A stretch of 64,000 nucleotides of DNA from Kineosporia mesophila (GTDB lineage: Bacteria > Actinomycetota > Actinomycetes > Actinomycetales > Kineosporiaceae): positions 62,001 through 126,000 of the forward strand of contig NZ_JAJOMA010000021.1 of assembly GCF_021129235.1 (NCBI RefSeq). The letters are read 5' to 3'. Shown piece after piece: positions 1 through 64,000 of this stretch; positions within the stretch are counted from its first letter, which is position 1; each line of letters begins with the position of its first letter. The translations under genes and the position numbers were made by a program. Under the pieces are notes generated by a model, which was not told the origin of the DNA, did no database searches, and worked only from the letters and a program-made list of their open reading frames with translations.

Positions 1-51
1 CCAGGGCGGGGACGGCCAGGGTCGAGGCGGGCCGCCACCCCACCGGGCTCG

Positions 52-1278
52 TCAGTCCCGCTGAGGCTGGTACCCGGCAGCCGTGAGGTCGGCCACCACC
101 TGCTCGCAGTGGGCCGGGCCCCGGGTCTCCAGCCAGAGCGCCACCTCGACCTCGTTCACCGGGGTGTGCGGGCCGGTGCGCACGTGCTCGACCTCCATCA
201 CGTTGGCGTCGGTGGTGGCCAGGCGCATGAGCAGCGCGGCCAGCGAGCCCGGGGAATCGGGAACCCGGACCTGGAGCCGCAGGTACCGCCCGGACGAGGC
301 CAGGCCGTGCCGGATCAGGCGCATGAGCAGCAGCGGGTCGACGTTCCCGCCGGAGAGCACGGCCAGGGCCGGGGTCTCGATCTCCAGCTGCCCACCGAGC
401 AGGGCCGCGACGGCCACCGCGCCGGCCGGCTCGATCAGCAGCTTCTGCCGTTCCAGCATCAGGATCAGGGCCCGGGAGATGGTCTCCTCGTCGACGGTGA
501 CCACCTCGTCCACCAGGTTGTCGACGATCGTGAACGGCACGTCCCCGGGGCGGCCGACCGCGATGCCGTCGGCCATGGTGCTCATCGAGGGCAGCGACTC
601 GGGCTTACCGGCAGCCAGCGAGGGAGGGTAGGCGGCGGCGGTCTGGGCCTGCACGCCGATCACCCGGATGTCCGGGCGGCGGGCCTTGATCACGGTTGCC
701 ACGCCGGCCAGCAGACCCCCGCCACCGGTGCTGACCAGCACGGTCTTCACCTCGGGCTGCTGTTCCAGCAGCTCCAGGGCGATGGTGCCCTGACCGGCCA
801 CCACGTCGGGGTGGTCGAACGGGTGGATCATCACCGCGCCGCTGGACTCGGCGTGCGCCAGGGCACTCGACAGGCACTCGTCCACGGTGCTGCCGGTGAG
901 CACCACCTCGGCGCCGTAACCGCGGGTGGCGTCGAGCTTGGGCAGCGGCGCCCCGACCGGCATGTAGACCCGGGACTCGATCCCGAGCAGGCGGGCGGCG
1001 AGCGCCACCCCCTGGGCGTGGTTGCCGGCGCTGGCCGCGACCACGCCGCGGGCCTTCTCCTCGTCGGAGAGCCGGGCCATCCGGGTGTAAGCGCCGCGGA
1101 TCTTGAACGAACCGGCACGCTGCTGGTTCTCGCACTTCAGGTAGACCGGGCCGCCGAGCAGGTCGGACAGGGCGCGGCTGCGTACCACCGGCGTACGCCG
1201 GATCACCGGTTCGAGCAACTGGGCCGCCGCCTCGACGTCGGCAACGGTCACGGGCAGGACGCGGTCCTCGACGGGCAT
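52..1278 (-). CDS. ilvA: Threonine ammonia-lyase (threonine dehydratase) with C-terminal ACT domain
   Basis: A PLP enzyme that deaminates threonine to 2-oxobutanoate, either for isoleucine synthesis or threonine catabolism. At 408 aa it has the length of the short actinobacterial form. The PLP lysine is Lys59 in the GSFKIRGAY motif. The glycine-rich phosphate-binding loop STGGGGLLAG lies near residue 185. A single ACT domain starts near residue 325 (RLQVRVPDSPGSLAALL), which suggests allosteric control by an amino acid. The ATG start at 1278 gives MPVEDRV. It is transcribed away from the histidine kinase at 1404 and has no biosynthetic neighbours in view. Whether it is the biosynthetic or the catabolic enzyme cannot be decided here. 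Confidence 0.92.
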   Translation of the reverse strand: MPVEDRVLPVTVADVEAAAQLLEPVIRRTPVVRSRALSDLLGGPVYLKCENQQRAGSFKIRGAYTRMARLSDEEKARGVVAASAGNHAQGVALAARLLGIESRVYMPVGAPLPKLDATRGYGAEVVLTGSTVDECLSSALAHAESSGAVMIHPFDHPDVVAGQGTIALELLEQQPEVKTVLVSTGGGGLLAGVATVIKARRPDIRVIGVQAQTAAAYPPSLAAGKPESLPSMSTMADGIAVGRPGDVPFTIVDNLVDEVVTVDEETISRALILMLERQKLLIEPAGAVAVAALLGGQLEIETPALAVLSGGNVDPLLLMRLIRHGLASSGRYLRLQVRVPDSPGSLAALLMRLATTDANVMEVEHVRTGPHTPVNEVEVALWLETRGPAHCEQVVADLTAAGYQPQRD

Positions 1279-1403
1279 GAACGGAATACTTGCACGCCCG
1301 CACGGGCGGTCGTGAGCCGACCGCGTCCGCCAGTCACCTCGTCCAGAAGCCCTCTGCCTGATCTTGGAAAAAGAGCCGCGGAAAAGAGGGGAGACTGGGG
1401 GCC

Positions 1404-2639
1404 ATGTGGGGCGACCGCGGCCTGCGCCGGGTTCCGTTGCTCCGGTTCGACGAGGAGGGCCTCGTCGACCGGGGTCGCATCTGGCTGCTCGAACTGGCCC
1501 ACGTCGTCCTGGCCGTGCCCTGCATGGTCTTCTTCGTCTTCATCGTGGTGGGCTGGCCGACCGCGACGGTGCTGGCCGGGCTCCTGCTGCTCTACCTGGC
1601 CGTGCCGGCGGCGGCACAGCTCGGCCGCCTGCACCGTTACCTGGCCGGTGCGGCGCTGCGTCAGCCGGTCGAGGTGCCCGACTACAAACAGTCGAAACTG
1701 ACCGGTCTGGCCGCGGTCTGGTCCCGTCCGTGGACCTGGCTGCAAGACTCGCGGCGCTGGCTCGACCTGGCCTTCATGGCGTTCGCCTCGACCGGTGGCT
1801 TCGTGATGTCGCTCGTCGTGGTCAGCCTGCCGGCCGGGGTGATCGCCCACGTGGTGCTCGCCCTGGTTTTCAGGAACCCCTGGTGGCTGCTGCCGATCTC
1901 GCTCGAGATGGCCCTGTGGTGGATCCTCACCCCGGTGCTGTCGATGGTGCGGGCCATCACCACCCTGGCCATGTACGGCAACACGCTCACGGCCCAGCTG
2001 GAACGGCGCGTCGCGGCGGTGGCGGAGTCGCGGGCCGAGTCGATCGACCACTCGGCCGCCGAGATCCGGCGCATCGAACGTGACCTGCACGACGGCGCCC
2101 AGGCCCGCATCGTCTCGCTGGGGATGAACATCGGCCTGGCGGAACAGCTTCTGCACCGCAATCCGGAGGCCGCCGCGGCGTTGCTGGCCGAGGCCCGGCA
2201 GGCGACCACCGATGCGCTCGAAGACCTGCGCGGCGTGGTGCGCAGCATCCACCCGCCGGTGCTGGCCGACCGGGGGCTGACGGGGGCGGTCGAGGCCCTC
2301 GCGGTGCAGCTCGCGCTGCCGGTCAGGCTGTCGGCCGACCTGCCCGGGCCGATTCCGGCCCCGATCGAGACCGCGGTCTACTTCGCCATTGCCGAGGCCC
2401 TGGCCAACGTGGTGAAACACGCTGGTGCCCAGCGGGCCTGGGTCACCCTCGCGCTCCGGGAGGGTCGGCTCCGAGCAGAAATTGGGGACGACGGGGTCGG
2501 CGGGGCCGTTCTGGGTTCCGGTTCCGGGCTGGCCGGGGTGGCCCGGCGGCTGCGCGCGTTCGACGGCACACTGGTGATCGACAGCCCCGCCGGGGGCCCG
2601 ACAAGCGTCATCGTGGAGGTGCCGTGCGCGTCGTCATAG
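1404..2639 (+). CDS. NarL-family sensor histidine kinase
   Basis: A 411-aa membrane sensor kinase. Hydrophobic segments lie near residues 27-75 and 125-195, grouped as two membrane blocks. A HisKA_3 dimerisation domain follows, with phospho-acceptor His229 in IERDLHDGAQ. The C-terminal HATPase_c domain has the N box ALANVVKHAGA and the GSGLAGVARR G box. There is no clear extracellular sensing domain, so it may sense the membrane itself. Its stop overlaps the start of the downstream response regulator by 16 bases, so the two are co-translated partners. No dedicated target operon is adjacent and the stimulus is unknown. Confidence 0.9.
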   Translation: MWGDRGLRRVPLLRFDEEGLVDRGRIWLLELAHVVLAVPCMVFFVFIVVGWPTATVLAGLLLLYLAVPAAAQLGRLHRYLAGAALRQPVEVPDYKQSKLTGLAAVWSRPWTWLQDSRRWLDLAFMAFASTGGFVMSLVVVSLPAGVIAHVVLALVFRNPWWLLPISLEMALWWILTPVLSMVRAITTLAMYGNTLTAQLERRVAAVAESRAESIDHSAAEIRRIERDLHDGAQARIVSLGMNIGLAEQLLHRNPEAAAALLAEARQATTDALEDLRGVVRSIHPPVLADRGLTGAVEALAVQLALPVRLSADLPGPIPAPIETAVYFAIAEALANVVKHAGAQRAWVTLALREGRLRAEIGDDGVGGAVLGSGSGLAGVARRLRAFDGTLVIDSPAGGPTSVIVEVPCASS

Positions 2640-3271
2640 CCGAGGATCTGGCCTTGCTGCGCGACGGGCTGATCCGGCTGTTCGAGGCGCACGACTTCGA
2701 AGTGGTCACGGCCGTCGACAACGCCCAGACCCTGCTGCAGGAGCTGGAGACGAAAGACGCCGACATCGCCGTGCTCGACGTGCGGCTGCCGCCCAGCTTC
2801 ACCAACGAGGGGCTGATGGCGGCCGTCGAGATCCGGCGCCGGCGGCCGTCGTTCCCGGTGCTGGTGCTGAGCCAGTACGTGGAGCAGCTCTACGCCAAGG
2901 AACTGCTCGCCTCCGGCCAGGGCGCCATCGGCTACCTGCTGAAAGACCGCATCACCGATGTGAAGGCGTTCGTCGAGGCGGTGCAGCAGGTGGCCGACGG
3001 CGGCACGGTGCTCGACCCGCAGGTGGTGTCGAGCATCCTGAGCCGGGCCCAGCGTGAGGCACCGCTGGAGCGCCTCACCGAGCGCGAGCGGGAGGTACTG
3101 GCGCTGATGGCCCAGGGCCGGTCCAACGCCGCGATCGCCGCCCGGCTGTTCGTGTCGGAGAAGGCCGTGGGCAAGCACACCAACAGCATCTTCACCAAGC
3201 TGGACCTGCCCCTGGCCGCGGACGACAACCGCCGGGTGCTGGCGGTTCTCGCCTACCTGCACGCCGACTGA
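2624..3271 (+). CDS. LuxR/NarL-family response regulator
   Basis: A 215-aa two-component regulator with an N-terminal receiver domain; the phospho-acceptor is Asp52 in AVLDVRLPPS. A C-terminal LuxR-type helix-turn-helix carries LTEREREVLALMAQGRSN and VGKHTNSIFTKL. The start is a GTG inside the end of the kinase gene, preceded by GGAGGTGCC, which fits translational coupling with the kinase at 1404-2639. The receiver is typical of regulators that dimerise on phosphorylation. Targets are unknown. Confidence 0.92.
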   Translation: MRVVIAEDLALLRDGLIRLFEAHDFEVVTAVDNAQTLLQELETKDADIAVLDVRLPPSFTNEGLMAAVEIRRRRPSFPVLVLSQYVEQLYAKELLASGQGAIGYLLKDRITDVKAFVEAVQQVADGGTVLDPQVVSSILSRAQREAPLERLTEREREVLALMAQGRSNAAIAARLFVSEKAVGKHTNSIFTKLDLPLAADDNRRVLAVLAYLHAD

Positions 3272-3370
3272 CGGAGCCGGGCGACGAACGGGATGTGCAG
3301 GTTGCCGGCGGCCGGGTAGAGCTTCAGCATTCGGTCTGGCCTCTTCGCCGGGCCCACCGCATGCCCGGGC

Positions 3371-4444
3371 TCAGGCGATCTGCTCGCCGACTGCCCCGGC
3401 CGGGGCGGGCAGCACCACGCGGCCACCGGCGGCGAGACGATCCTTCAGCCGGAGTGCGGGCTTCTCCACCAGGAACCACGAGAAGACGGTCAGCGCCACG
3501 GTCACCGAGATCTCGAGGGAGTGCTGCACCAGGTGCGGGTACCCCTGGTGCTGAATGATCATGAAGACCGGGAAGTGGTACAGGTAGAGGCCGTACGAGA
3601 CCATCCCGACCGCGACGAACGGTTTCAGCGAGAGCAGGCGCACCATCGCCCCGTCGGTGCGGGTGACCAGGTGGTGCACGACCATCGCGCTGAGCAGCGC
3701 GGCCAGCGGCAGACGCCAGTGGTAGGTGTTGGCGGCCTCGATGTACGAGGTGGCGAACAGCGCCGCCAGGCCCAGCACGCCCACCCAGGCCACGGTCTCG
3801 GACCGGTGCACCAGGGTCTCGCGGTTCTGGAGCAGCACGGCCATCAGGCTGCCGAGCAGCAGGCCGTCACAGTGCGAGGTGGTGGCGTAGTAGACCCAGA
3901 GCGTGGTGTCCGAGTGCTGCACACTCAGCCAGCGGGTGATGATGACGACCACGATCAGGGCGGCCAGGCCGAAGGCCGGCGCCTTGCGGCGCTTCACCAG
4001 CACAGCGATCAGCACCACCGGCCAGATCAGGTAGAACTGCTCCTCGATCGACAGCGACCAGGTGTGCGTCCAGATCCCGGTTCCCTCGTTCACCCACACG
4101 TTCGCCCAGTTCGCCACGTACAGAAGCACGCTCAGCACCGCCACCAACGGGTTGATCGTGAGGTCGTAGTGCATCCCCGTCACCGCGAACGGCAGGGTGA
4201 TGACCAGCATGAACACCAGCGGCGGCAGCAGGCGCAGCCCCCGGCGCAGGTAGAACTGCCGCAGGTCGATCCGGCCCGTGCGCGTCCACTCCCGCAGCAG
4301 CAGGGCCGTGATCAGGTACCCACTGATGACGAAGAAGACGTCCACCCCGAGGAAGCCCCCGTGCGCGGCCGGTGAGGTGTGGAAGGCCATCACGGCCAGC
4401 ACGGCGAAGGCCCGCAGGCCGTCGAGCGCGGGGCGACGCGACAT
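3371..4444 (-). CDS. Acyltransferase-3 (OafA/YrhL-type) integral membrane protein
   Basis: A 357-aa multi-pass membrane O-acyltransferase. The family signature is present: RPALDGLRAFAVLAVMAFH at the N-terminus, then GVDVFFVISGYLIT, and WSLSIEEQFYLIWP in the middle. The family transfers acetyl or other acyl groups to sugars of peptidoglycan, polysaccharide or lipids at the outer face of the membrane. About ten hydrophobic helices can be traced. The ATG at 4444 (MSRRPALDG) was preferred over upstream in-frame codons because the family begins right at this motif. There is no SGNH domain at the C-terminus. The acceptor is unknown. Confidence 0.88.
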   Translation of the reverse strand: MSRRPALDGLRAFAVLAVMAFHTSPAAHGGFLGVDVFFVISGYLITALLLREWTRTGRIDLRQFYLRRGLRLLPPLVFMLVITLPFAVTGMHYDLTINPLVAVLSVLLYVANWANVWVNEGTGIWTHTWSLSIEEQFYLIWPVVLIAVLVKRRKAPAFGLAALIVVVIITRWLSVQHSDTTLWVYYATTSHCDGLLLGSLMAVLLQNRETLVHRSETVAWVGVLGLAALFATSYIEAANTYHWRLPLAALLSAMVVHHLVTRTDGAMVRLLSLKPFVAVGMVSYGLYLYHFPVFMIIQHQGYPHLVQHSLEISVTVALTVFSWFLVEKPALRLKDRLAAGGRVVLPAPAGAVGEQIA

Positions 4445-4609
4445 CTGGGTCCTCGAGATCACTGGGCTGATCGGGAATCTTCTGACTCCCCGCCACAAGT
4501 GTGTACTCCTTCATCACCGGATCCAGAAGCAGATTCACCGGTGATTTCGACGGGAGTCACGGGTTCGGCCCAGTGCTGTCACACCGTCGTGACTACCTCG
4601 AACTGCTGG

Positions 4610-6895
4610 TCACGACCGGCCATCAAGGCCTTCCGGAAGATCACCGTGATGAACGATCGAGAGGCGCTGGGTCGGCCGGGTCAGGGCGACGTACAGATCG
4701 CTGGCCCCACGCCGCGAGGCGGCGATGATGCCCGCCGGGTCGACCACGGTGACCGCGTCGTACTCCAGCCCCTTCACGTCGTCGACGCTGAGCACCGACA
4801 CCCGCTCGGCCGGCACCGCGAACTCCGGCGCCAGCAGCGACTTACGCACCCGCTCGGAAACCTCGCCGTTCACGGCCTCCCTCGACAGGATCACCGCGAA
4901 CTGGCCGCCGCCGAGCGCCTTGTCGTCGGCGGTCAGGGCCTCGAGCACAGCCTGGACGAGCTCGTCGGTGGTGCGGCCGACCCGGAACCGGGACGGGTCC
5001 CAGTCGCCCTCACGGGCCGACTCGGGCAGCCGCACGCTGATGCCCTCGGTGGTCAGCATGGCCGCCGCCGGGCGCATGATCTTGGCCGGCGTGCGGTAGT
5101 TCACGGTCAGCTCGGCCACCCGCCAGCGGTCTTTGGCAATGGTGTCCAGCGCCTCGGCCCAGGTGGTGGCGCCGGCCGCGGAGCTGGTCTGGGCCAGGTC
5201 GCCGACCACCGTCATCGACCGGGTCGGCACCCGGCGGGCCAGCGTGCGCCAGAACATCGGCGAGACCTCCTGGGCCTCGTCCACCACGACGTGCCCGTAG
5301 GTCCAGGTGCGGTCGTCGCGCGCCCGCTCGGCGACGGTCAGGCTGCCGCCCGGGCCCTCGAACCGGTCGGCCAGCATGTCGGCCGTCATCATCGCCGACG
5401 CCTCACCGGACATCTGCAGAACGCCCTGGGCGTAGCGCACCGCCTCGGCACGCTCGGCCGCCGCACGGGCCCGTTCCCGGGCCGCGGTGGCGCTCACCGT
5501 CACGTCGGCCCCGATCAGCTCGGCGACCTCGTCGAGCAGCGGCATGTCGGCCTGGGTCCACGGGCTGCCGGACTCGCGCAGCAGCAGCCGCGACTCGGCC
5601 TTCGAGAGCTTGCCCTCGGCCGCCGCCCGCAGCCGGGCCGGGCTGGAGAACAGCTTGTCGAGGAACGACTCGGCCGACAGCGGCATCCAGCGCAGGTTGA
5701 TCTCACGCCGCACGTCGATGCTGTCGCGCAGCTCGGGGATCAGGTCCTGCCGGGTCTCCGGGTCGTTCTCCAGGCGCCGGGACCGGGCCAGCTGTCCGGC
5801 CAGGTCGTCGAGCAGGTGCTTCACGAACGTGTTGCGGGCCTCGTTGTGCGGCCGGCCGTTCTGCCGGGCCCGCGAGCGCGCCTCGGCCACAGCGGCCGGG
5901 CGCAAGGTGATCTGGTCACCGTCGAGGCTCATCGGGATCGGTTTCGGCAGCAGCAGCTGACGCTGGCGCACCGCCTCCCGGATCACCCGGGCCATCCGCA
6001 GGTCGCCCTTGAGCACGGCCACCTCGGGCCGGTCGACCTTGGTCGCCTCGACGCCCGGGAAGATCTGGCCCGGGGTGGAGAGCACCACGCCGGTCTCTCC
6101 CAGCGACGGCAGCACCCGCTCGATGTATCGCAGGAACACCGGGGACGGGCCGACCACCAGCACACCGCTCTTCGCGATGCGCTCCCGGTGGGTGTAGAGC
6201 AGGTAGGCCGCGCGGTGCAGGGCGACCGCGGTCTTGCCGGTACCCGGACCACCCTGCACGACCAGCACCCCGGTCAGCGGGGCGCGGACGATCTCGTCCT
6301 GCTCGGACTGCAGGGTGGCGACGATGTCGCGCATCTTGCCGGTGCGGTGCTCGGTGAGCGCCGTCATCAGAGCGCCGTCACCGGTCACGGTGGTCAGGTC
6401 GTCGGCGTTCAGGCCGGACGCGTCGAGCAGCTCGTCGTCGATACCCGTCACCGTGCGACCGCGCGTGGCCAGGTGCCGACGGCGCGCCACACCACTCGGC
6501 GAAGCGGCCGTGGCCTGGTAGAACGCCGCCGCGGCGGGTGCCCGCCAGTCGACCAGGAGCTGGAGCTGCGCCTCGTCGGACATGCCGATGCGACCCACGT
6601 AGCGGCGCTCACCGCCGGTCATGTCGAGACGGCCGAACACCAGCCGGTCCTCGACCGCGCCGAGCTGGGCCAGGCGCTCCGTGTGCAGGGCGTCGAAGGC
6701 ATCCTTCTCGGCCCGGCCGGCCGGGGTGTTCGACGACGACGACCTGCGCAGGTCGTCGAGGGTCATCTCGGCCCGGGACCGGATGTCGTCGAGGCGCCCG
6801 TAGAGCACGTCAACGTAGGACTGCTCCTGTGACACCTCACGTTCGGTGGCATTCTGCGTTCCACCGGCGGCATCGCCCACGCCGTCGACTCCCAT
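4610..6895 (-). CDS. helD: HelD-like RNA polymerase recycling motor / UvrD-type superfamily 1 ATPase
   Basis: A 761-aa protein of the HelD family, which binds RNA polymerase and strips stalled complexes. In actinobacteria some members protect against rifamycins. An N-terminal coiled-coil begins at EQSYVDVLYGRLDDIRSRA. Walker A is GGPGTGKTAVALHRAAYLL, Walker B/motif II is VVDEAQEVSP, and a C-terminal UvrD-like motif block contains DDVKGLEYDAV and LYVALTRPTQRL. The ATG at 6895 has GGTGGG nine bases upstream; an ATG at 6904 is also possible. It has its own leader region and no operon partner. HelD rather than UvrD/PcrA is inferred from length, the N-terminal coiled-coil and the DEAQE box. Confidence 0.85.
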   Translation of the reverse strand: MGVDGVGDAAGGTQNATEREVSQEQSYVDVLYGRLDDIRSRAEMTLDDLRRSSSSNTPAGRAEKDAFDALHTERLAQLGAVEDRLVFGRLDMTGGERRYVGRIGMSDEAQLQLLVDWRAPAAAAFYQATAASPSGVARRRHLATRGRTVTGIDDELLDASGLNADDLTTVTGDGALMTALTEHRTGKMRDIVATLQSEQDEIVRAPLTGVLVVQGGPGTGKTAVALHRAAYLLYTHRERIAKSGVLVVGPSPVFLRYIERVLPSLGETGVVLSTPGQIFPGVEATKVDRPEVAVLKGDLRMARVIREAVRQRQLLLPKPIPMSLDGDQITLRPAAVAEARSRARQNGRPHNEARNTFVKHLLDDLAGQLARSRRLENDPETRQDLIPELRDSIDVRREINLRWMPLSAESFLDKLFSSPARLRAAAEGKLSKAESRLLLRESGSPWTQADMPLLDEVAELIGADVTVSATAARERARAAAERAEAVRYAQGVLQMSGEASAMMTADMLADRFEGPGGSLTVAERARDDRTWTYGHVVVDEAQEVSPMFWRTLARRVPTRSMTVVGDLAQTSSAAGATTWAEALDTIAKDRWRVAELTVNYRTPAKIMRPAAAMLTTEGISVRLPESAREGDWDPSRFRVGRTTDELVQAVLEALTADDKALGGGQFAVILSREAVNGEVSERVRKSLLAPEFAVPAERVSVLSVDDVKGLEYDAVTVVDPAGIIAASRRGASDLYVALTRPTQRLSIVHHGDLPEGLDGRS

Positions 6896-7163
6896 GTTCG
6901 TCATCCCACCTGTTCGCCCACTGCTCACCGTGCGGGGCGCCCCGGCGTCCGGTGCCCCGACCTGCCCCTGGCAGGCCTTTGGTTTCATTCCGCGCTGTTA
7001 TCCCTGCTGCACCGAGTCACCGCGGACCGGTCGTGACCTTTCACGCCCGGCACGTCGGTACCGGTGTGGGTCATCGTCCCGGCCCACCGACACGGCCCTC
7101 AGGTGCTGCCACCACTCCTCCGTCGCCGTGGTCGGCGACAAAGGGACTTACAAGTATGGCCTC

Positions 7164-8216
7164 TCAGACGACCTCGCGCTGGCCCTCCGCCACGCGGTTC
7201 TCCGTGACCCACCCGTCGATCTGGCGCCACCACTCGTAGAGCCAGGCGATGCGCTGCTCCCGATCCTGCGGGACGCTACCCGCCGGGACCTGCCACCAGC
7301 GCATTTTCAGGTCGATGTGGACCGGCAGGGCGTCCCACACGTCGGCCACGGTGAGCAGGTGATCAGTGCCGGTGTGCGCCACCCACACCACGTCGGCCTC
7401 GGGCGCGTTCTCCAGCACCGCGAGCACGCCGCCGGGCCGGGGCGGCAGCACGTACCGCATGGCCTCGGCCTTCGCGGCCTCGGCCATCAGCCCGCGCCGG
7501 CGCAGCCGGGCGATGGCCCGGGCGCGGCGCCGCTGGGTGAAGTTGCCACCTTCGGGGAAGAGGACGAGGGCGTCGTCGTGATCGAGCCGCCGGGCCAGCT
7601 CACCGATCTGGGTCTCGGCGTCGGGGCCGGCGGCCGGGTCGATCGTGGCCTTGCCCGGCGCACCGGACCGGATGAACCGGGTCGGCAGGCGGTTCAGCAC
7701 GATGTCGATCGCCGGGTCCCACTGAAGCGTGTCCTTGAGCACGATGCGCGGTTCCCGGTCGTACCAGTTCATCAGGGCGTGGACCAGGAGGAACGAGTCG
7801 CCCGGGCCGGCGTGGCGGCTGAACACGATCAGGGGTTTGTCGCGGTAGGCCTCGGGGATCGGGCCCTCCACCCGCACCTGTACGTGCAGCACGTGGTTGA
7901 CCAGCCAGAAGATCCAGCGCAGGAAGGTGCGCACGCAGACGTAGTGCCGGCGCTCATGCTTCGGCTCGCGCACCCGGCGGCCGAACCCGGCCGCCACCCA
8001 CAGGTAGGCGAGCACGAACAGGGCCACGCCCTCGGCGGCCAGGTATCCGATCACCAGGGCGGTGATGCGGAACAGGCGGCCCTTCCGGCCGGGCCCGGCG
8101 AACCCGGCGATCGCCGCGATCAGCAGGGTGGCCGGGGAGGTGACCACGGCGAACAGGCTGATGACGAGCATCAGCGGAACCAGGAACAGACGGCGGACCC
8201 AGTACGGGGGAAGCAT
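7164..8216 (-). CDS. PlsC-family 1-acyl-glycerol-3-phosphate acyltransferase-like protein
   Basis: A 350-aa lysophospholipid acyltransferase-type protein. The catalytic HX4D box is His135/Asp140 (FSRHAGPGD) and the substrate box is LFPEGGNFT near residue 215. The N-terminus has two or three hydrophobic segments (residues 10-40 and 52-75), so it is membrane-anchored. It lies three bases after the patatin gene at 8220 on the same strand, so an acyltransferase and a lipid hydrolase are co-transcribed. This pairing fits phospholipid remodelling (deacylation and reacylation). The substrate cannot be read from sequence. Confidence 0.85.
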   Translation of the reverse strand: MLPPYWVRRLFLVPLMLVISLFAVVTSPATLLIAAIAGFAGPGRKGRLFRITALVIGYLAAEGVALFVLAYLWVAAGFGRRVREPKHERRHYVCVRTFLRWIFWLVNHVLHVQVRVEGPIPEAYRDKPLIVFSRHAGPGDSFLLVHALMNWYDREPRIVLKDTLQWDPAIDIVLNRLPTRFIRSGAPGKATIDPAAGPDAETQIGELARRLDHDDALVLFPEGGNFTQRRRARAIARLRRRGLMAEAAKAEAMRYVLPPRPGGVLAVLENAPEADVVWVAHTGTDHLLTVADVWDALPVHIDLKMRWWQVPAGSVPQDREQRIAWLYEWWRQIDGWVTENRVAEGQREVV

Positions 8217-8219
8217 GTG

Positions 8220-9047
8220 TCAGTCCTGTCCGGCCGGGAGTGTCTCCAGGTAGGTGCGCGAGGCCTGGTAAGCCTCGTCGATGCGCATGCGGACGCGCTG
8301 GGTGTTGCGGTAGCGCAGGTTCGCGCTCGGGCTCACCACGGCACCGGCCGGCATCACCCGCACGGTGACGCCATCGGGCACGGCGGCCATGTCGGCGGCG
8401 AACCGGTGCCGGCGGGCGATCTCGAAGGCCACGGTCGCGACCTCCCAGGGCCGGGTGGGCACCTTCAGCGGCTGCTCGATGCGGCCCACGTGCAGGACGA
8501 AGATCTCGGTGGCGCCGAGCGCGACGGCCCGGCCCACCGGCAGGCTGTTGACCAGGCCACCGTCGAGGTAGTGCTCACCGTTGATCTGAACCGGCCCGAA
8601 CATGCCCGGCACCGCGCACGACGCGGCCACCGCGGCCGCCACCGGGCCCTGGGTGAACCAGGTCTCGGCCGCCCGCTCGATGCTGGAGGCGCAGCACTGG
8701 AACGGCACGGCCAGGTCTTCGATGCCGATCGGCCCGAGCCGGCGCTCGATCAGCGCGCGCAGCGGCTCGATCGAGTGCAGGTGAGTGCCCGTACTGGCCG
8801 CCACCCGCAGTCGCTGGAGCGGGCCGGAGAAAAGCTCCCGGCCGCCCAGCGACTCCCAGGTCTCCACCAGTTCGTCCACGCAGTCGAGCGTCGGATCGGC
8901 CGCCAGCACGGCGCCGTTGATCGCGCCGACGCTGGTGCCGAGGACGAGGTCGGGACGGTGCCCGGCCTCCATCACGGCGCGGAGCATGCCCACCTCGCTG
9001 GCCCCGAGCATGCCCCCGCCACCGAACACGAATGCGGTCTTGCCCAT
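8220..9047 (-). CDS. Patatin-like phospholipase
   Basis: A 275-aa patatin-family serine hydrolase. The oxyanion-hole glycine run GGGGMLGA is near residue 9-15. The nucleophile elbow is GTSVG with Ser39, and the catalytic Asp162 is in YLDGGLVNSLP, giving the Ser-Asp dyad of RssA-type proteins. No signal peptide is visible, so it is probably cytoplasmic or membrane-peripheral. It is the first gene of a two-gene operon with the PlsC-like acyltransferase. Confidence 0.9.
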   Translation of the reverse strand: MGKTAFVFGGGGMLGASEVGMLRAVMEAGHRPDLVLGTSVGAINGAVLAADPTLDCVDELVETWESLGGRELFSGPLQRLRVAASTGTHLHSIEPLRALIERRLGPIGIEDLAVPFQCCASSIERAAETWFTQGPVAAAVAASCAVPGMFGPVQINGEHYLDGGLVNSLPVGRAVALGATEIFVLHVGRIEQPLKVPTRPWEVATVAFEIARRHRFAADMAAVPDGVTVRVMPAGAVVSPSANLRYRNTQRVRMRIDEAYQASRTYLETLPAGQD

Positions 9048-9103
9048 ACCTGCCTGTTACCCCTCTTGGGCTGCCGGGACCCGCAGACCGTACGCCATAT
9101 CGG

Positions 9104-9520
9104 TCATTCCAGCGTGCCGAGGTCGGCCACCGTCTGCTGATCGAGACCGCAGACCTCGCCCAGCAGCCCGAAGGCCGGGTGGTGATGGAGCACCGTGAGG
9201 TCGTGCTCCAGCGCCGTCGCGGCGACGAGCAGATCCCGCGGCCGCACCGGTGGCCCCGCCCACCGGCCGAGCCGGGCCTGCAGCCGCAGGGCTCGCTCGC
9301 CCACGGCGGGCCCGAACGGCACCGAGCGGTACGCCCGCTGCCGGTCGGCCCGCATCGCGCGGTAGACCTGCGGCGTGGCGGCCGTGCCCAGCGCCTCCAG
9401 GTCGAGCACCGGGCAGGTGTAGAGCACCCCGGCCGTCAGCATCGGCCGCAGCCGGGCCGCCACCTCCTTGTGGTGCGCCAGGCCGATCGCACTGCTGTCG
9501 AGCAGCCATCCCACGTTCAT
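9104..9520 (-). CDS. PIN-domain protein, VapC-like toxin (possibly degenerate)
   Basis: A 138-aa PIN-fold protein in the position of a VapC ribonuclease toxin. The first acidic residue is in GWLLDSSAIG (Asp8), then an acidic cluster in VLDLEALG, and Asp in RPRDLLVAATALEHD. Where VapC toxins usually have an Asp-containing VLHxDxDF segment, this protein reads VLHHHPAFGLL, so the fourth metal-ligand Asp seems absent. Its start overlaps the stop of the upstream VapB-like gene as ATGA, the standard toxin-antitoxin arrangement. Activity is uncertain because of the missing acid. Confidence 0.8.
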   Translation of the reverse strand: MNVGWLLDSSAIGLAHHKEVAARLRPMLTAGVLYTCPVLDLEALGTAATPQVYRAMRADRQRAYRSVPFGPAVGERALRLQARLGRWAGPPVRPRDLLVAATALEHDLTVLHHHPAFGLLGEVCGLDQQTVADLGTLE

Positions 9521-9852
9521 TCCCCTCCCCCGATCTGCACCGTCTGCATCGCCGGACCCGTCGGCCCGGTCGACCCGGCCGGCCCGGCGCCCCCAGCCGG
9601 CCCGGACAGCCCGGACAGCCCGGCGAACTGACCGGACTCGTACCGTTCGATCTCCGCGGCGACCGCACGCCGCTGATTGCGATCGCGGATGAGCTCGGCG
9701 AGAGCCTGATCGACCACCGCCGCACCCTCCGCCCCCAGGAGTCTCGCGGCCTGCCGGAGCAGTGCCAGATCGACCCCCTCGACCGTGATCGTCGTAGTCA
9801 GCCGGGCCCCCTCGGAGGCTGGCGGCTGACCCCCCTCCCTCTCTCTGCTCAT
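9517..9852 (-). CDS. VapB-like antitoxin with collagen-like Gly-X-Y C-terminal tail
   Basis: The start chosen is the ATG at 9852, giving 111 aa; the frame is open further upstream to 9978. The core TTTITVEGVDLALLRQAARLLG, with LIRDRNQRRAVAAEIERYESG, matches the VapB type-II antitoxin pattern of a short DNA-binding strand plus helices. After residue 80 it continues into eight consecutive Gly-X-Y triplets (GLS GLS GPA GGA GPA GST GPT GPA) before MQTVQIGGGE. In VapB proteins this end normally carries the toxin-binding tail. The gene overlaps vapC by four bases. Antitoxin identity is inferred from context and the core; the tail is unusual. Confidence 0.72.
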   Translation of the reverse strand: MSREREGGQPPASEGARLTTTITVEGVDLALLRQAARLLGAEGAAVVDQALAELIRDRNQRRAVAAEIERYESGQFAGLSGLSGPAGGAGPAGSTGPTGPAMQTVQIGGGE

Positions 9853-10047
9853 ATCCCCATAATGCAACCCACCACCGACAATTTCGCCGATCGTCCCGGG
9901 CCTGCCCCGTCGTCGCAGGTCAGGCGCCCGACCCGAAGACGGACCGGGCGCCGGCAGCCGCCCGCACCGCCCGGGCAACGGCCTCGTCCGCCATTTCGCC
10001 CCTCACCCGCACTTTCCCGAGATTCTGCCAAGAACCATTGCCGCGCT

Positions 10048-10929
10048 TCACTTCTGGTCGGACCGATCTCCCGAGCGCTCGGCCCCGATCCCGGCCGCCA
10101 CCACGAACCCCACCCCGAGGGCGGCGGACCAGCCGGGCACCTGGCCCAGCACCAGCAGGCCGATCACCGTGGCGACGGCGGGTTCCAGGCTCATCAGCGT
10201 GCCGAACGCCGCCGCGGTCAGCCGGCGCAGGGCGAGCAGTTCCAGCGTGAACGGCACCACCGGCACCATCAGGGCCAGGAAAAGACCGTGCAGCAGAAGG
10301 TTTCCGTCCAGACCGGCATCCTTCAGGCCGGGGCCGGCCACGGCCGTGGCGACCAGGCCGGCCACGGGCATCGAGATGCCCAGACCGCGCAGCCCCGAGA
10401 CCTCGTCCCCGATCTTCTGGGTGAGCAGGATGTAGGCCGCCCAGCAGCCGGCCGCACACAGGGCGAGGGCGACCCCTCCCGGGTGCACGCCACCAGCCCA
10501 CGGCTGCGTCAGCAGCAGCACCCCGGTCAGCGCCAACACCGGCAGCAGGCGGGCCCGGCCCTGACCGCGGAACACCGCCACCCCCAGGGGCCCGAGGAAT
10601 TCCAGGGCGCTGGCCGGGCCCAGCGGCAGGTACTGCAGCGAGGCCATGAACAGCATCGTCACGCCCGCCGTCACCACCCCGAGCAGCGTGGCGGCGAGCA
10701 GGGCGGACCGACTCAGGCGGCCCGGCCGCGGCCGGACCAGAACCGCGAACAGCAGCCCGGCCCAGCCCAGTCGCAACCAGGCCGTGGTCAGGGCACCGAC
10801 CTCGTCGAGCAGAGGCACGGCGACGGCCAGGCCGAGCTGGACGCTGACGATGGCACCGGCCGCCATCAGGGTGCCGGTGCGTGCGGAGGAGATGGGCCGG
10901 GTCAGAGTCGTTGCACTCACGCAGGTCAT
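10048..10929 (-). CDS. EamA/DMT-family transporter (RhtA-like exporter)
   Basis: A 293-aa protein with about ten predicted transmembrane helices in two EamA repeats, for example [22 protein letters not shown] at the N-terminus and [19 protein letters not shown] near the C-terminus. The LMSLEPAVA motif is typical of RhtA-type threonine/homoserine or purine efflux proteins. It is divergent from a LysR regulator with 75 bp between the starts, a common regulator-exporter arrangement, so the LysR protein probably controls it. The substrate is not determined. Confidence 0.87.
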
Positions 10930-11004
10930 CTGAACGCCAGAGCATCGTTCCCGTCCACGTGCCGGTCATGGACATACCGTTCAGAAATCCCGAACAATGC
11001 CGCG

Positions 11005-11901
11005 ATGGAGACCCGCCGCCTGGAACTGCTGCTCGAGCTCTCCCGGCAGGGCTCGATGCGGGGTGTGGCGGACGAACTCGGCATCACCACCTCCACCGTC
11101 TCGCAGCAGATAGCGGTGCTGGCCAGGGAAGTCGGCGTACCGCTGATCGAGCCGGACGGGCGGCGGGTGCGACTCACCCCGGCCGGGCGGCGCCTGGCCG
11201 GGCACGCGATGACGATCCTGGCCGCGGTCGAGGCCGCCCGGGCCGATCTCGACCCGACGACCGAACCCGCGGGCACGGTACGGGTCAGCGGTTTCGCCAC
11301 GGCGATCCGGCGGGCACTGCTGCCGATCGTGACGCAGCTGGCGCAGACCCATCCGGGCGTGCGGTTGCTCATTCACGAGTACGAGCCCGTCGAAGGGCTG
11401 GCCTCGGTGCTCGCGGACGAGGTCGATCTGGCCCTGACCTACGACTACAACCTGGCCCCGCGGGCCCAGGACCCGTCCCTGAGATTCTTTCCGTTGTGGT
11501 CCGCGCCGTGGTCCATCGGTGTACCCGAGCGCCTGTCGCAGTCCGCCGGACCAACGTCCACGATGACTATGGACGTCCTGGCCGGCGAGGCCTGGATCGT
11601 CAACTCCCGTAACCCGGCCGACGAGGACGCCGTGCGAACCCTGGCGTCGATGGCCGGTTTCGAGCCCCGTATCAGCCACCAGGCCGACAGCCTGGAGCTG
11701 GTGGAGGATCTGATCCTCGCCGGGCAGGGCATCGGGCTGCTGCCCGCCGACCGCCGCACCCGCCCCGGAGTGACCCTGTTGCCCCTGCGCGACCCGGAGG
11801 TACGCCTGCGCGCCTATGCCGTCACGCGGCTGGGCCGGGCCGAATGGCCGCCCCTGGCCTTGCTGCTCCATCTGCTGGATTCCGTCAAAACGCCTAATTA
11901 G
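11005..11901 (+). CDS. LysR-family transcriptional regulator
   Basis: A 298-aa regulator. The N-terminal winged helix-turn-helix is METRRLELLLELSRQGSMR followed by GITTSTVSQQIAVLAREVG; the effector-binding domain starts near residue 90 (GTVRVSGFATAIRR). The ATG at 11005 is chosen because the domain begins exactly there. The long open frame upstream runs through the antisense of the EamA gene and is not coding. It is divergent from the EamA exporter, which is the most likely target. Confidence 0.9.
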   Translation: METRRLELLLELSRQGSMRGVADELGITTSTVSQQIAVLAREVGVPLIEPDGRRVRLTPAGRRLAGHAMTILAAVEAARADLDPTTEPAGTVRVSGFATAIRRALLPIVTQLAQTHPGVRLLIHEYEPVEGLASVLADEVDLALTYDYNLAPRAQDPSLRFFPLWSAPWSIGVPERLSQSAGPTSTMTMDVLAGEAWIVNSRNPADEDAVRTLASMAGFEPRISHQADSLELVEDLILAGQGIGLLPADRRTRPGVTLLPLRDPEVRLRAYAVTRLGRAEWPPLALLLHLLDSVKTPN

Positions 11902-12025
11902 GGCGGCTTTGCGTTACTCAAGTGACTGGAGTGACTGACTCTCGCCAGTAATCGCTAGATCGTGCAGACTGCCGGACCTGACCGGTTGACGCCGGGTAGC
12001 CTGATCCGTCATGGAGGGGGCGGGA

Positions 12026-12898
12026 ATGAAGAAAATAGGGTGGCACGAAGCGAGGTTGATCCCGACCACGGGAATCAACTCACAGGTGGAGCAGGAGCGC
12101 CGGGCGACAGCCGCGCTGCTGGCCACCATGACCGCGGTGGAACGGTTCGGGCGCGCACTGACGGAGCCTCTCGAGGCACCGGCGGGCACGATCGAAACCT
12201 TCACCGAGGTGCCGTTCTCGAGCGGTGACAACGAATGCCTGCCGCACGGCGTGATCCGCGTGAGCGACGGCGGCACGCTCTGGACGGCTCTGGTCGAGGT
12301 GAGCACGGGCCCTCGGCCGCTGCGTAGTTCCCGGCTGGAGGCCTATCTCGACCTGGCCACCGAGCACGACATCGACGCACTGCTGACGATCAGCAACGAG
12401 ATACCCCCGGTGGCCGGGCAGCACCCCACCACGGTGGCCAAGGAGAAGCTCGGCGCAGTTCCCATGCTGCACTTCCCGTGGAGCACGATCGTGGCCGAGG
12501 CGGTGGTGGAGCGCGAAGAGTGCTCCGGCGAAGACCCTTCCACCGCCTGGGTTCTCGGCGAACTGATCCATTACCTGGAACATCCCCGGTCGGGAGCTCT
12601 GCTGTTCGAGATCACCGACGACGCACCCACGACGTATCTACCCCGCATCGACACTGCCCCGGAGCGCGAGCTGAACCCGGTGGCCGACCTTCCCGCACCC
12701 CGCGGGCCGGTGCGTAGGGAGATCCGGATCGCCCTACGCGAAGACCCTGAACCCGAACCGCCGGGTGAGCCCGGCTGGTACCGCGACCAGGAACAGCAGG
12801 AGAACGCCGACCGGATGCGCTGGTGGGACGGCAGCACCTGGACCGAGCACGTCTACCGCCTGCCAGCGGCCCCCGAGAACGAGAAGGTCGACAATTAG
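12026..12898 (+). CDS. DUF2510 protein with degenerate PD-(D/E)XK-like N-terminal domain
   Basis: A 290-aa protein. The ATG at 12026 is preferred over one at 12011 because GGAGGGGG lies six bases upstream. The middle section (HGVIRVSDGGTLWTALVEV, then STGPRPLRSSRLEAYLDLA and DIDALLTISNE) recalls an actinobacterial PD-(D/E)XK nuclease-like family that usually reads PDG...LVEVKTG. Here the Asp is His and the Lys is Ser, so the catalytic pair seems lost. The C-terminal PGWYRDQ...MRWWDGSTWTEHVYR is a DUF2510 domain, often found next to membrane or mobile-element proteins. It converges on pcaJ with a 4-bp overlap. Function unknown. Confidence 0.7.
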   Translation: MKKIGWHEARLIPTTGINSQVEQERRATAALLATMTAVERFGRALTEPLEAPAGTIETFTEVPFSSGDNECLPHGVIRVSDGGTLWTALVEVSTGPRPLRSSRLEAYLDLATEHDIDALLTISNEIPPVAGQHPTTVAKEKLGAVPMLHFPWSTIVAEAVVEREECSGEDPSTAWVLGELIHYLEHPRSGALLFEITDDAPTTYLPRIDTAPERELNPVADLPAPRGPVRREIRIALREDPEPEPPGEPGWYRDQEQQENADRMRWWDGSTWTEHVYRLPAAPENEKVDN

Positions 12899-13533
12899 GG
12901 CCGGTCCTGAAGCAGTTCGATGTCGAGGCGGGTCTGGAGTTCGGCCGGCGTGATGCCGAAGGTCTCCCGCACCCGAACTCCGCCCTCCTCGATCTCGAAC
13001 ACCCCGAGTTCCGTGTACACCCGGCTCACGCACCGCAGTCCGGTGAGCGGATAGGTGCATTCCGGAACCAGTTTCGGGGTTCCGTCGCGGGTGAACAGCG
13101 TCATCATCACGAACACCTGCTTGGCCCCGATGGCCAGATCCATCGCGCCGCCCACGGCCGGGATCGCCCCTGGCTCACCGGTGTGCCAGTTGGCCAGGTC
13201 GCCACGGGCCGACACCTGGAACGCCCCGAGCACACACACGTCGAGGTGGCCGCCACGCATCATGGCGAAACTGTCGGCGTGGTGGAAGTACACGGCCCCG
13301 GGCGGCTGTGTCACCGGCACCTTGCCGGCGTTGATCAGGTCCGGGTCGATCTCGTCGCCGACGGCGGCCCGGCCCATGCCCAGCATGCCGTTCTCGGTGT
13401 GCAGCACCACCCCGCGGTCCGGCGCCAAGTGGTCGGCCACCATGGTCGGCTGCCCGATGCCGAGGTTCACATAGGCACCGTGCGGGATGTCCCGGGCGAC
13501 GGTCGCGGCCAGTTCGGCCTTGCTCAGGCTCAT
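12895..13533 (-). CDS. pcaJ: 3-oxoadipate CoA-transferase subunit B
   Basis: A 212-aa beta subunit of a class I CoA-transferase that moves CoA from succinyl-CoA to 3-oxoadipate. The catalytic Glu is in HTENGMLGMG, and GGAMDLAIGAKQVFVMM plus LVPECTYPLTG are characteristic of PcaJ/ScoB. Its start overlaps the pcaI stop as ATGA. PcaJ is chosen over acetoacetate transferase because of the adjacent PcaF-like thiolase and IclR-type regulator; this is an inference from context and remembered sequence similarity. Confidence 0.88.
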   Translation of the reverse strand: MSLSKAELAATVARDIPHGAYVNLGIGQPTMVADHLAPDRGVVLHTENGMLGMGRAAVGDEIDPDLINAGKVPVTQPPGAVYFHHADSFAMMRGGHLDVCVLGAFQVSARGDLANWHTGEPGAIPAVGGAMDLAIGAKQVFVMMTLFTRDGTPKLVPECTYPLTGLRCVSRVYTELGVFEIEEGGVRVRETFGITPAELQTRLDIELLQDRP

Positions 13534-14189
13534 CGGATCTCCACTACCCGGTCGACGAAAATGCCCGGTGTGACCACGGCTTCCGGGTCGAGGTCGCCGG
13601 TCGGCACGATCTCGCCGACCTGCACGACCGTCGTGGTCGCGGCCGTGGCCATCACCGGGCCGAAGTTGCGCGCGGTCTTGCGGTAGACCAGGTTGCCCAT
13701 CCGGTCGGAGCGGTGCGCCTTGATCAGGGCGATGTCACCGCGGATCGGATACTCCAGCACGTACTGGCGACCGTCGATCGTCCGTTGCTCCTTGCCCTCG
13801 GCCAGCGGTGTACCCACGCCGGTCGGACCGAAGAAGGCACCGATCCCGGCTCCGGCCGCGCGCATCCGCTCGGCCAGGTTTCCCTGCGGCACCACCTCGA
13901 GCTCGATCTTGCCCGCGCGGTAGAGCTCGTCGAACACCCAGGAGTCGCTCTGCCGCGGGAATGAGCAGACCATCTTGCGCACCTGCCCGGCGGTCAGCAG
14001 TGCGGCCAGGCCGAAGTCACCGTTACCAGCGTTGTTGCTGACCACGGTCAGGTCGCGGGCACCGAGCCGGCGCAGGGCGTCGATCAGTTCCACCGGCTGC
14101 CCGGCCGAGCCGAAGCCACCGACGAGAATCGTCGACCCATCGGTGATTCCGGCCACCGCAGCATCGGCGGAATCGTAGAACCCGGCCAT
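13530..14189 (-). CDS. pcaI: 3-oxoadipate CoA-transferase subunit A
   Basis: A 219-aa alpha subunit of the same class I CoA-transferase. GITDGSTILVGGFGSAGQP is the CoA-transferase family 1 signature, followed by VVSNNAGNGDFGLAALL and CSFPRQSDSWVFDELYRAGKIELE (interrupted here into shorter motifs SFPRQSDSW and ELYRAGKIELE), which are very PcaI-like. It lies between pcaF and pcaJ: its start shares one base with the pcaF stop (TGATG), and its stop overlaps the pcaJ start by four bases. All three are one transcription unit. Confidence 0.9.
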   Translation of the reverse strand: MAGFYDSADAAVAGITDGSTILVGGFGSAGQPVELIDALRRLGARDLTVVSNNAGNGDFGLAALLTAGQVRKMVCSFPRQSDSWVFDELYRAGKIELEVVPQGNLAERMRAAGAGIGAFFGPTGVGTPLAEGKEQRTIDGRQYVLEYPIRGDIALIKAHRSDRMGNLVYRKTARNFGPVMATAATTTVVQVGEIVPTGDLDPEAVVTPGIFVDRVVEIR

Positions 14190-15355
14190 CAGGCGACGTT
14201 CTCCAGCACCACGGCCAGCGCCTGACCGACGCCGATACAGATGGCCGCCACACCCCAGCGCTCATTCCGCTCGGCCAGCACGGCCGCCAGGTTCCCGATC
14301 AGCCGGCCGCCGGACGCACCCAGCGGATGACCGATCGCGATCGCCCCACCCCGCACATTGACGATCTCCGGGTCGGCCTTCCAGGCGTCGACACAGGCCA
14401 GGGCCTGGACCGCGAAGGCCTCGTTCAGCTCGACCGCTCCGACGTCTCCCCAGCCGATACCGGCCCGCTGCAAAGCTTTCTGTGCCGCGGCCACCGGTGC
14501 GAAGCCGAATTCCGGCGGATCGCAGGCATGTGCCGCCCGCCCGGCGATGCGGGCCCGCGGTGCCAGCCCGAGCAGATCCGCAGCCGCCGCCGACCCGACC
14601 AGAACGGCGGACGCGCCGTCGTTCAGCGGGGAGGCATTGGCCGCGGTGATCGTGCCGTCGGGGCGGAAGACGGGTTTCAGCGAGGCAAGTTTCTCAGGAG
14701 TGGACGAGGCCCGGATGCCCTCGTCCTTCGTCAGCCCGGCCACGGGCGTCACCAGTTCGTCGTAGAAGCCATCGTCCCAGGCCTGCTGGGCAAGCTGGTG
14801 CGAGCGCAGCGCGAACTCGTCCTGCCGTTCCCGACTGATCGAGAAGCGTTCCCGCAGCTGCTCGTTCGCCTCCCCCAGCGACACCGTCCATTCGTCGGGC
14901 AGCTTCTCGTTGACCAGACGCCACCCCAGGGTGGTGGAAACCAGCGAAGCGTCGAGCGCGGGTGCCGGTTTCATCAGGACCCAGGGCGCCCGCGTCATCG
15001 ATTCCACGCCGCCCGCGACCACCACGTCCGCGTCACCGGTCTCGATCGAGCGCGAGGCCGAGATCACCGCGTCCAGGCCGGACCCGCACAGCCGGTTCAC
15101 CGTGGTGGCCGGCACCGAGGTCGGCAGCCCGGCGAGCAACCCGGCCATCCGGGCCACATTGCGGTTCTCCTCACCCGCGCCGTTGGCGTTGCCCAGCACG
15201 ATCTCGTCGATCCGCGCCGGATCCAGAGCCGGAGCGCCGCCGGCCAGAGCCTTGACCACGTGAGCGGCGAGGTCATCGGGGCGGCTGTCGGCGAGCGCGC
15301 CGTTGAACCGCCCGAACGGTGTGCGCAGGGCTTGGTAGACGTACGCGGCGGGCAT
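14189..15355 (-). CDS. pcaF: 3-oxoadipyl-CoA thiolase (acetyl-CoA acyltransferase)
   Basis: A 388-aa type II thiolase that cleaves 3-oxoadipyl-CoA to succinyl-CoA and acetyl-CoA. The nucleophilic Cys is in RLCGSGLDAVISA, the His in GGAIAIGHPLGASGGR, and the second Cys in AICIGVGQALAVVLE; the CIGVGQ version is the one typical of PcaF. GVESMTRAPWV is also present. The ATG at 15355 (MPAAYVYQALRTPFGRFNG) marks the thiolase N-terminus; the frame is open further upstream through a minisatellite but without coding character. It is the first gene of pcaF-pcaI-pcaJ. The upper ring-cleavage genes are not in the window. Confidence 0.9.
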   Translation of the reverse strand: MPAAYVYQALRTPFGRFNGALADSRPDDLAAHVVKALAGGAPALDPARIDEIVLGNANGAGEENRNVARMAGLLAGLPTSVPATTVNRLCGSGLDAVISASRSIETGDADVVVAGGVESMTRAPWVLMKPAPALDASLVSTTLGWRLVNEKLPDEWTVSLGEANEQLRERFSISRERQDEFALRSHQLAQQAWDDGFYDELVTPVAGLTKDEGIRASSTPEKLASLKPVFRPDGTITAANASPLNDGASAVLVGSAAAADLLGLAPRARIAGRAAHACDPPEFGFAPVAAAQKALQRAGIGWGDVGAVELNEAFAVQALACVDAWKADPEIVNVRGGAIAIGHPLGASGGRLIGNLAAVLAERNERWGVAAICIGVGQALAVVLENVA

Positions 15356-15691
15356 TCGTCGACTCCCGGTGTTCGCTGGGCGAACGCATGTGCGTTCCAA
15401 GAACAGAGTAGCGCCTGGTGACCTGTGGGGAAGAGCGGCAGTGGCCGTCGGGGCACACCAGCGGAGGACGCCAGTGCTCACCAACGAGGTCCGGCCGGCC
15501 GGAACGCTCCGGCAGACCAGGTCGGGGAAGTCCGTGCGCGGTGGGCACCCGAAACTTCCCCACTGATGGACGACGGGTGTCCGGCCGCGGCCGGCGAACG
15601 TTCGCGGGTCGTCGCCCGTGGCACACGAACCACCCCCGGAGTGGGGCTGCCTCTTCGGCGCCGGCGCATGGCTGGGAGCAGCGCGGGAGAC

Positions 15692-15726
15692 GTGTACATC
15701 CGGTACCAGGTGAACCATGTGTACAC
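15692..15726. repeat. Imperfect hairpin, copy 1 of the GTGTAC family
   Basis: The left arm GTGTACATCCGGTAC and right arm GAACCATGTGTACAC flank the 5-base loop CAGGT. The right end GTGTACACAT and the centre GGTACCAGG are shared with the hairpin at 47540-47582, and GGAGCAGC/GAGAGCAGC occurs shortly before both. It sits in the pcaF leader. Confidence 0.75.
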
Positions 15727-15780
15727 ATGGCGAAGGGCTTAGCCGGGGAGGCCGGCCGTGGCACGAGCGACTCACCGGTG

Positions 15781-15975
15781 GGTCAGGTGGGTCAGGTGGG
15801 TCAGGTGGGTCAGGTGGGTCAGGTGGGTCAGGTGCGCAGGTGCGCAGGTGCACCAGGTGAGCCAGGTGAGCCAGGTGAGCCAGGTGAGCCAGGTGAGCCA
15901 GGTGAGCCAGGTGAGCCAGGTGAGCCAGGTGCGCAGGTGGTTCAGGTGAGCCAGGTGCGCAGGTGGGTCAGGTGC
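15781..15975. repeat. 9-bp minisatellite (CAGGTG core)
   Basis: Six exact copies of GGTCAGGTG run from 15781 to 15834. After variant units (CGCAGGTG twice and CACCAGGTG) come eight exact copies of AGCCAGGTG at 15860-15931, then mixed variants to about 15975. All units share CAGGTG. There are no unique spacers, so it is not a CRISPR. It lies 5' of pcaF and 3' of the IclR regulator. Confidence 0.95.
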
Positions 15976-15996
15976 ATACGGCTGTTGCCAAGGGCC

Positions 15997-16782
15997 TCAG
16001 TGGTTACGTACCAGCACCTGGGACAGGTCCGCGCTGATTTCCCGGGCGCAGGTCCGGAGGGGTTCCAGGAGCTCGGCCAGGATCTCCTCGACGCTGCGGC
16101 GGGTGGTGGTGGAGATGTTCACCGCCGCGATCACCTCGCCGGACGGCGCGAGCACCGGCGCGGCGACCGATCGCAGGCCAGGCTCCAGTTCCTCGTCGAC
16201 CAGGCACCAGCCCTGGTCCCGGACCTGGGAGAGCTGGGACCGGAGCTGACCCGCGTCCACAATTGTGTGACTGGTGAGACTCGCCAACGGGACCCGCGAG
16301 AGATACGCATCCACCCACTCGGCCGGCCGCCCGGCCAGCAGCACGCGACCCATCGACGTGGCGTAGGCCGGGAACCGGGTGCCGATGCCGATCGCGACGG
16401 TCATGATGCGGCGCCGCTCCACGCGGGCGACGTAGACGATGTCGTCGCCGTCGAGTTCGGACAGCGAGCTCGACTCCTCACAGGTCGCGGTGAGGTCGGA
16501 CAGGTGCGGTCGCGCGAGGACGGGCAACGGGGACGAGGCCAGATAAGCCCCTCCCAGTTCCAGCACCCGGGGTGTGAGGGTGAACCGGGAGTCCCGCATG
16601 CGCACGTAGCCGAGGTCTTCCAGCGTGTGCAGAATGCGGCGGGCGGTGGCGCGGGAGGTACCGGACCGGCGGGCGACGTCGGACAGCGTGAGGTCGGCGT
16701 GATCGGCGTCGAAGCAACGGATCACGGCGAGCCCCCGGGTGAGCGACTGCAGGCTCTCGGCGCGTGGGCCCGGATCCGTCAT
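15997..16782 (-). CDS. IclR-family transcriptional regulator, PcaR-like
   Basis: A 261-aa IclR protein. The N-terminal winged helix-turn-helix is LSDVARRSGTSRATARRILHT (residues about 30-50, shown in part), and the C-terminal ligand domain includes GTRFPAYATSMGRVLLAG and PVLAPSGEVIAAVNIST. RGLAVIRCFDADH is the standard linker start. The ATG at 16782 (MTDPGPRAESLQ) fits the family N-terminus. Upstream of and in the same direction as pcaFIJ, it is probably the beta-ketoadipate-responsive regulator of that operon; the ligand is an inference. It is divergent from the histidine kinase gene with 35 bp between starts. Confidence 0.85.
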   Translation of the reverse strand: MTDPGPRAESLQSLTRGLAVIRCFDADHADLTLSDVARRSGTSRATARRILHTLEDLGYVRMRDSRFTLTPRVLELGGAYLASSPLPVLARPHLSDLTATCEESSSLSELDGDDIVYVARVERRRIMTVAIGIGTRFPAYATSMGRVLLAGRPAEWVDAYLSRVPLASLTSHTIVDAGQLRSQLSQVRDQGWCLVDEELEPGLRSVAAPVLAPSGEVIAAVNISTTTRRSVEEILAELLEPLRTCAREISADLSQVLVRNH

Positions 16783-16817
16783 GGTCGAAGACTTTAGGGC
16801 CCCCGTACGCTGCGGGT

Positions 16818-18149
16818 ATGAGGGGTGGGATCCGACAGGTGGCGTCATTTGCCAGCAGCACGGCCGATGACGGTGACTACGCGCGGCCCGGGCCGTCCGC
16901 GCGGCAGCTGCGGTGGGACGTGATCACCGGTCTGCTGCTGACCGCGGGCATGGTGCTCAGCGCCTTCCTGTACCGCAGCATCTCGAGCGACGACGACGAT
17001 CTGATGAAGATCTCGATCCTGGAGTCGGTGCTCTGGTCGTTCGCCGTGGGGCTGCCGCTCTGCCTGCGCCGCCGGTATCCGCTACCGGTGCTGCTGGTGG
17101 TGTCGGTCGCGTTCATCGGGATGCAGTCGCGGGCGATCATCGAGGGCACGATGAGCTCGATCGCGTTGTTCTGCACGCTCTACACGGCCGGGGCCTGGGG
17201 ACGTGACCGGCGCCTCACGAACGCCGCCCGCACGATCGTCGTGGTGGTGATGTTCTGCTGGCTGGCTTATGCGATCAGTGCCACGGCCTGGGCCGGGAAC
17301 GACGACCACCAGGGCGAGGGACCGATCCCCGCGCATCTGGCGACTGTTCTCTACACCACCCTGTTCAACGTCCTCTTCTTCGCCGCCGCCTGGTATTTCG
17401 GCGACGCCTCGTGGAAGCAGGAGCGGCAGCGGGAGCAGCTGCACGAGCGCACGCTGGAGCTGGCCCGCGAGCGCGACGAGAGCGCACGCCGGGCCGTGCT
17501 GGCCGAAAGAGTCCGTATTGCAAGAGAACTGCACGACGTGGTGGCTCATCACGTGAGCCTGATGGGCGTGCAGGCGGGGGCCGCGCGGCGGGTGCTCGAC
17601 CGCGACCCGGAACTCACCCGCCGGACGCTCGGTGTGATCGAGGAGTCGGGACGTTCCGCCGTGGAGGAGATGCGCCGGCTGCTGGTGGTGCTGCGCGACA
17701 CCGATGAGAAGCCGATGGGGGAGGACAACCCACCACCCCCGGGTGTCGACGACCTGCCGCATCTCCTGGAAAACGCCGTGTCACCAGGTCTGGCAACGCA
17801 TTTCACCGTGGTTGGGACACCCGTGCCGCTGACCGTGGCGGTCTCGGTGTCGGTCTACCGGATCGCGCAGGAGGCCCTGACGAACGCCCTGAAGCACGCC
17901 GGGGCCAGCCGGATCGACGCCCGGTTGCGGTACCTGGCCGAGGCGGTCGAGGTGGAGGTCGTCGACGACGGACGAGGTGTGGGGTCTTCCGGCAGTCAGG
18001 GCTCGGGGCTCGGCCAGGTCGGCATGCGCGAGCGGGTGGAGGTGCACGGCGGCACCCTCGACCTGGGCCGTCGTCCCGATGGCGGTTACCGGGTGCGCGC
18101 CCGGCTGCCGCTGGTCAGAACCATGAACGAGGAGATGGCGGGCAAGTGA
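16818..18149 (+). CDS. Sensor histidine kinase (HisKA_3 type)
   Basis: A 443-aa membrane kinase. Four or five hydrophobic segments occupy about residues 35-200 with no large extracellular domain. A coiled-coil linker WKQERQREQLHERTLELA leads to HisKA_3 with the phospho-acceptor in RIARELHDVVAHHVSLMG. HATPase_c carries EALTNALKHAGAS and GSGLGQVGMRERVE. It heads a four-gene set of kinase, regulator, ABC ATPase and ABC permease; the GTGA overlap with the regulator shows translational coupling. The arrangement resembles kinase systems that control a neighbouring ABC exporter. Confidence 0.9.
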   Translation: MRGGIRQVASFASSTADDGDYARPGPSARQLRWDVITGLLLTAGMVLSAFLYRSISSDDDDLMKISILESVLWSFAVGLPLCLRRRYPLPVLLVVSVAFIGMQSRAIIEGTMSSIALFCTLYTAGAWGRDRRLTNAARTIVVVVMFCWLAYAISATAWAGNDDHQGEGPIPAHLATVLYTTLFNVLFFAAAWYFGDASWKQERQREQLHERTLELARERDESARRAVLAERVRIARELHDVVAHHVSLMGVQAGAARRVLDRDPELTRRTLGVIEESGRSAVEEMRRLLVVLRDTDEKPMGEDNPPPPGVDDLPHLLENAVSPGLATHFTVVGTPVPLTVAVSVSVYRIAQEALTNALKHAGASRIDARLRYLAEAVEVEVVDDGRGVGSSGSQGSGLGQVGMRERVEVHGGTLDLGRRPDGGYRVRARLPLVRTMNEEMAGK

Positions 18150-18808
18150 CCGGGTCGATCAGAGTGCTGCTGGCAGACGATCAGGAGCTGATGCGGGCGG
18201 GGTTCCGGATGATCCTGTCCAGCGAGCCCGGTCTGGAGGTGGTGGCGGAGGCCTCGAACGGTGCCGAGGCGATCGCCCGGGCCGCGGAGAACACGCCCGA
18301 CGTCATCCTGATGGACGTGCAGATGCCGGGCACCGACGGGATCACCGCCACCCGGGAGATCGTCAGGACGTCGGCCGCGAAGGTCGTCATCCTCACCACC
18401 TTCGACCGGGAGGACTACCTGTTCGGGGCGTTGCAGGCGGGCGCGGCCGGGTTCCTGCTGAAGAACTCCACCCCGGAAGACCTGATCCACGCCATCCGCA
18501 TCGTGGCCCGGGGCGATGCCATGCTGGCCCCCGAGCTGACCCGCCGGGTGCTCGACCGATTCACCGTCAATCCGGGGTCCGTGCAGCGCCCGGCCCGGCT
18601 CGACCAGCTGACCGATCGGGAGTGGGACATCCTGCGGCTCCTGGCCGCCGGGTCGAGCAACGCCGAGATCGCGACCGCGTTGTTCGTCGGCGAGGCCACC
18701 GTGAAGACCCACGTGTCCCGGGTGCTGGCCAAGCTCGGCGTGCGTGACCGGGTGCAGGCCGTGGTGTTCGCCTACGAGAGCGGTGTGGTGACCCCCGGGG
18801 ACCGTTGA
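18146..18808 (+). CDS. LuxR/NarL-family response regulator
   Basis: A 220-aa response regulator with the receiver DDQELMRAGFRMIL and the phospho-acceptor Asp in DVILMDVQMPGTDG. The C-terminal LuxR helix-turn-helix has LTDREWDILRLLAAGSSN and VKTHVSRVLAKLGV. The start is GTG, overlapping the kinase stop by four bases. The ABC exporter genes begin 112 bp downstream and are the likely target. Confidence 0.93.
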   Translation: MTGSIRVLLADDQELMRAGFRMILSSEPGLEVVAEASNGAEAIARAAENTPDVILMDVQMPGTDGITATREIVRTSAAKVVILTTFDREDYLFGALQAGAAGFLLKNSTPEDLIHAIRIVARGDAMLAPELTRRVLDRFTVNPGSVQRPARLDQLTDREWDILRLLAAGSSNAEIATALFVGEATVKTHVSRVLAKLGVRDRVQAVVFAYESGVVTPGDR

Positions 18809-18920
18809 GGGTCCGTCGCAAGGGGGACCCGGCCGGTCCCTCGCGCGCCGGACGACGGGTGATCCGGTGAGCGCCTAGCGTCGGTGGAGTCAGCAGAACC
18901 ACCACGAAGGAGCGCGGATC

Positions 18921-19805
18921 ATGCTTGAGCTGGACGGCATCAGTCGTTCGTTCGACGGCCGCCGGGTCCTGGACGGCATCTCGTTCACCGTCGAGCCGGG
19001 CCGGCTCACCGGGTTCGTCGGCTCGAACGGCGCCGGCAAGACCACCACCATGCGGATCGTGCTGGGCATTCTCGCCCCCGACGCCGGCACGGTGAGCTGG
19101 AAGGGGCAGCCCGTCGACCGGGAGGCCCGCCGCGGGTTCGGCTACATGCCCGAGGAGCGCGGTCTCTATCCCAAGATGAACCCTCTCGACCAGCTGATCT
19201 TCCTGGCCCGCCTGCACGGTGTGGACGCGGGTGCGGCCCGGCGCAAGGCCACCGACCTGCTGGAGCAGCTCGGTCTGGGCGACCGGCTGACCGACAAGCT
19301 GGAATCGCTGTCGCTGGGCAACCAGCAGCGCGTGCAGGTGGCCGCGGCCCTGATCCACGAACCGGCGCTGCTGGTGCTGGACGAGCCGTTCAGCGGTCTC
19401 GACCCGATCACCGTGGACACGATGACCACGATCCTGCGCACCAGCGCCGCGACCGGCGTGCCGGTGCTCTTCTCCAGCCATCAGCTCGACCTGGTCGAGC
19501 GGATCTGCGACGACCTGGTGATCATCTCCGGCGGCGGTGTGGTGGCACGCGGCACGGTCGAGGCGCTGCGGCACGAGCGGGCGGGTGCCCGTTTCCGTCT
19601 GGTGCTGGGTGAGGACGCGGGCTGGCTGCGGGACGTCGACGGCATCCAGGTGCTCGACGTGGACGGGCCGAAGGCCCTGGTCGAGCTGCCCGACGTGTCG
19701 CACGACCAGCAACTGCTGTCCGTGGCCCTGAACCACGGGCCGGTCCACGAGTTCAGCCGGGTCATCCCCGCCCTGGCCGACATCTATCGGGAGGTGTCCC
19801 AGTGA
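18921..19805 (+). CDS. ABC exporter ATP-binding protein (NatA-like)
   Basis: A 294-aa ATPase. Walker A is GSNGAGKTTTMR, the ABC signature is LSLGNQQRVQVAAAL, and Walker B is LLVLDEPFSGLDP. The C-terminal 70 residues form the extra domain found in NatA/CcmA-type exporters. AAGGAG precedes the ATG at 18921. It overlaps the permease start by four bases (GTGA). Cytoplasmic partner of the permease at 19802. Confidence 0.92.
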   Translation: MLELDGISRSFDGRRVLDGISFTVEPGRLTGFVGSNGAGKTTTMRIVLGILAPDAGTVSWKGQPVDREARRGFGYMPEERGLYPKMNPLDQLIFLARLHGVDAGAARRKATDLLEQLGLGDRLTDKLESLSLGNQQRVQVAAALIHEPALLVLDEPFSGLDPITVDTMTTILRTSAATGVPVLFSSHQLDLVERICDDLVIISGGGVVARGTVEALRHERAGARFRLVLGEDAGWLRDVDGIQVLDVDGPKALVELPDVSHDQQLLSVALNHGPVHEFSRVIPALADIYREVSQ

Positions 19806-21091
19806 TCGAGACCATTCGCCTGATCGCGGCCCGGGAGATCACGACCAAGCTCCGCGACCGGGCCTTCCTCATCTCCACCGGGGTGATGCTGCTGATCGTG
19901 GTCGGCTCGGTGGTGGTGCCGCTGCTGCTGAACGGCGACGACGGGCATCCGAAGTTCCGCCTCGCGGTGGCCGGGTCGAGCGCGACCACGATCGGCGAGA
20001 CCGCGAAGACCGTCGGGGCCGCCGCGATCACCGCTGCCGACGTGCAGGAGAAGGCCGACGACCAGGCCGGCGAGGACGGCCTGCCGCTGGTCACCCGCGC
20101 CGCCGAGACCGGGGTGCCGGCAGCCGACCTGACCCTGGTGAACGCGGACTCGGCCGACGCGGCGACCGCCCTGGTGCGGAGCGAGGACGCGGACGCCGCC
20201 CTGGTCGAGACGGCCGACGGCACGCTCGAGGTGATCGGCCGCGACGAGGTCGACAGCGACCTGAGCACGCTGATTACCGTGGCCGCGCAGGCCGACGAGA
20301 CCCGCGCGGTGCTGACCGAGGCCGGGGTCGGTGACGACGTGCTGACCCAGTTGCAGAGCACCCGGCCGCCGGGTGAGCGCCTGCTGGAGCCCGGCTCCCC
20401 GAACGAGGGCGTCGCCACCGTGCTCAGCTTCGCCTTCGCCGGCCTGTTCTACTTCACCGCCATCGTCTTCGGCCTGACCATCGCGCAGAGCGTGGTGGAG
20501 GAGAAGCAGAGCCGGGTGATCGAGATCCTGGTCGCGGCCACCCCGGTGCGGCTGCTACTGGCGGGCAAGATCGTGGGTAACGCGGTGCTCGCCCTGGGCC
20601 AGGTGGCCCTGCTGCTGGCGATCGGCCTGGCGGCGGCCAGCGCGACCGGGCAGGGGGCCGCGGCGAGTCTGCTGCTCAGCTCGGGCGGCTGGTTCCTGCT
20701 CTTCTTCGCCCTCGGCTTCGTGATGCTGAGCTGTGCCTGGGCCGCCGCGGGCTCCCTGGCCGCGCGGCAGGAAGACCTCCAGTCGACCACGATGCCCCTG
20801 CAGATGGCCCTGATCATCCCCTTCTTTCTAGCCTTTTCGTTCACCGATCCCGGTACGGGCCTGAAAGTTCTTTCCTACGTGCCCTTCACCTCACCGATGA
20901 GCATGCCCCGGCGGCTGCTGATCGAGGACGCGTCGTGGTGGGAGGCCCTGATCTCGCTCGGCATCATCGCCGCCACCGGAGCGCTCCTCATCGTTCTCGC
21001 CGCCCGCCTCTACGAGGGATCGCTGCTGCGCACCGGCACGAAGACCTCGATCGCCGCGGCCTGGAAGAGGGAGAAGCAGACCTCCGCGTAA
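19802..21091 (+). CDS. ABC-2 family exporter permease (NatB-like)
   Basis: A 429-aa permease with a first transmembrane helix at about 22-42, a large external loop to about residue 205, and then five helices (for example SFAFAGLFYFTAIVFGLTI, shown in part, and MALIIPFFLAF). RDRAFLISTGVMLL is typical of NatB N-termini, and EEKQSRVIEILVAA is the conserved ABC-2 cytoplasmic motif. The GTG start overlaps the ATPase stop. NatAB systems export sodium or antibiotics; the substrate here is unknown. Control by the upstream two-component pair is inferred from gene order. Confidence 0.9.
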   Translation: MIETIRLIAAREITTKLRDRAFLISTGVMLLIVVGSVVVPLLLNGDDGHPKFRLAVAGSSATTIGETAKTVGAAAITAADVQEKADDQAGEDGLPLVTRAAETGVPAADLTLVNADSADAATALVRSEDADAALVETADGTLEVIGRDEVDSDLSTLITVAAQADETRAVLTEAGVGDDVLTQLQSTRPPGERLLEPGSPNEGVATVLSFAFAGLFYFTAIVFGLTIAQSVVEEKQSRVIEILVAATPVRLLLAGKIVGNAVLALGQVALLLAIGLAAASATGQGAAASLLLSSGGWFLLFFALGFVMLSCAWAAAGSLAARQEDLQSTTMPLQMALIIPFFLAFSFTDPGTGLKVLSYVPFTSPMSMPRRLLIEDASWWEALISLGIIAATGALLIVLAARLYEGSLLRTGTKTSIAAAWKREKQTSA

Positions 21092-21422
21092 GCCTCGCAC
21101 ACCACCGAGCCCCGTCACTGAATGCTTTCACCGGCCAGTGGCGGGGTTCGCTGCTGCCACCGGGGCTGCAAGTTCGTGCAGCATCGACGCAAGGTCTTGC
21201 AACCGGGTTTGCCCACGTCAGAGCGATGTGAAGAGCGTCACCGATTCATCTGTCCGGACAGGTTCACAACACCTGTCCGGACAGGTACGGTGGAGAAGAC
21301 CCCGCGGACAACGACGTTCCGGCTACCGCCCGTAACATCAGAACGTCGTTCTCATGTTGCCGGGGCGGGCCGGGGCGCTGTCTGTTCCAGGCGTGATTCA
21401 CACCCACGAGGAAGGCAGCCCC
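21092..21422. other. 331-bp leader of the PEP carboxykinase gene
   Basis: A non-coding leader holding two palindromic operator-like sites at 21248-21286 and the ribosome-binding site GAGGAAGG seven bases before the GTG at 21423. No terminator for the ABC operon is obvious within it. Nothing else is recognised. Confidence 0.6.
21248..21286. promoter_or_regulatory. Tandem palindromic operator upstream of PEP carboxykinase
   Basis: Two near-identical palindromes: ATCTGTCCGGACAGGT at 21248-21263 (one mismatch from perfect) and ACCTGTCCGGACAGGT at 21271-21286 (perfect 16-bp). Their centres are 23 bp apart, close to two helical turns, on the same face of DNA. They lie about 140 bp before the carboxykinase start. 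The regulator is not identified. Confidence 0.75.
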
Positions 21423-23249
21423 GTGACGACATTCCAGAACGACGCCATCACCCTCCCCGAGGCCCCGACCAGGCATCCCGGTCTGCTGGCCTGGGTCTCG
21501 CAGACAGCTGAACTGACCACTCCGGAGCGTGTGGTGTGGATCGACGGGTCGGCCCAGCAGCATCGGGAGATCATCGACGATCTCGTTGCCGCAGGAACTT
21601 TCGTGAAACTGGCGAAGAAGCCGAACTCGTACTGGTGCGCCTCCGACCCCACCGACGTGGCCCGGGTCGAAGACCGCACCTTCATCTGCTCGGTCGACGA
21701 GGCCGACGCCGGCCCGACGAACAACTGGATGGACCCGGGCGAGATGCGGACCATCCTGAAAGACCTGTACCGCGGCTGCATGAAGGGCCGCACGATGTAC
21801 GTGATTCCTTTTGTGATGGGACATCTCGACGCCGAGAAACCGATGTTCGGCGTGGAGATCACCGACTCGCCCTATGTCGTGGTCTCGATGAACGTGATGG
21901 CCAAGACCGGCACCCGGGTGCTCGAGAAAATGGGCCCGTCGGCGGACTACGTGCCGGCGATGCATTCGATCGGCGCCCCGCTGGAGCCCGGCCAGGCGGA
22001 TGTGGCCTGGCCCTGCAACGACACCAAGTACATCGTGCAGTTCCCGCAGAGCCGCGAGATCCAGTCGTTCGGTTCGGGATACGGCGGCAACGCTCTGCTC
22101 GGCAAGAAGTGCTACTCGCTGCGCATCGCCTCGGCGATGGCCCGCGACGAGGGCTGGCTGGCCGAGCACATGCTGATCCTCAAGCTCACCTCACCCTCGA
22201 ACGTGGTGAAGTACATCGCCGCCGCGTTCCCGAGTGCCTGCGGCAAGACCAATCTGGCGATGCTCGAACCGACCGTCCCCGGCTGGAAGGTCGAGACGCT
22301 GGGCGACGACATCGCCTGGATGCGCTTCGGCCACGACGGCCGGCTCTATGCCACGAATCCCGAGAACGGCCTGTTCGGAGTCGCTCCCGGCACCGGCTGG
22401 GACACCAACCCGAACGCGATGCGGGCGATCGAGGCGGGCGGATCGGTGTTCACCAACGTGGCACTGACCGACGACGGTGACATCTGGTGGGAGGGCATGA
22501 CCCCGCAACCGCCCGCCCACCTCACCGACTGGCACGGCAACGACTGGACTCCCTCGTCCGAAAATCCTTCTTCCCATCCGAACTCACGGTTCTGCACCCC
22601 GATCCGCAACTGCCCGATCCTCGCCGACGAGTACGACGACCCGGCCGGTGTGCCGATCTCGGCCATCCTCTTCGGCGGGCGCCGCAAGACCACGATCCCG
22701 CTGGTCACACAGTCGCGGGACTGGGCCCACGGCACGTTCATGGGCGCGACCCTGAGCTCCGAGACCACCGCCGCCGCGACCGGCGCCGTCGGCGTGGTGC
22801 GCCGCGACCCGATGGCCATGCTGCCGTTCATCGGCTACAACGCCGGCGACTACTTCCAGCACTGGATCGACATGGGCAAGGGCGCCGACGCCGACAAGAT
22901 GCCGAAGATCTTCTATGTCAACTGGTTCCGGCGTGACGAGGACGGCGGCTTCCTCTGGCCGGGCTACGGCGAGAACGGTCGCGTGCTGAAGTGGGTGGTG
23001 GAACGACTCGAGGGCCAGGTCGCCGCCGTCGAGACCCCGATCGGCCACGTGCCGGCGCCAGGCACGCTCGACATCAGCGGCCTCGATCTCGACGAGGGCC
23101 GGCTGGAGCAGGCCGTGCGCGTCGACCCGGACGAGTGGAAGGCCGAGATTCCGCTGATCGAGGAGTGGTTCGACAAGATCGGGGAGAAGATGCCGACCAC
23201 CCTGATCACCGAGCTGAACGACCTGAAGGCCCGCCTGGGCGCCGCCTGA
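21423..23249 (+). CDS. pckG: Phosphoenolpyruvate carboxykinase (GTP)
   Basis: A 608-aa cytoplasmic enzyme that converts oxaloacetate and GTP to PEP and CO2, the entry step of gluconeogenesis. The kinase P-loop is [13 protein letters not shown]. Other GTP-PEPCK features are [33 protein letters not shown] (shown in part) and the C-terminal NWFRRDEDG. The GTG at 21423 ([15 protein letters not shown]) is preferred because GAGGAAGG lies seven bases upstream and the family begins here. The length is the usual one. The palindromic sites upstream suggest carbon-source control. Confidence 0.95.
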
Positions 23250-23257
23250 AACCTCTT

Positions 23258-23279
23258 CGTGATCATGCAAATGATCACG
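23258..23279. repeat. Minimal copy of the GTGATCATGCAAA palindromic element
   Basis: CGTGATCAT, loop GCAA, ATGATCACG: a perfect 9-bp hairpin between the convergent pckG and lipoprotein genes. Its first 13 bases are identical to the outer arm of the longer elements at 28559 and 35237, so it looks like a shortened relative. It may act as a bidirectional terminator. Confidence 0.75.
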
Positions 23280-23286
23280 GAAAGGT

Positions 23287-24360
23287 TTATTCGTAGAGCA
23301 CGTACTCCGGGCGGGGCTTCAGCTTCAGCACCTGCGACGGTGTCATCAGCTTGCCGTGCTCCCGGTCCTCCTCGAAGAACAGCTTGAAGCCGGCGTGGGT
23401 GCCGTCGGGCAGGGGTTGCACCAGCTTGCGCCAGGTCTTCTCCTTGTCCACCCGCGCGCCGATCCCGTCTACACTCAGGATGAACTGCAGCCCCTTGCGC
23501 TCCCGGATCTTCGGCACGTCACTGATGATCCGGGGCGCGAGCTGGTGCACCACGAAAGCCTTTTCCGGCAGACCGCGCTGAGTGACGAACTTCGAGAGCC
23601 AGAGCGACACCTGGTTGAGCTCACCCGCGCTGGTGTGGCCGTAGACATGACCGGGTGTCTGCTTCGGCCCGACCGCCCACTCCGGGTCCAGGGCCAGGCC
23701 CACGTCGGGCTCCTCCAGCCACTTGCTCATCGCCTTGACCTCGGTGAGGAAGTCGGCCCGGCCGGGCTGGATGTTCAGCAGCAGCAACGCTTTGCTCTTC
23801 CGCGCCACCTTCAGGTAGCGCCCGATCTCGGCGTCACGGGTACGGGCCCGGTACATCTTGTCCTTACCCGGCGACGCCTGCACGACGGTGGTGATGAGCT
23901 CCAGCACCGGCAGTGGCTCCCGCCCGTCGCCGTCGTACTTCCGGCCGAGTTTCTCGATCTCGTCGACCCGGGCCTGCAGGTCGCCGATTCCCAGCCGGCC
24001 GAACGACTTGGCAGCACCGCCGGAGTAGCCCACGAGGCGGTAGTGCGGGAAGAGCTCGGTGCCACCCCGCGGCAGTTCCCGGGCCGCCGGAGCGGTTGTG
24101 GTGGTCTCCGGGGTCACCGGCACGGTGGTCGGGTCGACCGCACTGCTTGAGGACGTCGTTGAGCTTCCCTGCGGATCCGCAGTTCCGGGGGTGACCGGGT
24201 CGGTCGAGGTGGTCGCAGACGGAGAACCGCTCGTGGACGCGGCGAGGGGCGAGGTGTTCGTCGTCTCTGATCCGCACCCGGCGACCACCAGGGAAGCCAG
24301 CGACACCAACCCCACCCCCACAGACAGATTCCGGCGCGACAAGGGCCGAGCGGGGCGCAT
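23287..24360 (-). CDS. Hypothetical secreted lipoprotein
   Basis: A 357-aa protein with a signal peptide and lipobox (VGLVSLASLVVAGC); SRRNLSVG before the hydrophobic core could be a Tat-type twin-arginine motif. A Ser/Thr-rich linker of about 70 residues follows. The mature domain from about residue 100 (LFPHYRLVGYSG...FGRLGIGDL) contains strand-like segments such as PVLELITTVV, ALLLLNIQPGRAD and VGLALDPEW, suggesting a TIM-barrel-like fold. No catalytic motif is recognised. The ATG at 24360 directly precedes the signal. It is probably anchored outside the membrane; function unknown. Confidence 0.75.
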   Translation of the reverse strand: MRPARPLSRRNLSVGVGLVSLASLVVAGCGSETTNTSPLAASTSGSPSATTSTDPVTPGTADPQGSSTTSSSSAVDPTTVPVTPETTTTAPAARELPRGGTELFPHYRLVGYSGGAAKSFGRLGIGDLQARVDEIEKLGRKYDGDGREPLPVLELITTVVQASPGKDKMYRARTRDAEIGRYLKVARKSKALLLLNIQPGRADFLTEVKAMSKWLEEPDVGLALDPEWAVGPKQTPGHVYGHTSAGELNQVSLWLSKFVTQRGLPEKAFVVHQLAPRIISDVPKIRERKGLQFILSVDGIGARVDKEKTWRKLVQPLPDGTHAGFKLFFEEDREHGKLMTPSQVLKLKPRPEYVLYE

Positions 24361-24489
24361 AGGGGCAACCTCCGGGTGCTGTGGGTCTGATGTGACTCTC
24401 GGGTGGCGCACCCATCCGACCACGACCCGGGCGAACGGCGCATCTCCGCACCTCCGAACGGATGAGATCTGGAGAAGGCCGACAAAACA

Positions 24490-24526
24490 CGAGAGGGCCC
24501 TGTCAACTGGTGACAGGGCCCTCTCG
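24490..24526 (-). terminator. Rho-independent terminator of tRNA-Ser(GCT)
   Basis: A perfect 16-bp stem (CGAGAGGGCCCTGTCA and its complement) with loop ACTGG, just past the tRNA 3' end on the minus strand. It is followed in that direction by GTGTTTTGTC, a T-rich stretch. Confidence 0.85.
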
Positions 24527-24531
24527 GACCG

Positions 24532-24622
24532 CGGAGGCGGCGAGATTTGAACTCGCGATGGGGGATAAACCCCAAACCCGCTTAGCAGGCGGGCGCCATA
24601 GACCGGACTAGGCGACGCCTCC
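24532..24622 (-). tRNA. tRNA-Ser (anticodon GCT)
   Basis: The acceptor stem GGAGGCG pairs with CGCCTCC, with discriminator G. The anticodon stem-loop is CCCGC-CTGCTAA-GCGGG with anticodon GCT. A long variable arm (GGGGTTTATCCCC) marks a class II tRNA, and the T arm is GCGAG-TTCAAAT-CTCGC. The 91-nt length is right for tRNA-Ser. CCA is not encoded. Confidence 0.95.
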
Positions 24623-24996
24623 TCGTGGTGCGGCAAGGATACCGGTCCGGCACGCCTGACGGCAAAGCAGATGTCGCGGCGCGCCGTGATCAACCGGATT
24701 CAGAGCAAACGAACGGGCCCGGAAAGGCACAGATCGGGCGCGGATCTCCGGGGACTGCTAGCCAACACAGCCGAGAGCCTTATTGTTAGCCACTAGCCAG
24801 ATGCGCGCATATCACGCTGATACGCCACGAATCCGGCCGTGTCACTTCGGTAACAATCTGATCGTGTGGCCCAGTGCACGACAGCAATGCTGTAACGAAT
24901 TATCTATCTGCAGCGAAGCAGAGGGTTGGCACCGATAGTGCATGCTCTTCCGGTCAGCATGTTCACGAGGCACCATCGATACGGCAGGAGACGCGG
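24623..24996. other. 374-bp divergent spacer between tRNA-Ser and LCP gene
   Basis: No gene is supported. This is relatively AT-rich for the window and should carry the tRNA promoter (reading left) and the promoter for the LCP gene (reading right). GGCAGGAG sits before the GTG at 24997. No riboswitch or clear operator was recognised. Confidence 0.5.
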
Positions 24997-26835
24997 GTGA
25001 CGCAGGTCGAGCCTTCATCTCGGCGCTCGCGACGATCCGATGCCGATGCCCGTTACGGCGAGCAGTCGCGCGGTAACGACCAGGCGCGATCGGGCCGCTC
25101 CGGCGGGGCCGGCTACGGCGGCGGGTACGACAATCGCGCGGGCAACCGGGCCCCCCGGGAACCGTGGGACTCCCCCGACAGCCGGGGCGAACGTCCGCCA
25201 AGCCGTTCTGAGAGCCGTTCTGAGAGCCGCGCGGGTGGACCTTCCCCGCGACGCTCACAGCCCGCTCCCGAGCCGTTCCCGGACGACGAGGACGGCCGCC
25301 GCGGCAGCCACGCCACCACCTACGGCCAGGGTTTCTCCTGGGTCGTGGCCTGGACCATCATCGGCGCCCTGATCCCCGGCCTCGGCCTGATCGCCGCCGG
25401 CTGGCGCCGGCTCGGCGCCGCGGTGCTCGGCGTGCTCGGCGTCATCGCCGCGGCCATCGCGGTCTGGGCCCTGAGCGGCAACATCATGAAGAAGGGAGTC
25501 TCGTTCGCCGTCGATCCGCAGAAGCTGCTGATGCTCGCCGTCGCAGCGGTGCTGATCGGCGTGCTCTGGGCCCTCGTCATCCTGCTCACCAACAGCCAGC
25601 TGCGTCGCTACGCCACGCTCGACACCGGCCAGAAGGCCTTCAGCTGGGTGGTGGTCGCGGCTCTCGTCATCGGTGTCGGTGTGCCCACCTACACCGTCGG
25701 CGACTACGCGCTCGTCCAGCGTGACCTGGTCAAGAGCCTGTTCAACAGCGACAGCGACAGCGACGCGAACGACGCCAAGCCCAACGCCGAGGCCGCCGAC
25801 CCGTGGGCCGGCACCAAGCGCATCAACGTGCTGCTCATCGGTTCCGACGCCGGCGCCACCCGCGAGGGCATCCGGCCCGACACGATGATCGTGGCGAGCA
25901 TCCAGCCCTCCACCGGCAACACCGTGCTCTTCAGCATCCCCCGCAGCCTGCAGCGGGTGCCCTTCAAGTCCGGCACCCCCGGCGAAGAGGCCTGGCCGCA
26001 GGGCTACTACTGCCCCGAGGCCGGCGTCGGCAACGAGTGCCTCATCAACGCCATCTGGCGCTGGGCCGAGGGCGACGGGGCGCAGTACTACCCCAAGACC
26101 AAGTTCAAGAACCCCGGTCTGCGGGCCACGGAAGACGCCATCACCGGTGCCACCGGCCTGGAGATCGACACCTACGCGATGCTCAACCTCGAAGGCTTCG
26201 CCGACTTCATCGACGCCATCGGCGGCCTGACGCTGAATGTCTCCGAGCGCCTGCCGATCGGTGGTAACTCCAAGAACCCGGTCGCCAAAGCCTGGATCGA
26301 GGTCGGCCAGAACCAGAAGATGGATGGCTACCACTCGCTCTGGTACGCCCGGTCGCGCTGGAGCACCGACGACTACGACCGCATGCGCCGCCAGCGCTGC
26401 GTGATCGCCGCGGTGACGGATCAGGCCGACCCGGTCACCATCGCCAAGAGCTGGACCAAGATCGCCAAGGCCCTGAAGAACAACATGGCCACCGGCATCC
26501 AGCAGTCCCAGCTCCAGGCCTATGTCGAACTCGCCACCCGCGTGCAGGGCGGCAAGGTCACCAGCCTCTCGTTCACCAACGCGGCCGTCGGCGGCACCAC
26601 GGTCAACCCCGACTTCGACCTGATGCACTCGAAGGTGCAGAAGGCGATCAAGAAGTCCGAGAACGCCGGCAAGAAGAAGTCGACCGCCACCTCGACCGCC
26701 ACGCCGAGCGCCGGCGCCTCGACCGGCACGGACAAGGGCACGGGGTCGGGGTCGGGCACCACGAAGGACGACACCGACAAGACCACCAAGGCCGAAGACC
26801 CGGACAACGCGCAGGACGTCACCGAGGTCTGCTGA
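24997..26835 (+). CDS. LytR-CpsA-Psr (LCP) family cell-wall glycopolymer ligase, multi-pass N-terminus
   Basis: A 612-aa LCP protein. Such proteins attach lipid-linked polymers (arabinogalactan, teichoic acids) to peptidoglycan outside the cell. A disordered Arg/Ser/Gly-rich N-terminus (about 1-105) is followed by about four hydrophobic helices (GFSWVVAWTIIGALIPGLG onward to about residue 235) instead of the usual single anchor. The LCP domain begins at RINVLLIGSDAGATREG and includes RPDTMIVASI, FSIPRSLQRVPF and YARSRWSTDDYDRMRRQRC, the last holding the conserved Arg set. A Ser/Thr/Lys tail ends in EVC. The GTG at 24997 has GGCAGGAG upstream. A paralog follows at 27010. Confidence 0.9.
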   Translation: MTQVEPSSRRSRRSDADARYGEQSRGNDQARSGRSGGAGYGGGYDNRAGNRAPREPWDSPDSRGERPPSRSESRSESRAGGPSPRRSQPAPEPFPDDEDGRRGSHATTYGQGFSWVVAWTIIGALIPGLGLIAAGWRRLGAAVLGVLGVIAAAIAVWALSGNIMKKGVSFAVDPQKLLMLAVAAVLIGVLWALVILLTNSQLRRYATLDTGQKAFSWVVVAALVIGVGVPTYTVGDYALVQRDLVKSLFNSDSDSDANDAKPNAEAADPWAGTKRINVLLIGSDAGATREGIRPDTMIVASIQPSTGNTVLFSIPRSLQRVPFKSGTPGEEAWPQGYYCPEAGVGNECLINAIWRWAEGDGAQYYPKTKFKNPGLRATEDAITGATGLEIDTYAMLNLEGFADFIDAIGGLTLNVSERLPIGGNSKNPVAKAWIEVGQNQKMDGYHSLWYARSRWSTDDYDRMRRQRCVIAAVTDQADPVTIAKSWTKIAKALKNNMATGIQQSQLQAYVELATRVQGGKVTSLSFTNAAVGGTTVNPDFDLMHSKVQKAIKKSENAGKKKSTATSTATPSAGASTGTDKGTGSGSGTTKDDTDKTTKAEDPDNAQDVTEVC

Positions 26836-27009
26836 TCTCCTCCGGTCGGTCGACCCTCGGGTCGGCCGACCGGGCAGGCCAGGATCGGCCAGTCGCACAC
26901 AAGTAGCCCGGTTGTCCGTTTCTAGACCCGAGATTTACTGCTCTGCAGGCATACTCACCGCTCAGTGCGCGAAGCGCGGCCGCCCGGGCCACCCGCGCCG
27001 AGGGGTGCG

Positions 27010-28545
27010 ATGTCCGACCTACGCCAGCCGGATACCGGTCGACCCGTGGCCGGCGGCCGGGCGGGAACGTACGACGACGCGCCGATCGTCTCGGCCGGGC
27101 GGCGCGGCAGTCACGCCACACCACGCGGTCAGGGCTTCTCCTGGGTGCTCGGCTGGACCATCGTCGGTTCCCTGCTGCCCGGCTCCGGCTTGCTGGCGGC
27201 CGGGCGCCGCCGCACGGGCGGGTTCGTCCTCGGCCTGACCGGGGCCGGTCTCGTGGCCCTGAGCTGGGCCGCGCTGGAAGGCGATCCGCTGGACCGGGTC
27301 CAGAGCCTGGTCGTGGAGCCTGGACGGCTGATGATCGCGACGGTCGCGATCGCCGTCGTCGCCGTGATCTGGGTGCTCTCGATCGTCATCACCCACACCC
27401 AGCTGCGCCGCGAGGCCTCGCTCGGCACCGGTCAGCGGCTGTTCTCCACCGTGGTCGTACTGGCCCTGACCACCGCCGTGGCCCTGCCCGCCTACCAGCT
27501 CGGACGGTACGCGCTGATCGGCCGGGACCTGGTGGACACCGTGTTCCAGGACCGGGTCGACGCCGAGACCAGCTCGGTGCTGGCCGATTCCGCGCTGGCC
27601 GACCCGTGGGCCGGTACCCCGCGGGTGAACGTGCTGCTGATCGGGTCGGACGCGGGCGAGGACCGGGTCGGCATCCGACCGGACACGATGATCGTCGCGA
27701 GCGTCGATACTCACACGGGCAACACCGTACTCTTCAGCCTACCCCGCAACCTGGAGATGGTGCCCTTCCCCCTCGGCACTCCCGGGAACAACGCCTGGCC
27801 CAACGGTTTCAACTGCGGCGACGTCTGTCTGCTGAACGCCGTCTGGACCTGGGCCGAGGGACCGGACTCGGGCTACGACGACTTCCGGAATCCGGGCCTG
27901 GCCGCGACCGAGGACGCGATCGAGGGGGCCACCGGCCTGAAGATCGACACCTACGCGATGCTCAACCTCAAGGGCTTCGCCGAATTCGTCAACGCCATCG
28001 GCGGTCTCACGGTCAACGTGCGCGAGCGCCTGCCGATCGGCGGCGACAGCAACCCGGCCTCACCGATCTACCGCACGGCCACCGGCGGCTGGATCGAGAT
28101 CGGCGACAAGCAGCACCTGGACGGCTATCACGCGCTCTGGTTCGCCCGGTCGCGGTGGGCCAGCGACGACTACCACCGCATGCAGCGCCAGCGATGCGTG
28201 ATCGCCGCGTTCGTCGGCCAGGTCGACCCGGTGACGGTGGCCCTGCAGTTCCCGAAGCTGGCCAAGGCCGCCAAACGCAACATCACCACCGGCATCCCGC
28301 TGAGCGACCTGGACGCCTGGGTGGATCTCAGCAAGCGGGTGCAGGGCGGCCGGGTGACCAGCCTGCCCTTCACCCGCCAGGTGGTGGACGTCGCCCACCC
28401 GGACTTCGACCGGGTGCACGAACTGGTGGAGCGGTCGATCAGCAGCTCCGAGCAGGCCACCACGCCGAAGCCCAAGCCGGGCAAGGCCAAGACAGCAAAG
28501 CCGGCCAACCCGAACAAGGCCCAGGACGTGAAGTCGGTCTGCTGA
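27010..28545 (+). CDS. LytR-CpsA-Psr (LCP) family protein, paralog
   Basis: A 511-aa close paralog of the gene at 24997, sharing GQGFSWVLGWTIVGSLLPGSG, the multi-helix N-terminal block and the LCP core (RVNVLLIGSDAGEDR, RPDTMIVASVD, FSLPRNLEMVPF, FARSRWASDDYHRMQRQRC). It has a shorter disordered head and also ends in a Lys/Pro-rich tail with VC at the end. The ATG at 27010 has GAGGGG upstream. The tandem arrangement suggests duplication with diverging polymer or acceptor preference. Confidence 0.9.
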   Translation: MSDLRQPDTGRPVAGGRAGTYDDAPIVSAGRRGSHATPRGQGFSWVLGWTIVGSLLPGSGLLAAGRRRTGGFVLGLTGAGLVALSWAALEGDPLDRVQSLVVEPGRLMIATVAIAVVAVIWVLSIVITHTQLRREASLGTGQRLFSTVVVLALTTAVALPAYQLGRYALIGRDLVDTVFQDRVDAETSSVLADSALADPWAGTPRVNVLLIGSDAGEDRVGIRPDTMIVASVDTHTGNTVLFSLPRNLEMVPFPLGTPGNNAWPNGFNCGDVCLLNAVWTWAEGPDSGYDDFRNPGLAATEDAIEGATGLKIDTYAMLNLKGFAEFVNAIGGLTVNVRERLPIGGDSNPASPIYRTATGGWIEIGDKQHLDGYHALWFARSRWASDDYHRMQRQRCVIAAFVGQVDPVTVALQFPKLAKAAKRNITTGIPLSDLDAWVDLSKRVQGGRVTSLPFTRQVVDVAHPDFDRVHELVERSISSSEQATTPKPKPGKAKTAKPANPNKAQDVKSVC

Positions 28546-28558
28546 CCGAAACCCCCTC

Positions 28559-28641
28559 CGTGATCATGCAAAGTGTCCCCAGATCTCTAGAACTCTCGCA
28601 GCTACAGTTCTAGAACGCCGGGGACACTTTGCATGATCACG
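28559..28641. repeat. 83-bp palindromic element, full copy
   Basis: A perfect 22-bp inverted repeat (CGTGATCATGCAAAGTGTCC... and its complement) encloses a 39-base centre with a second inverted repeat, TCTAGAACT/AGTTCTAGA. It lies between the convergent LCP and acyl-CoA ligase genes. It shares outer ends, central TTCTAGAAC boxes and centre length with the element at 35237. Confidence 0.9.
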
Positions 28642-28649
28642 AACGGTTT

Positions 28650-30299
28650 TTAGGGGGTCGTCACCGGCTGCTCCACCGTCAGGGCGCCGTCCGCGTAGGC
28701 CGCGCGCAGCACCTTCTTGTCGAACTTGCCCACGCTGGTCTTGGGCACCTCGGTGACGAACGCCCAGCGTTCGGGCACCTGCCAGCGCGCCACCCGGGTC
28801 TGCAGATAGGCCCGCAGCTCCTCGACGTCCGGCACCGCCCCCTCACCGAGCACCACCACCGCCAGGGGCCGCTCACCCCACTTGTCGTCGGGCACCCCGA
28901 CCACGCTGGCCTCGTGCACGGCCGGATGCCCCATCAGGGCATTCTCCAGATCGATGGAGCTGATCCACTCACCGCCGGACTTGATCACGTCTTTGGCGCG
29001 GTCGGTGACGGTCAGGTACCCGTCGGGCGTCAGGCTGCCGATGTCACCGGTGCGCAGCCAGCCGTCGTCGAACTTCTCCGGATCCTCTTCGCGGTAGTAG
29101 GAACCGGTGATCCACGGCCCCCGCACCTCGATCTCGCCCACCGCCTCGTCGTCCCAGGGCTGCTCGGAGCCGTCCGGGCCGACCAGCCGGGTCTCCACGT
29201 GCAGGGCGAGCCGGCCCTGACTGTGCCGGTAGCGCCAGTACTCCTCACCCTGCGTGCCGACCGGCGCGATGGCGACCGTGCCCAGCGGTGAGGTCTCGGT
29301 CATGCCCCAGCCGTGCAGGATGGTGACGCCGTACCGGTCGTGGAAGGCGTGCATCAGTGCGGGTGGGCAGGCGGATCCTCCGATGATCACCTCGCCCAGC
29401 GAACTGACGTCGGCCTCCGGGTGCGCGTCGAGGTACTCCAGCACCCCGGTCATGATCGTGGGCACGGCACCGCCACAGGTGACCTTCTCCGCCTCGATCA
29501 TCGTCACCAGCGGCTCGGCCTGGAGGAAGCGGTCGGGCATCACGAGGCTCGCGCCCGACAGCATCGCCGCGTAGGGCAGGCCCCAGGCGTTGGCGTGGAA
29601 GAGCGGCACGATCGACAGGGCCCGGGCGTTCTGGTTCAGGCTCAGGGCATTGCTGCCGGCGCAGAACGTGGCGTGCAGAAGATTCGAACGGTGCGAGTAG
29701 ACAACACCTTTCGGATTCCCAGTGGTGCCCGAGGTGTAACACATCAGCGCGCCGTCGTTCTCGTCGAGCTCCGGCCACGCGAAGGTGTCGGGCTGGGCGT
29801 CGAGCAGCGTGCGGTAGTCGTGCACCTGCCGCTTGCCGCCGCCCGCCAGCGCCCGGGTCACCTCGTCGGGCACCGGGCCGTTGACCACCACGTGCTGAAC
29901 CAGCGGAGCGTGGTCGAGCAGCGCGGCGAACGGCTGGGCCAGCGAGTTGTCGACGAAGACCACGTGGTCCTCGGCGTGGTTCACCACGTAGACCAGCTGT
30001 TGCGGGAACAGCCGGATGTTGATCGTGTGCAGCACCGCACCGGCGGCCGGCACACCCAGGTAGAGCTCGAGATGCTCCTCGTTGTTCCACATGAACGTGC
30101 CGATCCGCTGGTCACCGTCCACCCCGAGCGTGCGCAGGGCGTTCGCCAGGCGGCGGCAGTCCTTGGCGACGTCGGTGAACGACGAGCGCCGGGGCCCGTC
30201 GGCCCCCCAGGTCACCACCTCGGAACCGGGGTAGACCGTTCCCGCGTACTCGATCAGCCGGGAGGTCAGAAGCGGAACATTCTGCATCGTGCTGCGCAT
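28650..30299 (-). CDS. AMP-dependent acyl-CoA synthetase (long-chain fatty-acid CoA ligase type)
   Basis: A 549-aa adenylate-forming enzyme that activates a carboxylic acid with ATP and CoA. Motif A8 region: [18 protein letters not shown] (AMP-binding P-loop); WGMTETSP is motif A5, GWLRTGDIG is the A7/hinge, and the C-terminal lysine is in [13 protein letters not shown]. This group (FadD3/medium-chain-like) usually acts on fatty or aromatic acids. GAGGTGAT lies seven bases before the ATG at 30299. It converges with the LCP gene across a palindromic repeat. The substrate is unknown. Confidence 0.9.
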
Positions 30300-30390
30300 G
30301 TGAGATCACCTCGTCGTGACACGGAACACATCGACGCTCAAACGCACACGTTAGGTCAGAGGTTTCCCCGGCGGGGGGTTTCGGGGGTGA

Positions 30391-30960
30391 TCAGCCGTTC
30401 CAGTGGTCGATCACCGCGGTTCCGCGGTCCCAGCCGAGCACGCTGAGCGTGGAGGTGTGCAGGGCCAGGTGCGCGGCCAGGTGCGGCTCCTGACCGATCC
30501 AGCGGGCCGCCAGCACCCGCAGGAAGTGGGCGTGGGCCACCACCACGGCACGGGTGGGCGCCTCGCGACGAACCCGTGCGATCACCGCGTCCGCCCGGCC
30601 CGCCACCTGCTCGACGGTCTCGCCGCCGGGCACCGGTGAGGTCCAGATCGACCAGCCCGGCGTCTTCTCCTGGATCTGGGCGGTGGTGATGCCCTCGTAG
30701 TCGCCGTAGTCCCATTCCAGGGCCTGCGACTCGGGCTTCGGGGTGAGGCCGGCCAGTTCGGCGGTGCGCCACGCCCGTTGCAGCGGGCTGGCCAGCTGGA
30801 GGTCGAAGTGCACGCCCGCCAGACGGGGGCCGAGGGCGGCGGCCCCTTCCTCGCCCTCAGGCAGGAGCGGGATGTCGGAGCGGCCGGTGTGCCGGCGGTC
30901 CCGGGCCCATTCGGTCAGGCCGTGCCGGATCAGCCAGAGTTCTGGTTCGTACGAGGTCAC
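30391..30960 (-). CDS. Histidine phosphatase family protein (phosphoglycerate mutase-like)
   Basis: A 189-aa single-domain phosphatase. The catalytic His is in LWLIRHGLTEWARDRRHTG (RHG motif), the second His in VVVAHAHFLRVLAARW, and the acidic/arginine pocket in ASPLQRAWRTAEL and LEWDYGDYEG. The GTG at 30960 (VTSYEPELWLIRHG) is preferred to the open frame upstream because the domain begins there. The ACT-domain gene starts upstream on the same strand with an 11-base gap, so they are probably co-transcribed. Confidence 0.88.
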   Translation of the reverse strand: MTSYEPELWLIRHGLTEWARDRRHTGRSDIPLLPEGEEGAAALGPRLAGVHFDLQLASPLQRAWRTAELAGLTPKPESQALEWDYGDYEGITTAQIQEKTPGWSIWTSPVPGGETVEQVAGRADAVIARVRREAPTRAVVVAHAHFLRVLAARWIGQEPHLAAHLALHTSTLSVLGWDRGTAVIDHWNG

Positions 30961-30971
30961 ACGGCCGATCT

Positions 30972-31619
30972 TCACACGGGTGCGAGAACAGTTCCCACGA
31001 TCTGCCCCACCTGGCCCACTCTCCACAGCTCCGACCGGTGGAAGTCAAGGCCGGACGAGCGCACCAGTACCAGGCCGAGCGGGCCGGTACCGATCGGGAC
31101 GAGCGCGGTGCCGCTGTTCGGCTCGGCGGCGCCCGGGGCGGTCATCCGCACCGAGGCCAGTCGCAGCGGCGAGGTCAGAACCACGTGCTCCGGGCCCGGG
31201 CTGGCGGAACTCACCGTGAGCACGGAAGAGACGGCGGCCAGGTCGGTTCCGTACTCCACCAGGGCCGCCCAGTCGGCGCCGAAGCAGTGCGGGGCGCCGT
31301 CGACCAGGGTCTGCAGGCCCCGCTCGGGCCGGGAGAGCACCTGGTCGATGAGTTCCAGGTCGGCGTGACCGGTGACCGGCGGGGCGGGGTACTGCAGGCC
31401 GGTGACGCTGACGCCCTGGAGACCGTCGAGCTGGGCCGCGACCCGCTCCAGGTGGGCGACGTCGCGGACCCGCACGAACACGTCGTCCAGGGCCCGCCCG
31501 GACTCACTCTCCAGCACGTCGATCTCGGCGATGTCGGCCCCCACCGAGCCGATGGCGGAGGTGACCCGGCCGAGCGTGCCGGGCCGGTCCGGGATGCTGA
31601 ACCGTACGCGCGCGAGCAA
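30972..31619 (-). CDS. ACT-domain protein
   Basis: A 215-aa protein with an N-terminal ACT domain (RVRFSIPDRPGTLGRVTSAIG, shown in part, with GADIAEIDVLES) and a second region (residues about 95-215) with no family I recognise, containing SPLRLASVRMTAPG and GPLGLVLVRSSGLDFHRSE. ACT domains bind amino acids. It may be an amino-acid sensor or a small regulatory subunit. Followed closely by the histidine phosphatase. Confidence 0.8.
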   Translation of the reverse strand: MLARVRFSIPDRPGTLGRVTSAIGSVGADIAEIDVLESESGRALDDVFVRVRDVAHLERVAAQLDGLQGVSVTGLQYPAPPVTGHADLELIDQVLSRPERGLQTLVDGAPHCFGADWAALVEYGTDLAAVSSVLTVSSASPGPEHVVLTSPLRLASVRMTAPGAAEPNSGTALVPIGTGPLGLVLVRSSGLDFHRSELWRVGQVGQIVGTVLAPV

Positions 31620-31757
31620 ACCGGTCCTCCTGGTTCAGTCCCCGTCGATGATGAGACGAACAGGATTCCACACCGCACCCGGCCGCACACGAGATGCCTA
31701 CATCCCAGGTGAAGAGGGGTGCATCACGAAGGGCACACCAGCCCCAAAGGGCACAGA

Positions 31758-32273
31758 ATGATCATGGTGAGCGAAAGACGACCTAACGAGACCCCGTCCG
31801 AGCGTGCCGACCGCAACTTCGGAGACCTGCTGCAGGAACTTCGGGTCACCCAGACCGGTGTGCAGATCCTGTTCGCCTTCCTGCTGACGCTGCCTCTGCA
31901 GAGCCGCTTCGAGTCGCTGGACGCCTGGGAGCGCGACGTCTACGTGGCCTCGCTCCTGCTCTCGGCCATGGCCACGGTGTGCCTGATCGCCCCGGTCGCC
32001 TATCACCGGGCGGTGTTCTCCCTCCACAAGAAGCCCCTCGTGGTACGGGTCGCGGCCCGCTTCGCCATCGGCGGCCTGTTCTTCCTCGCCCTGGCCATCT
32101 GCTGCGCGGTCGACCTGGTGCTCGACCTGGTGCTGGGGCGGGGCACCGCACTCGTGATCACCGGCGGCCTGGCCCTGGTGCTGCTGGCCACCTGGGTGAT
32201 CTTCCCGTTGCTGCAGCGCGTGGGCGATCTGCCCGAAGACGCGGCGGAGAGCACGCCGCCGGAAGACCACTAA
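31758..32273 (+). CDS. DUF6328 family membrane protein
   Basis: A 171-aa protein with four hydrophobic helices (TGVQILFAFLLTLPL, YVASLLLSAMATVCLIAPVA, FAIGGLFFLALAICCAVDL and the last ALVITGGLALVLLATWVIF, each a portion). LLQELRVTQTGVQILFAFLL is typical of DUF6328, a small actinobacterial membrane family of unknown role. The ATG at 31758 has a weak site upstream; a second ATG two codons later is possible. It is divergent from the ACT gene. Confidence 0.8.
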   Translation: MIMVSERRPNETPSERADRNFGDLLQELRVTQTGVQILFAFLLTLPLQSRFESLDAWERDVYVASLLLSAMATVCLIAPVAYHRAVFSLHKKPLVVRVAARFAIGGLFFLALAICCAVDLVLDLVLGRGTALVITGGLALVLLATWVIFPLLQRVGDLPEDAAESTPPEDH

Positions 32274-32319
32274 GCTGTCCACGTAGCTACCGGTCGGCAC
32301 GAAGCTGACCGAAGTCGGC

Positions 32320-33135
32320 ATGGAGGTGGTCACCGTGACGGGGCCGGACGAGGTCCATGCCCTCGATCGCTCGAGTCCTATGCCGCTCTGGGCCCAGCTC
32401 CAGCAGGAGCTGACCAGGAGACTTCAGGCGGGCGCGTTCGATCAGGAGTTCCCGGGCGAGCTCGAGCTGGTCGAGGCCTACGCCGTATCCCGCTACACCG
32501 TGCGGGAGGCGCTGCGGCGCCTGCGTGAGTCCCGGCTGATCGACTCGGCCAAGGGCCGGGGTTCGTGGGTGCGTCGTGGGGGTGACTCCAACCCGCCGCT
32601 CGGCAGCCTGTACTCGCTGTTCCGCGAGGTCGACGCGCAGGGCATCCGGCAGCGCAGCATCGTGATCGCCCAGGAGATCGTCACCTGGGCGGCAGCGGCC
32701 GAAGAGCTCGGGCTCGAGCCCGGCACCCCGCTGTTCCACCTCGAGCGCATGCGGCTGGCCGACGAGCTGCCGATGGCGCACGACCGGGTCTGGATCCCGG
32801 CCGACATCGCCGGCCCGCTGCTCGACGTCGACTTCACCGTGTCCGGCCTGTACGACGAGCTCGCCGCCCGCTGCGGTGTCTCGATGGCCGGTGGGCGCGA
32901 GCGGATCGGCGCGATCATGCCCACCCAGCGCGACCGCGACCTGCTCGCCGTGCCGCCCGACGTGGCCTGTTTCCAGATCGAGCGGGTGAGCACCGTGCAG
33001 CAGCGCCGCATGGAGTATCGCCACACGGTGGTGCGGGCCGACCGCTACTCGGTGCTGGCCGAGTGGTCGCCGCAGGGTTACACGGTCGCGGCCGAGCCGC
33101 TCGACGGGCCTCCGAAGGCGTCCTCGGAGAGCTGA
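32320..33135 (+). CDS. GntR-family (HutC/UTRA subfamily) transcriptional regulator
   Basis: A 271-aa regulator. The N-terminal GntR winged helix carries PLWAQLQQELTRRLQAGAF and YAVSRYTVREALRRLRES; the UTRA ligand domain spans about residues 95-255 (LEPGTPLFHLERMRLAD, VSGLYDELAARCG). HutC-type regulators respond to small metabolites or sugar phosphates. A strong terminator follows at 33147. The target is unclear; the next gene is an uncharacterised protein. Confidence 0.88.
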   Translation: MEVVTVTGPDEVHALDRSSPMPLWAQLQQELTRRLQAGAFDQEFPGELELVEAYAVSRYTVREALRRLRESRLIDSAKGRGSWVRRGGDSNPPLGSLYSLFREVDAQGIRQRSIVIAQEIVTWAAAAEELGLEPGTPLFHLERMRLADELPMAHDRVWIPADIAGPLLDVDFTVSGLYDELAARCGVSMAGGRERIGAIMPTQRDRDLLAVPPDVACFQIERVSTVQQRRMEYRHTVVRADRYSVLAEWSPQGYTVAAEPLDGPPKASSES

Positions 33136-33146
33136 ACCGAACCCAG

Positions 33147-33188
33147 AATTGAAGACGAGACGCGCACCAGTGGTGCGCGTCCTCAATT
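33147..33188 (+). terminator. Terminator-like hairpin after the GntR gene
   Basis: Stem ACGCGCACC/GGTGCGCGT with loop AGT, extended by outer AATTGA/TCAATT pairing, then TCGCTTTT. The position right after the regulator stop fits a factor-independent terminator; part could alternatively be an operator. Confidence 0.7.
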
Positions 33189-33214
33189 TCGCTTTTCGCA
33201 CCGGGAGAGAGCCC

Positions 33215-33778
33215 GTGACACTGGCCTACACGTTCTGGCACCGACCGCAGGCCGGGATCTCACCCGAGGGCTACGAGCGCGACCTCTCGCTCTTCCACGA
33301 GCGGCTGGGCATGCTCGGCACCGGGCAGGTCCCGGGCTATCTGGGGTCGTACTCGCTGCGGGTGCCGGACCTGCCCTGGCAGAGCGGTGGGGGATACGAA
33401 GACTGGTACCTGGTCGACGGTTACGCCGCGCTCGGGGTGCTGGCCGAGGCGGCCGTCGACGAGACCCGCCTGACCCGGCACGATGCCCTGGCCGGAGCGG
33501 TGCTCGACGGCACGGGTGGCCTGTACGGGCTGCGGCTCGGCACCGCCGCCCCGGCCGAGGGCGCCTGGGTGGGCTGGGGCCACAAACGCCCGGGGGTGAG
33601 CTACGCCGAGCTCTTCTCCGACCTCGACTCCCGAGTGGAAGTCGGCTCACTGAGCGCGATTTGGCAGCGTCAGCTGGTGCTGGGCCCGGCGCCGGAGTTC
33701 CGCCTCGAAGGACGCGCCCCGGTCACCGTGCCCGGCCTGGAACTAACTCTCGGACTTGCCGTCAGCACCGTCGCCTGA
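33215..33778 (+). CDS. Hypothetical protein
   Basis: A 187-aa soluble protein of no family I recognise. It begins LAYTFWHRPQAGISPEGYERDL and contains VPGYLGSYSLRVPDLPW and GGGYEDWYLVDGYAALGVL; Trp/Tyr-rich segments suggest a compact beta-alpha fold, possibly of the dimeric alpha-beta barrel (EthD/monooxygenase-like) kind, but this is only an impression. The GTG at 33215 has GGGAGAGAG five bases upstream. It overlaps the 3' end of zwf by 36 bp on the opposite strand. Confidence 0.65.
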   Translation: MTLAYTFWHRPQAGISPEGYERDLSLFHERLGMLGTGQVPGYLGSYSLRVPDLPWQSGGGYEDWYLVDGYAALGVLAEAAVDETRLTRHDALAGAVLDGTGGLYGLRLGTAAPAEGAWVGWGHKRPGVSYAELFSDLDSRVEVGSLSAIWQRQLVLGPAPEFRLEGRAPVTVPGLELTLGLAVSTVA

Positions 33779-35203
33779 GACCAGCCAGCCGTAGGGCGCG
33801 GCCAGTTCGCCGGCCGCCGCGGGCCCCATGCTGCCCGGCTCGTACGACTCCAGCGCGGGCTTGTTTTTCAGCACCGGATCCGCCACCCGCCAGGCGTGTT
33901 CGAGACCCACGCTGCTGGTGAACAGGGACCGGTCACCGGTGAGCACGTCGTAGAGCAGGGCCACGTAGGGCGGCAGCGGGTCCGCGTCCGGCACCGTTTC
34001 CAGTTCCAGGGTCTGCCGCACGTGTGCGAGCTTGATGCCCTCACCCGGCTGCTTCAGCACGAAATCAGCCGCTACGGAACCCGATCCGGCGAGCGAGAGC
34101 GTAATGACGCTCGGCCGGTCGGGCTTCGGCAGCGGCCCCTCGACCGGCTTCATCACCAGGCTGACCCGCTGCTCGCTGACACCCAGGCGCTTGCCGCTGC
34201 GCAGCAGGAACGGCACACCGTGCCAGCGGCCGGTGTCGACCCACAGCCGCACCGCGCAGAACGTGTCGGTCTGCGAGTCGTCGGCCACGCCCTCCAGGTC
34301 GCGGTAACCCTCGAACTGCCCGAGTACCACGTCGTCCGGAGACAGCGGCCGGAACGCGGCGATCACCGATTCCCGCGCCTCCTGCAGGTCCTGAGCGTCG
34401 AGACTGAGCGGCGGCTCCATCGCGACCTCGGCCGCGACCTGCATCAGGTGGGTCACCACCATGTCCATCATCGCGCCGGTGGCGTCGTAGAAACCCGCGC
34501 GGTTGGCCACGTCCAGGGTCTCCGGCACGTCGATCTGCACGGCGGCCACGTGGTCACCGTGCCAGGCCGTGCTGAAGGTCTGGTTCGCGAACCGCAGCAC
34601 GTGCAGGTTCTGCGTGGCCTCCTTGCCGAGGAAGTGGTCGATGCGGAAGACCTGCTCCTCGTCGAGGACCTCGTGCACGGTGGCGTCGAGCTGCCGGAAG
34701 TCGTCGGGCGAGGTGCCGTAGGGCTTCTCGAACACCACCCGGGCGTGATCGGTGAGCCCGTGCTTCTTCAGGGCTTTCGCGGTCGACTCGAAGGCGACCG
34801 GCGGAATCGCCAGGTAGTGGATGAAGTTCGGCTGGACCTCGTCGTCGAGCTCGTCCTCCACATCCCGGATGACGTCGAGCAGACTGCCCGGGCCGGTCTC
34901 GTCGAAGCCCCCGCCGGCGAACAGCAGGTTCTTCGAGAAGGCCTCCCACTCGGCCTCTTCCACATCATTACCGAGGGCCTCGTGCACCTTGGCCCGGAAG
35001 TCCTCGTGGGCCACGTCCCCCCGCCCGTTGCCGATGAGTCTCCACTCCTTCGGCAGCAGGTTCTTCTGCGCCAGGGTGTAGAAGGCGGGCAGCACCATTC
35101 GCGCGGCGAGATCGCCGGTCGCGCCGAACAGTACGAAGATCGTGGGTGACGCCGGGGTATCAGGCACGACAAGATCCTCACCCGATCCCACTCCCCTCGC
35201 CAT
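33743..35203 (-). CDS. zwf: Glucose-6-phosphate 1-dehydrogenase
   Basis: A 486-aa NAD(P)-dependent enzyme that oxidises glucose 6-phosphate to 6-phosphogluconolactone. The nucleotide-binding motif is FVLFGATGDLAARM near residue 24, and the active-site signature is RIDHFLGKEATQNL. EKPYGTSPDDFRQL is also diagnostic. It stands alone here; pgl, tal and opcA, often adjacent in actinobacteria, are not in view, so it may be a second paralog. Start ATG at 35203. Confidence 0.93.
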   Translation of the reverse strand: MARGVGSGEDLVVPDTPASPTIFVLFGATGDLAARMVLPAFYTLAQKNLLPKEWRLIGNGRGDVAHEDFRAKVHEALGNDVEEAEWEAFSKNLLFAGGGFDETGPGSLLDVIRDVEDELDDEVQPNFIHYLAIPPVAFESTAKALKKHGLTDHARVVFEKPYGTSPDDFRQLDATVHEVLDEEQVFRIDHFLGKEATQNLHVLRFANQTFSTAWHGDHVAAVQIDVPETLDVANRAGFYDATGAMMDMVVTHLMQVAAEVAMEPPLSLDAQDLQEARESVIAAFRPLSPDDVVLGQFEGYRDLEGVADDSQTDTFCAVRLWVDTGRWHGVPFLLRSGKRLGVSEQRVSLVMKPVEGPLPKPDRPSVITLSLAGSGSVAADFVLKQPGEGIKLAHVRQTLELETVPDADPLPPYVALLYDVLTGDRSLFTSSVGLEHAWRVADPVLKNKPALESYEPGSMGPAAAGELAAPYGWLVSGDGADGKSES

Positions 35204-35236
35204 CCGAGCCCGGCCTTTCTCCCCACCCCCTTTTCT

Positions 35237-35321
35237 CCGTGATCATGCAAAACCTCCCCAGAGTTCTAGAACTCTTGCGCCCACAGTTCTAGAACACCGG
35301 GGAGGTTTTGCATGATCACGG
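35237..35321. repeat. 85-bp palindromic element, second full copy
   Basis: A perfect 23-bp inverted repeat beginning CCGTGATCATGCAAAACC with a 39-base centre that contains the 14-bp palindrome GAGTTCTAGAACTC and a second AGTTCTAGAAC box. Unlike the copy at 28559 it lies between divergent genes (zwf and DUF1275), so termination is not the only possible role. Confidence 0.9.
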
Positions 35322-35410
35322 GGGAGAGATCGTGCCCACGTCCACCAATTGGATCCAATCTTTACCTGATTGAACCCAACGGCATGGGCACCTCGGGATA
35401 CGGTCCAGAC

Positions 35411-36136
35411 ATGGTCACGGAGCAGAGCGAAGCAGCAGTCGAGGACGGCCGGGAAGAAGCCGGCAAGGCCCGTGACCGGGCAGCCGTATCCCTGGCCTTC
35501 GTCAGCGGGGCGACCGACGCGACCGGTCTGCTCGCGCTCGGCGGCACCTTCACCAGCGTGATGACCGGCAACCTCGTCCTCTTCGGAAGCGGTCTGGCAC
35601 AGGGCGAACCGGACATCTGGGCGCACGCCGCCTACGCCATCGCCGCTTTCGTCGTCGGCGCCGCGATCGGCACCCGGGTGGCGGGCACCTCGGTGTCGAC
35701 CGACCCGGTCTGGCCGGCCGCCGTGAACCGCGCGCTGCTGGTCGAGTTCGTCGTCTTCGCGATCTACGCCGCCTTCTACTGGGGCAGCGGCAACCATCCC
35801 GAGGGCACGCTGATGGCCGTACTACTGGCCCTGAACGCCTTCGCCCTGGGCATGCAGAGCAGCGCGATCCAGCGGTACGGCGTCTCCGGGCTGTCCACCA
35901 CGTACATGACCGGAACCCTGACCACCCTGGTCATCCGGCTGGCCTCGGGCAAGCCACTGCGTGACGTCGCCCACAGCGGCACCCTGCTGATCTCCCTGGT
36001 CGTGGGCGCTGCCGCGGCCGCGGCCTCCCTGCGCTGGGCCGCCGGACTGGTGCCCGCGCTCCAGCTGATCGGCGTCGCCCTGGCCCTGGGGCTGGGTGCG
36101 TGGAGCAACCGCAGGCACGGTCAGGCCCCCCGCTAG
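35411..36136 (+). CDS. DUF1275 (YoaK-type) membrane protein
   Basis: A 241-aa protein with about six hydrophobic helices. The family signature is AFVSGATDATGLLALGGTFTS plus MTGNLVLFG. MQSSAIQRYGVSGLSTTYMTGTL (given in part) is the second conserved block. Function of the family is unknown; it is thought to be a transporter-like protein. The ATG at 35411 directly precedes a short acidic cytoplasmic head. Confidence 0.85.
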   Translation: MVTEQSEAAVEDGREEAGKARDRAAVSLAFVSGATDATGLLALGGTFTSVMTGNLVLFGSGLAQGEPDIWAHAAYAIAAFVVGAAIGTRVAGTSVSTDPVWPAAVNRALLVEFVVFAIYAAFYWGSGNHPEGTLMAVLLALNAFALGMQSSAIQRYGVSGLSTTYMTGTLTTLVIRLASGKPLRDVAHSGTLLISLVVGAAAAAASLRWAAGLVPALQLIGVALALGLGAWSNRRHGQAPR

Positions 36137-36145
36137 ATTGGCCTC

Positions 36146-36376
36146 ATGCCCGAGTTCAATCTGACCCCGCGAGTGCGTCTCTGGATCGCTGTCTGGCTGA
36201 CCGGCGTGGTCGCGCTGGTGCTGATCACGGTGCTGACCGACGTCAACGACACCGTGGTGGGCGGTGCCCTGGGCGCCTGGTGCGGTTTCGCGATCGCCGT
36301 GGTGATGGTGCGGCACGAGCGGGCCAAGAAGCAGCCGCCGACCCAGCTGGCCAAGGAGCGCTACGGCAAGCGGTGA
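36146..36376 (+). CDS. Small two-helix membrane protein
   Basis: A 76-aa protein with two hydrophobic helices (LWIAVWLTGVVALVLITVL and VVGGALGAWCGFAIAVVMV) and a basic tail HERAKKQPPTQLAKERYGKR, so the C-terminus is probably cytoplasmic. Follows DUF1275 by 9 bp. No known family; function unknown. Confidence 0.7.
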   Translation: MPEFNLTPRVRLWIAVWLTGVVALVLITVLTDVNDTVVGGALGAWCGFAIAVVMVRHERAKKQPPTQLAKERYGKR

Positions 36377-36425
36377 CCTGATCGTGACTGCCGTCGTCCG
36401 CTGACCAGCAGGTAGATTGACCGGC

Positions 36426-36665
36426 ATGACCAAGGGACAGCGATACCGGATCATCGGCTGGTCCGTTTTCGCCTTTCTCGGCCTGCTCCGCGCCGCCTAC
36501 GGGGTGGCCCAGGGCTATGAGTTCGGCATCCTGCTGGGCGTGCTCTGGTGCGCCTTCGGTGCCTGGAAGGCCTGGTCGGAGGCCACGATCGTCGACGAGC
36601 AGGTGCTCGCCGGAGGGCGCCTGCGCAAGCAGCCCGACCGGCCGGCGAAGACCAAGCGCAAGTAG
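36426..36665 (+). CDS. Small two-helix membrane protein
   Basis: A 79-aa protein with helices IIGWSVFAFLGLLRAAYGV and FGILLGVLWCAFGAWKAW and a strongly basic tail (RKQPDRPAKTKRK). The architecture mirrors the preceding small membrane protein though the sequences are not obviously related. Function unknown. Confidence 0.65.
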   Translation: MTKGQRYRIIGWSVFAFLGLLRAAYGVAQGYEFGILLGVLWCAFGAWKAWSEATIVDEQVLAGGRLRKQPDRPAKTKRK

Positions 36666-36668
36666 CGC

Positions 36669-37373
36669 TCAGTCCGCCTGGTCCACCGCAGCCGGATCCC
36701 GCACGTCCACCACGTCGTCCTTCATCGGACCCGAGATCGCCCGGAAGACCGCGGGCAGGTCCGATGTGACGCCGTCCACGCCCAGGCCGGCCAGTTCCAC
36801 GGCCCGTCGCGGATCGTTCACCGTCCACGCCATGACCTGCCCGAGCGGCCGCAACCGCTCCAGCGAGGCCGGGGTGAGCAGCGGGTGCCGCACGGTCGTG
36901 GCGTAGGCGGGCTTGCCCTCGTCGAGCAGACTGCACAGGGCCAGGGGGTGCGCCACGCTGCGCCAGGTACGGAAGCCCTCCCGTTCCAGCTCTTCCAGCG
37001 ATCGCCAGTTCTTGCTGCTCGCGTAGCAGCGTGAGGGGTCGAGACCGAGGGTCAGCACCTTGCGCACCAGCCGGAAAGCCTCGGTGCCGCGGTCACACTT
37101 GAGGTCGAGCAGGATCTCCACGTGCGGGGGCAGCAGGTCGGCCACGGCCTCCAGCGGTGGGCCCACCGGGTGCCGGGACAGTGAGAACCGCAGCCCGTCG
37201 TGGCGGAACCAGGGCAGCCGGGTCAGCAGCGGGATGTCGTGCGAGAGCACGATCTCGTCGTCGGCGGCGAGCATGACGTCGACCTCGAACACGTTCGCAC
37301 CGGCAGACACCAGGGCCTCGCAACCGGGCCGGTCAGCCGGTGTGCGGTGCGCGATCAGCAGGGGATTCGGCAC
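36669..37373 (-). CDS. Glycerophosphodiester phosphodiesterase family protein
   Basis: A 234-aa cytoplasmic GDPD-type TIM barrel with the catalytic start LLIAHRTPADRPGCEAL (HR, though the usual HRG is HRT) and FEVDVMLAADDEIVLSHD, giving metal-binding Glu/Asp and His. VEILLDLKC is the third metal-ligand strand. It hydrolyses deacylated phospholipid esters to an alcohol and glycerol 3-phosphate. The HRT in place of HRG is slightly unusual. It converges with the small membrane gene. Confidence 0.85.
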   Translation of the reverse strand: MPNPLLIAHRTPADRPGCEALVSAGANVFEVDVMLAADDEIVLSHDIPLLTRLPWFRHDGLRFSLSRHPVGPPLEAVADLLPPHVEILLDLKCDRGTEAFRLVRKVLTLGLDPSRCYASSKNWRSLEELEREGFRTWRSVAHPLALCSLLDEGKPAYATTVRHPLLTPASLERLRPLGQVMAWTVNDPRRAVELAGLGVDGVTSDLPAVFRAISGPMKDDVVDVRDPAAVDQAD

Positions 37374-37488
37374 ATGTCGATTATCCCGGACTTCCTGCCC
37401 GCCGGTCAGGGCGCGTCCGGGTTACCAGCATTCAAAGGTTGTCGGTATCAGAGCTTGACTTGAGCGCCGGCGCCGCCGAAACCACGAC

Positions 37489-39840
37489 ATGGCCATTGTC
37501 CTGCGCCGAGCCCGGCCCGCGCGGCCGGAGCAGGTCCGCAGGCATACCCGCGCGGCGATCTGTGCGCTTCTGGTGCTGTGTGTCCTGATGGTCGTTGCGG
37601 TACTGCTGGGGCAGGCCGCCGCCCGAGCGGTCCGGGCCCAGAGTGGCCTGTCCGCGGTCGCCTCCGACCTGTACGCCCAGGACGCGATGACCTGGCGGGC
37701 CGTCAGCGGGCGCACGGACGACGTCACCGCGCTGGTCTGGCTGAACACGAGCCGGGCGCGCACCGTCACGAAGATCACCGGGCTGGACGCCCCCGGCCTG
37801 ACCAGCCGCCAGGTCCGCGACCTGCTCACCTCCTACCGGGCCTACGCGCAGGCCGTCGACCACGAACTGCAGCTCCTGGGCGACAACGAGAACCAGATGG
37901 TGGACGCGGATGGGCAGCAGAGTGTCGATCTCGCCTACAACCAGACGCGGCGGCAGATCCGGACGCTGTCCGGGCAGATGAGCCGCAAGGCGGCCCGAGC
38001 AGAACGGATTGCGGACGCCGGCGTCGCCGGAACTTTCGTCGCAGCGGTGCTGATGATCGGTTTGCTGGCCAGTGGACGCCGGTTGTCCCAGATCGTCGCC
38101 GAGACCCAGGCCCGCGGGGTACTGCGGTACCGGATGCTCGCCGCCGAATCGCCCGTGATCGTCGTGGTGATGCGGCGCGACGGCCTGGTCACCTTCCTGA
38201 GCCCGGCGGCCGAGCGCATGCTGGAGGTGGAGCCGGCGAACACCGGCCTGCTCGAGAAGGGCAGTGAGGTGATGCTCGAGCGCATCCACCCGGGCGACCG
38301 CACACTGTTGCTGACCAGCGTCCTCAGTGCCCGCCCCGACTCGCGAGGGCTGCGCACCGAGCTACGGCTGCGCGCGGCCGAGGGGCAGTCCGGCGAGAAG
38401 GACGAGACCGGTCTCTGGCGCACCTACGAGGTATCTTTCCGCGATCACACCGACCAGCCCGGGGTCGAGGGTGTGCTGCTCACCGCGCACGACGTCACCG
38501 AGCAGCGGGAACTGCAGAACGAGATCCACCGGCGCGCCCTGCACGACGACCTGACCGGGCTGCCCAACCGGGCCCTGCTGACCGACCGGATCCAGCAGGC
38601 CCTGCGCGACGGCTCCCGTCACGGCTTCCCGATCGGCCTGCTGATCATCGACCTCGACCGCTTCAAGGAGATCAACGACACCCTCGGGCACCACTACGGC
38701 GACGAGCTCCTGATCCAGGTCGGCCAGGCCCTGCAACGGGCCCTGCGGGACGTGGACACCGTCGCCCGGCTCGGGGGCGACGAGTTCGCCGTGTTGTTGC
38801 CGCAGGTCAGCGATCTGAACGCGGCCTGCGCGGTGGCCTGGAAACTGCACGACACGCTGGAGGGATCGTTCGTGGTGGAGGGCGTCGAACTCGACGTCGA
38901 GGCCAGCATCGGGGTCACCATCTCCGAACAGGCCGCGCAGGACTCCGCCGCCGGGCTGCTGCAACGCGCCGACGTGGCGATGTACGTGGCCAAGGGGCGC
39001 AGCATCGGGGTGGCCGGCTACGACCCGCTGGACGACGTGAACACCATCGAGCGCCTGGCCCTGCTCGGTGACCTGCGCCGGGCCCTGAGCAACGACGAGC
39101 TGTACCTGGTCTACCAGCCGAAGATCTCGCTCACCGACGGCGCTCTGGGTTCGGTCGAGGCGCTGCTGCGGTGGAAGCACCCCGAACGCGGCCTGGTTCC
39201 CCCCGACGCCTTCATCCCGCTGGCCGAGAACACCGGCCTGATCGGGCATCTCACCCGGCACGTGCTCGATCTGGCGCTCGCCCAGAGCCGCGCCTGGATG
39301 GATGCCGGAACGCCCCTGCGGATCGCGGTGAACACCTCGGCCCGCAACCTGCACGACGAGGAGTTCGACCGTACCGTGCGCGGTCTGCTGACCCGGCACG
39401 GCGTCGAGCCCTCCATGCTCCTCCTCGAGGTCACCGAGAGCGCCCTGATGGCCGATCCGGTGCGAGCCCGGCAACTGCTGCAACGTCTTGCCGCGCAGGG
39501 CATCGCGATTTCCATCGACGACTTCGGCGCCGGCTACACGAGCATCAAGCAGTTGCGCAGCCTGCCGATCACCGAGCTCAAGGTGGACCAGTCGTTCGTC
39601 CAGGCCATGGAGCAGGACGAGGGTGAGGAACTGATCGTGCGCAGCGTGATCGAGCTCGGCCGCAACCTCGGTCTCACCACGGTCGCCGAGGGTGTCGAAA
39701 CTCCGCAGGCACTGGTGAAGCTCGCCTCGTTCGGTTGCGACGTGGCCCAGGGCTACGTGCTGGCCCGGCCGATGACCGCGCCGGACCTCGACCACTGGCG
39801 TTCGCAGTGGCGGGGGCTGGCGGCGCTCATCTCGGCGTAA
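37489..39840 (+). CDS. Bifunctional GGDEF-EAL c-di-GMP protein with PAS domain
   Basis: A 783-aa membrane protein. An N-terminal helix near residues 20-45 and a second near 180-200 bracket an external helical sensor. A PAS domain (YRMLAAESPVIVVVMRRDG) precedes the cyclase domain with RLGGDEFAVLLP; the inhibitory I-site RDVD lies five residues before GGDEF. The C-terminal EAL domain has VEALLRWKHPERG, DDFGAGYTSIKQL and AEGVETPQAL. All key residues for synthesis and hydrolysis of c-di-GMP look present. It is tail to tail with a second GGDEF-EAL gene, 22 bp apart. Confidence 0.92.
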   Translation: MAIVLRRARPARPEQVRRHTRAAICALLVLCVLMVVAVLLGQAAARAVRAQSGLSAVASDLYAQDAMTWRAVSGRTDDVTALVWLNTSRARTVTKITGLDAPGLTSRQVRDLLTSYRAYAQAVDHELQLLGDNENQMVDADGQQSVDLAYNQTRRQIRTLSGQMSRKAARAERIADAGVAGTFVAAVLMIGLLASGRRLSQIVAETQARGVLRYRMLAAESPVIVVVMRRDGLVTFLSPAAERMLEVEPANTGLLEKGSEVMLERIHPGDRTLLLTSVLSARPDSRGLRTELRLRAAEGQSGEKDETGLWRTYEVSFRDHTDQPGVEGVLLTAHDVTEQRELQNEIHRRALHDDLTGLPNRALLTDRIQQALRDGSRHGFPIGLLIIDLDRFKEINDTLGHHYGDELLIQVGQALQRALRDVDTVARLGGDEFAVLLPQVSDLNAACAVAWKLHDTLEGSFVVEGVELDVEASIGVTISEQAAQDSAAGLLQRADVAMYVAKGRSIGVAGYDPLDDVNTIERLALLGDLRRALSNDELYLVYQPKISLTDGALGSVEALLRWKHPERGLVPPDAFIPLAENTGLIGHLTRHVLDLALAQSRAWMDAGTPLRIAVNTSARNLHDEEFDRTVRGLLTRHGVEPSMLLLEVTESALMADPVRARQLLQRLAAQGIAISIDDFGAGYTSIKQLRSLPITELKVDQSFVQAMEQDEGEELIVRSVIELGRNLGLTTVAEGVETPQALVKLASFGCDVAQGYVLARPMTAPDLDHWRSQWRGLAALISA

Positions 39841-39862
39841 GCCTCAGGCCGGTTCGTAGCCT

Positions 39863-42598
39863 TCAGGCCGGCAGAGCCCTCGCCACATTGTTCGCGTTCT
39901 GGTCCATCACCAGTGCCGACACCGTGTCCGCCGGGGCCGGCCGCCCGAAGTGGTAGCCCTGGGCCATGGTGCAGCCCAGACGGCGCAGGGCGATCAGCTG
40001 GCTGTGCTCCTCGATGCCCTCGGCAATGGTCTCCAGCTGCAGTGTGTTGCCCAGCTGCACGATGCTCTGCACCAGGCTGTCCTGCGCGTCCGCACCCGAG
40101 AGACGGTCCACGAACGAGCGGTCGATCTTCAGGATGTCCACCGGGAAGCGGTGCAGGTAGCTGAGCGACGAGTAACCGGTGCCGAAGTCGTCGATGGCGA
40201 TACGCACACCGGTGTCCTTGAGAGCCTTCAGGGTGCGCATGGCGCTCTCGGCGTCGTTCATCAGCACGCTCTCGGTCATCTCGAGCACGAGACTGCCGGC
40301 GTCCAGACCACTGTCGGCGAGCGCCCGGCTGACCTCATCGGCGAAGTCGCGGCGCTGCAGCTGCTTGCCCGAGACGTTCACACCGATGTTCATCGGGGTG
40401 GAGGGAGACATCCGGGCCCACTCCTGACCCTGGAAACAAGCTTCCCGCAACACGAATCGTCCAATTTCGTGAATCAGGCCGGTCTGCTCGGCGATCGGGA
40501 TGAAGAGGTCGGGCTGCACCATGCCCCGCTCGGGATGGGGCCACCGCACCAGGGCCTCGACCCCCACCAGCTCACCCGACTCCAGCACGTAGGTCGGCTG
40601 GTAGTGCACCTGGAGCTGATGGTCCGCGACGGCTTTGCGCAGTTCGGCCTCCAGCGCCAGGCGCTCCACCAGGCTGCTGTGCATGATCGGGTCGTAGAGG
40701 GCCGGCTCGCCGTCCTGTTTCTCCTTGGCCCGGTACATCGCCAGGTCGGCGTTGCGGATCAGCTGGTCGGCGCTCACCGTGCCGACCTCGGCGCTGGCGA
40801 TACCGATACTGGCCCGGATGAACAGGTCCCGGCCGTCGATGACGACCGCCGACTCCAGGCACTCATTGATCCGCGCCGCCACCGCGACGCATTCGGAGCC
40901 GGTCAGAGCCCCCTCCACCAGGATGGCGAACTCGTCCCCGCCGAGCCGGGCGATCGTGTCGCCGGGGCGCAGGCAGCTGGTCAGGCGGCGGGCCACGTCC
41001 ACCAGCAGGGCGTCACCGGTGGCGTGCCCCAGGCTGTCGTTGACCTCCTTGAACCCGTCGAGGTCGAGGAACAGCACACCCACGGTCTCCGGGCCGAGCA
41101 CCCGGCGGCGCATCGCGTGACGCACCCGGTCCATGAACAGGGCGCGGTTGGCCAGGCCGGTCAGCGAGTCGTGGAAGGCCTGGTGCACGAGCTCGTCCTC
41201 GAGCTGACGACGTTCGCTGATGTCGCGCGAGTTCAGCACGATGGCCTGCACGGCCGGGTCGTCCAGCAGATTCGTCACGGTGTTCTCGACAGCGACGCGG
41301 CGCCCGTCCGGGAACACGACGAGCACCTCCAGGGTCGCCGTGGCCAGGGGCGTGGCCGAAATGCTTTCCAGGGCCTCGGTCATGGCGATTCTCGACGGCT
41401 CGTCCATCCATTCCTGCACCCGGCCACCGATCAGCCTCTCCGGCGGTATGCCGAAGACGCGGAACACCGAGTTACTGGTGTAGATGAGCCGGCCGTTGCG
41501 GTCGACCATCGACACCACGTCGGAACTGTTCTCGACCAGGGCCCGGAAGCGCTGGTGGCTGGTGTCGAGCTCCTGCGTGCGGGCGACCACCCGGTGTTCC
41601 AGTTCCCGCGTCAGGGCGAGGTTCTCCCGCATGCTGAAGAGCTGGCGCGCCACCATGAGCAGGATCAGCCCGGCCTGGATCCAGCGCGTTCCGTGTTCGT
41701 CCGTCCCGGTGATGGCCGGGATCACCAGCGACAGACCGGTCGCGCCGAGAATGAAGACGTAGGGCAGCAGCAGACCGAACTGCCGCGGCAGGTCATCGGT
41801 CTCGACGGCTTTCTTCTTCTGCGGCATCACGGCCGAGATCAGCAGCATGGTGTACGCGCCCAGCCAGCCGGCATCGACGGCATGACCTGACCGGTACGCG
41901 CCCGTCAGCTCCAGGTAGGCGTAGCAGCAGTCGGAGACACCGAAGACCAGCACGGCCAGGGCAATCGGCTCGACCGGCAGCGCCGAACGGGTTTCCCCGG
42001 CTCGGGTGCGCAACACCAGGTAGGCGGCCAGGGTGATGAGCGCGATGTCGGCCGAGGGATAGATGAGCAGCAGCAGCTTCTCAGCCGAACCGATACGGCT
42101 CAGGTGCATGGTCGGCCCGAGCACGCTGACCCAGCCCACGAGCAGCACGGCCACGCTGACCATCAGGCCGTCGACCAGGGCCCGGATCCGGGCCGCGGCG
42201 TTCGGCTCGGGCACCACCATCCGCAGCAGCCCGGTCACCAGCAACACCCCGGCAGCTAGAAACCCCACGTCGGCGGCCGACGGGGAGGGACTGTCCCGCT
42301 GTAGCACCACTTCGTAGAACCCGGCCACGAACTCGCCGAGGCCCCAGGCCAGGGCCGTCCCACCCAAGAAGAGCCAGGTGACACGGGTGCGGCGGTCTTC
42401 CGTGACCCGGATCGCCCGCGCCCAGCAGGCCAGGCCGCTCAAGATCGCCGTGACGCTCAGGGCGACACCCGACAGCCAGGCCTGGGCCAGAGTCGATCCC
42501 GGATGGACGATGAAGCCCGCGGCCACGACGAGATAACCGATCACGGCAAGGATCACCAGGAAGGTGCGCACGCCGGGCCGGGTCAAGGTCATACCCAC
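39863..42598 (-). CDS. Bifunctional GGDEF-EAL c-di-GMP protein with multi-pass membrane sensor and PAS
   Basis: A 911-aa protein. About nine transmembrane helices fill residues 10-325 (FLVILAVIGYLVVAAGFIV onward), followed by a coiled linker and a PAS domain (FRALVENSSDVVSMVDRNG). GGDEF reads RLGGDEFAILVEG with the I-site RPGD in front; EAL reads EALVRWPHPERGM with DDFGTGYSSLSYL. Both catalytic halves look intact. Its end lies 22 bp from the end of the other GGDEF-EAL gene. The membrane domain is not one I can name with certainty. Confidence 0.9.
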   Translation of the reverse strand: MGMTLTRPGVRTFLVILAVIGYLVVAAGFIVHPGSTLAQAWLSGVALSVTAILSGLACWARAIRVTEDRRTRVTWLFLGGTALAWGLGEFVAGFYEVVLQRDSPSPSAADVGFLAAGVLLVTGLLRMVVPEPNAAARIRALVDGLMVSVAVLLVGWVSVLGPTMHLSRIGSAEKLLLLIYPSADIALITLAAYLVLRTRAGETRSALPVEPIALAVLVFGVSDCCYAYLELTGAYRSGHAVDAGWLGAYTMLLISAVMPQKKKAVETDDLPRQFGLLLPYVFILGATGLSLVIPAITGTDEHGTRWIQAGLILLMVARQLFSMRENLALTRELEHRVVARTQELDTSHQRFRALVENSSDVVSMVDRNGRLIYTSNSVFRVFGIPPERLIGGRVQEWMDEPSRIAMTEALESISATPLATATLEVLVVFPDGRRVAVENTVTNLLDDPAVQAIVLNSRDISERRQLEDELVHQAFHDSLTGLANRALFMDRVRHAMRRRVLGPETVGVLFLDLDGFKEVNDSLGHATGDALLVDVARRLTSCLRPGDTIARLGGDEFAILVEGALTGSECVAVAARINECLESAVVIDGRDLFIRASIGIASAEVGTVSADQLIRNADLAMYRAKEKQDGEPALYDPIMHSSLVERLALEAELRKAVADHQLQVHYQPTYVLESGELVGVEALVRWPHPERGMVQPDLFIPIAEQTGLIHEIGRFVLREACFQGQEWARMSPSTPMNIGVNVSGKQLQRRDFADEVSRALADSGLDAGSLVLEMTESVLMNDAESAMRTLKALKDTGVRIAIDDFGTGYSSLSYLHRFPVDILKIDRSFVDRLSGADAQDSLVQSIVQLGNTLQLETIAEGIEEHSQLIALRRLGCTMAQGYHFGRPAPADTVSALVMDQNANNVARALPA

Positions 42599-42690
42599 AG
42601 TAGTCGACTAGACGCTATGGGTTGTTGATGGACCGTTGGAGTAGCACGGAGTGTCCAGACCACTCTTCCGGCGGATGGCTCACCCGGAAA

Positions 42691-43470
42691 TCAGCGGGCT
42701 TTCCAGTCGGACAGCGAGGTCAGCATGAATCCGGCGCCGCCCGGGTCGGCGACACCCGCCAGACGGCCGAACGGCGTGTCTTCGGGGCGCATGTTCACCG
42801 TGCCACCGCTCTTCTCGATCGCGGCCACGGTGGCGTCGACGTCGTCGCACCCCAGGTAGAAGCGCCAGTTCGCGGGCACTCCGGGCGGCAGGAACGTGGC
42901 GTCCATGATCCCGGCCACCGGCTCACCGCCGGCGATCTGCATCGTGTAGCGGAAATCGTCACTGTCGCCCGTGACCTGCGTGTCCCAGGCGAAGACGCTC
43001 TGGTAGAACTCGACCGCGGCCGGGTAGTCGGTGGCGTGCATCTCGACCCAGAACGGCGCTGCGGCCTCACCCCAGATCTGCGTGCCCTTGTGCTTCTTCG
43101 GCTCCCAGACACCGACGAACGCACCGGAGGTGTCCTGGGCGAAGAGGAAGGTGCCGATGTCCCGCACGTCCAGGGGTTCTATCACCACGGTGCCCCCGGC
43201 CTTGGCGATCTTCTGCGCCGTGGCCGCCGCATCGTCGCTCTGCAGGTAGATGTTCCAGGCGTCGGGTATCTCCGGCGACGGCTTGCCCATCAGCCCGGCG
43301 ACGTCGCGGCCCTGGTGCTGGAACATCACGTAGCGCCCGAACTCCTCACCGGTCACCTCGTAGGTCCAGCCGAAGACCTCGGCGTAGAAGTCACTCATCC
43401 GGGCGGTGTCGGACGTGGTGAGGTCGAACCAGATCGGTGCGCCGGACGGGGCGGTCTCGCGAATGGGCAT
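42691..43470 (-). CDS. Two-domain VOC family (glyoxalase/bleomycin-resistance-like) protein
   Basis: A 259-aa protein with two vicinal-oxygen-chelate halves: GAPIWFDLTTSDTARMSDFY in the first and AAPFWVEMHATDYPAAVEFY in the second, each with the FYAEVFGW / FYQSVFAWD strand-helix. Such proteins often bind metal and small molecules; here the second half's catalytic residues cannot be assigned. GAGGAGATCGTC precedes the ATG at 43470. It is divergent from the DUF5710 gene. Confidence 0.87.
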   Translation of the reverse strand: MPIRETAPSGAPIWFDLTTSDTARMSDFYAEVFGWTYEVTGEEFGRYVMFQHQGRDVAGLMGKPSPEIPDAWNIYLQSDDAAATAQKIAKAGGTVVIEPLDVRDIGTFLFAQDTSGAFVGVWEPKKHKGTQIWGEAAAPFWVEMHATDYPAAVEFYQSVFAWDTQVTGDSDDFRYTMQIAGGEPVAGIMDATFLPPGVPANWRFYLGCDDVDATVAAIEKSGGTVNMRPEDTPFGRLAGVADPGGAGFMLTSLSDWKAR

Positions 43471-43617
43471 GACGATCTCCTCGGAAGTTCGGGTTCGCGA
43501 CAGCGTAGTGTGATCAAGGCGTCACGCTGGGCCTTTATCCGGGTTATGACTGGCGAACTGCCCCGAACTCATCGATGGCGTTTGACGTCCGTCGGCTGTG
43601 CGTGGGGGGATGGACGC

Positions 43618-44325
43618 GTGGAGCGCATCTGGCTGGACGTGCCGTTCGAGGAGAAGGACCAGGCCAAGGCCGCGGGAGCGCGCTGGGACGCCGCGTCCAG
43701 GCGGTGGTACAGCCCGCAGACCAAGGCGCAGGCGCTGGAACGCTGGAGCTCACTGCCCGACCTGCCCGACCTGCTGCCCGGAGAAGACCGCACCCTGGGC
43801 CGCGGCCTCTTCATCGACATGGTGCCCTCGACCTGCTGGTTCACCAACGTTCGCTCGTGCGTCTCACCCCGCGACTGGGAGCGGATCCGCCGCATGGTCA
43901 CAGCCCGGGCCGGGCAGCGCTGCGAGACCTGCGGCGCCACCGAGGACCGGGCTCTGCGCCGCTGGCTGGAGGTACACGAGCGCTGGGCCTACGACGACGC
44001 CACCCAGGTACAGAAACTGGGCCGCCTGATCTGCCTGTGCACCGACTGCCACGCCACTACCCACTACGGCCTGGCCGGTATCCGGGGTCGGGCCGGTGCC
44101 GCCCGCTCCCACCTGCAGAAGGTGACCGGTCTGAGCGTGAGCGACGTCAGCATCCTGATCGAGGTCGCCACCGAGGACTACTACCGCCGCTCCAGCCACC
44201 CCTGGACGCTGGACCTGTCGATCCTGACCGAGACCGGCGTCACCGTGGCGCCGCCCCCGGAGGCCGAAGACCGGCCCGGCGCCGCGAAAGAGGGCCTGTA
44301 CCGGGCCTCCCGCGGCAAGTGGTGA
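43618..44325 (+). CDS. DUF5710 protein with HNH-like zinc domain
   Basis: A 235-aa protein starting at GTG 43618. The N-terminus MERIWLDVPFEEKDQAKAAG with RWDAASRRWYSP is a DUF5710 domain, common in mobilisation or DNA-processing proteins. The middle has a zinc/HNH-like layout: CETCG, HERWAYDD, CLCTDCHATTHYG. This resembles HNH endonuclease cores (two CxxC pairs and two His). The C-terminal part is helical. A DNA- or RNA-acting nuclease is a guess; it might only be zinc-binding. It lies next to the XRE/map locus. Confidence 0.75.
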   Translation: MERIWLDVPFEEKDQAKAAGARWDAASRRWYSPQTKAQALERWSSLPDLPDLLPGEDRTLGRGLFIDMVPSTCWFTNVRSCVSPRDWERIRRMVTARAGQRCETCGATEDRALRRWLEVHERWAYDDATQVQKLGRLICLCTDCHATTHYGLAGIRGRAGAARSHLQKVTGLSVSDVSILIEVATEDYYRRSSHPWTLDLSILTETGVTVAPPPEAEDRPGAAKEGLYRASRGKW

Positions 44326-44331
44326 CTGCCT

Positions 44332-44604
44332 CTACGAAGCCAGCTGTTCGCGGGCCGGCGCGGTCTGATTGATTTCGGCCCACACCAGATCAAGAGAGAG
44401 ATTGAGGACGTCGGCGATGGCGGCGATGGTCGGGAAGGCTGGGGTGGCCACCCGGCCGGACTCGATCTTGCGCAGGGTCTCCGGCGAGACACCGGCATCG
44501 AGGGCCGTCTGGAGCATCGAGCGATCGCCCCGGGCGTGACGCAGCAGGGCGCCGAGACGCTGCCCGCGCTCGACCTCTGCAGGTGTGAGTGGCAACCTGA
44601 CCAT
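44332..44604 (-). CDS. XRE-family transcriptional regulator
   Basis: A 90-aa helix-turn-helix protein: RLGALLRHARGDRSMLQTAL, then AGVSPETLRKIESGRVATP with the recognition helix around SPETLRKIES. It lacks any effector domain. The ATG at 44604 is preferred to a GTG two codons before. It is divergent from the methionine aminopeptidase with a 67-bp spacer holding two 12-bp direct repeats, so autoregulation and control of map are likely. Confidence 0.85.
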   Translation of the reverse strand: MVRLPLTPAEVERGQRLGALLRHARGDRSMLQTALDAGVSPETLRKIESGRVATPAFPTIAAIADVLNLSLDLVWAEINQTAPAREQLAS

Positions 44605-44618
44605 GCCCACGATTCTAG

Positions 44619-44644
44619 TACCGGGATAGTATTACCGGGATAGT
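44619..44644. promoter_or_regulatory. Direct-repeat operator between XRE gene and map
   Basis: TACCGGGATAGT occurs at 44619-44630 and again at 44633-44644, 14 bp apart. They sit between the divergent starts at 44604 and 44672 and overlap TAGTAT- and TAGTTAT-like -10 sequences, so binding would block both promoters. The XRE protein is the obvious candidate ligand. Confidence 0.75.
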
Positions 44645-44671
44645 TATTGGTTGCGTGAGAAAAGGCGCCGC

Positions 44672-45445
44672 ATGATCGAGATCCTGACCCCCGCCGACCT
44701 GGGCCGCGCCCGGGTCACCGGCGCCCTGGTCGCAGACATTCTATACACGATGAAGAGCCGCGCCACGGTCGGCACGAACCTCCTCGACATCGACCGCTGG
44801 ACCAAGGAAATGATCGTCGAGGCCGGGGCGGAGTCCTGCTACGTCGACTACGAGCCGTCCTTCGGCCGCGGCCCGTTCGGCCACTACATCTGCACGGCCG
44901 TCAACGACGCCGTGCTGCACGGCAAGCCGCACGACTACACCCTCGCCGACGGCGACCTGCTGACGCTCGACCTGGCCGTGCTGAAGTCCGGAATCGCCGC
45001 CGACTCGGCCATCAGCTTCATCGTGGGCGACTCTCGCCCCGCCGAGAGCGTCGCCCTGATCGAGGTGACCGAGCGGGCCCTGAAGGCAGCCATCGCCGCC
45101 GCCGTCCCCGGAGCCCGCATCGGCGATCTCTCCCACACCATCGGCACGGTGCTGAGCGAGGCCGGCTACCCGATCAACGTCGAGTTCGGCGGCCACGGCA
45201 TCGGCTCGACCATGCACCAGGACCCCCACGTCCCGAACAACGGCCGCCCCGGCCGCGGCTACAAGCTCCGCCCCGGCCTGCTCCTGGCCCTGGAGCCGTG
45301 GGTCATGGCCGACACCGACAAGCTCGTCACCGACGCCGACGGCTGGACCCTCCGCAGCAAGACCGGCGCCCGCACCGCCCACAGCGAGCACACGATCGCC
45401 ATCACGCCCGGCGGAGCAGAGATCCTCACCCTGCCCTCCCAGTGA
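44672..45445 (+). CDS. map: Type I methionine aminopeptidase
   Basis: A 257-aa metallopeptidase that removes the N-terminal methionine from new proteins. The five metal ligands are visible: Asp in LLTLDLAV, Asp in AADSAISF, His in GGHGIGSTMHQDP, Glu in LALEPWV and Glu in HSEHTIAI. The ATG at 44672 has AAAGG eight bases upstream. Actinobacteria usually have more than one map; this one, under a dedicated XRE regulator, may be a conditional paralog. Confidence 0.92.
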   Translation: MIEILTPADLGRARVTGALVADILYTMKSRATVGTNLLDIDRWTKEMIVEAGAESCYVDYEPSFGRGPFGHYICTAVNDAVLHGKPHDYTLADGDLLTLDLAVLKSGIAADSAISFIVGDSRPAESVALIEVTERALKAAIAAAVPGARIGDLSHTIGTVLSEAGYPINVEFGGHGIGSTMHQDPHVPNNGRPGRGYKLRPGLLLALEPWVMADTDKLVTDADGWTLRSKTGARTAHSEHTIAITPGGAEILTLPSQ

Positions 45446-45458
45446 GACATTCCGACGA

Positions 45459-45495
45459 GGAACGGCCCCTACCCAGCACCTTCAGGGGCCGTTCC
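45459..45495 (+). terminator. Rho-independent terminator of map
   Basis: Perfect 12-bp stem GGAACGGCCCCT/AGGGGCCGTTCC with a 13-base loop, 14 bases past the map stop. A related GGAACGGCCCCTG stem occurs near 53.6 kb. Confidence 0.85.
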
Positions 45496-45831
45496 TGGCA
45501 ATAGCCCACGCGACATGCGGACTATCGCAGGATCTTCGGCATGGACGTCAACTGGTGTGTCTGCTGGGCGTGGGAGGCGGCTCGCTGGTACTGATCCTCA
45601 TGCGCGCGGTGCCCCGGAAGCACTAGCCACCCAGCGTCTGGTCCAGCTCGGGATCATCGGCACCCAGGACGGCCTGTTCGGAGCCGATTTTGCTGACATC
45701 GAGCAGCAATTCGACTTCGAGTCAGCCGCCGATCACCGCGCCTCACTCACTGCCGGACTGCCGATCTGGACAGCCGGCCATGACGACCACCCGGACAAGC
45801 CCGGCTGGGGCTGGCCCTCCACTGATCACAA

Positions 45832-45882
45832 CTCTGGCTGTGCCCTGTTTTCGCGCCATTTGGCGGCAGGGCACAGCCAGAG
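45832..45882. repeat. Perfect 16-bp inverted repeat
   Basis: CTCTGGCTGTGCCCTG and its complement CAGGGCACAGCCAGAG flank a 19-base loop that itself contains CGCCATTTGGCG, so the fold can extend inward. No T-run follows, and no coding gene is adjacent. Confidence 0.85.
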
Positions 45883-45990
45883 CCTTACGTGACGCGGCTC
45901 GGCGGAGGGAGGCGGAGCGCGTCACATTGATGCCCGCACAGCACCCGGTCTCCGTCATCGCTTCACGGGTGTGGTGAGGGCGGTTCATGG

Positions 45991-46029
45991 GCGGGAAGTC
46001 GGCTCTTCCTCATCTTGCCGACTTCCCGC
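45991..46029. repeat. Perfect 13-bp inverted repeat
   Basis: GCGGGAAGTCGGC and GCCGACTTCCCGC around the 13-base loop TCTTCCTCATCTT. It follows the hairpin at 45832 by about 110 bp. Confidence 0.85.
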
Positions 46030-46145
46030 CGGCCCCTGGCATCGCCTGCCCGTGACGATGCATCCCGTGCGTCCCGCGGGGCGTCCGGCATCTGGTGCCG
46101 GGGGCGGGCGGTGACCTGCTGCGGATGCAGGAACAGGGGGCTTGC

Positions 46146-46196
46146 GCTCAGCGCCTGTCACAGCGGCCCGCGTGGAGGGGCGGACAGGCGCTGAGC
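46146..46196. repeat. Perfect 14-bp inverted repeat
   Basis: GCTCAGCGCCTGTC and GACAGGCGCTGAGC around a 23-base loop. It lies about 220 bp before the XRE gene. Confidence 0.85.
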
Positions 46197-46418
46197 TGTT
46201 GAGAGAGGGGCATGAGGGACGCGATTGGTGACACTTATCGTCGCTGCTCACCAAAATCATTTCTACGCCCCGTCATCGCCCGTATCTTTCTGCTACCAAA
46301 CGTGACGGCTCTCAGGGCTTAAGTGCAACAGGGCCTTTAGCCCGGAAACACCGGCTCGTAGCATCGGGGACACGGGGCGTAGTACGGCGGGCAACAAGAA
46401 CGGGGAAGGGTGAACGCA

Positions 46419-47240
46419 ATGGCGCACGGACCCAGGGCAACGATCGCTCAACGGCAGGTCGCGAACCGGATTCGCATGTATCGACTGCGGGCGAAGAAGA
46501 CGCAGGAAGAGGCGGCGATGGCCTTCGGATGCGCGGTCTGGAAGATCCGCCGCATGGAAGCGGGGAAGGTCGCCGCCACTGCTGGGGACGTACGCGAGTT
46601 GGCTGTCATCTACGGCCTGGACGCGAGAGAGACCGAGGCCCTCGTCGGATTGGCCAAGGGCGCGAAAGCCCGCGGTTTCACTTCAACTTTGGATTCCATG
46701 CCGCAGGGTCTGACGCTTCTGGTCGGCCTGGAAGCACAGGCTTCCACCATGAAGGACTACTCGGCGTCCTACGTCACCGGACTACTGCAGACCCCCGACT
46801 ACATCCGCGCCATCATCCGGGCGGACCCCGACGTTCCCGAGGACTCGGTAGAACCCCTGGTGGACTTCCGACTGAGCAGACAACAGCTACTTGGTGCGGA
46901 AAACTCCTTGAAGGCGCAGTTTCTCGTTCACGAGGCGGCTCTGCGCACCCGCATCGGACCACCGCAACTGATGCAGGACCAGCTCAATCACCTGGTCGAG
47001 CTGAACGAATCAGAGGCGGTCACGATCCGCATCTGGCCCTTCGAGGCCGGGTTGCATCCACTCCTCGCGGCACCGTTCATCGTGATGGGGTTCGACGATC
47101 CGGCCGACCCAGATGTGGTCTACCTCGAAAACCACTTGGAGGCGAGATATCTGGAGATTCCCACACAGGTTCACAAGTTCGAGATGATGTTCACGGATGC
47201 CTTTGACCAGGCACAGCCGATCAAGGAGTTCAGACCATGA
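46419..47240 (+). CDS. XRE-family regulator with DUF5753 domain
   Basis: A 273-aa protein. The N-terminal helix-turn-helix reads NRIRMYRLRAKKTQEEAAMAF and the C-terminal DUF5753 domain includes YVTGLLQTPDYIRAI, FRLSRQQLLG and ETPTQVHKFEMMF-like end (here EIPTQVHKFEMMFTDAF). GGGGAAGGG lies eight bases before the ATG at 46419. It overlaps a DUF397 gene as ATGA. Such pairs are widespread in actinomycetes and act as a regulator and small partner, sometimes discussed as toxin-antitoxin-like. Confidence 0.9.
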   Translation: MAHGPRATIAQRQVANRIRMYRLRAKKTQEEAAMAFGCAVWKIRRMEAGKVAATAGDVRELAVIYGLDARETEALVGLAKGAKARGFTSTLDSMPQGLTLLVGLEAQASTMKDYSASYVTGLLQTPDYIRAIIRADPDVPEDSVEPLVDFRLSRQQLLGAENSLKAQFLVHEAALRTRIGPPQLMQDQLNHLVELNESEAVTIRIWPFEAGLHPLLAAPFIVMGFDDPADPDVVYLENHLEARYLEIPTQVHKFEMMFTDAFDQAQPIKEFRP

Positions 47241-47440
47241 CTGTCAACACCGACTGGTTCAAGGCAGCCAAGAGCGGATCACAGAACGGCTGCGTGGAAA
47301 TGCGCGGCGACAACGGCCAGGTTCAGGTCCGTGACACCAAGGCGAAGGGGCGGGGGCCGATCCTGAACATCCCCCCGAGCGCGTTCGGAGCCTGGGTCGC
47401 CGGTGCCAAGGGCGGCGAGCTCGACCTCCTGATGGGCTGA
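47237..47440 (+). CDS. DUF397 protein
   Basis: A 67-aa protein, WFKAAKSGSQNGCVEMRG then VQVRDTKAKGRGPILNIPPS and AFGAWVAGAKGGELD, the DUF397 pattern. It overlaps the upstream XRE-DUF5753 gene by four bases. DUF397 proteins are small partners of these regulators in actinomycetes (BldB-like family). Function: regulatory partner, mechanism unknown. Confidence 0.9.
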   Translation: MTVNTDWFKAAKSGSQNGCVEMRGDNGQVQVRDTKAKGRGPILNIPPSAFGAWVAGAKGGELDLLMG

Positions 47441-47539
47441 CCCTTCGGCGTGACGTGAACCCTGCCGCGGGCTACCCCGGTCATGCGTGGTGATCCAGGG
47501 GCGGCTCCGGGGCAGGAGCTGAGAGCAGCACAGTGCCAC

Positions 47540-47582
47540 CGATGTGTACACCTGGTACCAGGCGTACCAGGTGTACACATCG
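47540..47582. repeat. Perfect 19-bp hairpin, copy 2 of the GTGTAC family
   Basis: CGATGTGTACACCTGGTAC, loop CAGGC, then its exact complement. It lies 100 bp after the DUF397 stop, has no T-run, and shares GTGTACA, GGTACCAGG and GTGTACACAT with the imperfect hairpin at 15692. GAGAGCAGC lies shortly before, as at 15.7 kb. Confidence 0.85.
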
Positions 47583-47635
47583 CGAGTGTGTCGATCGCGC
47601 ATCCGAGCACCAGCCGCCCCTCAAGAGGCAAAGTC

Positions 47636-47654
47636 TTGCCACGCATTTGCCACG
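47636..47654. repeat. Direct repeats flanking the island's left border (putative arm-type sites)
   Basis: TTGCCACG at 47636-47643 and again at 47647-47654, an 11-bp period. About 115 bp before the left att repeat, in the same relative place as a CGGTGCCCCAA tandem on the right side. Both are followed by GTGAG(C/A)TTCAGCGG. A role as integrase arm sites is inferred. Confidence 0.45.
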
Positions 47655-47712
47655 ACCGGTGAGCTTCAGCGGCCTTGGCAGCGACTCAGCAAGACTCCGG
47701 CCAGCAAACGCA

Positions 47713-47756
47713 GAAACGGCCCGCAACCAGCATTCCTGCTGGACACGGACCGTTTC
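47713..47756 (-). terminator. Hairpin after the tRNA-Ser fragment
   Basis: GAAACGG/CCGTTTC with an inner CCAGC/GCTGG stem, 13 bases from the 3' end of the tRNA fragment reading on the minus strand. The position equals that of the hairpin after the intact tRNA, so it was probably the original terminator of tRNA-Ser(TGA). Confidence 0.6.
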
Positions 47757-47768
47757 TCACTGCCCAAC

Positions 47769-47829
47769 CGGCGGAGAGCGAGGGATTCGAACCCCCGGAC
47801 GGTTTAACCCGTCAGTGGTTTTCAAGACC
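47769..47829 (-). repeat. Left attachment repeat: 3' fragment of tRNA-Ser(TGA)
   Basis: A 61-bp stretch identical to 53646-53706. It contains the anticodon-loop region, variable arm, T arm and 3' acceptor strand of tRNA-Ser(TGA) (from 47772), but the 5' half is missing, so it is not a functional tRNA. This is the usual footprint of site-specific integration at a tRNA 3' end. Confidence 0.9.
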
Positions 47830-48415
47830 GCACTGAGCGCCTGCTTGACTTGCACATTCTCTAGCTTTGCCCAGGTCCGCGATATGCCGACGACAGGTCC
47901 AAGCCCCACCGCCCAACACAGGCTTGGGAAGCGGCGAACGAACCTGGGGGTGAGCTGAGCCACGGGCTCAGTGGACTACCCCTGGGACACAAGTAGAACA
48001 CAAGCCTCGGCTCCGCTTAGATCGGCAGGTCAGGAGAGTTCGGCCTGCCGATTGACTCTACTGAGCGGGGAGGCATTTAGCTCTCTTACCGTTTGATCAT
48101 GGGTGAGGAGCCAATCACTTCGAGGCCGGACCCGTCACCGGGTGCCACTGCGCCGTACAACGTGATCCGCCTGTACGTCTCGTCCGCAGGTGTCTGAACA
48201 ACCTGCAGACCTGAACGGGCGGGGGTTCCGAGGTTGATTAAGTGCCAGGATTCCTTGCAGCGAAACTTCGGTGCTGCACGGGGAAGTACTGCAGATACTT
48301 CCAATGCAGATCTCGGCGGAATAGCGGCCCTACTGGATCTCAAAGCATGGCAATGTATCCGGATTGAGGCGTTTAGGCAGCTGACAGAAGGCCCGTCCTT
48401 CGGTAAAGTACAGCC
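47830..48415. other. 586-bp island leader before the methyltransferase
   Basis: No gene is confidently supported. It has a 9-bp hairpin at 48021-48052 (ATCGGCAGG/CCTGCCGAT) and a 32-codon open frame from ATG 48099 that I would not call. The methyltransferase promoter must lie near the 3' end. I see no controller-protein gene typical of some restriction systems. Confidence 0.5.
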
Positions 48416-49663
48416 ATGGCACTAGAACCGTCACGGAAAGTTACCGAAAACCCTATGATTGAACCTAGGGTCATTACGGAAAGCGAAGAACTGACGGTCA
48501 GTCGTATCAAATCGACGCATCCCTTGCACCGTCCTCGACTACTTACCGCGACCGAGCGTGAACGGTACAGAGTCATGGCATCGCGCAGTAGGGCACAGGC
48601 AAGTTTAGCGGCAGCTGGGCAGCTCAAGCAGCTCCATGAACCGAATACACCAAACTTTAGACCCGAGGCTCTAATGCCCCAGCTTCCCGCTAACGGTCTA
48701 AGAGCGCTTAGTCTGTACAGCGGCGGCGGTGGCTTGGACCTATCTTTCGAGAGGGCAGGGTACGAACACGTCGCTAGCTACGAGATTCTCGGACATGCAG
48801 CTGAGACACTGGCTCGCAACAGGCCGAACTGGAAAGTCTTTGGTTCAGAAGCAGGAGATGTGAAGGGTGTCGACTGGACGAGCTGGAAAGGCAAGGTGGA
48901 TGTTTTACATGGGGGTCCGCCATGCCAGCCCTTCAGCAATGCCGGTAGACAGGAGGGACACTTAGACCCCCGGGATTGCTGGCCAGCAACTGCCGCAGCT
49001 ATCAAGGCGGTGCAGCCAAATGCCTTCATAGCCGAGAATGTGCCTGCACTGGCTGGAACAAAGTTCTCAAGCTATGTGCAAGAAATCATTCTGACGCCAC
49101 TGACCGCCGGCCGTCCACGCTATCATGTTCGTCAGTTTATCCTTGAAGCTAGGGACTTCGGCATACCGCAAGTGCGCCGGCGAGTTTTTTTTGTTGGATT
49201 CAAGACGAAGCGTGCGGCAGAGGCTTTCGAAGTCCCAGAACCTACCCACGCCTGGAACGAACCGACTTCGAACCTCCTACCCACAATGAGCCTTCGCGAA
49301 GCACTCGGCTTACCCAAAGACAATAGATACGTGGAAGGCTTGTCGCCAACCATTCGCAGCGGTCTCACCGGACCCCGCCATACTACGAGCGTAAACAATT
49401 CGGCGAGTTCGGCCCGCACGTGGGCAAGTATGGGCGTTTGGCCAAATGGAGTCGCTGTGGACCGGACTGCCGCAAGTGGATTTCCACCGGATTCAGGCGC
49501 TTTTCGCATGAGCGTCGCTGACGTGGCCCTCATCCAGGGTTTTCCCGAGTCGTGGACCTGGCCGCGAGCGGTGTATCAAGCCGTGGGACAGATTGGGAAT
49601 GCGGTTCCGCCTCCGCTCGGGTGGAGGGTGGCAAGGGCGGTGGCAGCAGCACTGAAGGCCTGA
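48416..49663 (+). CDS. DNA (cytosine-5-)-methyltransferase
   Basis: A 415-aa m5C methyltransferase. Motif I is LSLYSGGGGLDLSF (about residue 99), motif IV GGPPCQPFSNAG with catalytic Cys170, motif VI IAENVPAL, motif VIII GIPQVRRRVFFVGF, and motif X GQIGNAVPPPLG. An N-terminal extension of about 95 residues lies before motif I. TTA codons occur (near 48603 and 48961), unlike neighbouring core genes. It is convergent with a PD-(D/E)XK protein gene ending 120 bp further on. A type II modification role is inferred; the recognition sequence cannot be read. Confidence 0.93.
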   Translation: MALEPSRKVTENPMIEPRVITESEELTVSRIKSTHPLHRPRLLTATERERYRVMASRSRAQASLAAAGQLKQLHEPNTPNFRPEALMPQLPANGLRALSLYSGGGGLDLSFERAGYEHVASYEILGHAAETLARNRPNWKVFGSEAGDVKGVDWTSWKGKVDVLHGGPPCQPFSNAGRQEGHLDPRDCWPATAAAIKAVQPNAFIAENVPALAGTKFSSYVQEIILTPLTAGRPRYHVRQFILEARDFGIPQVRRRVFFVGFKTKRAAEAFEVPEPTHAWNEPTSNLLPTMSLREALGLPKDNRYVEGLSPTIRSGLTGPRHTTSVNNSASSARTWASMGVWPNGVAVDRTAASGFPPDSGAFRMSVADVALIQGFPESWTWPRAVYQAVGQIGNAVPPPLGWRVARAVAAALKA

Positions 49664-49783
49664 TTAGACGCTGACAAACCAGCCCTGCACGAGCGCAGGA
49701 TTTCAGTGCTCGTGCAGGGGCATTGGTACAGCCTTTAATGAAGCACGAGCAGATGGCTCAAGGCCACGCCGTCAGTAGGGCCA

Positions 49784-50560
49784 CTAAGCTTCACCAGCTT
49801 CTGTTTGTTCAGCCCTTCGTGCTTGTTCAGCTACGACTGGATCGACGGCTTCCTCCGCTGGCTGCTGTCCGCCTGCTATTATCTCGGCTCGACGTTCCAG
49901 ATATTCCCGAACAGACAATCGCAATGTCGCCGCATGATCTCGCGTGATGGGCTCGAGACGCTCGGAAAGGTATTTCCCTGGAATGTGAGGGTTGTTGAGA
50001 GTTGCGCCACGCCGAATTACATACGAGCAGCGCTCTCGCAGGAGATCAACCATTCGATCTCTCGAATATCGCCCCTCTGGCAAATCTGCGTTTTGTTTAT
50101 ACTGAAATTTTGTCCATTGCTTTTTCATGATCCTTTCGGCGTCTTCCATGGCAAAGCTTTGTTTGTCGCCGAGGACCTCAACAACAACTTCACTACTGAC
50201 CAGAGCTTCTGGCTGTTGAGCGAACAGGAGGTCAGTCTTGATGTAATTCTCTTTTTCTGCGAACCACGCAAGCATGTCCGCTGGTGATGCATAATAGCAG
50301 TGCTTTAGCGTTCGACCGTCCTTCTCGTAGAAGGCAAATAGCCAATGAAGCCGGCGCCATTTTGCCAAGTGCTCTGGACCCATATCGCGCACGGTCGATA
50401 CAGAATTGCCCGTGCTTGACTTGAGCTCGAATTCAACTGGATAATCAAGCTCGTCCAACTCTAGAACGGCATCAAGGCCGCTCCGGGTTCGATCCGGAGG
50501 TACAGTCAGATTAAACATGAGCAGCATCTGCTGCTCTCTCTCGTCGTCCTGGGCGGCCAT
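49784..50560 (-). CDS. Putative type II restriction endonuclease (PD-(D/E)XK fold)
   Basis: A 258-aa protein paired with the m5C methyltransferase. A nuclease-like core is visible: SGLDAVLELDE (Asp30) then YPVEFELKSSTG (Glu45-x-Lys47), which matches D...(E)xK. A second region includes KNQTKF-like basic residues, and the C-terminus is an acidic Ala/Glu-rich tail. Codon use and base composition match the methyltransferase, not the chromosome. Endonuclease activity is inferred from the fold motif and convergent pairing, not from a named family. Confidence 0.7.
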   Translation of the reverse strand: MAAQDDEREQQMLLMFNLTVPPDRTRSGLDAVLELDELDYPVEFELKSSTGNSVSTVRDMGPEHLAKWRRLHWLFAFYEKDGRTLKHCYYASPADMLAWFAEKENYIKTDLLFAQQPEALVSSEVVVEVLGDKQSFAMEDAERIMKKQWTKFQYKQNADLPEGRYSRDRMVDLLRERCSYVIRRGATLNNPHIPGKYLSERLEPITRDHAATLRLSVREYLERRAEIIAGGQQPAEEAVDPVVAEQARRAEQTEAGEA

Positions 50561-50753
50561 GGGTCAATAATGGCCTTGTGTAGCTGAAAATCAAGCGTGC
50601 ATCGAGGTGCGGCGTCGACGCGGTCAGAGCTTGATCCAGAAGAGAATAATTCGGCAGTGCGCAGGCTTCGCTGGTGACGTTGTGCCGGGTGGCCCGTCGG
50701 GTCGGCGCCGTAGGTGCCGCATGCCCAGCGGGGCGTCCCGGCAGGGCTGAGGT

Positions 50754-51236
50754 CTACTGCTGGGCGTCGTAGCGCTGGCGCCAGGCTCGGCATCGGTCGA
50801 GATAGTTCGGCAACTGCTCGGCGCGGAAGGCCTCGACGTCCCACGGGGCGGGGGTGAGGCCGTGGTCTTGGGGGCTGGCGTAGATGTAGGCCGGTCCTGA
50901 GCTGGTGTCTACGCGGTTGAGGGCGTAGCCGGGGGCCTCGAACGCGTCGAGGGCATTCCATTCGGCAATGCTCAGGTCGGTGAAGAGTTGCCCGTCCGCG
51001 ACACCGCCGGCCGACGTGATGATCGTCGGGTACGGCTGGTCAGGCAGGGCGATGACCTGCCATCCGTCGAGTGTGGCCGGAGTCCTGGTGGCGTCGCGGT
51101 CGATGAGGATGCGGACGACTTCAGGGAAGAGCAGGCTTCCGTAGACGAACAGCGGCGCCGGGTCCGCCGAGACGTGGACCGTCCGGCCAGAGGGCGTGGA
51201 GGTGTCTCGGGGTGAGGGGGCGCTGGTAGGCGTCAC
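50754..51236 (-). CDS. Gamma-glutamylcyclotransferase (AIG2)-like protein
   Basis: A 160-aa protein with the substrate-binding VYGSLLFPE motif and the catalytic Glu in LDAFEAPGYALNRV, the AIG2/GGCT-fold signature. The GTG at 51236 overlaps the upstream HELLGH gene by 116 bases; the real start may be later. Enzymes with this fold act on gamma-glutamyl amides or peptides. It is the last gene of a three-gene operon with two unknown proteins; the substrate is unknown. Confidence 0.82.
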   Translation of the reverse strand: MTPTSAPSPRDTSTPSGRTVHVSADPAPLFVYGSLLFPEVVRILIDRDATRTPATLDGWQVIALPDQPYPTIITSAGGVADGQLFTDLSIAEWNALDAFEAPGYALNRVDTSSGPAYIYASPQDHGLTPAPWDVEAFRAEQLPNYLDRCRAWRQRYDAQQ

Positions 51237-52356
51237 GGAGGGCCTGCTTCCGGGTGTCTGCGTCGGCGTGGTCGGCGAGGTTCACCCACCAGTCGATCCC
51301 GGCCGAGTAGGACCAGAGGTAGGAGCGCAGCAGGGGGTTGGCGCCTCGATCGGTGAGGATGTCACCGATCGCTGCACTGGTCCAGAACGGCACCCTTGCC
51401 CGTGCATGGTCGGCGCATTCGGCAACCGTGGCACCGGCATTGATCGCGGTATGCAGTTCTCCCCGCACGAGCTGTAGGTAGTGCGCCAGACGCACGCGGG
51501 CCACGACCTGAGCATCGTCGGGGGTCAGGAACAGCGGCATGGCCTGGGCCAGACCTTCGAGCATTACTTGATAGGGCCCGTTGACCGACAGCAGGCGCAC
51601 CCACGGCACGTCCTGCGTGGCGCAGACCTGGGCGTAGGAGGCGAACTGGACCGCGTGCCCCAGCAGCTCGTGCATGGCGAACACGCGCACCTGAGCCTGG
51701 GTGAAGGTCGCGTTGCGGCGGTTGAACCGAAGCCTCACGTTGGGGCCGGCGCCATCCAGCCAGTATGCCCAGTATTCGTCCACGTCCGTGATCTCGACCC
51801 GCACCTCGTACGGGGCGCTCGTGTGGACCAGGTCCCGTAGGACGGTTTCCAGGGCTCGGGCGGTCGCGGGGATCTGCTCGACAGCATCGTCGCTGGTGAC
51901 GGGCTGTTCCAGCTCGTTGAGCTGGTGGTCCAGATCTCGGCCCCACTGCACCCCGAGATCGCTGACGGCTTTGATGGCCTGGTCGCGGACCTCAAGGAGG
52001 TAGTCCTCATCCCATCCGCCGGCACCACAACCTTGGGTCTGGCGTAGGTAGTCACCCAGTGGCATCCGCTGCCCGAGCATTTCCCCGAGGTAGGCGCGAT
52101 GGGAGGTCAGAACATCGGCAATGTCGCCGGCCTCGGTTCCCAGCGCATCGGCCTGGGCACTGAGGTCGGTGAACTGCTCGTAGACGTCAAGGCGTCCGGC
52201 GGCAGGGGTGACCAGCCGGTCGTTGGGTGCGCAGTCGTAGTCGATGACGGCCTCGCCGCCTCGGCCGCTCTCGTGGCCGTGCCAGGAACGGATGACCTGC
52301 TCGACGCGGTCGCGGAGTTCGGCAATCTCGCTTCGGTGCTCAGCCACGCGGGACAT
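51121..52356 (-). CDS. Putative metallohydrolase with HELLGH motif
   Basis: A 411-aa soluble protein starting at ATG 52356 (MSRVAEHRSEIAELRDRVEQ). The only hallmark is MHELLGHAVQFASYAQV near residue 228, an H-E-x-x-x-H pattern that resembles the H-E-x-x-P-G-H of DUF885-type peptidases, and a second helical cluster downstream (VRLAHYLQLVRGELHTAINAG, shown in part) that might supply a third ligand. The N-terminal half is helical, perhaps coiled. It overlaps the upstream unknown gene by 17 bp. Peptidase activity is a guess from the motif. Confidence 0.6.
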   Translation of the reverse strand: MSRVAEHRSEIAELRDRVEQVIRSWHGHESGRGGEAVIDYDCAPNDRLVTPAAGRLDVYEQFTDLSAQADALGTEAGDIADVLTSHRAYLGEMLGQRMPLGDYLRQTQGCGAGGWDEDYLLEVRDQAIKAVSDLGVQWGRDLDHQLNELEQPVTSDDAVEQIPATARALETVLRDLVHTSAPYEVRVEITDVDEYWAYWLDGAGPNVRLRFNRRNATFTQAQVRVFAMHELLGHAVQFASYAQVCATQDVPWVRLLSVNGPYQVMLEGLAQAMPLFLTPDDAQVVARVRLAHYLQLVRGELHTAINAGATVAECADHARARVPFWTSAAIGDILTDRGANPLLRSYLWSYSAGIDWWVNLADHADADTRKQALRDAYQRPLTPRHLHALWPDGPRLGGPGAAVRLRKPALP

Positions 52357-52990
52357 CCCATCGCAAGGTGATGGCCCGGTTGGGCCGCAGGTTCGTGCGG
52401 ACCAGCTCCACGGCCACTCCACTGTCGTCGCGTCGCCAGGTCAGACTTTCGGTGGCGCTGATCTCGGAGCCGTCCGGGCGTTCCTCCAACGCCGAACAGC
52501 TCGACAACACGTTCACCCCGGCATGCCGCAGGCGCAACGTAAAGCGGTCGACCGGCCTGACAATCGACTGCCGCCAGTAATGGTCAGAGACAAATCGGCC
52601 CCCGGCGCAGCGGTAGGCAACGACGGCGGACTCTCCCGGCGGCAGAGCGGGCAGGAGCCGACACGCGAATCGAATCGTGGTCGCCGTCTCGTGCTTGCGC
52701 TCGATCATGATGTTGCGGGACTCGTCCTCGGGCGGCAGCGTCTCGAACTTCAGCGGTCCGTCGGTGTGTTCGAACCACAGTTCCCGGCTCATGCTCGTGA
52801 GCGGGGTGTCTGTGTCGTTGTACAGCTCGTGCCGGTAGGTCAAGGTCGACCAGCCGTCGGCGTCCACGTCGATGTCCAACGTCATGTTCCGGTCCCAGAT
52901 ATGACCAGAGGACGACGTGGTTGCCTGCGTCGGAACAGCTGGTGTTCGGGTCGTGGCCCTCTCTGCCAACCTTAAGCGAGACGCCGCCAT
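52340..52990 (-). CDS. Hypothetical beta-rich protein
   Basis: A 216-aa protein with alternating strands (TLTYRHELYNDTDTPL, ESRNIMIERKHETATTIRFA, shown in parts, and GESAVVAYRCAGGRFVSDHYW). It ends RPNRAITLRWDVPRG. I recall similar segments behind helix-turn-helix domains in streptomycetes, but no DNA-binding domain is present here. The start is probably near the ATG at 52990. It is the first gene of the three-gene operon in the island. Confidence 0.55.
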   Translation of the reverse strand: MAASRLRLAERATTRTPAVPTQATTSSSGHIWDRNMTLDIDVDADGWSTLTYRHELYNDTDTPLTSMSRELWFEHTDGPLKFETLPPEDESRNIMIERKHETATTIRFACRLLPALPPGESAVVAYRCAGGRFVSDHYWRQSIVRPVDRFTLRLRHAGVNVLSSCSALEERPDGSEISATESLTWRRDDSGVAVELVRTNLRPNRAITLRWDVPRG

Positions 52991-53022
52991 GGCAGACAGG
53001 CACGAGTAAGCGATTTCTAACA

Positions 53023-53061
53023 GGAACGGGCCAACCGGCGAGAAGCCAGTTGGCCCGTTCC
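53023..53061 (-). terminator. Perfect 13-bp hairpin
   Basis: GGAACGGGCCAAC and its complement with a 13-base loop, just past the end of the small membrane gene on the minus strand and before the operon start. It most likely terminates that gene. Confidence 0.75.
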
Positions 53062-53090
53062 CATACTTCAGGTAGGTGCCGCCCGTTGAT

Positions 53091-53306
53091 TCAGGAGACC
53101 TGGCGAGCTACCAATTGCTCCAACGCCACGTTTCCGATCCTCCGAGCAGGAGCCCAGAGGACTTCAACGACTACCTTGACGGTGAGACCACTGACAACAC
53201 TCATAAGCGTCACCTTTCCTAACAGATTTGCGAACCGGCCAGCCTTGCGAGCACGAACAAGAAACAGGACCAAGCACGCGGCGACGAGAGTCAACAGCAG
53301 CGTCAC
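53091..53306 (-). CDS. Small membrane protein of the island
   Basis: The frame can be extended upstream but coding character begins with the GTG at 53306, preceded by AAAGGA: MTLLLTLVAACLVLFLVRARK, then GRFANLLGKVTLMSVVSGL and a hydrophobic/charged tail. About 71 aa with one or two helices. Function unknown; it might be a remnant membrane component. Confidence 0.45.
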   Translation of the reverse strand: MTLLLTLVAACLVLFLVRARKAGRFANLLGKVTLMSVVSGLTVKVVVEVLWAPARRIGNVALEQLVARQVS

Positions 53307-53512
53307 CAAGGCATCCTTTCCGAAGTGTCCTGGATCCGAACCAGGACCGCCAGGAAACCTCAGCCAACGGACGTACCCAGGATATCCGCGAGCTCCAGCA
53401 AGGGACACAGCCGTTTGGGGGTCCAGCCGGTGACGGCTACGGCCCAGGCTCGTCAGAGCCCTCCGCGCCTCAGCTCGCACCTCTTCGAGGCAGGCCAGGA
53501 GATGCGAGCAAT

Positions 53513-53534
53513 CGGTGCCCCAACGGTGCCCCAA
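53513..53534. repeat. Tandem 11-bp direct repeats (putative integrase arm-type sites)
   Basis: CGGTGCCCCAA twice in a row, 112 bp from the right att repeat. The left side has an 11-bp spaced TTGCCACG pair at the same distance from its repeat, and each is followed by GTGAG(C/A)TTCAGCGG. Recombinase arm sites are an inference. Confidence 0.5.
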
Positions 53535-53590
53535 CCAGTGAGATTCAGCGGTCCGGACTGAGACCGAATGGGACTCCGACCTCCGGACAA

Positions 53591-53635
53591 GGAACGGCCC
53601 CTGCCAGGCATCGCGCCTGTTCAGGGGCCATTCTT
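53591..53635 (-). terminator. Terminator-like hairpin after tRNA-Ser(TGA)
   Basis: GGAACGGCCCCTG pairs with CAGGGGCCATTCT on the minus strand (with wobble), 14 bases past the tRNA 3' end. The stem is shared with the map terminator. Confidence 0.7.
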
Positions 53636-53645
53636 ACTGCTCACA

Positions 53646-53706
53646 CGGCGGAGAGCGAGGGATTCGAACCCCCGGACGGTTTAACCCGTCAGTGGTTTTC
53701 AAGACC
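53646..53706 (-). repeat. Right attachment repeat within tRNA-Ser(TGA)
   Basis: 61 bp identical to 47769-47829. It starts three bases beyond the tRNA 3' end and stops at the anticodon stem, typical for tyrosine-recombinase att cores. Confidence 0.9.
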
Positions 53707-53735
53707 ACCGCCATCGGCCACTCGGCCAGCTCTCC
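53649..53735 (-). tRNA. tRNA-Ser (anticodon TGA)
   Basis: Acceptor stem GGAGAGC/GCTCTCC with discriminator G. The anticodon stem-loop is GTGGT-CTTGAAA-ACCAC, with anticodon TGA. A long variable arm (GACGGGTTAAACCGTC) and T arm with TTCGAAT. The 3' 58 nt are duplicated at 47772-47829. This is the integration site of the island. Confidence 0.95.
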
Positions 53736-53804
53736 TCCACATCTTCCGGAAGCAAGATGCGCGCACCAGTCTGGCACAACCACCCGCCCGCGGACGATGG
53801 GGAT

Positions 53805-56129
53805 TCAGCTCACGGCGGGGGCCTGTCGTGAGGGGAGGCCCAGCACCTGGCGGCGGCCGGGGTCCCAGGCCGCTGCCTCGACGGGGCGGCCGAAGAACCA
53901 GCCCTGGGCCGCCGGGCAGCCTGCCCTGGTCAGGGCCTCGGCGTCGGCCAGGTCCTCCACACCCTCGGCCACCACGCTCATGTTCAGGGCCTGGGCCAGC
54001 CAGAGCACGGCGCTGATGATGGAGGCCTTGTCCTGGTCGTGGGAGAGGCCGACGACGAAGCTGCAGTCGAGCTTCACGATGTCGGCGGGCACGCTCTGCA
54101 ACCAGGTCAGGGACGAGTAGCCGGTGCCGAAGTCGTCCAGGGCCAGGCGCACGCCCAGGGCCTTGACGGCCAGGAGCCGGTCGCGCAGGTCGATGCCGCG
54201 CTCCAGCATCGAGGTCTCGGTGATCTCCAGGACGAGTCGGGAGGCGTCGGCCAGGCCGGACCGGGACAGGGCCTCGGTCAGCATCGGCACGAACTCCGGC
54301 TCGGCCAACTGCTTCGGGCTGACATTGACGGACATGTAGGGCACGGTGTCGCCCCAGGCCACGAGCTGGGCCAGGGCGGTTCTGAGCACGTGCTCGCCGA
54401 GCGGCACGATCATGCCCGTCTCCTCGGCCAGGGGGATGAAGACGCCGGGGGCGATCAGGTCGCCGCCGGTCCCCCGCAGCCGCACCAGGGCCTCGGCCCC
54501 GACCACCTGCTTGCTCTCCAGCGACACGATGGGCTGGAACCACACCGGCAGCTGGTCGATCGGATCTATTTCCAGGGCGGCCTGCAGCGCACGCTCGGCC
54601 GTGACCCGCCGCTCCGTAGCCTCGCACATGGCGTCGTCGAAGAGCTGCACGCGTGCCCGCCCCGACTGCTTGGCGGCGTACATGGCCATGTCGGCGCTCT
54701 GCAGGGTGGCCCCGGCGTCCGCCGCGTCCAGCGGCAGGCTCAGACCCACACTGGCCGTCACCGTGAGCTGCCGTTCGCCGGGAATGGCGAAGGGCTCCTC
54801 GAAGCATCCGGCCACGCTCATCGCCAGGTCTTCGGCGGCACGGGTGGATCCGACGGTCGCGACGGCGAACTCGTCACCGCCCAACCGGGCAACCACCGCC
54901 GTATCGGGCACCACTGCCCGCAACCGTGTGCCGATCGTCCTCAATACCTCGTCGCCGGCGCTGTGCCCGTAGGAGTCGTTGACGTGCTTGAACTTGTCGA
55001 CGTCGATGTAGATCACCGAGACCTGACCGACGTACTCGGCCACAAGCGTCCCTAAGTCCGACTCGAAGGCGCGCCGCCCGAGCAGGCCGGTGAGGGCGTC
55101 CTCCCGGGCCTGTTTGCGCAGGATCTTCTCGTGCTGGTGCTTCTCCGTGACGTCGAGGTAGTGCGAGACGATGACCTGGAGCTTGCCGGCGCTGTCACGC
55201 AGAGCGCTGGCGTGCATCTCGACCTGCCGCAGCCCGCCCTCGGAGTCGCGGAAGGTGCGTTCCTCCCGCAGCACGTCGGTCTCACCGTTCAGGATGTCCC
55301 GGTGCAGACGGCTCTCGCGCCCGTCCGCCAGCTGAATCGGCAGGTCGGAGAGGCGGGATCGGGGTGGCAGCGGCCCGGCCATACCCGACCAGGAGACGAA
55401 GGCCGGGTTCACGCGCAGCACGATGCCGTCGGCCGCGAGCATGGTCATCGCGATCGGGGCTTCCTCGAAGGCCGCGGTGAACTGGGCCTCGGCCTGGCTG
55501 AGGTCGTCGAGCGCCCGGCGTTCCTCGGCCTCGGTGAGCCGCCAGGCCGCAACCTGCGCGGAGGCGGCGAGCAACACGGCAACGCTGTGCACGATCGCCC
55601 AGAACCAGGGGTGCTGCGTGCCGTAACCGTGCTCGTAGGTCATGTGCGGCATCCACGATCCGAGCACGGCGTGGTGCAGGAACGTGGCCAGCAGGAACGT
55701 CAGGAACGGCACCCAGTCGCGGTACAGAGCCAGCACGCCGACGGCGATGAAGAAGGAGAAGTGGGCCTCGGTGCGGCCGTCGTAGAGCATGACGAGCTCG
55801 GCGCAGACCGTGGTCAGGCCGATCGCGACGGCCGACGACGCGACCCGCTGGGACTTGATCTTTACGGCGCAGGCGATCATCGCGGCGATCACCAGCGAGG
55901 CGACGGCCCATTCGGCGTCGAGGCGGTGGCGCACGGCGGCGACCACCGTCAGACTCAGCCCGCAGACGACAGTGAGCCAGGTCAGCAACCGGTGCCGGTT
56001 CTGCCAGTCTTCGTGCCGCAGTCCGATCCCGGCCGGCAGGATCGCCCCGACCTGCCGGTATCCCCGTGCGATCAATGCTGGCACGAGTGTGTCTTCGACT
56101 CGTTTCCAGGGCGCCTGAGTGCGGTTCAC
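53805..56129 (-). CDS. Bifunctional GGDEF-EAL c-di-GMP protein with membrane sensor
   Basis: A 774-aa protein starting at GTG 56129. Six hydrophobic helices lie between residues 40 and 195 (LLTWLTVVCGLSLTVVAAV; FIAVGVLALYRDWVPFLTFL, shown in part). The FSFFIAVG..YRDW..HH pattern resembles a membrane sensor of histidine kinases. PAS follows, then RLGGDEFAVATVG and AEALVRLRGTGG with DDFGTGYSSLTWL. The RxxD inhibitory site is not in its usual place before GGDEF, unlike in the two proteins at 37-43 kb. Synthase and phosphodiesterase motifs look intact. Confidence 0.9.
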   Translation of the reverse strand: MNRTQAPWKRVEDTLVPALIARGYRQVGAILPAGIGLRHEDWQNRHRLLTWLTVVCGLSLTVVAAVRHRLDAEWAVASLVIAAMIACAVKIKSQRVASSAVAIGLTTVCAELVMLYDGRTEAHFSFFIAVGVLALYRDWVPFLTFLLATFLHHAVLGSWMPHMTYEHGYGTQHPWFWAIVHSVAVLLAASAQVAAWRLTEAEERRALDDLSQAEAQFTAAFEEAPIAMTMLAADGIVLRVNPAFVSWSGMAGPLPPRSRLSDLPIQLADGRESRLHRDILNGETDVLREERTFRDSEGGLRQVEMHASALRDSAGKLQVIVSHYLDVTEKHQHEKILRKQAREDALTGLLGRRAFESDLGTLVAEYVGQVSVIYIDVDKFKHVNDSYGHSAGDEVLRTIGTRLRAVVPDTAVVARLGGDEFAVATVGSTRAAEDLAMSVAGCFEEPFAIPGERQLTVTASVGLSLPLDAADAGATLQSADMAMYAAKQSGRARVQLFDDAMCEATERRVTAERALQAALEIDPIDQLPVWFQPIVSLESKQVVGAEALVRLRGTGGDLIAPGVFIPLAEETGMIVPLGEHVLRTALAQLVAWGDTVPYMSVNVSPKQLAEPEFVPMLTEALSRSGLADASRLVLEITETSMLERGIDLRDRLLAVKALGVRLALDDFGTGYSSLTWLQSVPADIVKLDCSFVVGLSHDQDKASIISAVLWLAQALNMSVVAEGVEDLADAEALTRAGCPAAQGWFFGRPVEAAAWDPGRRQVLGLPSRQAPAVS

Positions 56130-56179
56130 TCGGTTGCCCAGGGCTTACGGACGAAGTGCTCCCCCTGGGTGGTCACCGT

Positions 56180-56416
56180 TCAGTCGTCGACGCGACGCCA
56201 GAACCAGCGTGTGGGTTTCGCCAGGTCGAGCGGCACCCGGCCGAGTGCTGTCGCCAGCACGTCGGAACATCGCGGACACAGCGGCGCTCCGTCGTCGGGA
56301 CGGGGAAGGGTGTCACGGGTGCAGCCGACACAACGGATCGGCCGCACCCCCTTCCCCGGAACCACCATCGTGCCGGGCACAACCATCGGGGCGTCGTTCG
56401 CGAACATCTGAGTCAT
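56180..56416 (-). CDS. Small zinc-ribbon protein
   Basis: A 78-aa protein (start ATG 56416; a GTG at 56434 is also possible). Cys pairs CVGC and CPRC spaced by 15 residues form a zinc ribbon, and the C-terminus is basic. It could be a DNA- or RNA-binding adaptor. Function unknown. Confidence 0.65.
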   Translation of the reverse strand: MTQMFANDAPMVVPGTMVVPGKGVRPIRCVGCTRDTLPRPDDGAPLCPRCSDVLATALGRVPLDLAKPTRWFWRRVDD

Positions 56417-56627
56417 GACAGCTGTCTCCGTCACCCATCCCCTGAGTACCCGAGCCGGAGGGCGGCGCGGGCCGACAAACCAATGCGCTCAGTAATCGTA
56501 TCGCTACGATATGCGATGTCGATATCTCACGCACCGGAGTGTGTGCTGTATCGGCAGACCGCCCGAACGGCTTGACCATGTCGATCAAGCGGCCTGCCGG
56601 GGTGGGTTGTTCAGAGGACTGGAGGGA

Positions 56628-57209
56628 CTAGATCCAGATCGCGGGGTCTTCCATCCAGTGGTCACGCATGTCCGGCGCGGGCTGCTTGATCACACCGGGC
56701 ACTCCGACCACCACTGCGTCGTCCGGAACATCGCGCACAACAACAGCATTGGCGCCGATCTGAGCATTCTTGCCGACCGTGATCGGCCCCAGGACACGGG
56801 CACCCGCACCCACGACCACCCCGTCGAGCAGGGTGGGGTGACGCTTGACCGGCTCGAGACTGCGCCCGCCCAGGGTGACATCCTGGTAGAGCATCACGTC
56901 GTTCCCGATCTCGGCCGTCTCCCCGATGACCACACCGGTGGCGTGATCGATGAAGAAACGGCGCCCGATGGTGGCACCGGGGTGGATTTCCACCCCGGTG
57001 ACCGTCCGGGTCCACAGCGAGATCAGGCGCGCCGGTACCCGCCATCCGCGCAGCCACATCCGATGGGTGAGCCGGTGGCTCCAGATCGCCTGCAACCCGG
57101 GGTATCCCAGGATCAGCTCGACGTTGCTGTTCACCGCCGGGTCGCGAAGTTTCGCCGAGGCGAGGTCTTCACGAAGGGTGCCGTAGGCCCCCTTCACCTT
57201 GTTTCTCAT
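56628..57209 (-). CDS. cysE: Serine O-acetyltransferase
   Basis: A 193-aa hexapeptide-repeat acetyltransferase that makes O-acetylserine, the acceptor for cysteine synthesis. The left-handed beta-helix has GVEIHPGATIGRRFFIDHAT, GVVIGETAEIGNDV and GGRSLEPVKRHPTL, and the catalytic His pair is seen in IDHATG and KRHPTL. The ATG at 57209 is preferred over the TTG at 57233. Length fits the short EpsC-type. It lies 30 bp past cysK on the same strand. Confidence 0.92.
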   Translation of the reverse strand: MRNKVKGAYGTLREDLASAKLRDPAVNSNVELILGYPGLQAIWSHRLTHRMWLRGWRVPARLISLWTRTVTGVEIHPGATIGRRFFIDHATGVVIGETAEIGNDVMLYQDVTLGGRSLEPVKRHPTLLDGVVVGAGARVLGPITVGKNAQIGANAVVVRDVPDDAVVVGVPGVIKQPAPDMRDHWMEDPAIWI

Positions 57210-57238
57210 CGTTTGCAGCTGGTGGCCCTTCAATGCAA

Positions 57239-58168
57239 TCAGTCCACCAGGTCCTTGAAGAGGATGGTGGACAGGTAGCGCTCACCGAACGACGGGATGA
57301 TGACGACGATGATCTTGCCGTCGAACTCCGGCCGGCGGGCCACCTCGTTGGCGGCCCAGAGGGCGGCGCCGGAGGAGATGCCGACCAGCAGGCCCTCTTC
57401 CTTGGCCGCGCGACGGGCCCACTCGACCGCGTCGTCGACCTCGGCGTCGAACACCTCGTCGTAGACCTTGGTGTCGAGGATCTCCGGGACGAAGTTGGCG
57501 CCGATGCCCTGGATCGGGTGCGGGCCGGGGGCCCCACCGTTCAGGATCGGCGAGAGCTTCGGCTCGACCGCGAAGATCTTGATGTCCGGGTTCTTCTCCT
57601 TCAGCACCTGGCCGACACCGGTGATGGTGCCGCCCGTGCCGATGCCCGCGACGACCGCCGCAACCTTGCCGTCGGTGTCGGCCCAGATCTCCTCGGCCGT
57701 GGTCTTACGGTGGATCGCCGGATTGGCCTCGTTGGCGAACTGACGGGCCAGCACGGCGCCGCGCTCGGCGCCGATCTCCTCGGCCTTCGCCACCGCACCC
57801 TTCATGCCCTCGCTGCCCGGGGTGAGCACGAGCTCGGCACCGTAGGCACGCAGCAGCGCGCGGCGCTCCTTGCTCATGGTCTCCGGCATGGTCAGCACGA
57901 CCTTGTAACCGCGGGCGGCACCCACGAAGGCCAGGGCGATACCGGTGTTACCACTGGTCGCCTCGACGATGGTGCCACCGGGCTTGAGCTGGCCCGAGGC
58001 CTCGGCGGCGTCGATGATCGCCACGCCGATACGGTCCTTGACACTGTTGGCCGGGTTGTAGAACTCCAGCTTGGCCGCCACGATGGCGCCGGCGCCTTCG
58101 GTGAGACGGTTGATGCGGACGAGCGGAGTATTTCCGACCAGCTGGGTCGCGTCGTCATAGATCGGCAT
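57239..58168 (-). CDS. cysK: Cysteine synthase A (O-acetylserine sulfhydrylase)
   Basis: A 309-aa PLP enzyme: O-acetylserine plus sulfide to cysteine. PLP Lys is in [11 protein letters not shown]; the phosphate loop is [14 protein letters not shown], and [16 protein letters not shown] is the substrate loop. GAGGGGTGA precedes the ATG at 58168. It is the first gene of a cysK-cysE pair. Confidence 0.95.
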
Positions 58169-58282
58169 TGCTGCAGGTCACCCCTCTGAGAACATTCTTT
58201 GGCGAAACGGTCGAGAAACAGATTGTTCAGGTGCGGGCACGGGTCGGACAACCCTTTGTCTCACCCCTCGGGTCCTTGAGTC

Positions 58283-58684
58283 TCATCCCTCCAGGAACGA
58301 GAACCGAACCTTCCGGGTCGAGTTGTCCCCGTTGCTGTCGACGAGCACCAGGCTCTGCCAGGTACCGAGCGTGGGTTCGCCGGACAGCACCGGAACGCTG
58401 ATCGACGGGCTGATGAAGGCGGGCAGCACGTGGTCGCGGCCGTGGCCGAGACTCCCGTGCCGGTGCCGGTAGATGTCTTCTTGCGGCAGCAGCCGGTCGA
58501 TGGCACCCGCCAGGTCCGGCTCGCTGCCGGAACCCGTCTCCATCAGCGCGACACCCGCGGTGGCGTGCGGGACGAACACGTTGACCAGCCCGTCTCCCCG
58601 TCCGGCGCAGAATCTCGCCAGCTCCCCGGTCAGATCGGTCACCAGCCGATCGCCGGAGCGGACTGTGATCTCGGTGCTCTCCAT
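58283..58684 (-). CDS. yjbQ: YjbQ/UPF0047 family protein
   Basis: A 133-aa protein with the family motifs VNVFVPHATAGVALMETG, GRGDG and HVLPAFISPSISVPV, with conserved His and Asp residues of a trimeric metal-binding fold. Members have been reported to have weak thiamine-phosphate synthase activity, but the physiological role is unsettled. ATG at 58684 selected because the domain begins there. Confidence 0.88.
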   Translation of the reverse strand: MESTEITVRSGDRLVTDLTGELARFCAGRGDGLVNVFVPHATAGVALMETGSGSEPDLAGAIDRLLPQEDIYRHRHGSLGHGRDHVLPAFISPSISVPVLSGEPTLGTWQSLVLVDSNGDNSTRKVRFSFLEG

Positions 58685-58738
58685 AGGGTGAACCCTAAGC
58701 CTGTCTTGCATGCCCCCCAAGTGGGGCCTTGATCTGAT

Positions 58739-60448
58739 CTATCCGCGAAGCCAGACGGTGGTCTCGCCGGGCAGCTGGTCGCCGTCGAGCGGACCGCTTG
58801 CCACCAGCACCTCCCCGGCAGGCAGCGGCACCGCCGCGGTGCCGAAGTTGGTCACCACCTGCCAGCCGTCGGGACGGCGGAAATGGAGGACGTCGATGTC
58901 ACCCTCCAGCCACTCGAGCGTTTCCGCTCCCTGGAGTTCGCGGCGCAGCCGCAGAGCCGTGCGGTAGAGATTGAGCACCGAGTCCGGATCGGTGTCCTCC
59001 TTCTCCACGGAGAAATCACCGAACCAGTCGGGCTGCGGCAGGTGGGCCCCGCCGGCGCCGAAGCCGAACGACTGCCCATTCCCCACACTGCGCGAGGTGT
59101 TCCAGGGCAGCGGCACGCGGCAGCCGTCGCGGCCCTTCAGGGTGTGGCCGGTGCGCAGCCAGATCGGATCGGCCAGCTCGTCGCGGGGAATGTCCGCCAC
59201 CTCGCGCAGGCCCAGCTCCTCACCCTGGTAGAGGTACATCGAGCCGGGAAGACCCAGGAGCAGAAGTGTGGACGCGGTGGCGCGCCGGCGCCCGGTCTCG
59301 TCGTCGGGTGCGGGGTCGAGTCCGTCGGCCAGGAGCCAGTCGGCCAGACCTTCCTGCCCGATCCCGTTCGGCAGCCCGTAACGACTGCGATGACGTACCA
59401 CGTCGTGGTTGGACAGCACCCAGGTCGACGAGGCTCCGGTGTGGGCGGACTCGGCCAGGTTGTCGGTGATGCTCTTGCGGAAACCGGCGGCGTCCCAGTC
59501 TTCCCGCAGCAGGTCGAAGTTGAACGCCTGACCGAGTTCGGTGGGCCGGGCGTAGAGCGCGCGGCGGGCGGTCGGCACCCAGGCCTCGGCCACGGCGGCC
59601 CGCGGCGGGTCGTACTCGTTGAAGACCTCGCGCCATTCCTCGAAGATCGTGTGCACCTCGTCGCGGTCGAACAGCGGAGAGCTGCCGTCGATCGGGAGGT
59701 CGAGCTCGGGGATGCTCGGCATGCTGCGCAGCGGCTCGGTCAGGTCTTTCGCCAGGCCGTGCGCCACGTCGACGCGGAACCCGTCCACGCCGCGGTCCGA
59801 CCAGAAACGCAGCGTCTTGCGGAAGTCGTCGCGCACCTCCGGGTTGCTCCAGTCGAAGTCCGGCTGCTCCGGGGCGAACAGGTGCAGGTACCACTGCCCG
59901 TCCGGCACCCGGGTCCAGGCGCTACCACCGAAGTGCGAGACCCAGTCCGAGGGCGGCTCGTCGCCGTTGGGGCCCAGGCCGTCGCGGAAGATGTAGCGGT
60001 CACGCGCCGCCGATCCGCGCTCCGCTGCCAGGGCCTCCTGGAACCAGACGTGGCGGTCGGACGAGTGATTCGGCACGATGTCGGCGATCAGCCGGATGCC
60101 GACGGCGTGCAGGCCGGCGCTGAGCTCGTCGAAATCGGCCAGCGTGCCGAGCTTCGGGTCCACGTCGCGATAGTCGTCCACGTCGTACCCGCCGTCGGCC
60201 AGGGCCGAGGGGTAGAACGGGCTGAGCCAGACCGCGTCGACGTTCAGCGACTTCAGGTACGGGATCTTCGCGGTGATCCCGGCGATGTTGCCGATGCCGT
60301 CGCCGTCACTGTCGGCGAAACTGCGCGGATAGATCTGGTAGACGACGGCCTGACGCCACCAGTCGGCTTCCGGGTGGGGGGTGCGCGCGATCTCAGCCAC
60401 GGTGCGGATCCATTCTGCCGTGAGGTGTTTCCGTTCTTGGGCCTTCAC
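58739..60448 (-). CDS. Alpha-glucosidase, glycoside hydrolase family 13
   Basis: A cytoplasmic GH13 enzyme of 569 aa (start GTG 60448; a GTG at 60400 is also possible). WWRQAVVYQIYPRSFADSDG is the start motif; the nucleophile Asp is in DGFRVDVAHGL, the acid Glu in AVAEAWVPT, and the transition-state Asp in SNHDVVRH. It hydrolyses alpha-glucosides imported by the adjacent ABC system. The frame is open further upstream into the permease gene but that part is not coding. Confidence 0.92.
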   Translation of the reverse strand: MKAQERKHLTAEWIRTVAEIARTPHPEADWWRQAVVYQIYPRSFADSDGDGIGNIAGITAKIPYLKSLNVDAVWLSPFYPSALADGGYDVDDYRDVDPKLGTLADFDELSAGLHAVGIRLIADIVPNHSSDRHVWFQEALAAERGSAARDRYIFRDGLGPNGDEPPSDWVSHFGGSAWTRVPDGQWYLHLFAPEQPDFDWSNPEVRDDFRKTLRFWSDRGVDGFRVDVAHGLAKDLTEPLRSMPSIPELDLPIDGSSPLFDRDEVHTIFEEWREVFNEYDPPRAAVAEAWVPTARRALYARPTELGQAFNFDLLREDWDAAGFRKSITDNLAESAHTGASSTWVLSNHDVVRHRSRYGLPNGIGQEGLADWLLADGLDPAPDDETGRRRATASTLLLLGLPGSMYLYQGEELGLREVADIPRDELADPIWLRTGHTLKGRDGCRVPLPWNTSRSVGNGQSFGFGAGGAHLPQPDWFGDFSVEKEDTDPDSVLNLYRTALRLRRELQGAETLEWLEGDIDVLHFRRPDGWQVVTNFGTAAVPLPAGEVLVASGPLDGDQLPGETTVWLRG

Positions 60449-60495
60449 CCTCGCACGCCGGGCCGGTCGTTGTCCGCCCGGCCCGGCGCACGTGG

Positions 60496-61395
60496 TCAGC
60501 CCTTCACACCACCGGCGGTCAGACCGCTGACGATGCGACGCTGGAAGACCAGCACGACGATGACCAGCGGAATGGTGACGATCACACCGGCGGCCATGGT
60601 CTGGGTGTACGGGACGATGTGCGGCCCGGCGGTGAAGTTCGCGATCGCCACGGTGGACGGCTCGACGCTCTTCACCCCGTTGGACAGCACGCTGGAGAGC
60701 AGGAACTCGTTCCACGAGGCCAGGAACACCAGGATCGCCGTGGTGAACATGGCCGGCGCGGCCAGCGGGAGGATCACCTTCCGGAAAGCCTGGATCGGCG
60801 TACAGCCGTCCACCCGGGCGGCCTCCTCCAGCTCCCACGGCATGTCCGCGAAGAAACTGGTGAGGGTGTACACCGCCAGCGGGATCGAGAACGAGATCTG
60901 GGGCAGGATCAGGCCCTGATAGGTACCCAGCCAGCCCCAGTCGCTGAAGAGCTGGAAGATCGGCGTCAGGATCGCCACACCGGGGAACATCGAGGCGCCC
61001 AGGATGGCCGCGAGCACGATCGACTTACCCCGGAACACCAGGCGGGACAGTGCGTATCCGGCGAACACCCCGATCAGCATCGACAGCACGGTGACCGCGG
61101 TGCCGATGATCAGGCTGTTGATCAGCGACCGCCCGAACGAGTTGATCGAGGTGTCGAAGGCGTACCGGAAGTTGTCCAGCGTGACGTGCGTGGGCCAGGG
61201 CGTGTTGTCGAAGGTGTAGTCGCTGTCCCGCAGGGCCAGGACGAGCATCCAGTAGAACGGCGCCAGGCACCAGAACGCGATCAGGACGATCGCGGCCAGG
61301 TTTCCGGCCTGCCCCCAGTTGAAACCCTGCTTGTAGGGCCGGATCGGCCGATCAGCAGTGTTGCCGACCGGGACCCCCACCGATGTCGCGGTCAT
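60496..61395 (-). CDS. Sugar ABC transporter permease (MalG-type)
   Basis: A 299-aa permease with six helices (for example NLAAIVLIAFWCLAPFYWML, shown in part). The EAA motif is EEAARVDGCTPIQAFRKVIL. It overlaps the upstream permease stop by four bases (ATGA). ATG 61395. No ATPase gene is in the operon, so a shared MsiK-type ATPase is presumed. Confidence 0.92.
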   Translation of the reverse strand: MTATSVGVPVGNTADRPIRPYKQGFNWGQAGNLAAIVLIAFWCLAPFYWMLVLALRDSDYTFDNTPWPTHVTLDNFRYAFDTSINSFGRSLINSLIIGTAVTVLSMLIGVFAGYALSRLVFRGKSIVLAAILGASMFPGVAILTPIFQLFSDWGWLGTYQGLILPQISFSIPLAVYTLTSFFADMPWELEEAARVDGCTPIQAFRKVILPLAAPAMFTTAILVFLASWNEFLLSSVLSNGVKSVEPSTVAIANFTAGPHIVPYTQTMAAGVIVTIPLVIVVLVFQRRIVSGLTAGGVKG

Positions 61396-62399
61396 CGTGT
61401 GCCCCTCTCGACGATGTTGGCGTTGAAGAGGCGCACGAGGCCGAGGGCTATCGCGAAGATAATGATGAAGGTGATGGTCGATAGCGCCGACGCCGAATTC
61501 AGCCCGCTGTTGAGCTGTCTCACGACAAGGATCGACATCGTGGTGGTTCCGTTCGCTCCTTGGGTCAGGATCCACGGCAGGTCGTACATGCGCAGCACGT
61601 CGAGGCTGCGGAAGATGACCGCGACCGCCAGGGCCGGCTTGACCAGCGGGAGCGTGATGCGCCAGAACCGCTGCCAGGCGTTCGCCCCGTCGACCTTGGC
61701 CGACTCGTAGATCTCGTTGCTGATGCCCTGCAGCCCGGCCAGGATGAGGAGCGCGATGAACGGGGTGGTCTTCCAGACATCAGCGATGACGATGGCCGCC
61801 CGGGCCGGTCCGGACTCCGACGTCCAGGCGAAATCCGTTCCCAGGACGTTGTTCAGCACACCCTGGGGGTCGAAGATGACGATCCAGAGCTTGGCGATGA
61901 CCGCAGTCGGGATGGCCCACGGAATCAGGATCGCGACCCGGACCAGGGCCCGGCCCTTGAAGGCGCGGTGCATCATCAGCGCGAAGCACATGCCGATGAT
62001 GGTCTCGAGCAGCACTGTCACGACAGTGAATCCGATGGTGATACCGACCGAGCTCCAGAACTGCGCCCCGAGGTTGCCCGTGGGGCAGCTCTCGGTGACG
62101 CCGCCGGCCCCCGGGCACTGCTGGAGCAGCCAGTGCTTGTAGTTGGCGAGGCCGTTCCAGGAGTTGCCCTCGTTGAAGAACCCGCTGGAGTCGAGACCAG
62201 GATCGGTCAGGAACGACTGGTAGATGGCTTTGATGATCGGGTACCCGACGATCACGGTCAGCATGATCAGGGTCGGGGCCAGGAGGAGGAAGGCCAGGCG
62301 GCTCTCCCCCGTGTGAATGGTCTTGTCCCGCTTCCGGCGACGCCTCTTACCGCTGGTGTCTGCCGCGTTCTCCGCGATCGGCTCGGAGGTGATGCTCAT
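61392..62399 (-). CDS. Sugar ABC transporter permease (MalF-type)
   Basis: A 335-aa permease with a basic head (KRRRRKRDKTIH), then six to seven helices (ESRLAFLLLAPTLIMLTVIVG, in part). EAA motif: YESAKVDGANAWQRFWRITLP. AGGAG lies six bases before the ATG at 62399. It overlaps the MalG-type gene. Confidence 0.92.
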   Translation of the reverse strand: MSITSEPIAENAADTSGKRRRRKRDKTIHTGESRLAFLLLAPTLIMLTVIVGYPIIKAIYQSFLTDPGLDSSGFFNEGNSWNGLANYKHWLLQQCPGAGGVTESCPTGNLGAQFWSSVGITIGFTVVTVLLETIIGMCFALMMHRAFKGRALVRVAILIPWAIPTAVIAKLWIVIFDPQGVLNNVLGTDFAWTSESGPARAAIVIADVWKTTPFIALLILAGLQGISNEIYESAKVDGANAWQRFWRITLPLVKPALAVAVIFRSLDVLRMYDLPWILTQGANGTTTMSILVVRQLNSGLNSASALSTITFIIIFAIALGLVRLFNANIVERGTR

Positions 62400-62551
62400 G
62401 GCTGCTCCTGAGCTACTGGTGTCCAAGGGCTGATGCGAGCAGACCGGGCGGCCTGGGTGAGGCCGCCCGGTCTGACCTGATCACAGCGGTCCGAAGGGGC
62501 CACCAGCCCCGGAACATGGCACCTGCCGCCGTGATCTTCAGAGACTCACGT

Positions 62552-63838
62552 TCAGCCTCCGGCTGCCGCCGAGTTGATCGCAGCTGCCATGTTCTTCAGA
62601 GCCTCCGCAGTGGTGGTGTCACCCTGCATCGCGGCGTAGGCGTTGGTCTGGATGGCCTGCGTGACTGCCGGGTAGAACGGCGTGACCGGGCGGGGGACCG
62701 CGGACTCGATGCTCTTGAGCAGGTCAGGCAGGTAGGTGAACTTCTTGACCAGCGCCTCGTCGGTGTACAGCGACGACAGAACGGGGGCCAGCGTGCCCAC
62801 CGTCAGGTCGTTGCGCTGGACCTCTTCGGACTGCATGAACTTCAGGAACTCCAGGGCACTGCCCTTGGTGTCCGAGTACTGGCTGATCGCGACGCTGTGC
62901 CCACCCAGGCTGGACGCGCCGTGGCCGTCCGGACCGGGAAGCGGTGCGATGCCGTACTTGTCGGCGACCTTCGAGCTGTCACCACTGAGGATGGCAGCCG
63001 CGTAGGGCCAGTTACGCATGAACATCAGCTGGCCGGCGGAGAAGGCGTTGAGGCTCTCGGTCTCCTTGAAACCGAGGGCCTCCTTCGGGATGTAGCCATC
63101 CTTGAAGCCGTTCACCAGGAAGTCGAGACCCGTCGTGGCCTGGGCACTGTCGACGGTCGAGCTCTTGCCGTCCTCACTCACGATGGTGCCGCCGGTGGCG
63201 TTGATCGCCTCCGCCGCGTTCACCGTGAGGCCCTCGTACTTCGCCAGCTGACCGGCGTAGCAGCCGGGCTTGGAGCCCTTGATGGTGCCCTTCGTGGTCT
63301 TCCCGTCGCAGTCGGCGATCAGCTCGTCCCACGTGGTGGGGGCCTTCTTCACCAGGTCCTTGCGGTAGTAGAGAAGCCCACCGTCGGACGCGTACGGAGC
63401 CGCGTACTGGGTGCCGTTGTACGTGGCCGCGTCGACCGTGGCCGGGAGCAGTGCGGCCTGGTCGATCGCGTAGTCGTCCTTCAGCGGGACGAGCCACCCC
63501 TTGGCCGCGAACTCGGCCGTCCACACCACGTCGACCGTGACGACGTCGTAGTTCGCGTCCTTCGACTGGAAGTGCTGCTGAAGGTCGGAAAGCTGCTGGT
63601 CGGCGGAGTCCGACTGCTGCTTGATCGTCACCTTCTCGTCGGGGTGGGCCTTGTTCCACTCATCGGCGATGTACGGCATCGTGCCGCTGTTGTCCTTGCC
63701 GGTGACGAACGTGAAGGGGCCCTTGCCGGACGCGCCTCCCGAGTCGGAGCCACCGTCGCTACTGCCGCCACCGCAAGCAGTCAATACCAAAGCTGTACCT
63801 AAAAGACCTGCCAGGGCTGCGGCGCCTTTGCCTCGCAT
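62552..63838 (-). CDS. Extracellular sugar-binding lipoprotein of an ABC transporter
   Basis: A 428-aa lipoprotein. The signal peptide AALAGLLGTALVLTACGGGSS has a lipobox ending in Cys22; a Gly/Ser-rich linker follows, then the type 1 periplasmic-binding fold (FTFVTGKDNSGTMPYIADEW). It captures sugars outside the membrane for the permeases at 60496-62399. It heads the alpha-glucoside operon. The gene is complete in the window. Confidence 0.93.
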   Translation of the reverse strand: MRGKGAAALAGLLGTALVLTACGGGSSDGGSDSGGASGKGPFTFVTGKDNSGTMPYIADEWNKAHPDEKVTIKQQSDSADQQLSDLQQHFQSKDANYDVVTVDVVWTAEFAAKGWLVPLKDDYAIDQAALLPATVDAATYNGTQYAAPYASDGGLLYYRKDLVKKAPTTWDELIADCDGKTTKGTIKGSKPGCYAGQLAKYEGLTVNAAEAINATGGTIVSEDGKSSTVDSAQATTGLDFLVNGFKDGYIPKEALGFKETESLNAFSAGQLMFMRNWPYAAAILSGDSSKVADKYGIAPLPGPDGHGASSLGGHSVAISQYSDTKGSALEFLKFMQSEEVQRNDLTVGTLAPVLSSLYTDEALVKKFTYLPDLLKSIESAVPRPVTPFYPAVTQAIQTNAYAAMQGDTTTAEALKNMAAAINSAAAGG

Positions 63839-63958
63839 GACCTGTGTCCTTTCCGTCGGGACCGGACCGTCGATTCGATTCGACTATTTCAGGGAAGTTA
63901 AGACCTCCCCGATTCACCTGTCAACGCCGGTGAACGCGAGGCGATCAACCCGTTATAC

Positions 63959-63970
63959 GTGAACGCTCAC
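63959..63970. promoter_or_regulatory. LacI-type operator candidate upstream of the sugar operon
   Basis: GTGAACGCTCAC, an imperfect palindrome of the GTGAGCGCTCAC type bound by LacI regulators, about 120 bp before the binding-protein start. Flanked by GTTAT and ATAAC. The cognate regulator would be beyond the window edge. Confidence 0.5.
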
Positions 63971-64000
63971 ATAACTCGAGGTGATCATCGCAGGTTTCGG

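Follow-up and report, generated by a model that had tools for sequence, protein, structure and literature searches.

Remnants of actinomycete integrative and conjugative elements (AICEs) are already a known kind of element. According to the available part of PMC9513070, the decayed AICEs (DAICEs) of Streptomyces carry cargo and truncated integrases between direct repeats, include restriction-modification (R-M) genes in this cargo and show accretion at one tRNA, the site being empty in some strains and holding a functional AICE in one. CIMEs, or cis-mobilisable elements, are defined, in the accessible text of PMC5704250, by the loss of integration and transfer genes and the retention of attL and attR; the available parts of two other papers describe XSAM1, located beside pSAM2 (PMC4891641), and TR1 (PMC8369830) as Streptomyces examples. 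pSAM2 was assigned to the pC194 family partly by way of its nick site (PMC3218068, available part). A literature search for Kineosporia together with "integrative and conjugative element" found no paper.

Here we analyzed an island of about 5.9 kb in 64,000 nucleotides of Kineosporia mesophila DNA (the window, to which all coordinates refer). Comparison with related genomes indicates that the island, located at the 3' end of tRNA-Ser(TGA), is very probably (roughly 0.86) an AICE that has decayed to what amounts to a CIME: attL and attR are kept, the sequence is AICE-derived, and integration and transfer genes are lost. The following features were distinguished:

47769–47829, minus strand: attL, 61 bp identical to the 3' part of tRNA-Ser(TGA)
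47830–48172: left arm of the element; its counterpart in the tRNA-Ser AICE of genome G003 is homologous (to 47906), as is an AICE stretch of genome G002 (47854–48172)
48099–48191, plus strand: about 30 codons from the start of a truncated antitoxin gene; in the G002 AICE a similar gene precedes that for a ParE-type toxin
48416–49663, plus strand: predicted C5-cytosine DNA methyltransferase, 415 aa (Pfam PF00145, 1.7e-51; HaeIII/HhaI methylases in the PDB)
49784–50560, minus strand: predicted type II restriction endonuclease, PvuII-like (PDB PvuII, 1e-11; PADLOC REase_II, 7.2e-9)
50630–50748, plus strand: conserved noncoding block beginning CTTGATCCAGAAGAG, putative RepSA rolling-circle double-strand origin, present in the island and in 7/7 AICEs with the HELLGH–HTH pair
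50754–51236, minus strand: gamma-glutamylcyclotransferase-like (GGACT/AIG2) protein (Pfam PF06094, 5.9e-13), 79% identical in AICE L080
51121–52356, minus strand: HELLGH (HExxxH ... EGLA) metallopeptidase-like protein, with HELLGH and EGLA invariant in 11/11 members
52340–52894, minus strand: C-terminal part of an AICE helix-turn-helix (HTH) gene, the N-terminal HTH being missing in alignments
52895–53515: unmatched segment, no match in the 12 loci compared, with a deletion junction at its left edge
53516–53645: right arm, similar to the sequence that adjoins the repeat of remnant A in G003
53646–53706, minus strand: attR, inside the intact tRNA, exact copy of the 61-bp repeat
53647–53735, minus strand: intact tRNA-Ser(TGA) (ARAGORN; Rfam tRNA, 52.8 bits)

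With the Streptomyces decayed AICEs, as far as the available part of PMC9513070 describes them, the island shares the empty site, an AICE in a relative, R-M cargo and accretion at one tRNA; it differs in genus and site, has no integrase piece, and keeps an origin-like block and the left arm. It resembles CIMEs, in the partial descriptions cited above, in its lost genes and its kept attL and attR, and a tandem array exists at the same site in a sister species. XSAM1 is 42 kb long, as against 5.9 kb, and no AICE adjoins the island in its own genome; mobilisation of the island in cis is conceivable by analogy. Its Kineosporia relatives carry RepSA and TraB/FtsK like pSAM2-type AICEs (PMC3218068, available part), and the one checked has a tyrosine integrase beside the tRNA, whereas the island itself is without RepSA, TraB/FtsK and integrase genes.

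Integration at tRNA-Ser(TGA)

A repeat finder aligned 47754–47829 with 53631–53706 at 95% identity over 76 nt, with the exact 61-bp core inside. Of the two places, ARAGORN called a tRNA only at that of 53647–53735; the left copy is a 3' tRNA fragment and received no call. The original prediction had described this arrangement, with exact copies bounding about 5.9 kb, the intact tRNA at the right and a fragment at the left, and it is borne out. When 53640–53735 was used as a query against the 7.78-Mb assembly (E up to 0.001), the only two places found were the two repeats of the island. In G004, the closest relative, there is one tRNA copy, the left flank runs on into it, and the flanks (87.9% and 94.0% identical) are contiguous. 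Because the sequence occurs at only two places in the assembly and as a single copy with joined flanks in G004, a chance origin of the repeat pair can be excluded from these comparisons. The same empty site supplies the insert-free relative that had been proposed as a check and supports the predicted site-specific integration at the tRNA.

It should be mentioned that G004 also differs otherwise near the locus, where XRE/DUF397 is missing.

The island itself was not seen at tRNA-Ser in five other genomes of the genus, with one tRNA-Ser copy each in G001, G002, G004 and G005 and other elements in G003. In K. rhizophila the tRNA-Ser sequence is present three times, flanking an AICE and, in tandem with it, a remnant whose integrase gene is broken. 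We rejected vertical inheritance for the interior, as G004 has no insert and the four genomes named above have single tRNA copies. These comparisons show that an element entered tRNA-Ser(TGA), leaving attL and attR; its parent would have relied on a tyrosine integrase that recognised this tRNA, as does that of K. rhizophila.

AICE-derived sequences and their decay

Positions 50626–52894 are 77.5% identical over 2304 columns to the RepSA/TraB AICE on contig C12 of K. rhizophila, and both have the same gene order, with 79% identity for GGACT, 75% for HELLGH and 68% for the HTH C-terminus. The match ends inside a gene, the remnant HTH having no DNA-binding half; its open frame extends to 52990, and DNA homology to L080 stops at 52894. 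In comparison with the K. rhizophila AICE the island lacks about 9.6 kb, starting within the HTH gene and extending across Rep and Int. The TraB–Int part of the AICEs has no DNA match in the island, the six island frames scanned gave no match to an integrase, Rep or Tra protein, and the island's contig (C14) contains none of the 12 Phage_integrase and 3 RepSA matches obtained in the assembly. The predicted lack of integrase and transfer genes thus agrees with our results, no member of the autonomous-AICE set (integrase, Xis, replication initiator, TraB) being recognised in 47830–53645. The tRNA-Ser AICE of K. rhizophila gave matches to RepSA (2e-99), FtsK (3.8e-11) and Phage_integrase (1e-6), and is the one of the seven HELLGH/TraB/RepSA loci for which the integrase was confirmed.

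The left arm aligns by blastn with L055 (77.8% over 167 columns, repeat included) and, outside the repeat, with L076 (70.6% over 326 columns). No toxin gene follows the truncated antitoxin start at 48099–48191, which has no Pfam antitoxin match, "phd-like" being a label only. The right arm is 81.6% identical to L055 over 196 columns, repeat included; since it also resembles the sequence next to the one tRNA copy of G002 (alignment from 53526 on), this arm is not specific to elements. At its edge an 11-bp tandem repeat, GGTGCCCCAAC x2 at 53514–53535, may represent putative integrase arm sites. Because segment 52895–53515, which holds an uncertain 147-aa frame (53091–53534), matches none of the loci compared, the loss may have been more complex than a single deletion.

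Decay is supported by the RepSA/TraB AICE match that stops inside a gene and by the truncated antitoxin start in the left arm. The middle of the island very probably derives from a RepSA/TraB AICE that lost the segment from the HTH interior through the replication and integration genes; no parent AICE with exactly the island's cargo was found. As to the original choice between a helper-dependent cassette and a decayed element, the latter is favored, and a helper is possible in the CIME sense, as both attachment sites are kept. The suggestion that only useful genes were kept was too strong, the truncated genes being present as well.

Most of the weight for an AICE origin is carried by the 2.3-kb match with the block, GGACT and HTH. 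The HELLGH gene alone is no proof of it, because L082, L083 and L084 lie outside AICEs. In total, 15 match rows from six genomes resulted from the HELLGH search. Besides the island they comprise seven AICE loci, these three loci, L085, an incomplete copy next to the end of a contig, and L086, a broken copy matched in three pieces. The idea of an AICE-only gene was ruled out by L082–L084, about 60% identical and without nearby TraB or RepSA. We also noticed that L082 and L084 have neighbours in common. HELLGH matches were absent from seven other genomes of the family, and a plasmid search gave none. All seven HELLGH loci carrying TraB and RepSA have the order HELLGH, HTH, XRE, small gene, TraB, RepSA. 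A MATCAP-like nature of the HELLGH protein is a lead only: Pfam MATCAP reached E 0.12 for the longer start of the frame and did not match any of 11 members at E up to 0.1; Foldseek placed MATCAP first (E 0.05) for a low-confidence model (pLDDT 57), with no match at E up to 0.001; and a profile search of PDB sequences gave two matches, at E 0.82 and 0.99, neither of them MATCAP. In the HTH model (pLDDT 67 overall) the beta domain resembles an oligosaccharyltransferase-complex subunit (best matches) and M1 aminopeptidases, with TM 0.3–0.4 over the whole query.

The kept att sites, left arm and putative origin would also suit an evolved, compact satellite that never had its own integrase and relied regularly on a helper AICE for movement in trans (parasitism of the PICI or IME type), and C45 carries a further AICE from the same Rep clade. 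We nevertheless consider such a satellite quite improbable: that the HTH and antitoxin genes are truncated suggests deletion rather than design, the two tRNA-Ser copies of the island are the only ones in the genome, the island was not seen at tRNA-Ser in five other Kineosporia genomes, and the only two integrases of the genome that resemble the one from the K. rhizophila tRNA-Ser AICE, at 46% and 40% identity, use other tRNAs, lying beside tRNA-Arg(CCG) and tRNA-Thr(TGT). Hardly any credence can be given to an old, empty tRNA duplication whose interior was assembled by unrelated insertions, as AICE sequence both beside the repeat (left arm) and in the middle is explained by one integrated AICE, even if the right arm is not diagnostic of elements and the GC content in 500-base windows, 50–59% in the R-M region (48000 to 50499) versus 60–68% beyond it (50500 to 53499), suggests that the cargo arrived separately.

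A decayed AICE with both sites kept could be remobilised in cis, if an AICE of the same specificity integrated beside it and the outer sites recombined, or in trans, if an integrase of that specificity were supplied. A search of the genome for a tRNA-Ser integrase had been proposed; none of the K. rhizophila type was found at tRNA-Ser. Two more integrases lie near tRNA-Lys(TTT) and tRNA-Asn(GTT), so that the sites of 4 of the 12 Phage_integrase matches are determined, none at tRNA-Ser. A helper for tRNA-Ser already in the genome is thus not supported; an unrelated integrase with this specificity is possible among the remaining eight.

The restriction-modification cargo

The R-M candidate of the original prediction proved genuine, and the gene pair at 48416–50560 is a predicted type II R-M system. 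The two genes are adjacent, convergent open reading frames that occupy the stretch from the left arm to the putative origin. The methyltransferase, of the same family as the HaeIII/HhaI-type C5 enzymes, carries PCQPFS, ENV and GNAV motifs; the endonuclease resembles PvuII over residues 10–102, with the ELK segment aligned. The methyltransferase of PvuII itself is an N4-cytosine enzyme, and thus differs in type from the C5 enzyme of the island. An adjacent pair was also found in G368 and in G040, where the endonuclease match contains a stop.

The top PADLOC model for the methyltransferase was DruM of Druantia, ranked above the type II models; no further Druantia proteins were found among the six island frames scanned.

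The remnant would now be immobile, and the R-M pair may select for its retention and restrict foreign DNA.

A conserved block as putative origin

The block, about 115 bp long, starts abruptly at CTTGAT in the remnant and in 7/7 AICEs of the clade, and both its 16 leading bases and the CTTGAT core are invariant in 8/8 elements. Among the 13 RepSA loci of six Kineosporia genomes, 11 were compared: seven have the block, and it is absent from the other four (best match 14.4 bits, none starting at the CTTG core). A search of the class with a block model gave matches in 32 of 394 genomes (G000 included; E up to 0.01), full-length ones only in G000; an exact 15-mer of the block was found in 3 of 394, again including G000. 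Five matches in four other genomes begin at CTTG, while most of the remaining ones look like chance matches to the GC-rich 3' part only. Since the bases just upstream of CTTG in distant matches are GC-rich (L091, L102, L103, L105, L116) and, in L103, L105 and L116, visibly alike (by eye), a sharp edge has so far been found in Kineosporia only. No Rfam match was found at the block at E up to 1, and plasmids gave partial, weak matches only, in six records.

We take CTTG-AT as a putative nick site of the kind known from the pC194/phiX174 group, and infer from the sequence that the block may be the RepSA origin, with cargo changing at the putative nick. There is a considerable chance, if less than even, that it serves the HELLGH operon instead, as a transcription terminator or a regulatory element: the HELLGH (or GGACT) stop is immediately upstream of it, a hairpin can form, the four other RepSA regions tested in the genus have no block, and three of the five distant CTTG-start matches (G221:C5, G263:C285, G312:C29) have no RepSA match on the contig. 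The invariance of the leading bases argues against a terminator, as do folding not clearly better than that of shuffles (z -1.65 and 0.20), the core near a RepSA fragment in Micromonospora phaseoli, and RepSA about 6 kb downstream of the core, on the same strand, in the other two matches (G312:C2, G288:C322).

If the block is an origin, it can be hypothesized, as a speculative and on balance unlikely extension, that AICEs of this clade swap cargo there through RepSA, an HUH nickase, and that the island is a fossil of the process, with R-M cargo ending exactly at CTTG. RepSA would end a rolling-circle round at a stray CTTG, or overrun its own, and so delete or capture DNA just upstream of the nick; ISCR/IS91 transposases delete and capture adjacent DNA in such a manner.

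As an example of AICE decay outside Streptomyces the locus is ordinary but clearly resolved: the empty site, a relative's AICE, a tandem array and the remnant can be compared within one genus. The HTH and HExxxH-peptidase pair, present in 7/7 AICEs of the clade, may act as an induction switch like ImmR/ImmA, and the retained origin-like block offers a testable idea on how AICEs may swap their cargo.

Insertion site and empty site

The window occupies C14:62001-126000 of a 7.78-Mb assembly in 61 contigs. The original prediction of an island bounded by an intact tRNA-Ser(TGA) and a 61-bp copy of its 3' part gave its coordinates correctly, since a tRNA search with ARAGORN and a repeat search recovered:

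53647-53735, minus strand: intact tRNA-Ser(TGA)
47769-47829: exact 61-bp copy of the tRNA-Ser(TGA) 3' part

The tRNA-Ser query matched just two places in the whole assembly (E up to 0.001). A relative without the insert had been expected to show one intact tRNA-Ser and no left repeat, and this is what we found in G004, the closest Kineosporia relative (95% identity in the GGDEF/EAL protein neighbouring the island), where tRNA-Ser is single-copy and the island-flanking DNA is contiguous. Window positions 47385-47829 and 53572-58108 align to positions 11171-11599 and 11463-16001 of the G004 locus L039, and the base-level alignments stop and restart at the repeat. Therefore, the island is a 5,877-bp insertion. 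Among the other relatives, G001, G002 and G005 have one tRNA-Ser copy each and K. rhizophila (G003) has three.

An XRE/DUF5753 and DUF397 gene pair (46410-47440), immediately left of attL, is absent from G004, which retains there only a stretch resembling the DUF397 gene end. In G005, the left side of tRNA-Ser is occupied by some 21 kb of different genes (L040 9491-17001 and L041 1-13464) that lack a second repeat and terminate in an antitoxin/ParE-like pair; this stretch could represent either an old island or a biosynthetic cluster. The GGDEF/EAL protein query gave 86 matches in the window's genome and 83-98 in each of five relatives; these numbers look like those of a large cyclic-di-GMP repertoire.

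Related elements and the remains in the island

The three tRNA-Ser copies of K. rhizophila delimit two tandem elements. The right one is a 14.5-kb actinomycete integrative and conjugative element (AICE). It encodes FtsK/TraB and RepSA (Pfam 2e-99), as well as a tyrosine integrase and, beside the tRNA, a toxin of the ParE type; the protein at the Xis position is small and has an HTH_17 match with an E of only 0.056. The left one is a 4-kb remnant (L055 5211-9320, contig C79) whose integrase gene is disrupted by both a frame change and a stop. The AICE contains relatives of the metallopeptidase-like HELLGH protein (50%) and the HTH protein (43%) of the island. The gene order HELLGH, HTH, XRE, small gene, TraB, RepSA is repeated at six more loci of the genus:

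L076, L077, L078, L079, L080, L081: HELLGH-to-RepSA order

Of the seven loci, the tRNA-Ser AICE is the one whose integrase was confirmed by family search.

Island positions 50626-52894, including the gamma-glutamylcyclotransferase-like gene, align in one piece to L080 of K. rhizophila with 77.5% identity. The match ends at 52894, within the HTH gene, and the island HTH protein is without the DNA-binding half present in the seven homologues. From this break point to the tRNA there are about 9.6 kb (an estimate) in the K. rhizophila tRNA-Ser AICE versus 0.75 kb in the island. The left arm matches AICE DNA as far as 48172 and retains the beginning of an antitoxin gene (its first 30 codons or so), which no toxin gene follows. 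The right arm (53516-53645) is 81.6% identical to that of the K. rhizophila remnant over 196 columns, repeat included; however, it could be ordinary tRNA-flanking DNA, because the DNA adjoining the single tRNA of G002 also aligns to the island, from 53526 on. The segment 52895-53515 had no match among the 12 loci compared. We consider it very probable (about 0.86) that the island is a decayed AICE, a confidence tempered a little by the limited specificity of the right arm and of the distant matches to the block at 50630.

The HELLGH and EGLA motifs are invariant in all 11 HELLGH proteins compared. The case for a MATCAP HExxxH peptidase is weak (Pfam, 0.12; top Foldseek hit, 0.05 on a poor model), and neither a PDB-sequence profile search nor a member-by-member Pfam search supported it. 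The partner protein combines an HTH (Pfam HTH_31 2.1e-5, just under the cut-off) with a beta domain; in the AICE homologue (L090 4835-5776) the modelled domain is similar in Foldseek to an oligosaccharyltransferase-complex subunit and M1 aminopeptidases. A DNA-binding protein beside a peptidase suggests a candidate induction switch. HELLGH genes about 60% identical to that of the island also occur at L082, L083 and L084, with no TraB or RepSA nearby, and a chromosomal paralogue seems likely because L082 and L084 share neighbouring genes.

The conserved block at 50630

About 115 bp opening CTTGATCCAGAAGAG are common to the island and all seven AICEs with the HELLGH-HTH pair. Identity among the eight elements is 1.00 over 16 bases counted from the first C; directly upstream, ungapped pairwise identity averages 0.25-0.28, and blastn matched no two of the eight to each other in the 2.5 kb upstream (E up to 1e-3). 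The nick site of the pC194/phiX174 group is CTTG-AT. RepSA nicks a double-strand origin, and pSAM2 has been grouped with pC194 on motifs and nick site, according to PMC3218068.

When named genomes were scanned for the pattern, four stretches matched: three belong to Kineosporia rhizophila JCM 9960 and the fourth to Micromonospora phaseoli, where a related core lies near a RepSA fragment. Five matches in the class sample start at CTTG. Two of these (G312:C2, G288:C322) are followed, about 6 kb downstream and on the same strand, by a RepSA gene, and the contigs of the other three (G221:C5, G263:C285, G312:C29) gave no RepSA match. We infer that the block is a RepSA origin. Against this reading, the block accompanies only seven of the 11 RepSA loci compared, out of 13 in the six Kineosporia genomes, and is lacking from the other four (best score 14.4 bits); this pattern fits Rep clades with their own origins and, equally, a block with another job. 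A cargo change exactly at CTTG was seen in Kineosporia only, and Rep-driven cargo exchange there would be a guess.

An origin-like core (model positions 1-61) is also present at G000:C13:106533-106593 in the window's genome, on the contig of a tRNA-Thr AICE, without a RepSA match there.

Cargo and mobility

A C5-methyltransferase and a PvuII-like endonuclease, whose ELK segment aligns to that of PvuII, are encoded between the left arm and the block. GC content in 500-base windows is 50-59% over 48000-50499 versus 60-68% over 50500-53499. The pair is rare in the sample, because besides the window's own match only two of 394 class genomes show a match to the endonuclease, adjoined by the methyltransferase in both; the G040 match contains one stop.

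In the window's genome, two integrases are relatives of the one at tRNA-Ser in K. rhizophila, and each of them adjoins another tRNA; four of the genome's 12 integrase matches were placed. The island fits the definition of a cis-mobilisable element (CIME) in PMC5704250, and the decay of Streptomyces AICEs covered in PMC9513070, which also suggests later cis-mobilisation of the remains. XSAM1, adjoining pSAM2 (PMC4891641), and TR1 (PMC8369830) are Streptomyces precedents. The island finding is real and well explained, and its kind is already known. Movement of the island probably needs a newcomer element.
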